Shown here: positions 1 to 25,372 of the stretch, one piece after another | Position numbering within the stretch: position 1 is the first letter of the stretch | How the letters are laid out: every line of letters begins with the position of its first letter | IMG/VR virus record: IMGVR_UViG_3300035661_000312 | Span: 1-25,372 of that record | DNA length: 25,372 bases | Strand: one strand, 5' to 3' | Source: a virus | Notes under the pieces: model-generated | Database searches by the model: none | The model's input: the letters and a program-made list of their open reading frames with translations, nothing else | What the model was told of the DNA's origin: nothing | Translations under genes and position numbers: made by a program

Positions 1-3000
1 CCGTATAACCGCTAATTTACCACTAATTTCTAACATATCAAACCAATTTTTTATATTTTTTATTTTTGCCATGCCCAATATAGTGTAATTTATATCATTA
101 TTTATAACAGTAAATTTAGCACCATTGTAATTCATAACTCTACCATTATAAGTAATAGTATTATTTACATCTGCGTTATATACCATATATGTATTACCGT
201 TAATCAATGTAGTAACTTGACCATCATGTAGCAAATTAGTAACTGGTTCATAATTACTATCAAATATATCTATATCATTATTTACTACAACCATATCTCT
301 AAATTGATTACAGTACCATACATCATTATGCTTTTCTAATGTACCAACTTGTTTCCCATTAACATGTGTTAATAGTATATATCCAGTACATTGAAGTTCA
401 TTATAAACCATTATATGTGTAAATGTTTTAAATGCATCAAGCTTATTATTATTATAAGCTTTAGTAATCCAACTCATAGCATTTAATAGATAGTTATCAT
501 GTCCATCTTTAAAATTAAATGCCATATCAATATAAGCTGGAAAAGTAGCTATAATATTATTAAGATATTGTTCAAACGTACCTGTGAATGCAGAATATGT
601 ATGAATATGTCCTTTAGAGATATTATAAACTTTATTACTTGATATAAGTACATGACTATCTACAATATAAGTTCCTTTACGTAATTGAATGTAACTAGTT
701 GGTGTATATGAATGTCTACTTACCCAATACTTATTATCAAATGAATAACTAAGTGTAAATGACTTATCGTAATAAGTAATAAAATTTTTTGTTTCAGCAG
801 TAGATTTAAATGAACTATCACCTGCAAAATTAGTGACTTTAATATTATATTGACTACCAGGATTCTTAGCCCTAAAATATAAAAATGTACCTATTATAAA
901 AACATTATAATTAGTATCTATGTTCTCAAGTGCAAGATTATATATGATTGCATCTCTCAATCCAATTATTTGCTCTTCTTTAGTAGGATATGATATAAAA
1001 GAGCCAAGTCCAATACTGTCACCAGTTATTACTTCAAATACAGTACCATTAATTACCCAACTAAAATATTGAGCATTACCACTAAGTACATTAAGTCTTA
1101 ACATACTAGAATAATAACCTACTTCAGATTCTAATTTTCCAATTAAAGTAGCAGTATCAGCAATAGTCATATTAGGATAGAAATCTTTATTTCTAGCAGT
1201 TACAAGAAATCTAGTACTATCGGTCATTTCATAACCAATAATAACACCTTTATCTTTATATATATTATCAATACTATTAATTAATTGAGCAGTTTTAGAA
1301 TCACTCCATGCTAATGCTACTCCCGTTGATTCTTCAATATAAGTACTAGCATCAGCAAGTAATATATGATGTTCTGTATATTCACTATTAAAAGTAAGAT
1401 GCTCTTTAAGATAGTCATATACATCACCTTGATTAAGTGGAGTAATAGATTCATTAAGCAAATACAATTTAGCTTGATCTCTATCAAGTATTAATACACC
1501 ATGAGGTGTTGAAATCATACATTCTTGATTTTGAACTCCAATTATACCTTCATTACTATCAATAATTTCAGTAGGTTCACGATCAAATATATCACCACGA
1601 GTTAAATATGCATCAGTATTAAGTGTTGAAAGTAAATCTTTAACAAATGCTTTATATGTAGTATTCCGCATACCAATAAACAATGCTTTACCATGCGCAA
1701 GAAGTTTAACAATTTCACCTTTATTAAAAGGCATAACGTAATAATTTCTAGCTGGTATAACTCTCCATTTAAATTCAGTACTTTCTGTATTCATTGGAAG
1801 AGAACGATGAATAAGTGTAGGATTTTTAACTACAAAGTTATCAGAATTATTCCATATAAGAGGTGAAGTAATGTTATTAACACTATTATAATCAGTATTA
1901 TATAAATAGCTATTACCTGCTTGCCACATATCAAAAAATATACCACTATATTTTAATGATGCAGAATCATAATGATAATCTAGTATATCACTTTTAGGTG
2001 CATACTTTTCATGTGCTTCAATACCTTCATATCTAAATCCAATATTACTAGTACATTCATATGGTATAGTAACTAATATTCTAGTCCAAGATTTATCAAA
2101 ATCAAGTTCAGTAGAAAGTTTAGTATTACTATATTTCATATATGAATATGAATTAATAAACGTATCACCACCATAAACTTTAAGTGTTTCTTGTGTGATA
2201 ACAGTAGGATCGAGTTTAACATATAAACCAGTAGATACAACACGTCTTGTAAGAAATCCAAGATACATATCAGTTTTATACGCACATAAATTATATAAAT
2301 AAAATTTAGTAGCAGAATCACTAATTATATCATGTAATTTTAATACAAAACAATCTTCTTTACTTAGATTATCATATATAGTTGCATTATTATTTGCAGG
2401 TACATAAATACAACTATCAATTAATGTAATTTGTCTATCAGTATAAGCAGTAATATTACTATTAACTGCATTCCATCTACCAACATTTCCTAAATCTGCA
2501 TCATAGGTTAATGCTTTACTAAGTGGAGTAAGTTGTAATTCCATAGATAAATATCTAGGAGCTAATGGTATTTGATTGCTTAACGCACTAAATCCATGAT
2601 GATTAATTATAATATCACTACTAGAATCACTACGAGAATCAATAACATCTTGATCAAGTATTGTCATGTTATCATTATCTCTTTCATAATAAAATATTTC
2701 AAATCCATCTATATATGGCATAATAAAATTAGGAATAACAATATTATCAAGTTTAATACCTAGTGTTTTAGTATTAAGCGTTCCATCAAGTACACCTGCA
2801 TCTTTATTAATATTTAATGCAAATGTGAGATTACAATTATAACCATCTGTAGGTATAAGATAGAAACCCTGTTCTGATGTAATATCATATTTTAAATATT
2901 CACCTGCTTTAAGTGTTACTACAAAACTATTGTTATAACTATGAATAGGTATGGCATATGGTAATGAAGAATCGTAAATAGTTCTAATTACTACACCAGA

Positions 3001-4694
3001 TGTATTATACACTTTAAGACTAAGATATACAGGATAATAAGGATCTGTTGGTTCATATATTCCATCATTATAACTAACAGTAGTGAGATTAACATCCAGA
3101 TTAATGCGTTGATCTATTAATGCTGTGTATTTATTGTTTTCACTATTAAATGTACCAAGTGTAGGAGCAACAGTTGGTGTAAATACAGCATGAGATTGAT
3201 GCATACTGTCTATAACAATACTTGTAGCTGTATCAGTAATAACTTGTGTTTCAGCCGCAATATTAATATTATTAATAAACTTTTGACCATATTCATTTAA
3301 AGCACGCAAACTAGGCATTCTATGATGTCTTACATGTTGTCCTGCAAATATAAGATTATTACTATTATTAGGAAACCAAGATGGATATACTTCATTCTTA
3401 TTTTCCCAAAATCCCATTTTGCCACTAACACCATCAGTATTAACTGTTGATGTATCATATATTTGATATTTTAATAGATTAGAATCAAGTTCAAGTAATG
3501 TTAAATCAATAATAGGATCTTTATCAGTACCTTCTGCTACTCTACCTGGTATATGAAACAATGCATATGTACCAGTCTGTTTAAGTTTAAGTCCAATAAG
3601 TAAACCTACAACTTCACCTGATCTAAATGTTTTATTAAGATATATAGTTTTAGGATCTTTATAAGAACCTTTATATCCATCAAGTGATATGGGTTTTTCT
3701 CTAACCCAATTAACAACTATATCATTAGCATATGATTGAAAATCAAGTAGTGGCAAACCTGTAACATTACCTAATAATAATTCATTATCAAGTGTAGCTA
3801 ATGTTTTAACTTTTGTATAAATAGCATTATTTGATAATACATCAGTTAAAGTAAGTGGCGTAGCATTTGCTAAACTACTAATAATAACACTAACAGGTGT
3901 ACCATATCCATCAATTGGATATTTACCATAATTAAAAGCAGATAATATTCCATTAATTTTACTAATAACTCCTATATAAACATATGCAAAATTAGTATCA
4001 AGATTAGTAATAGTACAATTAATAGCTTTATTAGTAGAAGTTCCTGCTGGGCAACCATCTATTTCATTAAATGAAATATTATTATTATCATCAGTAATAG
4101 AAATAGGATTATGTTTATACATCCAAGATGTTACACTTTCATCAGAATATGCATATGCAGTAGTAACATAATAAACACCAGATTTAAGTGCACCATTGCC
4201 TATAACTTCATTTAATGTAATTACTGGTTCGGTAACAGTAGGAAATAGTTCAAGTAATGTAAATTTATTAGAATCAGTTATACTAAAATCTGCATTAAGT
4301 GCAAATGGTATGTTATCAATATTGAGTATCTTAGGTGATTTGTTATTATCTGTATATGCGATGACAAACTCGCCTTTATAATTGTATGTACTGACACCCC
4401 CTATAGGAAATAAAGGAGAAAAACTTAGTAATGGATCGTCAATAATTAGACCTTTTCTATTACTAACAATTTGACTATTTATACCATCAGTACAGAAAAG
4501 TACATACTCATTATTTCCAACTATCCTACCAATTTCAGGATATTTAGTTTCAATACAAGTATCATCAATGGAAAAACCAGGTTCAACATCAATACTATCT
4601 TTAACAACATTACGATACATATTAAGTGCATTAACCCAACTAGCTTGCCTAGTATTAATAAGTTTACGATCGAGTATTAAACCTGATGTTTCCA
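1..4694 (-). CDS. Very large tail protein, muzzle/stabilisation-like (3' end beyond window)
   Basis: I read this frame codon by codon from an ATG at 4694 to the left edge and met no stop in about 1564 codons, so the gene is cut by the window. The N-terminus (METSGLILDRKL...) has no signal peptide. Recognisable family landmarks are LFHIPGR near residue 379, WENKNEVYPSW near 426 and GQHVRHHRMP near 453. From memory these are typical of the large tail proteins of Bacteroidota podoviruses, called 'stabilisation' or 'muzzle' protein in crAss-like phages, which cap the distal end of the tail. The rest is Asn/Thr/Tyr-rich with beta character. The gene is last in the unidirectional block and follows the LamG/beta-helix cassette after an 81-nt gap. 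The codon style is that of the core genes (very AT-rich, A/T third positions). Size, position and motifs agree; the exact role in this phage is inferred. Confidence 0.75.
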
Positions 4695-4751
4695 TAAGTG
4701 ATTAATTAAGTGTTTCATTAGTAACTAGTGATACAAGTATAAATAGTTCGC

Positions 4752-4772
4752 ATTGTTCCAAAGTTGAACTAA
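4752..4772 (-). repeat. 3' boundary repeat, copy 1
   Basis: This 21-nt stretch lies just after the stop codon of the beta-helix gene and 58 nt before the start of the muzzle-like gene. It matches 16664-16684 except for two adjacent bases. On the minus strand it reads TTAGTTC, two variable bases, then CTTTGGAACAAT. Its GTTC...GAAC ends form an imperfect palindrome. It could be a recombination boundary, a shared leader element or a promoter part: a TTTG lies about 17-18 nt before TATACTTG, which resembles the Bacteroidota TTTG / TAnnTTTG promoter with one mismatch. The second copy lacks an equally good downstream box, so the promoter reading is weak. Confidence 0.7.
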
Positions 4773-4775
4773 GAT

Positions 4776-5786
4776 TTAAGGTGTAATATTAACCCCATTC
4801 AGACTAATGTTTTCAAATAAATCTGCCGGATCAAAATAATAATTTGGTTTTGCTGAGTTATTTATGATATTTGTCATTGTTATGTTTTTGCAAGCAGCCA
4901 TAAAACAACTAACATAGTCCTGCGCTATTCCCGATACGATTACATCATCAATAGTAATATCGTAAACATCATCTTTACTCCCTGTTGATTCATTGTAAGT
5001 ATATATAATTGACCCACATGACTTAGGCCTGTGCCCATGTGATGATATACCATGTATCGGATTCCCTGCGCCAGTGCATAAAGCAAGTAATGACCCCACT
5101 ATTGTGCGTGTTGGAGAAAAATTATGACAATTAATATTATAAACACCTTGAGTATTATAATTCGCTATTCCTGCATTAATTGCAAAATCAGCATTAGGAT
5201 GGGTGTTTATGGCAAAAAAATCATCTTCGGTAACACCTGTTATATTGTATATTTCAAGATCGTGTGAACCATAACAAATATCTATGCCATCTTCGTTCCC
5301 TATTTCAGTGTAACGATTTAATCTTATATCGTGCATACTACCATAAGAGCATTTTTGCAAAACAGTACTCCACCTCATAGCATCCAACATCGTGAATCCA
5401 CTTATTTCAAAATAGGTTACATTACAAAATGCAATTGCCAAATATTTATAAGCGTTGACAGCACCATACCTGCCATACTCCACGCAATTATCATCATTTG
5501 CTGATGTCTGTTCAATGCTAAAATTACCTAATCCAATTATCTTACAGTTAGTATTTCCATTTACAAAATCCGAATTTCTAAATATATTATCCCTAATACC
5601 AGAAGCAAGTTTCACTTTTGCATTTTTACCGTAAACAGTCCGGTTAGAAGGTATTTTAATACTTTCGGCTACAATAAATATTCCATCCTTAATAATTATA
5701 TCACCGACTAAAATGGCAGCGTTAATAGCACCTGAACAATCAGTAACACCATCCGCTACAGCTCCGTATAATCTTATATCAATCAT
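4776..5786 (-). CDS. Pectate-lyase/GH28-like right-handed beta-helix tailspike subunit
   Basis: The protein has 336 residues. It opens directly with DIRLYGAVADGVTD (3-16), the classic N-terminal signature of the pectate-lyase superfamily (Pectate_lyase_3) seen in phage tailspikes and polygalacturonases. Further on are NEDGID (164-169) and EDD (187-189) in the order of the GH28 'N-x-D' and 'DD' motifs, and two His-Gly pairs (245-246, 250-251) where GH28 has its GHG. It is therefore a plausible glycan-cleaving enzyme acting on host capsule or other surface polysaccharide; the substrate cannot be read. There is no N-terminal particle-binding domain and no signal peptide. It begins 3 nt after the stop of the LamG fibre gene, so I infer that it docks on that fibre as a separate catalytic subunit. 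An alternative is a non-enzymatic beta-helix. The fold is near certain, catalysis less so. Confidence 0.8.
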   Translation of the reverse strand: MIDIRLYGAVADGVTDCSGAINAAILVGDIIIKDGIFIVAESIKIPSNRTVYGKNAKVKLASGIRDNIFRNSDFVNGNTNCKIIGLGNFSIEQTSANDDNCVEYGRYGAVNAYKYLAIAFCNVTYFEISGFTMLDAMRWSTVLQKCSYGSMHDIRLNRYTEIGNEDGIDICYGSHDLEIYNITGVTEDDFFAINTHPNADFAINAGIANYNTQGVYNINCHNFSPTRTIVGSLLALCTGAGNPIHGISSHGHRPKSCGSIIYTYNESTGSKDDVYDITIDDVIVSGIAQDYVSCFMAACKNITMTNIINNSAKPNYYFDPADLFENISLNGVNITP

Positions 5787-5789
5787 TGT

Positions 5790-7190
5790 TTATGGGTTTA
5801 GTGTTGTGAAATCTCTGTTCGATATTACCACGTCCCTTATTACTGTTTGTGTTCCGGTAAGACCTAAACCTGACATGAAAAAATTTAGCTCTCCTATTGC
5901 ATAGTTAATAGTAGTTCCCATTTGCACCCATTGATCGTTAGACCATTTGTAAACAGATATTTCGTGTAGTGGAGTAATAATAATTTTAATCTGAGCAAAA
6001 TCATAAATATCTGTTTGTATTTTTAATGTTGCTCCATTATTTTGTTTAACGTAAAGTGAAAACTTTACTCCGTTTGCTACATCTCTTGAAAAATAAACAC
6101 CATCTTTTGTTGAATTGGTTAATAGACCTATTTGTTTTGAATTATCAACCTGACTATATGATGCAATATCGAGCATAGAAAATTTCCAAACGCCAAAGGA
6201 TGCCGATACCTTTGATTTGATAATGTTGGTGTAAATTGTTGAAGATGATCCTGCTAATAAATCCATTGCAATTCCGTTATTTTGCGAAAAAGCAACGGCT
6301 AATGGATTCGGATTTGTTACAGTCCACTTATCGGTATCAATGACACTTCCATCACAAGCATCAGAAAATAAAATTGCAGGTCTTATTGCTTGTAAAAGTT
6401 CAGCCCACGCATCATTCAATAAGTTTATTTCAGATTGATCTAAATAACTCGCACCAAATTCAAGCCCTATTGTATTTGTTCCAAAATCTGAAGTTACACC
6501 AGGCTTATTATCTGCAAGAGTATATAATTCCCTATTTGCAATAGGTGCAGATGCTATTGTTTTAACAATTTTCTCTTCTTTATTTACATGAAAGTTGAAA
6601 TTAGCTGAACTATTTCTTGTTAGACATAATAAGTAGTTGCTACTATATAATGGTGATAAACCATAATTTCCATTTAGAGCAAAGTAGGCATTGAACGCAT
6701 TCAAATTTGGAGCCATAAGGATAGATTGCGCACCATCATCAATACCATCAATCGTCTTACCAACTTCTTTATTATTTGCATAATACCAACCATACGAAGC
6801 ATTGTTTTGTGTGAATTTTGTGCCTCCGTTTGCGGTTGGGTTAAATCCTGTTTTAATATAACTTGAAGATCCATCTCCTGTAAAACCCTTTCCTGCTATA
6901 TAGGTAGGTGCTGTTGTTGATAGTGTTGCTTTTGTTGCAGGGGCATTAATCCATAATAAAGCATCAACAGCATCAGGCATACCCCAAGCATAAGGGATTA
7001 TATGCACGAATTTTGCCCAAATACCACCATCCACCAATGTTTTTACAAATGCGTTCTGTGCTGCCTTTATGCTTGAACTTGGCTGTGTTCCTGTAATAGC
7101 AGCTAAGACAGCTTTATATTCAGCAGTATAGTTCACATTTGTCCCTTTGTGAATTAAAACTGGACTAAGTCCATATATAGGATTAATCAT
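5790..7190 (-). CDS. Tail fibre with two concanavalin/LamG-like domains
   Basis: The protein has 466 residues. A short N-terminus carries LIHKGTNVN (12-20), shared with the SGNH tail protein at 16681-18486 and probably a docking or assembly motif. A helical stretch (about 22-60) follows. A LamG-like beta-sandwich spans about 90-270: it includes KGFTGDGSSSYIKTGF, and its end, 'SEINLLNDAWAELLQAI', matches in style the end of the SGNH protein ('AQVNAITDAFELYMDT'), so the two domains look paralogous. A second beta-sandwich runs from about 272 to 460 and starts with FSDACDGSVIDTDKW, as in concanavalin-like sugar-binding domains. The likely role is glycan recognition at the cell surface. It is followed after 3 nt by the beta-helix gene. 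It ends in TAA. The base use has more G and C than the core genes. Domain calls are by eye. Confidence 0.75.
   Translation of the reverse strand: MINPIYGLSPVLIHKGTNVNYTAEYKAVLAAITGTQPSSSIKAAQNAFVKTLVDGGIWAKFVHIIPYAWGMPDAVDALLWINAPATKATLSTTAPTYIAGKGFTGDGSSSYIKTGFNPTANGGTKFTQNNASYGWYYANNKEVGKTIDGIDDGAQSILMAPNLNAFNAYFALNGNYGLSPLYSSNYLLCLTRNSSANFNFHVNKEEKIVKTIASAPIANRELYTLADNKPGVTSDFGTNTIGLEFGASYLDQSEINLLNDAWAELLQAIRPAILFSDACDGSVIDTDKWTVTNPNPLAVAFSQNNGIAMDLLAGSSSTIYTNIIKSKVSASFGVWKFSMLDIASYSQVDNSKQIGLLTNSTKDGVYFSRDVANGVKFSLYVKQNNGATLKIQTDIYDFAQIKIIITPLHEISVYKWSNDQWVQMGTTINYAIGELNFFMSGLGLTGTQTVIRDVVISNRDFTTLNP
7131..7157 (-). repeat. 5' boundary repeat, copy 1 (encodes the LIHKGTN motif)
   Basis: This 27-nt stretch in the first codons of the LamG fibre gene matches 18433-18459 in the SGNH gene with one mismatch; the core of 21 nt (7137-7157) is identical. 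It encodes LIHKGTN followed by V or L and N. The identical synonymous codons in two otherwise diverged proteins suggest recent recombination or gene conversion, not only protein-level constraint. Confidence 0.85.
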
Positions 7191-7199
7191 AATATCTAG

Positions 7200-7478
7200 T
7201 TAATAACCAATAGCCAAACCACTAGCAAGAGTAACGGCTGTTATTGGAAAGTTATTAAAAGGAAAAATTGTGCCAGCTGGATATACTGTTGCCTCAAAGT
7301 TTTTTAATGTAAAAACATCAATAGAACCTGAATCAAGTTTAGTAAATACAGTATCAGTAAGAATCACAATCTTTTTAAGATTAAGTCCAGTAAGTGCTGT
7401 AGTTTTAATTATTTGAAAGTTATTACCACTCATATCAGATAGTAATCCAATCATTGCTTCTCCTATTTGATTATCCAT
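7200..7478 (-). CDS. Small beta-rich phage structural protein
   Basis: This 92-residue protein has no signal peptide or membrane segment. Its C-terminal half (VYPAGTIFPFNNFPITAV, then TLASGLAIGY) resembles the common 'aGt...p..iTsitLaSG.viaY' ending of small proteins in Bacteroidota phage structural blocks, where such proteins sit beside fibre genes and probably decorate or cap the virion. The middle has ILTDTVFTKL, also usual in that group. It sits between the 120-residue protein (11 nt upstream) and the LamG fibre (9 nt downstream), so it is translated with them. The leader ends ACAATT just before ATG, as in several other genes here. I cannot assign a specific role; an adaptor for the fibre is one possibility. 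Confidence 0.55.
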   Translation of the reverse strand: MDNQIGEAMIGLLSDMSGNNFQIIKTTALTGLNLKKIVILTDTVFTKLDSGSIDVFTLKNFEATVYPAGTIFPFNNFPITAVTLASGLAIGY

Positions 7479-7489
7479 AATTGTAAGTA

Positions 7490-7852
7490 TTATTGAACAT
7501 TAATTATTAAATCTGTTACTTCATCTACACTATCAGCAAATGTAATATCCCAATGAATGTCATCTGCATTACGAACAAATCCAGATATTATATTAGAATA
7601 ATCAGTACCACTACCATTGGCTTCAACTTTCATTGCATTATAAAATGATGGTTGTTTAGTAAGTTCAGGCGTAAAAGTAGAACCTAATGCTATTTGTCCA
7701 GTGCCAATATTTAGTATGATGGTCTTAGTATAAACCGTAGTAGCGACAGTAGCAGTAATAATATCTACGATTTTAACTAAATTATTAATTGATTCAACTA
7801 ATATAACACCTAATGGGTTATTTGTTGTTGCAGTTATTTGTAATTCATCCAT
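7490..7852 (-). CDS. Hypothetical small virion-associated protein
   Basis: I do not recognise this 120-residue protein. It begins MDELQITATTNNPLGVILVESINNLVKIVD, with a short amphipathic helix, and continues as alternating beta-type segments with no cysteines, signal peptide or membrane span. The opening is similar in style to the 152-residue protein at 18498-18956 (NNGLGIAIADKLDEIVNNIN). Each of these lies upstream of a fibre gene carrying the LIHKGTN motif, so they may be equivalent components of the two receptor cassettes. The gene starts 18 nt after the stop of the holin-like gene and has a leader with AATACTTATAACC before the ATG. The similarity is weak and by eye only. Confidence 0.5.
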   Translation of the reverse strand: MDELQITATTNNPLGVILVESINNLVKIVDIITATVATTVYTKTIILNIGTGQIALGSTFTPELTKQPSFYNAMKVEANGSGTDYSNIISGFVRNADDIHWDITFADSVDEVTDLIINVQ

Positions 7853-7870
7853 GGTTATAAGTATTAAAGA

Positions 7871-8188
7871 TTATGTAGCGTCTGTTGTTTTAGTTATAGC
7901 ATCTTCACTACTGACGCTAGTTTCAATTTTAGTTGTAACACCAGGTATTCCATTCTTAAGAAAGAATTCAGTACCTATTACTCCAAGTGCAACTAATTCA
8001 ATAATTACATAAGACACAAGAATAGGTATAGAGATATTAGTTTTAAGTTGCAAACTAGTTTTAACTAGATCAGATAACATATAAATTACTATATATGCTA
8101 TTGCACGTTTACTGCTTGTATTACCTTTTTGATCTTCAAAGAAACCAGCAAACCATCTTATTGTTTTATACCACCATTTAGTTTCCAT
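7871..8188 (-). CDS. Holin-like membrane protein
   Basis: This 105-residue protein has an aromatic, positively charged N-terminus (KWWYKTIRWFAGFF), two predicted membrane segments at about 28-45 and 52-77, and a polar Ser/Thr-rich tail of about 25 residues. Size, two spans and a SSKR stretch just before the first span resemble small phage holins, which form lesions in the inner membrane at lysis. No endolysin is visible nearby, so the lysis role is inferred from the architecture only. It lies between the secreted beta-helix gene (5 nt upstream) and the small beta-rich genes. A different membrane role, such as superinfection exclusion, would fit equally well given the two signal-peptide genes just before it. 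Confidence 0.5.
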   Translation of the reverse strand: METKWWYKTIRWFAGFFEDQKGNTSSKRAIAYIVIYMLSDLVKTSLQLKTNISIPILVSYVIIELVALGVIGTEFFLKNGIPGVTTKIETSVSSEDAITKTTDAT

Positions 8189-8193
8189 ATCAT

Positions 8194-10191
8194 TTAGTAT
8201 TTGATTGTTTTACCATTATATTTAACTATTTTACCATCTTTATTAATTGATAATCCATTTGAATTATTAATAGGAAGCTGAACATAGCTATAATCCTTAA
8301 AAAGTAAAACAGATGTGTAGGGAAGAAGAGTAATTGAATTTGTAAAAGAAACTCCCTTAACTGTTAAATATCTCCAATTAAGAATTACCGTTGAATTAGT
8401 AGCTGAGGCATTATATAAAAATTGAATCCCCTCAGCATTGTAAGGAGTAGAAAGCGAATGAGCATCCTGTCCGCTGTAAGTTTGCCATTGAGCCAACGTT
8501 TTATAACTAGTTGATCCTAATAAAACAGTTTTAAACTTTGTACCCTCATCCGATGGGCGCATGTAATAATTACTATCAATGATTCCGGAAATTGAAATAT
8601 CATTAACATTTGTTCCATCATATAATGGATACTGCGAACTTAATGTAGAGTAGCTTTGATTACGCGTTATATTCAATCCTCGTCTAAGATCATAGGATAT
8701 ACTGTATGCATACATAATACCAATATCATTATTATAAAGAATATTATCGTATGCAGTAATCTCGTGACAGGCATGAAAATAAAGACCTGTTGAATTTCCT
8801 GATGAAGAATTATTGTAAACTAAAGTATTAGCTGTATTATCATCCAGATAAATACCATTTACTTCAACCGTGGAACCAGTTGTACCATAACTTGCAGTTT
8901 TAACAGTAGGATTGTTTATTACAATGTTATTGTAAATCTTTCTACCAGTGTAATTATTACCACCAGTATAGATACCGCCACCATCATCCAGAATGTTACA
9001 ATAATTAGTTACATAATTATTGCGTACAATGCTATTATTACCTGAAAACTTAATTCCGATATAGCCTGTACTATCCACTCTATTAAACTCAACTAGACAG
9101 TTATTAACACCACTTTGATTAAGTGATATTCCTCCATAAGTTGTAGTACCATCACCACCCATGCCTGGTATCATTGCTATGTTATGAATATAGCAATTAG
9201 TAATCGTAGTTGGAGCTAAAGAATAAACACCTCTATTGTTACATTTTGAAATATTACAGTTATCTACTACAAGAGAAGTACCTGTATATCCATTAATTCC
9301 ATTATCCCCACAAAATGATATATTACAATATTTAACGGTATTAGCCGTACCTGTTGAATACACTGCATCGCTATTTGCACCTTGTAAATCTAAATTATAA
9401 ACTGTGATATAACTACGTACGCTTAGATTAAAAAGTCTATTGATTGTAGCAATTTTAATAGTGTACGTATTAGGATTGTTACCACCAAAATAAACAGATA
9501 ACTTACCTGAAACATAACACCATTCACCAAGTACATCTAAAGTTCTTATATCTTGTTGAAAAAAGAAACCATAACCATCTACTGCATCAACTACTGATGG
9601 ACTTGTGTAATTAATTGTAGTACCTGAATGTGAAGTAACTGCACATCTGTCCCATATCCAATGAGCCTTTCGGATAACAACTTTAGCCCCTGTCCAATCA
9701 GTTGTTGAAGAATTTGTTGCAGCATCAACAAACGAAGTATAACCAGTATGACTATCAATAGTTAAATAAGTTGTATTTGGAAACCTACCAAGAGGCTGAT
9801 TAATACCATTAAAAGAAAGAACATTAAGAATAGATTCGGTTGTAATGACTTTACTATAAACACCACCTCCATCATTTGTCCAACCTGATACAGTTGTAAA
9901 ACCTGTAATTATCGGTTTCGCTCCAGTTCCATAAGCCGCAAATACAATTTGATTGCTTACATTACCACTTGTGGTTGGAATAATTGTTCCATAAAATGTA
10001 TCTCCTCTTTTGAAAAGCACTGAATCACCAGCAGCAAATGAAAAAGAATTTACTTTAGTAATAGATGACCAAGCTAGTGCATCAGAAGTACCAGCAAGTG
10101 CATCACTTCCAGTAGATTTTATATAGTAATTGGTAGCATTCAATAAAGATACCATTAAAAACAGTATGATTATTAATAATAGTTTTTTCAT
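8194..10191 (-). CDS. Secreted right-handed parallel beta-helix protein
   Basis: The protein has 665 residues. It opens with a textbook Sec signal peptide (MKKLLLIIILFLMVSLLNA, cleavage likely after residue 19), followed by NYYIKSTGSDALAGTS and many Asn-rich turns of a right-handed parallel beta-helix (for example NNCLVEFNRVDS, NSIVRNNYVTNY, KIYNNIVIN). A C-terminal segment with LPYTSVLLFKDY looks like the beta-domain that closes many Bacteroidota glycan-active beta-helix proteins, and the last residues are DGKIVKYNGKTIKY. Such proteins usually bind or cleave polysaccharide. A signal peptide is unexpected for a tailspike, because virion proteins assemble in the cytoplasm. It may be a host gene taken up by the phage, a surface modifier of the infected cell, or a spike derived from such a gene. 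It follows the 284-residue signal-peptide gene after 27 nt. Confidence 0.8.
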   Translation of the reverse strand: MKKLLLIIILFLMVSLLNATNYYIKSTGSDALAGTSDALAWSSITKVNSFSFAAGDSVLFKRGDTFYGTIIPTTSGNVSNQIVFAAYGTGAKPIITGFTTVSGWTNDGGGVYSKVITTESILNVLSFNGINQPLGRFPNTTYLTIDSHTGYTSFVDAATNSSTTDWTGAKVVIRKAHWIWDRCAVTSHSGTTINYTSPSVVDAVDGYGFFFQQDIRTLDVLGEWCYVSGKLSVYFGGNNPNTYTIKIATINRLFNLSVRSYITVYNLDLQGANSDAVYSTGTANTVKYCNISFCGDNGINGYTGTSLVVDNCNISKCNNRGVYSLAPTTITNCYIHNIAMIPGMGGDGTTTYGGISLNQSGVNNCLVEFNRVDSTGYIGIKFSGNNSIVRNNYVTNYCNILDDGGGIYTGGNNYTGRKIYNNIVINNPTVKTASYGTTGSTVEVNGIYLDDNTANTLVYNNSSSGNSTGLYFHACHEITAYDNILYNNDIGIMYAYSISYDLRRGLNITRNQSYSTLSSQYPLYDGTNVNDISISGIIDSNYYMRPSDEGTKFKTVLLGSTSYKTLAQWQTYSGQDAHSLSTPYNAEGIQFLYNASATNSTVILNWRYLTVKGVSFTNSITLLPYTSVLLFKDYSYVQLPINNSNGLSINKDGKIVKYNGKTIKY

Positions 10192-10200
10192 GTTAGTTAT

Positions 10201-10230
10201 AGTTAGTATGCTAATTAGTTAGTATGCTAA
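10201..10230 (-). repeat. Tandem 14-nt direct repeat at a gene junction
   Basis: The 14-mer agttagtatgctaa (plus strand) occurs at 10201-10214 and again at 10217-10230, and a shortened third unit (tatgctgat) follows. The array covers the last codons and stop of the 284-residue gene and the leader of the beta-helix gene. It looks like a local duplication that extended the spacer. It may mark an insertion junction or affect translation of the downstream gene. Confidence 0.8.
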
Positions 10231-11073
10231 TATGCTGATCATAAAAGGACTAATCCCTGAAACTGTACCCTGCATTGTAATCGGAGTTGGTAGTGTAGAT
10301 TGAGTGTTAATAAAAGAACTTAACGCAATAGAGGAATTATTTATCCAGCCTTGGGCAGCATTAATCAGAATCCCAATGCTATTTGCTGGAAAAGTAGGTG
10401 CTGTTGTTTGCGCGCTACTATTATAAAGTATGGCAATATAATAGTATCCAGGTGCAATTGTTACAGGACTTGGTAAATTTTTAATGCCAATAGTATTGGC
10501 TGTTGTTGCCCAAATAGTTCCATCATTAGCAGTTTCACTTATTTTTGTAATAACACCATTGCTAAAACTATAGAGTGCAATGCCGTTATAATTATCAGCT
10601 GTATATGAACCAGCTACCAGTAAAGAATATTTAAATCCGGTAACAGTAATACTATCAGCTGTATAACATAAGGTAAAAATAGCCCTTCCATCTGTAAGTG
10701 CATAAGAGTCATTAAATTCAGGAGGACACAGTGGTAACATCTTTATTGTTGAACCAAAACTGCTATAGGCTTTTAGTAGTTCAGATTTTACGGGTTCAGT
10801 TTTAAAATCATAACGTGAAGTATAACTACCTGGTTTTTGATAGATACTATCAGGTCTAAGTACTAAAACTACTTTAGCTTGTAATGTATCTTTACTTGTT
10901 TTATTCCATAGATCAACACTTGTCTTATCTACATTAACACCCATAACGTTTAAAGCTTTTGTAAACCAATTGGTTCCAGTATGCTTCCAATTTTTATTAT
11001 CAGGTGTTTGATTAAATGCTAGTAATGGTGTAAGACTAGCTATTAAAATTATAATTAAAAGTTTAGTTCTCAT
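10219..11073 (-). CDS. Signal-peptide protein with a phage receptor-binding-type beta domain
   Basis: The protein has 284 residues. The N-terminus MRTKLLIIILIASLTPLLAFN is a clear Sec signal peptide with cleavage near residue 20. Residues 20-120 are polar and unrecognised (a NWFTKALNVMGVNVDKTSVDLWNKTSKDT stretch suggests a short helical linker). From about 130 to the end is a beta-sandwich with VAGSYTADNYNGIALYSF, ETANDGTIWATTANT and APGYYYIAILYNSSAQT. From memory this sequence style recurs in the receptor-binding tips of phage tail proteins. A tail-tip-type domain behind an export signal is unusual. It lies between the FISUMP gene and the secreted beta-helix gene, and its 3' end is inside the tandem repeat. 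It may be displayed on the host surface or be a modified fibre; the function is unknown. Confidence 0.6.
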   Translation of the reverse strand: MRTKLLIIILIASLTPLLAFNQTPDNKNWKHTGTNWFTKALNVMGVNVDKTSVDLWNKTSKDTLQAKVVLVLRPDSIYQKPGSYTSRYDFKTEPVKSELLKAYSSFGSTIKMLPLCPPEFNDSYALTDGRAIFTLCYTADSITVTGFKYSLLVAGSYTADNYNGIALYSFSNGVITKISETANDGTIWATTANTIGIKNLPSPVTIAPGYYYIAILYNSSAQTTAPTFPANSIGILINAAQGWINNSSIALSSFINTQSTLPTPITMQGTVSGISPFMISILAY

Positions 11074-11097
11074 AATTGTTAAGTGTTAAATTAGTAA

Positions 11098-11772
11098 TTA
11101 TTTATTGTTTATATCATTATTATACCAACAATAACCAGGTGTTGTAAGTGCTGCCCATGCTGTATTATCAGTTACATTAGGTATTAGTGTACCATCGTTA
11201 AATTTAGTTACTGCTATGTTTCCTGTTAACCAAACCTGATTGCCTATTTTAGTTGTACCGTAAATATTTCCATCAATATCGGTTACTGTCATCCCTGCAT
11301 ACCAAGTTTCTGGTGCGTTTAAAAGACAGCGAATAGAATGACCATTTTTCATTGGTGTAGTGCCTACATATCCAGTATTATCAACTCTAAGTCCCGCACC
11401 ATATGCAAACGCACTTCCATATTCTGTTATAGATTTAAAAGATCCTGAATTTAAAATATTATTAAAATAAGGTGTATAATAATAATCTCTAAACCCAGCA
11501 CCTCTACCATTGAATCCCACTTCATTGGTTCCTGTATTTGTTGGATTCCAGTATGTTAATCCAGATTCTTTTAACTTAACAGCTCCAATATCGTATCCAC
11601 CTAAACCAGTAAAAAGAATTTCCCATTCTGTTTTACTCGGCACATGACACCCAATCGGCGCAATACTTCCAACTCCACTACCTCCGTTTTTACTTGCCGC
11701 AGGCCAATTATACAATGCACCATATTTAATTGGTGTAAGTAAATTAAGTTTAGGTGTATATAATATGTTCAT
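11098..11772 (-). CDS. Circularly permuted FISUMP-domain protein, probable receptor-binding tip
   Basis: The protein has 224 residues. It contains both halves of a Fibrobacter-succinogenes major paralogous (FISUMP) domain, common in Bacteroidota surface proteins, but in reversed order. The usual C-terminal half comes first: YGALYNW (17-23), CHVPSKTEW (42-50), a LKESGLTYWN segment (67-76), GFRD (93-96) and HSIRCL (145-150). The usual N-terminal half follows: VTDIDGNIYGTTKIGNQVW (163-181), KFNDGTLIPNVTDNTAWAAL (190-209) and CWYNND (215-220). There is no signal peptide or lipobox. It overlaps the upstream fibre gene by one base (TAATG), so translation is probably coupled and the two may form one fibre. 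FISUMP resembles C-type-lectin-like folds, which fits ligand binding. Domain identity is very secure; the receptor role is inferred. Confidence 0.85.
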   Translation of the reverse strand: MNILYTPKLNLLTPIKYGALYNWPAASKNGGSGVGSIAPIGCHVPSKTEWEILFTGLGGYDIGAVKLKESGLTYWNPTNTGTNEVGFNGRGAGFRDYYYTPYFNNILNSGSFKSITEYGSAFAYGAGLRVDNTGYVGTTPMKNGHSIRCLLNAPETWYAGMTVTDIDGNIYGTTKIGNQVWLTGNIAVTKFNDGTLIPNVTDNTAWAALTTPGYCWYNNDINNK

Positions 11773-12548
11773 TATACTAATTGTATTCGTAATTTACCAG
11801 TTAATCTTGTAGCAGTAGATGCCCCATTCGTAACTAATGTTACTTCATCACCAAGTATAGCATCATTAAAAGCACTAGCTAGTGTAGTAGATTTAGTATT
11901 AGTTGATGATATATTATCTAATCCTGTTATTGCTATATTATTTATGTTAATAGCAATTCCTGTCATATTTTGATCTGATCTAAGTACACAAGATATAATC
12001 TTATATGGAGTAGATGCATCAAGATCTAATATATACGTTTGAACAGTATTACCAGTTATATCTGGATAATCAAATGCTATATCTTGTATGAAATTCATAC
12101 TACCAGGAGTAGGTCCATTAGAAAATATAACATTACCATTAGCATCAGTAGTTAACCATTTAAGTGGTGTTCCATTAATAAAGTTTATACCTCTAGTCAT
12201 AAGATTAGTAACATATAAGTTACCATCTAAATTAACTCTATGCGTAAAAGTAGGGTTAACTGCTTGTAAATAGAAGTATGCAATAAGAGGATCAATAAGT
12301 TTTTTAAGTGAATAAGGATCAGCTGTTACAACTTCTGCTGGTGTAATATTAAGATCAAGTAAACCTTTAACTGCTGTAGGATAAATATAACCTGTTGTAT
12401 TAGCACCAATAGCTGTAGCTAATTCTGCTATAGTTATGTATTTTGCATTAGGATATGAAGTATTATCGACAGGAATACGTAAAGACATTACAATACTAAG
12501 TGCATGTTCTAAATCTTTAATACGTTTGCTATCTATTAAATCAGCCAT
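11772..12548 (-). CDS. Probable tail fibre or fibre-shaft protein
   Basis: This 258-residue protein has no signal peptide or membrane segment. The N-terminus (MADLIDSKRIKDLEHALSIV) is helical and could bind the tail. The middle has HRVNLDGNLYVTNLMTRGI and LKWLTTDANGNVIFSNGP, the kind of repeating short beta segments ('lttdanGnv') seen in trimeric phage fibre shafts. The C-terminal 100 residues are Thr/Ile/Asn-rich beta. It starts 1 nt after the stop of the ring-type gene and overlaps the FISUMP gene by one base. I infer that it is the shaft to which the FISUMP protein attaches. Codon use is like the core genes, unlike the fibre cassettes. The fibre call rests on sequence style and position, not on a named family. 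Confidence 0.55.
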   Translation of the reverse strand: MADLIDSKRIKDLEHALSIVMSLRIPVDNTSYPNAKYITIAELATAIGANTTGYIYPTAVKGLLDLNITPAEVVTADPYSLKKLIDPLIAYFYLQAVNPTFTHRVNLDGNLYVTNLMTRGINFINGTPLKWLTTDANGNVIFSNGPTPGSMNFIQDIAFDYPDITGNTVQTYILDLDASTPYKIISCVLRSDQNMTGIAININNIAITGLDNISSTNTKSTTLASAFNDAILGDEVTLVTNGASTATRLTGKLRIQLV

Positions 12549-12549
12549 A

Positions 12550-13275
12550 TTACGGAGTTGTTATTAGAGTACTTGCTGGAATAAAACCTTGAGTATAAAA
12601 ATAATCATAGTTTTTAATAAATTCACGAGTCATTTCAGAGAATATTCTACGTTCACCTTGATCCATTGTACCAACACTATTTCTAGCTTTCTTCCTAGTC
12701 TTTTCCCATAGAATACCAACATTAGTATATGGATTATTTTTGTCAAGATTAAATATAGAATGTACATATCCATTTTGTAAAAGTCTTATCATAAGAAACC
12801 ATTGTATTGTCATAATAACATGAATGTTATCAATAACTTTAGGCATTACTATACCATATTCATTAACAGTTTCTAATGCTGGCATATAATAATAAAATGT
12901 AGCAATACCACTTTCAACACCAAACGTTATAATACTAGCACCAGCTAAACCTGATTTAATACTATATTTATAACGATGATCAGTAGATATAATTTTATTA
13001 TCTACTTTAGCATTATTTGCAGTATGAGGTTTAAGTGGAATACCATTAATTGTTACACGATCAAGAATCTTTAAACTAATAGGTACAACACATTGATAAT
13101 CAGTAATTGCAACATCAATTTTAACATATTCCATAGCTGGAAGTATATCCATATCAGCTATGCAATCAGCTATTATTAATGGCATATCTGCAATCCAATT
13201 AGTGTTATCTAGTTTTAGATTAAAATCTATTCTAGCTATAACTTCATTTCCTGGTATGTATTGTATAACTCCCAT
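12550..13275 (-). CDS. Conserved crAss-like connector/ring protein
   Basis: The protein has 241 residues. The segment NTNWIADMPLIIADCIADMDILPAMEYVKIDV (about 24-55) has the look of a protein conserved in crAss-like phages near the head-tail interface, followed by beta-rich central parts (YKYSIKSGLAGASIITF, GIATFYYYMPAL). The C-terminal third is helical and charged (LWEKTRKKARNSVG, ERRIFSEMTREFIKNYDYFYTQGF). No signal peptide or membrane span. It begins right after the stop of the 297-residue gene and belongs to a tightly packed group of four connector-type genes. I infer that it forms one ring of the portal-tail stack. Which of the numbered ring proteins of the solved crAss001 virion it matches cannot be told from sequence alone. 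Confidence 0.6.
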   Translation of the reverse strand: MGVIQYIPGNEVIARIDFNLKLDNTNWIADMPLIIADCIADMDILPAMEYVKIDVAITDYQCVVPISLKILDRVTINGIPLKPHTANNAKVDNKIISTDHRYKYSIKSGLAGASIITFGVESGIATFYYYMPALETVNEYGIVMPKVIDNIHVIMTIQWFLMIRLLQNGYVHSIFNLDKNNPYTNVGILWEKTRKKARNSVGTMDQGERRIFSEMTREFIKNYDYFYTQGFIPASTLITTP

Positions 13276-14169
13276 TTATTCAAATTTTAAAGCGTAACTA
13301 GGATCATGTTTTAAAAGTATATTTAGTTTATTAGAAAAACCAAGTTTAGAATTATTAATAATATCTTCACTATCAGTATTATATTCATCTAATACATCAG
13401 ATATTAATCTATTTTTAGTATTGATAAAACTATTAGGATCGAACTTAAAAAATTTAATCAATCTATGTGCATACATAGATATTCTCCAATTAATATAATA
13501 GATATAAGGTTCAGTATGATAAAGAAACCAATGTTTGCCATTAGGTGCTGTTTCTTTATTATAAGGTTCAATACCTTGTTCAATAAGTGTTTTTTTAAAC
13601 TTATTGCTTTCACCCCAATCAATAGATCTATCAGTAGGTAAACCTGTTTCATCAAATTTGCGTTCAATCTTGTCTATACCAATAACACCAATTTTGACTT
13701 CTCCAATTCCTAGATTGAAATCATAACCTCGTAATATAGATTTGCTCATTTCATTATTAATTGCCGTATTAAGATAGTTAAATGATAAATATGGCATTTT
13801 TAAAGACTTATAATAAGCTAAACGATTAGTATTATGGAATAATCGTACATTAGATATAATTAATATACGAACTTTAAAAGCAAGCATTTTATATTTAGGA
13901 TGATCAACATCTGCTTCAATCAGACTACGAACTAAAGATTCTTTATTTTTATCTAATAAATAATCAGTATTTCTATCTGATGTAAGTTCAATATATGAAA
14001 TCAATTGAATAAGATTAGTTTTAAATGAATACTTTTTATGTAATATAGTAATATCAGCAACTGTCATTGCAACTATATCAATAAGTTTATTATTTAAAGC
14101 TAATTCTTTATCATATAAAGCACATGCTTTAGTATCAAATGTATCAAATACTACGTTTATATTTTTCAT
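13276..14169 (-). CDS. Conserved structural-block protein, probable ring/tail component
   Basis: The protein has 297 residues and is mainly helical and charged, with no signal peptide or membrane segment. It has a repeated NxxDFNxG/SxxW-like arrangement only loosely; the most distinctive part is HWFLYHTEPYIYYINWRISMYAH (about 214-237), followed by RLIKFFKFDPNSF. Its start codon overlaps the stop of the upstream ring-type gene by one base (TAATG), which points to coupled translation and a fixed ratio with it. The position among connector genes suggests a virion or assembly role. I do not recognise a named domain. A shorter in-frame start is not suggested by the spacing. Confidence 0.5.
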   Translation of the reverse strand: MKNINVVFDTFDTKACALYDKELALNNKLIDIVAMTVADITILHKKYSFKTNLIQLISYIELTSDRNTDYLLDKNKESLVRSLIEADVDHPKYKMLAFKVRILIISNVRLFHNTNRLAYYKSLKMPYLSFNYLNTAINNEMSKSILRGYDFNLGIGEVKIGVIGIDKIERKFDETGLPTDRSIDWGESNKFKKTLIEQGIEPYNKETAPNGKHWFLYHTEPYIYYINWRISMYAHRLIKFFKFDPNSFINTKNRLISDVLDEYNTDSEDIINNSKLGFSNKLNILLKHDPSYALKFE

Positions 14170-14867
14170 TAGTTATTATCTAGATGTGTAGCTTCAACTT
14201 TATCTTTACTATCTGTAACAGTGAGTTCTCCCTGTAGGAGAGAAAGTTTAATCTGCTGTACCATATCTTGAGTAATAGGAAATTCCCTATCATCATCAAA
14301 AACAAAATCTTTAAATACATCAGGTGTTTGACTAAGTCTGGGATCACTAGGTACTTGTAATACTAAAAGTGTTTTAGGTGCAATAACTGCATCTGTTGGT
14401 GGATTTGCAAGTGGATCAGCAGGAGTTATAATTACATTAGGTAAATTCCAAAGTTGTAATCTATCTTCACTAAAATCATAACTTGGACCAGCACCTACAT
14501 TTGGTAAAATATTAGTAAATTTTCTACTACTGATTTTACGATAGGAATAAGGCACATCACCATCTTCTTCTCCTACATATATAAATGGACAATTAGATGA
14601 ATATCTTAAAGGTCTTGGTATTTTATTAACTGTTTGGTAATAAGGTCTAGCTAAAGTCTTACCATTTATAGTAGTAACAAGTCGTAGTTCAGTAATTAAG
14701 TATGATAATACAAATTCATCATCAATACCATATTTAGTTATGCTACGACTAACAAACATAGCAAACTCTTGAATAACTAATTCTTTAAGTCTTTTCTTAA
14801 ATGGACCATCAGTAGGTCTATTAAGAGCATCTGCTAATTGAGTAACTATATGATTAAGTGTAGCCAT
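14169..14867 (-). CDS. Connector/ring protein of the head-tail interface
   Basis: The protein has 232 residues when started at the inner ATG (MATLNHIVTQLADALNRP...). I prefer this start over the ATG at 14888 because it removes a 20-nt overlap with the upstream gene and leaves one base between stop and start, as elsewhere here. The N-terminal half is helical (FKKRLKELVIQEFAMFVSRSITKYG, then FVLSYLITELRLV); the second half is Pro-rich and extended (PLRYSSNCPFIYVG, LWNLPNVIITPADPLANPP, FVFDDDREFPIT). This helix-then-extended-arm design resembles portal-proximal adaptor or ring proteins of podoviruses, and the opening looks like a conserved crAss-like protein. The arm could reach into neighbouring rings. 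The exact ring number is not assignable. Confidence 0.6.
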   Translation of the reverse strand: MATLNHIVTQLADALNRPTDGPFKKRLKELVIQEFAMFVSRSITKYGIDDEFVLSYLITELRLVTTINGKTLARPYYQTVNKIPRPLRYSSNCPFIYVGEEDGDVPYSYRKISSRKFTNILPNVGAGPSYDFSEDRLQLWNLPNVIITPADPLANPPTDAVIAPKTLLVLQVPSDPRLSQTPDVFKDFVFDDDREFPITQDMVQQIKLSLLQGELTVTDSKDKVEATHLDNN

Positions 14868-14868
14868 A

Positions 14869-15288
14869 TTAATTATTCTTATATGCATTATTTAGATTAC
14901 GTGCTGCTATTTTAGTTTTATTATTTACAACACCAATTAAAAGATTTAATGTTTCATTATTTTTATCTAATTTTTCACCTATTAATTTATGATCTTCTCT
15001 ATTTTCTGTTCGATCTTGTCTTATAGAAAATTCTAATGTAGTTTTATTTGCTTCTAATGCAGTAATTCTGCTATTAATATTAGTCCAAGCAGCACCAATA
15101 GTAACTGTAAAGGTTAGTAAAAGACTAATTACAAGATACACTTGACCAAATGTTATACCAAATTTTGTTTCTTTTTCAGGACTCATAACGGTAAGGAGTT
15201 TACAAATGAGATTATTAGTTTGTTTAATACGAAGTGATAATTCCTTATTCCAATGAGTTATGATATGTTGTATTGCATATTCTCTCAT
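14869..15288 (-). CDS. Single-span membrane protein with C-terminal coiled coil
   Basis: The protein has 139 residues from the ATG at 15288. One strong membrane segment lies at about 46-67 (FGQVYLVISLLLTFTVTIGA), followed by a charged coiled coil (about 70-120: ITALEANKTTLEFSIRQDR, GEKLDKNNETLNLL). The start could also be at residue 35 (ATG at 15186, MSPEKETKFGITF), which would leave a 45-residue N-terminus out; the outer start is kept because it has the AATT-ATG leader shared with other genes and lies 6 nt after the upstream stop. One span plus coiled coil recalls spanins, XhlA-like lysis proteins or membrane anchors used in DNA entry. A membrane protein among connector genes is unusual. No lipobox is visible. 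Function unknown. Confidence 0.5.
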   Translation of the reverse strand: MREYAIQHIITHWNKELSLRIKQTNNLICKLLTVMSPEKETKFGITFGQVYLVISLLLTFTVTIGAAWTNINSRITALEANKTTLEFSIRQDRTENREDHKLIGEKLDKNNETLNLLIGVVNNKTKIAARNLNNAYKNN

Positions 15289-15294
15289 AATTGT

Positions 15295-16623
15295 TTAGCT
15301 TTTAGATGATTGGCTTTGAGCATTAACAGTAGAATATAACTGTGGTTGATTAGTAGCTACAATTTCTTTAACCGCTAATGTTACAAGTTGTGGATGAACA
15401 CTAACATTCATATCAGTTTCAACATTCATATCACTATCCATTATAATAGGTTGTCTTACATAAGTTAATGACACACCATGTATGTTATATCTATTATTAT
15501 GGTAAACACTAATTTTATTACTATTAAGTGTATATATAGGATTAACATCTACACCTAAATAAGGATGATCTAAAAATGCATCAATATCATTTGGTTTTAC
15601 AAGTCTACATATTATAGAATCTAATTCAATAAAAGAACCTTCTGAATAAACAGTTATATCACCAATAATACTAGAATCCCATATTGGAGTTCCTGATTTA
15701 GTTGCTACAAATATATACCCTTCTTCAACATTTTCATATTTACTACCAAACGTTGTAAGATCAATGAATCTTCCAAAATGTATAACTTTATAACTTTTAC
15801 CTTTAATAAGATTAGATGCAGCCAATCTATTAATATTACGAATTTCAACTAATGCGTTAAGTGATATATGTTCAAATATATTAAGATTCTTAATAGCTAT
15901 TAATTTAAAATTAGGAGGAGTTGCAGTATTAACAAATGTAATACCTAATATTTCAAGTTCTGCATCCATTTCGGATATAAGACTATTCTCATCAGTAAAT
16001 GTATATTCATAAGAATCAGTATGATCACATATAAATATTGTTCCTGCATTATTATTTGCAGCACCAAATACTGTAAAATCAACACTACAGGCTTTAATAA
16101 TTTTATATTTTATACCAGCATATACATCAAATACATAATGTGCTGTTGAAGTTGCATATGTTCTATATTTAATAGAAGTATGAGGTATAGTAAATAAATC
16201 ATTTTCAACTATTACTTCACCTGTATAAGCATATTGTTCTGTAATAAATACAGCTAATTGTTCATTTAAATTACCAACTTCTTCAACTTTATATTGCACA
16301 CCTGCTATAAGCATACTTGTACCAGTTGCTACTTCATCATATTTAGGTAATATATAATCATTATAATTACCAAATTGTCCAATATATTCTAATGTATTAA
16401 TAATTAAATAAGGTTCAAGAATATTATAATAATTAGAAATTTCAATATAACTTTCACTATTCATAATACTATGACGAACATCTTCAGCAGTAGTATGAAT
16501 AAGATCCATAATAACTTTATTAAAGATATAATCTTTCTCTTGTGGTAATAATCTACTTAACAATGTAGGATTAAACACTTTAAGTGCTAGATCAATACCA
16601 ATATGAAGTTGTTTGTTTGTCAT
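15295..16623 (-). CDS. Connector/tail protein with inserted repeated beta modules
   Basis: The protein has 442 residues. The ends look like a conserved crAss-like virion protein: LLPQEKDYIFNKVIMDLI (25-42) at the start, and PNDIDAFLDHPYLGVD (344-359) through HPQLVTLAVKEIV near the C-terminus. Between them are three similar stretches: LIAGVQYKVEEVG (about 105-117), YAGIKYKIIKACSVDFTVFGAANNNAGTIFI (168-198) and IKGKSYKVIHFG...FGSKY...GYIFVATKSGTP (273-313). They follow the pattern 'G-x-x-Y-x-[IV]...D-[FL]-T-x-[FI]-G...G-x-[IV]-F', a small beta module common in phage virion proteins. The core therefore seems to carry decorating insertions. It follows the SGNH cassette after a 57-nt gap that holds one of the boundary repeats. 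The head-tail role is inferred from neighbours and conserved ends. Confidence 0.55.
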   Translation of the reverse strand: MTNKQLHIGIDLALKVFNPTLLSRLLPQEKDYIFNKVIMDLIHTTAEDVRHSIMNSESYIEISNYYNILEPYLIINTLEYIGQFGNYNDYILPKYDEVATGTSMLIAGVQYKVEEVGNLNEQLAVFITEQYAYTGEVIVENDLFTIPHTSIKYRTYATSTAHYVFDVYAGIKYKIIKACSVDFTVFGAANNNAGTIFICDHTDSYEYTFTDENSLISEMDAELEILGITFVNTATPPNFKLIAIKNLNIFEHISLNALVEIRNINRLAASNLIKGKSYKVIHFGRFIDLTTFGSKYENVEEGYIFVATKSGTPIWDSSIIGDITVYSEGSFIELDSIICRLVKPNDIDAFLDHPYLGVDVNPIYTLNSNKISVYHNNRYNIHGVSLTYVRQPIIMDSDMNVETDMNVSVHPQLVTLAVKEIVATNQPQLYSTVNAQSQSSKS

Positions 16624-16663
16624 AATGATAGATTGTTTTAATGCTTAATGTTAAAAGATTCAA

Positions 16664-16684
16664 ATTGTTCCAAAGGAGAACTAA
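16664..16684 (-). repeat. 3' boundary repeat, copy 2
   Basis: This stretch includes the TAG stop of the SGNH gene and the following bases, 41 nt before the connector gene. It matches 4752-4772 over 21 nt with two adjacent mismatches. In both places the element is at the 3' end of a receptor cassette and in the leader of the next core gene, so it may be a recombination border or a shared regulatory leader. Confidence 0.7.
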
Positions 16685-18486
16685 ACAACTCCCTTGCCTC
16701 TTGTGTCCATATACAACTCAAAAGCATCGGTAATTGCATTAACTTGCGCTTGTGTAAATGCTTTTCCTACAAATAAAATAGATACTTGTCCGGCTGTGAA
16801 TCCTGTTGGAGTTTCGGGGTTGTATGCTCCAATCAATATTTTTGCATTTGTTAAAAAACCCCTACCCGTATTGGTACGAGCGTACTGAACTTTGTTTTGA
16901 TAATACTTTTCAGTCGTTGCAGAATCCCTTATTAAAATAGATAGTCCGTTAACATCTGAACCACCTGTGGCAACCCACCAACTCGAACTATTCATTGCAC
17001 AATACCCGCCCGCAGATTGAAATAATACAGATAAACCATCAGCATACTGTCCTGCTAACATACTTCCGCTTCTTTTATATATACCAATAGAAGCGGAATT
17101 GATTGTAAATGTTATACCTTCCGTTGGCGTTGCCGGAGTATAATTTGAATTAATATATTGATTAATTCCGTTAAGTGTAATCCCTTCGTATTTTGTAAAT
17201 GTCGGTGCATTGACTAACGTTGGATTAGTCGCATTTTTAACTAAATTTTTAAGTGATGTTTCTGTCGTTTCACTCGAAAATAGTACAATATCATCAAAAC
17301 TATCTGACAGATTTGCGCTTGATGTTGTTGCCTTTAAATCAATTACAAGTTTATCAATCCTGTTAATTTCAGCTTTTGAAAGTTTAGTTGTTAATCCAGT
17401 GATATATGTCTTGGTTTCAGCCTGCAAAGCGTTGTAATAAGCATTATCTATATTTAATATGCTGTTCAGTTTGAAAGCCATCGCATGACCTAATTGAGTA
17501 TAACCACCTCCAACTGGGTGCAATCCGCTATTTGCTGCATTGCCATAGCCTGTAATTCGATCTAAAAACAACGGCTCATAACTGCATGTTACGTTTGCAT
17601 TAAAAGTACCTTCAGCGAAATAATCAGCAAAGGTTTTCCAGAAGTGATGCACGTTCTCAATATGCTTGTCGTGAATGTAAACACTTTCATCATAGTCTAT
17701 ATTCCAGGCTGTATCGCCTCCATTACTGAAAGTCGGCAAGGAAAGCATAATTTTAATATCATGATTATAAGATAAAAAGGCATTTATCAAAGTAGTTGCC
17801 TGACCAATAAAACCGCCCAAATCTCCATCCGTTAAAGGACTACCAACAGCACAACGGGCAAATACATCATTAACTCCCAATCCTATTATTATATAATCAG
17901 GAACTGAAATAGAATTGTCAGTAAAATAAGCGGGTATATTCAATGCTCCTGCCTTTACAAATGGGCTACCTGCATTGTTTAAAAACTGATAGAAACTAAA
18001 TCCGCTAATTCCTTCATGCTTGTATGTCGTTCCTTTAGTGCCAACAAAGGTTATATTGTTACCATGAATTGCACGGATTGAATCTTCGTAATAACCCGAA
18101 CCACTAACGGTAAGGGAATCGCCTATAAGCATTATTTTTTTAGTCGAAGCCGTTGCTTTAGCCTCAACTATTAAATTGATAGTTTTTGAAACAATTAACA
18201 GCCCTTTGTTTTTAAAGTCAATTACACAAGGGTATGTTCCGGCTGCGGGAGTTGTTAATACTAAATTATTTCCTGATTGTGTACCGATTGAACAAGTGTA
18301 AGTAACCGTCAAATTATTAACAACAGGTACATTAATCAGTGTGTCCCCGTAAATCGTTTGAGTTTCCCCTGCTATTAAAGTAACTCCATTAGCAGGCAAA
18401 GCGAAAAACGGCAATAAACCCCATGCCGGAAGGTTCAAATTTGTCCCTTTGTGAATTAACTCAAATGTTTTATTAAACGTTCCCAT
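16681..18486 (-). CDS. Tail protein with SGNH (GDSL) esterase and LamG-like domains
   Basis: The protein has 601 residues. ELIHKGTNLN (9-18) is the motif shared with the LamG fibre. An Ig-like beta domain spans about 35-110. An SGNH hydrolase domain spans about 116-346: block I IMLIGDSLTVSG with the nucleophile Ser124, possible block II Gly159/162, block III GLGVND with Asn206, and block V SGLHPVGGGYTQLGHAMA with His323. A concanavalin/LamG-like domain follows at about 435-598. Such esterases remove acetyl or other acyl groups from surface glycans, so the protein probably modifies and binds host polysaccharide during adsorption. The usual Asp three residues before the catalytic His is Ser320 here. 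The gene ends in TAG, the only non-TAA stop I found, and has clearly higher GC than its neighbours (24/60 and 25/60 in two sampled lines, against 7/60 and 19/60 in two lines of the next gene). Confidence 0.87.
   Translation of the reverse strand: MGTFNKTFELIHKGTNLNLPAWGLLPFFALPANGVTLIAGETQTIYGDTLINVPVVNNLTVTYTCSIGTQSGNNLVLTTPAAGTYPCVIDFKNKGLLIVSKTINLIVEAKATASTKKIMLIGDSLTVSGSGYYEDSIRAIHGNNITFVGTKGTTYKHEGISGFSFYQFLNNAGSPFVKAGALNIPAYFTDNSISVPDYIIIGLGVNDVFARCAVGSPLTDGDLGGFIGQATTLINAFLSYNHDIKIMLSLPTFSNGGDTAWNIDYDESVYIHDKHIENVHHFWKTFADYFAEGTFNANVTCSYEPLFLDRITGYGNAANSGLHPVGGGYTQLGHAMAFKLNSILNIDNAYYNALQAETKTYITGLTTKLSKAEINRIDKLVIDLKATTSSANLSDSFDDIVLFSSETTETSLKNLVKNATNPTLVNAPTFTKYEGITLNGINQYINSNYTPATPTEGITFTINSASIGIYKRSGSMLAGQYADGLSVLFQSAGGYCAMNSSSWWVATGGSDVNGLSILIRDSATTEKYYQNKVQYARTNTGRGFLTNAKILIGAYNPETPTGFTAGQVSILFVGKAFTQAQVNAITDAFELYMDTRGKGVV
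18433..18459 (-). repeat. 5' boundary repeat, copy 2 (encodes the LIHKGTN motif)
   Basis: Matches 7131-7157 with one mismatch over 27 nt. It lies about 30 nt inside the SGNH gene and encodes LIHKGTN plus LN. See the copy at 7131-7157. Confidence 0.85.
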
Positions 18487-18497
18487 TAATTAAGTAT

Positions 18498-18956
18498 TTA
18501 CTTATTAATATAAACTTCTATATTAATATATCTATTAACAAGAATATTATCAACAGAAATTGTAAGATCACTAGCAGCATATGTATTAAGTTCTAGCACA
18601 TCAGTATTAATCCATTCTAATGTATATCCATTACCATTACCATCAGTAAACATATCAGGCTTAGTAGGGCTAACTGCTTGCGTAACAGATACACAATTTT
18701 CAATAAACATACCAACTTTAGTAATATGATACTTACCAGCAGCAATTCTACTCCAAACAGGTGATCCTAAATCATCTATTCTAATATCAGCAATTGGTGC
18801 ATTAGTAACAGTTTGTGTAAGATATGCAATATAATGTTTAATACGTGCAATATTTGTTGTTGTATTATTTATATTATTAACAATTTCATCTAGTTTGTCT
18901 GCAATAGCAATACCTAGACCATTATTTGTAATTGCATTTCTTTCTAAATTCTTCAT
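18498..18956 (-). CDS. Hypothetical small virion-associated protein
   Basis: I do not recognise this 152-residue protein. It starts with a helical stretch (NNGLGIAIADKLDEIVNNINNTTTNIARIKHYIAYLTQTV, about 11-50), a candidate coiled coil, and continues as a beta-rich domain (SRIAAGKYHITKVGMFIENC, GYTLEWINTDVLEL, DNILVNRYINIEVYI). No signal peptide. It is the first gene after the terminator hairpin and lies 11 nt before the SGNH tail protein. A helical stalk with a small beta head would suit a fibre adaptor or head fibre. Its N-terminus is vaguely like that of the 120-residue protein at 7490-7852, which occupies a similar place before the other fibre. Codon use is that of the core genes. Confidence 0.5.
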   Translation of the reverse strand: MKNLERNAITNNGLGIAIADKLDEIVNNINNTTTNIARIKHYIAYLTQTVTNAPIADIRIDDLGSPVWSRIAAGKYHITKVGMFIENCVSVTQAVSPTKPDMFTDGNGNGYTLEWINTDVLELNTYAASDLTISVDNILVNRYINIEVYINK

Positions 18957-18977
18957 ATTATCAGTTATAATAAATTA

Positions 18978-19005
18978 AACAGCCTCTCAATTAAGAGAGG
19001 CTGTT
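18978..19005 (-). terminator. Hairpin terminator after the capsid module
   Basis: Two perfect 11-nt arms (18978-18988 and 18995-19005, AACAGCCTCTC and its complement) enclose a 6-nt loop. On the minus strand the stem is followed by TAATTTATT, a weak T-rich tract. It begins 12 nt after the TAA of the last capsid-module gene. This is the only strong hairpin I found between genes, and it probably ends or attenuates the highly expressed capsid transcript. The stem would also fold on the plus strand. Confidence 0.8.
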
Positions 19006-19016
19006 ATTACAAATAA

Positions 19017-20030
19017 TTAGTATGATTGAGCCACCATAATTGCAAATATTGCATCAAGTATTGTGATAATAGCACTATCATCTGCATCAACTGCAATACA
19101 ATAGCTGTTAGTAAAATTGTCAGCTTCAATAAGACCACCCATATTATCAGGTGATTTACAACTAAGGAAATAAGTAAGATAATTAACACCAGGCTCTAGA
19201 CGAGAAGGCAAACTAAAAATCTGATTTGATCTTTCAGTAAGATGTTTAATATCACCAAGTCCTACATTAGTATTATACTCACAATCTAACATTTGAGCAG
19301 TAGTATTCTTACCCATAGTAAAAGCTCTAACACCAACTGTTAATGTTGAAAGATAGCCTTTAGTAATACCAGCAGTTCCTGCTTTTACTACATTTGTATA
19401 TTCAAGTTGATCAGCATTAGCAAGAATACCTGTACCAAGAACACAAAAATCAATAAGAGCGTTACCAGTAAATAATGCACCACAAGATACAGAACTAGTA
19501 GTTAAACCTGCTACACTAGCAATACATTTCTTAGTATCTGCTGTAACTTTACCAAGTAATCTAGTAAAGAATGTAGTAATAGTATCACCACTTTTAACAG
19601 TAGTTTCATAATTATGATACCTCGAATTATCATCATGACGTTTAGATTTATCAATAATTTGAAGACCACCTACACTACCAACAACCAATACAGCAGGAAG
19701 ATTTAATCCATAAGTAGTTCCTTCTGCGGCATTGCTACCAAGAGCAACAATTTTTGCAACAGCAGCCGCATATGTGGATTTAATAACTTTAAATTCACGA
19801 GGATAAAGATTACCATGAAATATAGAACCTTCGGTACGACCTTCATGTATTGCTACTTCATTATATGCAGTAGTAAGAGTGCTAGCAGTAAGTAAAGTTC
19901 CATCTTCACCAAACAAAGCCAATGCGCCATCAGCTAATGTACTAATATCGGAACGATCAGCAATAGTAGTTCCAGAACCACCATCATAACCATAAATTGT
20001 ACCCGATTTAACAACAACAAGTTTTTTCAT
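19017..20030 (-). CDS. Capsid-module virion protein (auxiliary capsid candidate)
   Basis: The protein has 337 residues, is rich in Gly/Ala/Thr and has a beta-type pattern, with no signal peptide. It opens MKKLVVVKSGTIYGYDGGSGTTIADRS and has ALALFGEDGTLL at about 36-47, a stretch reminiscent of structural proteins that many Bacteroidota phages carry next to the capsid gene. It is the last gene before the terminator hairpin and follows the 366-residue protein after 8 nt, so it is part of the same transcript as the major capsid protein and is likely made in large amounts. Candidate roles are auxiliary capsid protein or an abundant inner or connector component. I have no domain match to decide. 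Confidence 0.55.
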   Translation of the reverse strand: MKKLVVVKSGTIYGYDGGSGTTIADRSDISTLADGALALFGEDGTLLTASTLTTAYNEVAIHEGRTEGSIFHGNLYPREFKVIKSTYAAAVAKIVALGSNAAEGTTYGLNLPAVLVVGSVGGLQIIDKSKRHDDNSRYHNYETTVKSGDTITTFFTRLLGKVTADTKKCIASVAGLTTSSVSCGALFTGNALIDFCVLGTGILANADQLEYTNVVKAGTAGITKGYLSTLTVGVRAFTMGKNTTAQMLDCEYNTNVGLGDIKHLTERSNQIFSLPSRLEPGVNYLTYFLSCKSPDNMGGLIEADNFTNSYCIAVDADDSAIITILDAIFAIMVAQSY

Positions 20031-20038
20031 AATTAAGT

Positions 20039-21139
20039 TTATTTAACTGTAAGTAATGATTTGAATTTCGCACTAAAATCAGCAATAATAGCTTTATTAG
20101 CAGGATTAGCAAAGAATGCAAGTTGTTCATTAGCACTATGGCCAAGAACAACTTCTGCGTTTTCAGCATCAACAACGATATTAGTATTGTCAAGTCTGCG
20201 TAATATCCCAGCATTTATATAACGCTCAATTTTAGCAAGTGTTTTAAGATTAACTGATTTAGCAACATCAATGAAAGCTTGAGGGTCAATTGTCATATAA
20301 TCTTCAAGTATTTGTTCATTAATAATCTTAACCTCATCAGGTGCAGTATCGAATGGAGCTTTCTTTTTAAGAACAGCTAATATATCAGCAACATCATTTG
20401 GATTAACAATGGTATCTAAATATAGCTTTTGTGCTTCAACCTTAACTTTGTGTAGTTCAAAACGTTCTTTTTTAGCAAGAGTTTCATCTACAAGATAAAA
20501 TTCCATTTTAGTAGAATTTTTAAGTAATGCAGCACTATTAGCTACATTACCATGAACAAGAGCATATTGCCAAAGTAAGAACTCTGCTGGCTTAATAGGT
20601 ACTCCATAACGATAACGTTCTTCAACTGGAACATTAAGTTTACCATTATCATTAGTACCCATTACATATTCGGCAAGCATGGTATCAGTAAGTGACCATT
20701 CTTCTGTTTCAACATCATCGGTGTCATCTTTACTTGCTACTTTAGGAGTTTTAGACACTTTCCTAACAGGCCTTAATTTTTCAGTAAGTGCTTTAATATG
20801 ACCTGCACGAATAATGTTAGTGTCAGTAACATCAAATGTCATACCTATTTCCCAAGTAGTACCAGGAAAATTAATACGATATGTTAAGCTATTCCAATAA
20901 TTATTAACAGCTTGAGTAAATGCTTGATCTGATTCACCACCACCATGTCCAAGACCTAGTACTAATGGCATTATACTCTTCATCTCTTCGGTATTACGAG
21001 TTATAGAGTTAATAGCACTAGTACTAGTTCCTAATGCACGTGTTCTAATAATCTGTTTAATAACTTCTACATTCTTTTTTTCAAAGTAACTAGAAGTATT
21101 ACGCCACATTATTTGTATTTTCTTTTCTATCGTTATCAT
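20039..21139 (-). CDS. Conserved virion protein next to the major capsid protein
   Basis: The protein has 366 residues and is mostly helical and charged, with no signal peptide. The N-terminal third contains EMKSIMPLVLGLGHGGGESD (about 52-71) and FTQAVNNYWNSLTYRINFPG, which I associate with a protein conserved after the capsid gene in crAss-like phages. A Lys/Asp/Glu-rich linker (about 124-146) is followed by a helical C-terminal half. It starts 48 nt after the MCP stop and is followed by the 337-residue gene after 8 nt. It is probably a structural or assembly protein. The family name is not known to me with certainty, and a role inside the head cannot be excluded. Confidence 0.55.
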   Translation of the reverse strand: MITIEKKIQIMWRNTSSYFEKKNVEVIKQIIRTRALGTSTSAINSITRNTEEMKSIMPLVLGLGHGGGESDQAFTQAVNNYWNSLTYRINFPGTTWEIGMTFDVTDTNIIRAGHIKALTEKLRPVRKVSKTPKVASKDDTDDVETEEWSLTDTMLAEYVMGTNDNGKLNVPVEERYRYGVPIKPAEFLLWQYALVHGNVANSAALLKNSTKMEFYLVDETLAKKERFELHKVKVEAQKLYLDTIVNPNDVADILAVLKKKAPFDTAPDEVKIINEQILEDYMTIDPQAFIDVAKSVNLKTLAKIERYINAGILRRLDNTNIVVDAENAEVVLGHSANEQLAFFANPANKAIIADFSAKFKSLLTVK

Positions 21140-21187
21140 TATATATTGATTAAATAAGTTATTATTTCTTTTATTAATCTTATTTAT

Positions 21188-22669
21188 TTATTCATTAAAT
21201 GTAAGCATAAAGGAAGTAGTAGGATTAGTAAAAGCTATACCTTGACTTACCATAACTTCATATTTAGCTTCATCTTTAGTTGTAGAAAGAATGTTTTCAG
21301 GTATTGCTCCCCATGAACCTGGTAATGGAGTAAGTCCTTTATATACACCAGTGATATATTCACGACCAGCTTCCGCAACCAATGTGATATTACGTTCACC
21401 ATCATTAGTACGGCTATGATCAAGACAAATCAAAGTATATGATTCCCAAGGATAACCATTATACATTTGGCCATTAGCACGCTGACCTTCTGCAATCAAA
21501 CCATGATCAAAGTAATTACTAACTTTAATAGTTAATACCTTACCATCAATAGTTTTATATTGATTAAAATAAGAACCATAAGAAAGATAACCATCACCTT
21601 TAATAACTTTTTCTCCAAGTGGAGTAAAATATTGATTAAGTACAGCATCAGTCATAATAGCTTGATGAAAAGCTTCTGCTCCACCTTGACCAGTATAAAT
21701 AATGAGTTCCATTGGAGTATCATCAACTCTATTACCGAATACTGATTTAATAGTAGAATCAAATTTTTGGCGAGTAAGAGTAGAATAAGTATCATAATTA
21801 CCTACAACTTTCAATGCTTGTTTAATACCAGCACCTTGTGGAATTACTTCATTAGTAACTGGATCAATAAGATGAATAACACCATATTCATCACGATTGT
21901 ATTCAGATTCCCAAAGATCAGTTTCAAGCATTAAACGCATTTCACGTTCAAAGATTGCCATCTCAAATGGCATCCACATATTAGTAGTACCAGAATTACC
22001 AGCTTCATCAACAGTATCAAGTTGAATGTTAACTACCTTATTAGCTATGTTACCTGTAATTTCTTTACTGTAACGTTGAAAGCCAAATTGATTAGTCCAT
22101 TCACCTGGAACCATTGAATTACTACGTGTTCCATCTGATTTAGTAGCAGCTACAGAAGTAGGTCCAAATGTCCAACTCTTACCAGCAAGGAAGTTATCAT
22201 TAGTAATTTGAGTGGTATCATCACCTGTCATAAGTACAGCTTCATATAACCATTCATTAGTTCCAATTTGTTTACCTTCAGTATTAAGACGAACACGATT
22301 AAGTCCATCAGGAGTACGAAGTGAATACTGTACGTGGAAGAGATTATCTTCAAATACAATACGCATTTTAGTACGACCTTGACCTGGATTTACACTAGCA
22401 TCTTGTAAACGTACAACTTTAGATGTATGTTTAGCACGACCAAATACTTTCCAAGTATAAGTTGTATCATTAAGTGCTTTTGGTTTTTTACTGACAATTG
22501 AACCATTTCCTTCGGTCATAGTTAACAAAGGAAACATATCAGAATCTTTACCATAAAGATATGTAAGATTCTGTTTCAATTCAACAGGAGTAATCAAATT
22601 GTTCCGATATAACAGATTCACATCAGTGTGCTGTTCTGCTATAAACTTGGTTGTTGATAGTTCTCTCAT
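21188..22669 (-). CDS. Major capsid protein, crAss-like HK97-fold
   Basis: The protein has 493 residues, the usual length for crAss-like major capsid proteins. The N-terminal part (LTYLYGKDSDMFPLLTMTEGNG, about 35-56; TYTWKVFGRAKHTSKVVRL, about 70-88) has the look of that family, and the order portal, scaffold-like, this gene agrees. The HK97 fold is known for the family and cannot be shown from motifs alone. No signal peptide, no obvious prohead protease site. Codon use is more even than in the neighbours, with more G and C (for example CGT, GGT, ATT mixed), as expected for a highly expressed gene. It begins 12 nt after the scaffold-like gene. I am fairly sure of the assignment. Confidence 0.85.
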   Translation of the reverse strand: MRELSTTKFIAEQHTDVNLLYRNNLITPVELKQNLTYLYGKDSDMFPLLTMTEGNGSIVSKKPKALNDTTYTWKVFGRAKHTSKVVRLQDASVNPGQGRTKMRIVFEDNLFHVQYSLRTPDGLNRVRLNTEGKQIGTNEWLYEAVLMTGDDTTQITNDNFLAGKSWTFGPTSVAATKSDGTRSNSMVPGEWTNQFGFQRYSKEITGNIANKVVNIQLDTVDEAGNSGTTNMWMPFEMAIFEREMRLMLETDLWESEYNRDEYGVIHLIDPVTNEVIPQGAGIKQALKVVGNYDTYSTLTRQKFDSTIKSVFGNRVDDTPMELIIYTGQGGAEAFHQAIMTDAVLNQYFTPLGEKVIKGDGYLSYGSYFNQYKTIDGKVLTIKVSNYFDHGLIAEGQRANGQMYNGYPWESYTLICLDHSRTNDGERNITLVAEAGREYITGVYKGLTPLPGSWGAIPENILSTTKDEAKYEVMVSQGIAFTNPTTSFMLTFNE

Positions 22670-22681
22670 AGTAATAATTGA

Positions 22682-23971
22682 TTAAGAATGTGTATTTGAT
22701 TTAATAGGTAAATTTATTTTAAATGAACTACCACCAATTTTACCTGATTTGGCTGGAGTTTTAGTTACAAGTTTACGAACTTCTTGTACACGTTCTTGTT
22801 GAGCTTTAGCTTTTACAAGCTGGCTATCATCGTTTTTAAGAAATCTACGTAATGCATTATATGTATCAACGGCAGGAGTAGTATTTATACTCTCAAGATA
22901 CATATCATATTGAAGTTGAGTAAGTCTAGCAGGAGAACCATTAATATTAAATGTTAATGGTTTTTTAATGTATTCATTAAAATCAGCAAGTGTCTTAGTA
23001 ACTATCTTACCATTGCCTTCATTAATACGAAATACACTAGGCAGTTGAAATTCTTCACCTTTAATACTAAGTTTCTTTGTATTTAAAAGTGTATCTACTT
23101 CATTCCAATATTTATTAATTCTAGCTGTTTCAATAAGTTCATCAGAAGCAATTTTATCTTGTGCTAATTTATTTTCAGTAATTTGTTTTTGTGCAAGAAA
23201 TTGAATTGAACTAGTACCAAATTCTTTGAGTTTACCATCTTTCTTTATACCTTCAATAAAATAATTAGTAGTAGCCTCATTGTCACCTTTAACACTACGT
23301 TCATATTTAATAATATCAATAATCTTTTCATCAGTTAATGTTTCAATATCAAGCTTATTCCAAACAGGTTGCTCATTGAAACCATCAAGTGTACCATTAA
23401 GTACTTTATATGTTCTTCGCTGTGCTACATCAGGGTTTTCCTCAAAATAACGAGCTACAATACTTTTAGCTAATATTTCAGCTTTATGTTCAGAAGCTTC
23501 AACAAGTAATTGATTTAAACCATCTTGTGTTCTTTCATATTGAACTGGTTCACCATTAACTTCTGGTTTGTATTCAAGAACATTTTGTATAACTTCAAAA
23601 GGATCAATATCATTAGGATCATTATTAGAATCAGATAATTTATCTAACTCTTCTTTTGTCATATGAATAGAACCATCTGCTTTTACTGCATTGCCATTAG
23701 TATCAAGTTTAAATTCAATATCATCAATTAAAACTTTATTTATATTTGCATCAATATTAGCTAATTTTTCTGCTTCAATTCTTTCTACTTCAACTTCTTC
23801 TGGTGTTTTAATTGTTTTATTCTTTTCTGCTTCAATCGCAGCAAGTCTAGCTGATTCTGTTGATTCATCAGCTAACCGTTTAGCTTCAATTTGTTCTGGG
23901 GTAAACGTTGGATTATCATCATTTAGATGAACTCCATCATGTTGTACCGGTAGATTAAGTGTTAGTGCCAT
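22682..23971 (-). CDS. Capsid scaffolding-like protein
   Basis: The protein has 429 residues. After an N-terminal segment (MALTLNLPVQHDGVH) comes a long Glu/Ala/Lys-rich helical stretch (about 24-75) typical of coiled coils, then an acidic linker (about 105-125: EELDKLSDSNNDPNDIDPFE). The centre is mixed helix, and the C-terminus is basic and Gly/Ser-rich (KTPAKSGKIGGSSFKINLP), which could bind the capsid protein or nucleic acid. Position between portal and major capsid protein, acidic helical composition and size all fit a scaffold. No protease domain is recognisable. It is separated from the portal gene by the largest gap in the window (143 nt), which suggests an own promoter, and from the capsid gene by 12 nt. 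Confidence 0.68.
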   Translation of the reverse strand: MALTLNLPVQHDGVHLNDDNPTFTPEQIEAKRLADESTESARLAAIEAEKNKTIKTPEEVEVERIEAEKLANIDANINKVLIDDIEFKLDTNGNAVKADGSIHMTKEELDKLSDSNNDPNDIDPFEVIQNVLEYKPEVNGEPVQYERTQDGLNQLLVEASEHKAEILAKSIVARYFEENPDVAQRRTYKVLNGTLDGFNEQPVWNKLDIETLTDEKIIDIIKYERSVKGDNEATTNYFIEGIKKDGKLKEFGTSSIQFLAQKQITENKLAQDKIASDELIETARINKYWNEVDTLLNTKKLSIKGEEFQLPSVFRINEGNGKIVTKTLADFNEYIKKPLTFNINGSPARLTQLQYDMYLESINTTPAVDTYNALRRFLKNDDSQLVKAKAQQERVQEVRKLVTKTPAKSGKIGGSSFKINLPIKSNTHS

Positions 23972-24114
23972 TTTAATTAAAGTTTAAGTTTGTTAATCAG
24001 TTAGTATTTTCTGTTATTAACGTATAAAGTGTAAATATAAATAGATTATTAGTATCAGTTATTGTATATTAGCAACCCATATATAGGAAACCATATATAC
24101 TGTTAACATATTAC
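23972..24114 (-). promoter_or_regulatory. Largest intergenic gap, with a duplicated CCATATATA element
   Basis: This 143-nt gap lies between the portal and the scaffold-like gene. The 9-mer CCATATATA occurs at 24077-24085 and 24091-24099, 14 nt apart, and the first copy extends to CCATATATAGG, nearly a palindrome. A box like TATATTTA lies closer to the start (one mismatch to the Bacteroidota TAnnTTTG) but without a well-spaced upstream TTTG. A promoter for the capsid transcript would be expected here; the evidence is suggestive only. Confidence 0.35.
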
Positions 24115-25372
24115 TTATTTATGACTGCTTATTGAACTTGATTGAACTTTACCACTAGCAGATATTTGAGCTACTTGTATATCAGTAGCATTATCTTCTT
24201 TATTCATGCTATCAGCAAGAGCCATTTGATTTTTAACTAAATCATTCTTTTCTTGAAGTATTGCAAGCTCTTGTTGCTTGGCTTGTTGTTCAAATGTTCG
24301 TTTAGCTTCACCCATTGCTGTAAGTGTTTTAGCTATTTCTTTAGGACTAGTAGCTGTAATAGCAACTGCTGCCATATCCATATCTCCATTTTGGCTAGCA
24401 CTAAATGCTTGTCTTTTAAATTGATCCATTATATCAGAATCAAGTTGTGAATTACTAACACTAACCCCCATTCTATTATAGAAATTTTCAATAGGATCAA
24501 TATTAAGTTCTACATATTCTTCAGTTGCTTTATCAAAATAAGTAGCTTGCTTTCCATTAATATAAGCATATTTACTATATTCTAAATCTGCAATATGATC
24601 ACGTTCTAATGCAGCATTAAATATAGTAATCATTAATATACTACCAAGTCTTGCATATGCTAAATTATTTTCAGTAGTTCCTAATGGTTGATTACTACTA
24701 GCTTGCCCTAATCGTTCTTGGTTCATATTAGCTACTTCAAGAGCATCATTTTTATTTCTAATACGAAGATCCCAAAGAGTTGAAATATATTGTGCTATAT
24801 TAGGACCAGCAATTGATCTAAGTCCTTCTCTAATAAGATTTATATCAACTTCGGTATCATCCCAAATAAGAGTATCATCTGCTAAAATATGTTGATATTT
24901 TTCAAGAGCCGTTCCTGCTTTATCTGGATTAAGAATTGATTGAGGTATTATTCTAAGATCAGAACGATATTTAGCAATAGTTCTTTCAATTTGTAAAAGT
25001 AATATTCTATCAACAATTACATAAGGTTTAATACGAAGTGGTATAGGATTCATATTTAATCCTTTTAATAATCCTTTTTTACCACCAATAGGAAGTTTTA
25101 CTGTATTAGCATTTTTATCGTATCGTTGTACTTCAAGTGGCTGAGGTGCAATATATACTCCAACATTTTCACCACCAAATCTAAATGCTTCATAAACTTT
25201 AGGTATCCAAATCTTATTAATTTCAATATCACCATTAGCTTTATTAAGTTCATATTTACTATCAACATGAGTAGTTTGAATTCTATTCATTTCATCTGTA
25301 TAAGTAAGTTCATATACAGGAGCTTGTGCAACAAAAAATAATCTATATAAATCCATTGTTTCACCACCAAGT
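24115..25372 (-). CDS. Portal protein, crAss-like (5' end beyond window)
   Basis: The frame stays open to the right edge: before the Met at 25356 the in-frame codons read LGGET, so that Met is internal and only the C-terminal part (about 418 residues) is here. Crassvirales portals are usually well over 700 residues. Landmarks are IPKVYEAFRFGG, VDRILLLQIERTIAKYRSDL, IRNKNDALEVANMNQERLGQASSN, and YSKYAYINGKQATYFD; these match in style the portal of crAss-like phages. The last 100 residues form a long helix (EAKRTFEQQAKQQELAILQEKND...), as in the portal barrel. It forms the 12-subunit DNA channel at one capsid vertex. It is the most upstream gene in the window and precedes the 143-nt gap. Confidence 0.85.
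   Translation of the reverse strand, partial: LGGETMDLYRLFFVAQAPVYELTYTDEMNRIQTTHVDSKYELNKANGDIEINKIWIPKVYEAFRFGGENVGVYIAPQPLEVQRYDKNANTVKLPIGGKKGLLKGLNMNPIPLRIKPYVIVDRILLLQIERTIAKYRSDLRIIPQSILNPDKAGTALEKYQHILADDTLIWDDTEVDINLIREGLRSIAGPNIAQYISTLWDLRIRNKNDALEVANMNQERLGQASSNQPLGTTENNLAYARLGSILMITIFNAALERDHIADLEYSKYAYINGKQATYFDKATEEYVELNIDPIENFYNRMGVSVSNSQLDSDIMDQFKRQAFSASQNGDMDMAAVAITATSPKEIAKTLTAMGEAKRTFEQQAKQQELAILQEKNDLVKNQMALADSMNKEDNATDIQVAQISASGKVQSSSISSHK

Follow-up and report, generated by a model that had tools for sequence, protein, structure and literature searches.

Paired short repeats border two receptor-spike cassettes of a crAss-like phage and probably mark the edges of exchanged spike bodies

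The window analysed here, the whole of IMG/VR record IMGVR_UViG_3300035661_000312 (25,372 bp), is a partial phage genome with its main genes all on the minus strand. Judged by its major capsid protein (MCP) and portal, both of which match crAss-type PHROG families, the phage is crAss-like (Crassvirales). The nearest named MCP is that of the uncultured phage cr127_1 (44%), and profiles built with relatives for the 239-aa and 241-aa proteins lead weakly (E ~0.006) to ring proteins 2 and 1 of phiCrAss001. Nine relatives were collected by MCP search. The closest full relative, G001 (IMGVR_UViG_3300033565_000003, 55 kb, also L003), has an MCP 87% identical to that of the window and is likewise a partial genome; it is the single relative with locus 1 intact and its borders detectable, and the locus 1 comparison is made with it. 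Another contig, L004, carries an MCP segment identical to the window's and stops short of the cassettes, and queries with the muzzle and 92-aa proteins for extra relatives returned G001 only.

The window holds two spike cassettes (Table 1). Cassette 1, at locus 1, lies between a conserved 92-aa gene and the muzzle gene and consists of a spike gene and a second gene for a beta-helix protein, while cassette 2, at locus 2, carries a single larger spike gene next to a short-fibre-like gene. The muzzle gene also matches the crAss002 'stabilization protein', distantly and over a short length. The two cassettes had been taken in a preliminary description of this DNA to differ in enzyme type, which holds only in part: the enzyme matches lie below Pfam cut-offs (SGNH/GDSL in the 601-aa protein, E 0.003; GH28-like beta-helix in the 336-aa protein, E 0.004), and the 466-aa and 601-aa proteins both have a distant LamG-type lectin region, 27% identical over 188 aa (E 2e-7). 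We infer a receptor function for these spikes, with polysaccharide specificities of their own and a benefit to the phage from exchanging them. The 92-aa protein was considered as a spike-base protein (RcGTA-type head spike, NF048002) and set aside, as it has no NF048002 match; the neighbouring protein in Elemovirus does match. Predicted structures of the 92-aa and 152-aa proteins were unusable (mean pLDDT 42 and 35).

Table 1. Positions of the two spike cassettes, their borders and their flanks in the window.
Feature	Position	Strand	Remarks
Muzzle gene (partial), downstream flank	1..4695	-	73% to G001; named from position, size and the preliminary description
3' border of cassette 1, start of muzzle-gene leader	4746..4772	-	TTAGTTCAACTTTGGAACAATGCGAAC; core GTTCNNCTTTGGAAC; G001 similarity resumes at base 4772
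336-aa beta-helix protein, second gene of cassette 1	4776..5786	-	GH28-like, weak
466-aa spike/receptor protein	5790..7190	-	11-aa leader, tag LIHKGTNVN, LamG-like body
5' border of cassette 1	7131..7157	-	Encodes LIHKGTNVN; G001 DNA similarity ends at base 7131
Fixed 11-codon leader of locus-1 spike gene, outside the exchanged unit	7158..7190	-	29/33 bases as in G001; unalignable with cassette 2
92-aa conserved protein, upstream flank of the exchange site	7200..7478	-	69-70% to G001 counterpart
Inserted segment, ~2.36 kb (152-aa gene, spike gene, 3' border)	16625..18980	-	From blastn against G001
3' border of cassette 2	16658..16684	-	TTAGTTCTCCTTTGGAACAATTTGAAT
601-aa spike	16681..18486	-	Leader MGTFNKTFE, tag LIHKGTNLN, probable SGNH/GDSL (~118-257), LamG-like C-terminal region (~355-595)
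5' border of cassette 2	18433..18459	-	Encodes LIHKGTNLN
152-aa short-fibre-like protein	18498..18956	-	Inserted along with cassette 2; absent from relatives
Intrinsic terminator following the 337-aa core gene, where the insertion landed	18978..19005	-	Kept at the empty site in relatives

Each cassette is bounded by the same two short repeats, both of which had been noted in the preliminary description and are borne out here. The first, of 27 nt, lies near the start of each spike gene, with one mismatch between the copies (0.00 expected in shuffles) and no further copy with up to three mismatches within the 25,372-bp window. The second, of 21 nt, lies at the opposite end of each cassette (4752-4772 and 16664-16684), with two mismatches between the copies (0.01 expected in shuffles). 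It extends to 27 nt, over which the copies agree at 22/27 positions. This 3' element begins 3 nt past the stop codon of the 336-aa gene and overlaps that of the 601-aa gene, and it is common to all three cassettes, namely those at the two window loci and that at locus 1 of G001.

Read in frame, the 27-nt repeat encodes the tag LIHKGTN(V/L)N, which makes up residues 12-20 of the 466-aa protein and residues 10-18 of the 601-aa protein. All eight residues common to both tags use identical codons, including CAC, GGG and AAC, which are rare in the window phage; the chance that an independent copy would choose these codons is ~0.001 under cassette codon usage and ~4e-6 under core-gene usage. As this identity goes beyond coding expectation, protein constraint alone does not account for it, and the two 27-nt copies thus have recent DNA ancestry in common, beyond a common peptide. 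The motif LIHKGTN, earlier put forward as a docking motif, is indeed encoded by the repeat in both spikes, but it is not invariant, its counterpart in G001 being LVHNLTN. Between the window and G001, leader and tag together differ by 2 synonymous and 8 non-synonymous changes; the numbers are tiny, but they show no mark of purifying selection on the protein and do not speak for a strongly constrained peptide. The tag, allowing up to two mismatches, was found in none of the nine relatives. LIHKGTN was also tried as a widespread motif, with a degenerate pattern (TTA leucine codon) that gave seven matches in IMG/VR, none of them at the start of a spike gene.

When the window is compared with G001 by blastn, similarity stops at base 7131 and resumes at base 4772, which are the inner ends of the 27-nt and 21-nt repeats. 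Between these bases the spike body is unrelated to that of G001, while the neighbouring genes are 69-73% identical, and locus 1 of G001 reads as an 89-aa gene (69%), a single 515-aa gene and the muzzle gene (73%). The 515-aa gene starts MINPTHGLSPYLVHNLTNVN, compared with MINPIYGLSPVLIHKGTNVN in the window; the match covers only the first ~20 aa, after which there is no similarity, and no homologue of the 336-aa protein is present at locus 1 of G001. The repeats were known from the window alone, and their coincidence with the blastn edges therefore means that an independent genome places the edges of exchange at the same bases. A further indication comes from how similarity changes along the cassette. 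The tags of cassettes 1 and 2 differ at 1/27 bases, and those of cassette 1 and G001 at 6/27. Directly upstream of the tag this relation is reversed, with cassette 1 resembling G001 and cassette 2 unalignable, and beyond the 3' element cassette 1 follows G001 again. Such a mosaic of tag, leader and downstream similarities locates the recombination edges at the borders.

The preliminary description had proposed that the spikes are interchangeable modules recombining at the borders, and that related phages would carry different enzyme domains between the same borders and conserved flanks. Alignment with G001 agrees with this, in that an unrelated body lies there between the same borders and homologous flanks, but G003 and G004, which are more distantly related, have other genes at locus 1 and lack the borders. 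The swapped body at locus 1 upholds the modular part of the proposal but not interchange between loci, and no case was seen of the same body at locus 1 in one phage and at locus 2 in another. The bodies compared number three, at two loci in two phages (loci 1 and 2 of the window and locus 1 of G001), too few to establish a series of modules between common boundaries.

Locus 2 is empty in 6/6 relatives (G001, L005, L006, L007, L008 and L010), in which the 337-aa and 442-aa core genes adjoin. Positions 5308-9960 and 9975-10330 of G001 align to either side of the insertion, leaving 14 nt between them, and the gap in the relatives comprises a terminator-like hairpin followed directly by the start of the next gene. 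Hairpin z-scores for the terminator are -7.0 in the window, -4.7 in G001 and -5.7 in L005. The upstream junction of the insertion lacks a repeat of the kind described above. A search of IMG/VR for the donor of the cassette-2 body gave no near relative of its 601-aa spike.

These comparisons show a replacement at locus 1, an insertion at locus 2 and an agreement between breakpoints and borders. Since a unit of the same kind was replaced at one locus and added at the other, the borders may be taken as the points at which entire spike bodies are swapped or brought in. Our preferred reading, to which we assign a probability of roughly 0.68, is that receptor-spike bodies are exchanged or added as border-to-border units in both cassettes. 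The unit would run from the LIHKGTN tag at the start of the spike gene to GTTCNNCTTTGGAAC, which sits on the last stop codon or immediately downstream of it. At locus 1 the body has been replaced relative to G001, while the 11 opening codons, the region of the tag and the leader of the muzzle gene stayed in place; at locus 2 a unit of this kind was added, together with the new short-fibre-like gene, between the terminator and the structural gene that follows. Recombination at the short common ends, homologous or of the annealing type, is the likely process. Joining at the tag would put an incoming body in frame behind the native leader, and joining at the 3' element would leave the leader of the next gene intact. 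We propose that selection would keep such exchanges for two reasons: the tag holds a new body in frame and, by analogy with the fibres of phiCrAss001, probably docks it on the virion, and the 3' element spares the next leader.

Duplication of the locus-1 unit with later replacement of its body would give the same pattern as exchange between loci, and a simple duplication is a serious possibility, if a somewhat less than even one. The locus-1 spike and its edges would have been copied once into locus 2, after which the bodies diverged or one was replaced, and the borders would be leftover ancestry without a role in recombination. A single copy event would be enough, and the close agreement of the two tags (26/27), nearer to each other than to that of G001, and the persistence of a LamG-type region (27%) in both bodies would follow from it. 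The bodies are, however, too different for vertical divergence when their borders still agree at 22-26/27, so replacement with breakpoints near the borders would be needed anyway, and the locus-1 replacement relative to G001 likewise ends exactly at the borders. Somewhat more doubtful, although it may still apply, is that constraint preserves both repeats, the longer one as a docking peptide that serves both spikes and the 21-nt one as an expression signal (a promoter or leader element) required downstream of any such gene, with the breakpoints seeming precise as these parts cannot be lost. The placing of the 3' element at or 3 nt past stop codons and ahead of leaders in three cassettes would suit this, as would the same 18-mer directly after stop codons in L037 (a probable crAss-like contig), L085 and L092, and short N-terminal docking segments are described for phiCrAss001 fibres (residues 1-26, 1-38 and 1-58; PMC10172136). 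Constraint on the peptide does not account for the identical rare codons of the tag, though, and leader and tag show no synonymous excess. Nor does the 3' element behave as a general signal: its 107 matches in IMG/VR, 81 of them within ORFs, are at about chance level, as are its ten matches in 85,000 genomes, all within ORFs of bacterial genomes. Read as a terminator, it lacks a stable hairpin in the window, although G001 has one; read as a Bacteroidetes-type promoter (TTTG, N17, TAnnTTTG), it has TA at the right spacing in several copies, but against an AT-rich background, and is unconvincing.

We consider it unlikely that the borders are the sites of a site-specific recombinase, that is, related and roughly palindromic ~27-bp sites (TTARTTCA...TGAAC), one of which lies within the spike gene, where the fixed leader meets the variable body, and is read in frame as a putative docking peptide. 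The corresponding claim that the borders are true recombination sites, at which a phage- or host-supplied recombinase moved cassettes between phages and between the two virion loci, is held to be equally improbable. What suggests such sites is a likeness between the 5' and 3' borders that was noticed after the fact and may serve as a lead. When each cassette's own genome was searched, the best non-tag match to its 5' border was its own 3' border (3/3, with a tie in cassette 2), at 18, 18 and 20 of 27 positions in the three cassettes and in inverted orientation in G001; this match also counts in favour of our preferred reading. The 3' element of G001 differs from the window tag by six mismatches, inverted, a level for which ~0 matches are expected in 80 kb (0 in 30 shuffles), and RTTCA and TGAAC arms 14 nt apart occur in several copies of both border kinds (the tags and the G001 3' element). 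In the 3' elements of the window, though, this dyad is weak, and searches of G001 (55 kb) and G004 (96 kb) found no tyrosine or serine recombinase, incomplete genomes making up most of those searched. Invertible tail-fibre systems (Mu gin/gix, shufflons) have a crossover site inside the fibre gene and a second, related site downstream. The cassettes would be like them in placing a crossover between a fixed leader and a variable body, with a possibly related site downstream, but differ in that neither a recombinase nor an oppositely oriented alternative body was found here. Very improbable, in our view, is an assembly artefact in which sequences of different strains were fused at the repeats. 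Metagenome contigs can be wrongly joined at repeats, but the longest exact run common to the copies is 21 nt, shorter than usual assembly k-mers; moreover, G001 has the same gene order at locus 1, and a repeat of this kind is lacking where the locus-2 insertion joins its upstream flank.

Swapping of host-recognition genes between phages is a known kind of event, and the cassettes are a local variant of it. Recent domain shuffling is concentrated in receptor proteins (PMC10684548). In podophages, a conserved N-terminus with exchanged bodies, and second receptor genes on a short conserved peptide, are standard; in the KP32 viruses, second receptor proteins attach by a conserved 29-aa peptide and interrupt gene synteny (PMC6872550). 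Such modular receptor-binding proteins (T7/K1F, K1-5, G7C, Klebsiella KP32; PMC6872550, PMC8262889) resemble the window's in joining a short conserved N-terminus, here ~20 aa common with G001, to unrelated enzymatic or lectin bodies (putatively so in the window), and in a second receptor gene that breaks core gene order. The window differs in that the common part is near-identical DNA at two loci of one genome, that the tag is paired with a conserved 3' element, and that it belongs to a crAss-like phage. The idea that recombination takes place at short boundary sequences is an old one, although most mosaic junctions lack them (PMC3029335). The likeness lies in module edges at a short common sequence, and similarity ends at such sequences on both sides here (in one relative); the difference is that conservation covers both edges of one receptor module, and that these edges occur again at another site.

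Within the Crassvirales, the available text of two reports describes short N-terminal attachment of fibres (PMC10172136) and tail-spike genes common to different genera (PMC10569736), both of which the tagged, exchanged spikes would resemble; border repeats or a second-site cassette were not found described in those portions. Diversity-generating retroelements (DGRs) of crAss-like phages also diversify receptor proteins, but by point variation rather than whole bodies (PMC11054128). Searches of G001 and G004 gave no RecT, ERF or reverse transcriptase, some relatives being incomplete, and no candidate reverse transcriptase was apparent among the window ORFs. An invertase or DGR was accordingly set aside as the agent behind the cassettes. 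Two things are new: a pair of DNA borders found again at another locus of the same genome and matching the breakpoints seen in a relative, and a second site of insertion that follows a terminator. Although the Crassvirales are dominant among gut and environmental phages, few of them have been cultured, and little is known of the way in which their host recognition changes. With defined borders, receptor modules could be excised automatically from metagenome contigs and receptor exchange could be counted across the Crassvirales, and a tag that works at two sites would indicate a docking place on the virion.

The cassette proteins have matches among phages of Flavobacterium and other hosts. Residues 13-152 of the 466-aa protein are 37% identical to Flavobacterium Elemovirus 'YapH' proteins, residues 31-221 of the 336-aa protein are 32% identical to Flavobacterium phage FL-1, and residues 40-149 of the 152-aa protein are 37% identical to the tip of an Elemovirus tail-fibre protein (E 5e-4). 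The LamG-type region of both the 466-aa and 601-aa proteins is also found in Flavobacterium Elemovirus, and that of the 466-aa protein in Rhizobium and Sinorhizobium phages as well. GC3 of the three cassette genes (466-, 336- and 601-aa) is 21-27%, compared with 7-15% in core genes, as would be expected of recent arrivals.

The fibre-like gene at 11772-12548 is a second, longer gene of the anchor-plus-variable-body type. Across three relatives, in which it encodes 258, 504 and 1194 aa, some 120-140 N-terminal residues are conserved and the C-terminal parts are wholly different.

Shuffling in the region around the 120-aa gene near the locus-1 spike extends to other small fibre-like genes, since this gene lies upstream of different partners in the two phages: the spike follows closely in the window, and a 284-aa gene in the closest relative, G001. 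The start of its product (ITATTNNPLGV) resembles that of the 152-aa short-fibre-like protein inserted with cassette 2 (18498-18956; NAITNNGLGI), at an E value of 0.006 in a single comparison, and these like starts may perhaps represent a second short attachment tag. Within the fibre block, the beta-helix protein is 56% identical to its G001 counterpart; no counterpart of the 224-aa protein was seen in G001.

Features of the fibre block and matches to the 3'-border core (L022, G001 region; other L numbers, compared contigs)
Feature	Window	Other contigs	Remark
Fibre-like gene	11772-12548	L022:1005-2519; L023 (reverse) 5801-9385	Conserved N-terminus
120-aa gene	7490-7852	L022:2750-3112	54% identical
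Beta-helix protein	8194-10191	L022:3989-6286	Signal-peptide-like segment at start
224-aa protein	11098-11772		Fib_succ_major domain, E 4e-18
3'-border core		L037:46-80	Short contig; portal ORF crAss-like-looking (by eye)
3'-border core		L085:4613-4647	Phage contig; LamG receptor gene in same operon
3'-border core		L092:4479-4513	Reverse-transcriptase-like ORF (by eye)

The core of the repeat that ends each spike cassette, TTAGTTCACCTTTGGAAC, was found in three further contigs, at the stop codon or 3 nt past it. In a Flavobacterium Elemovirus (L026:19703-20765), a LamG spike related to the cassette-1 body has a spike-base protein (NF048002) immediately upstream.
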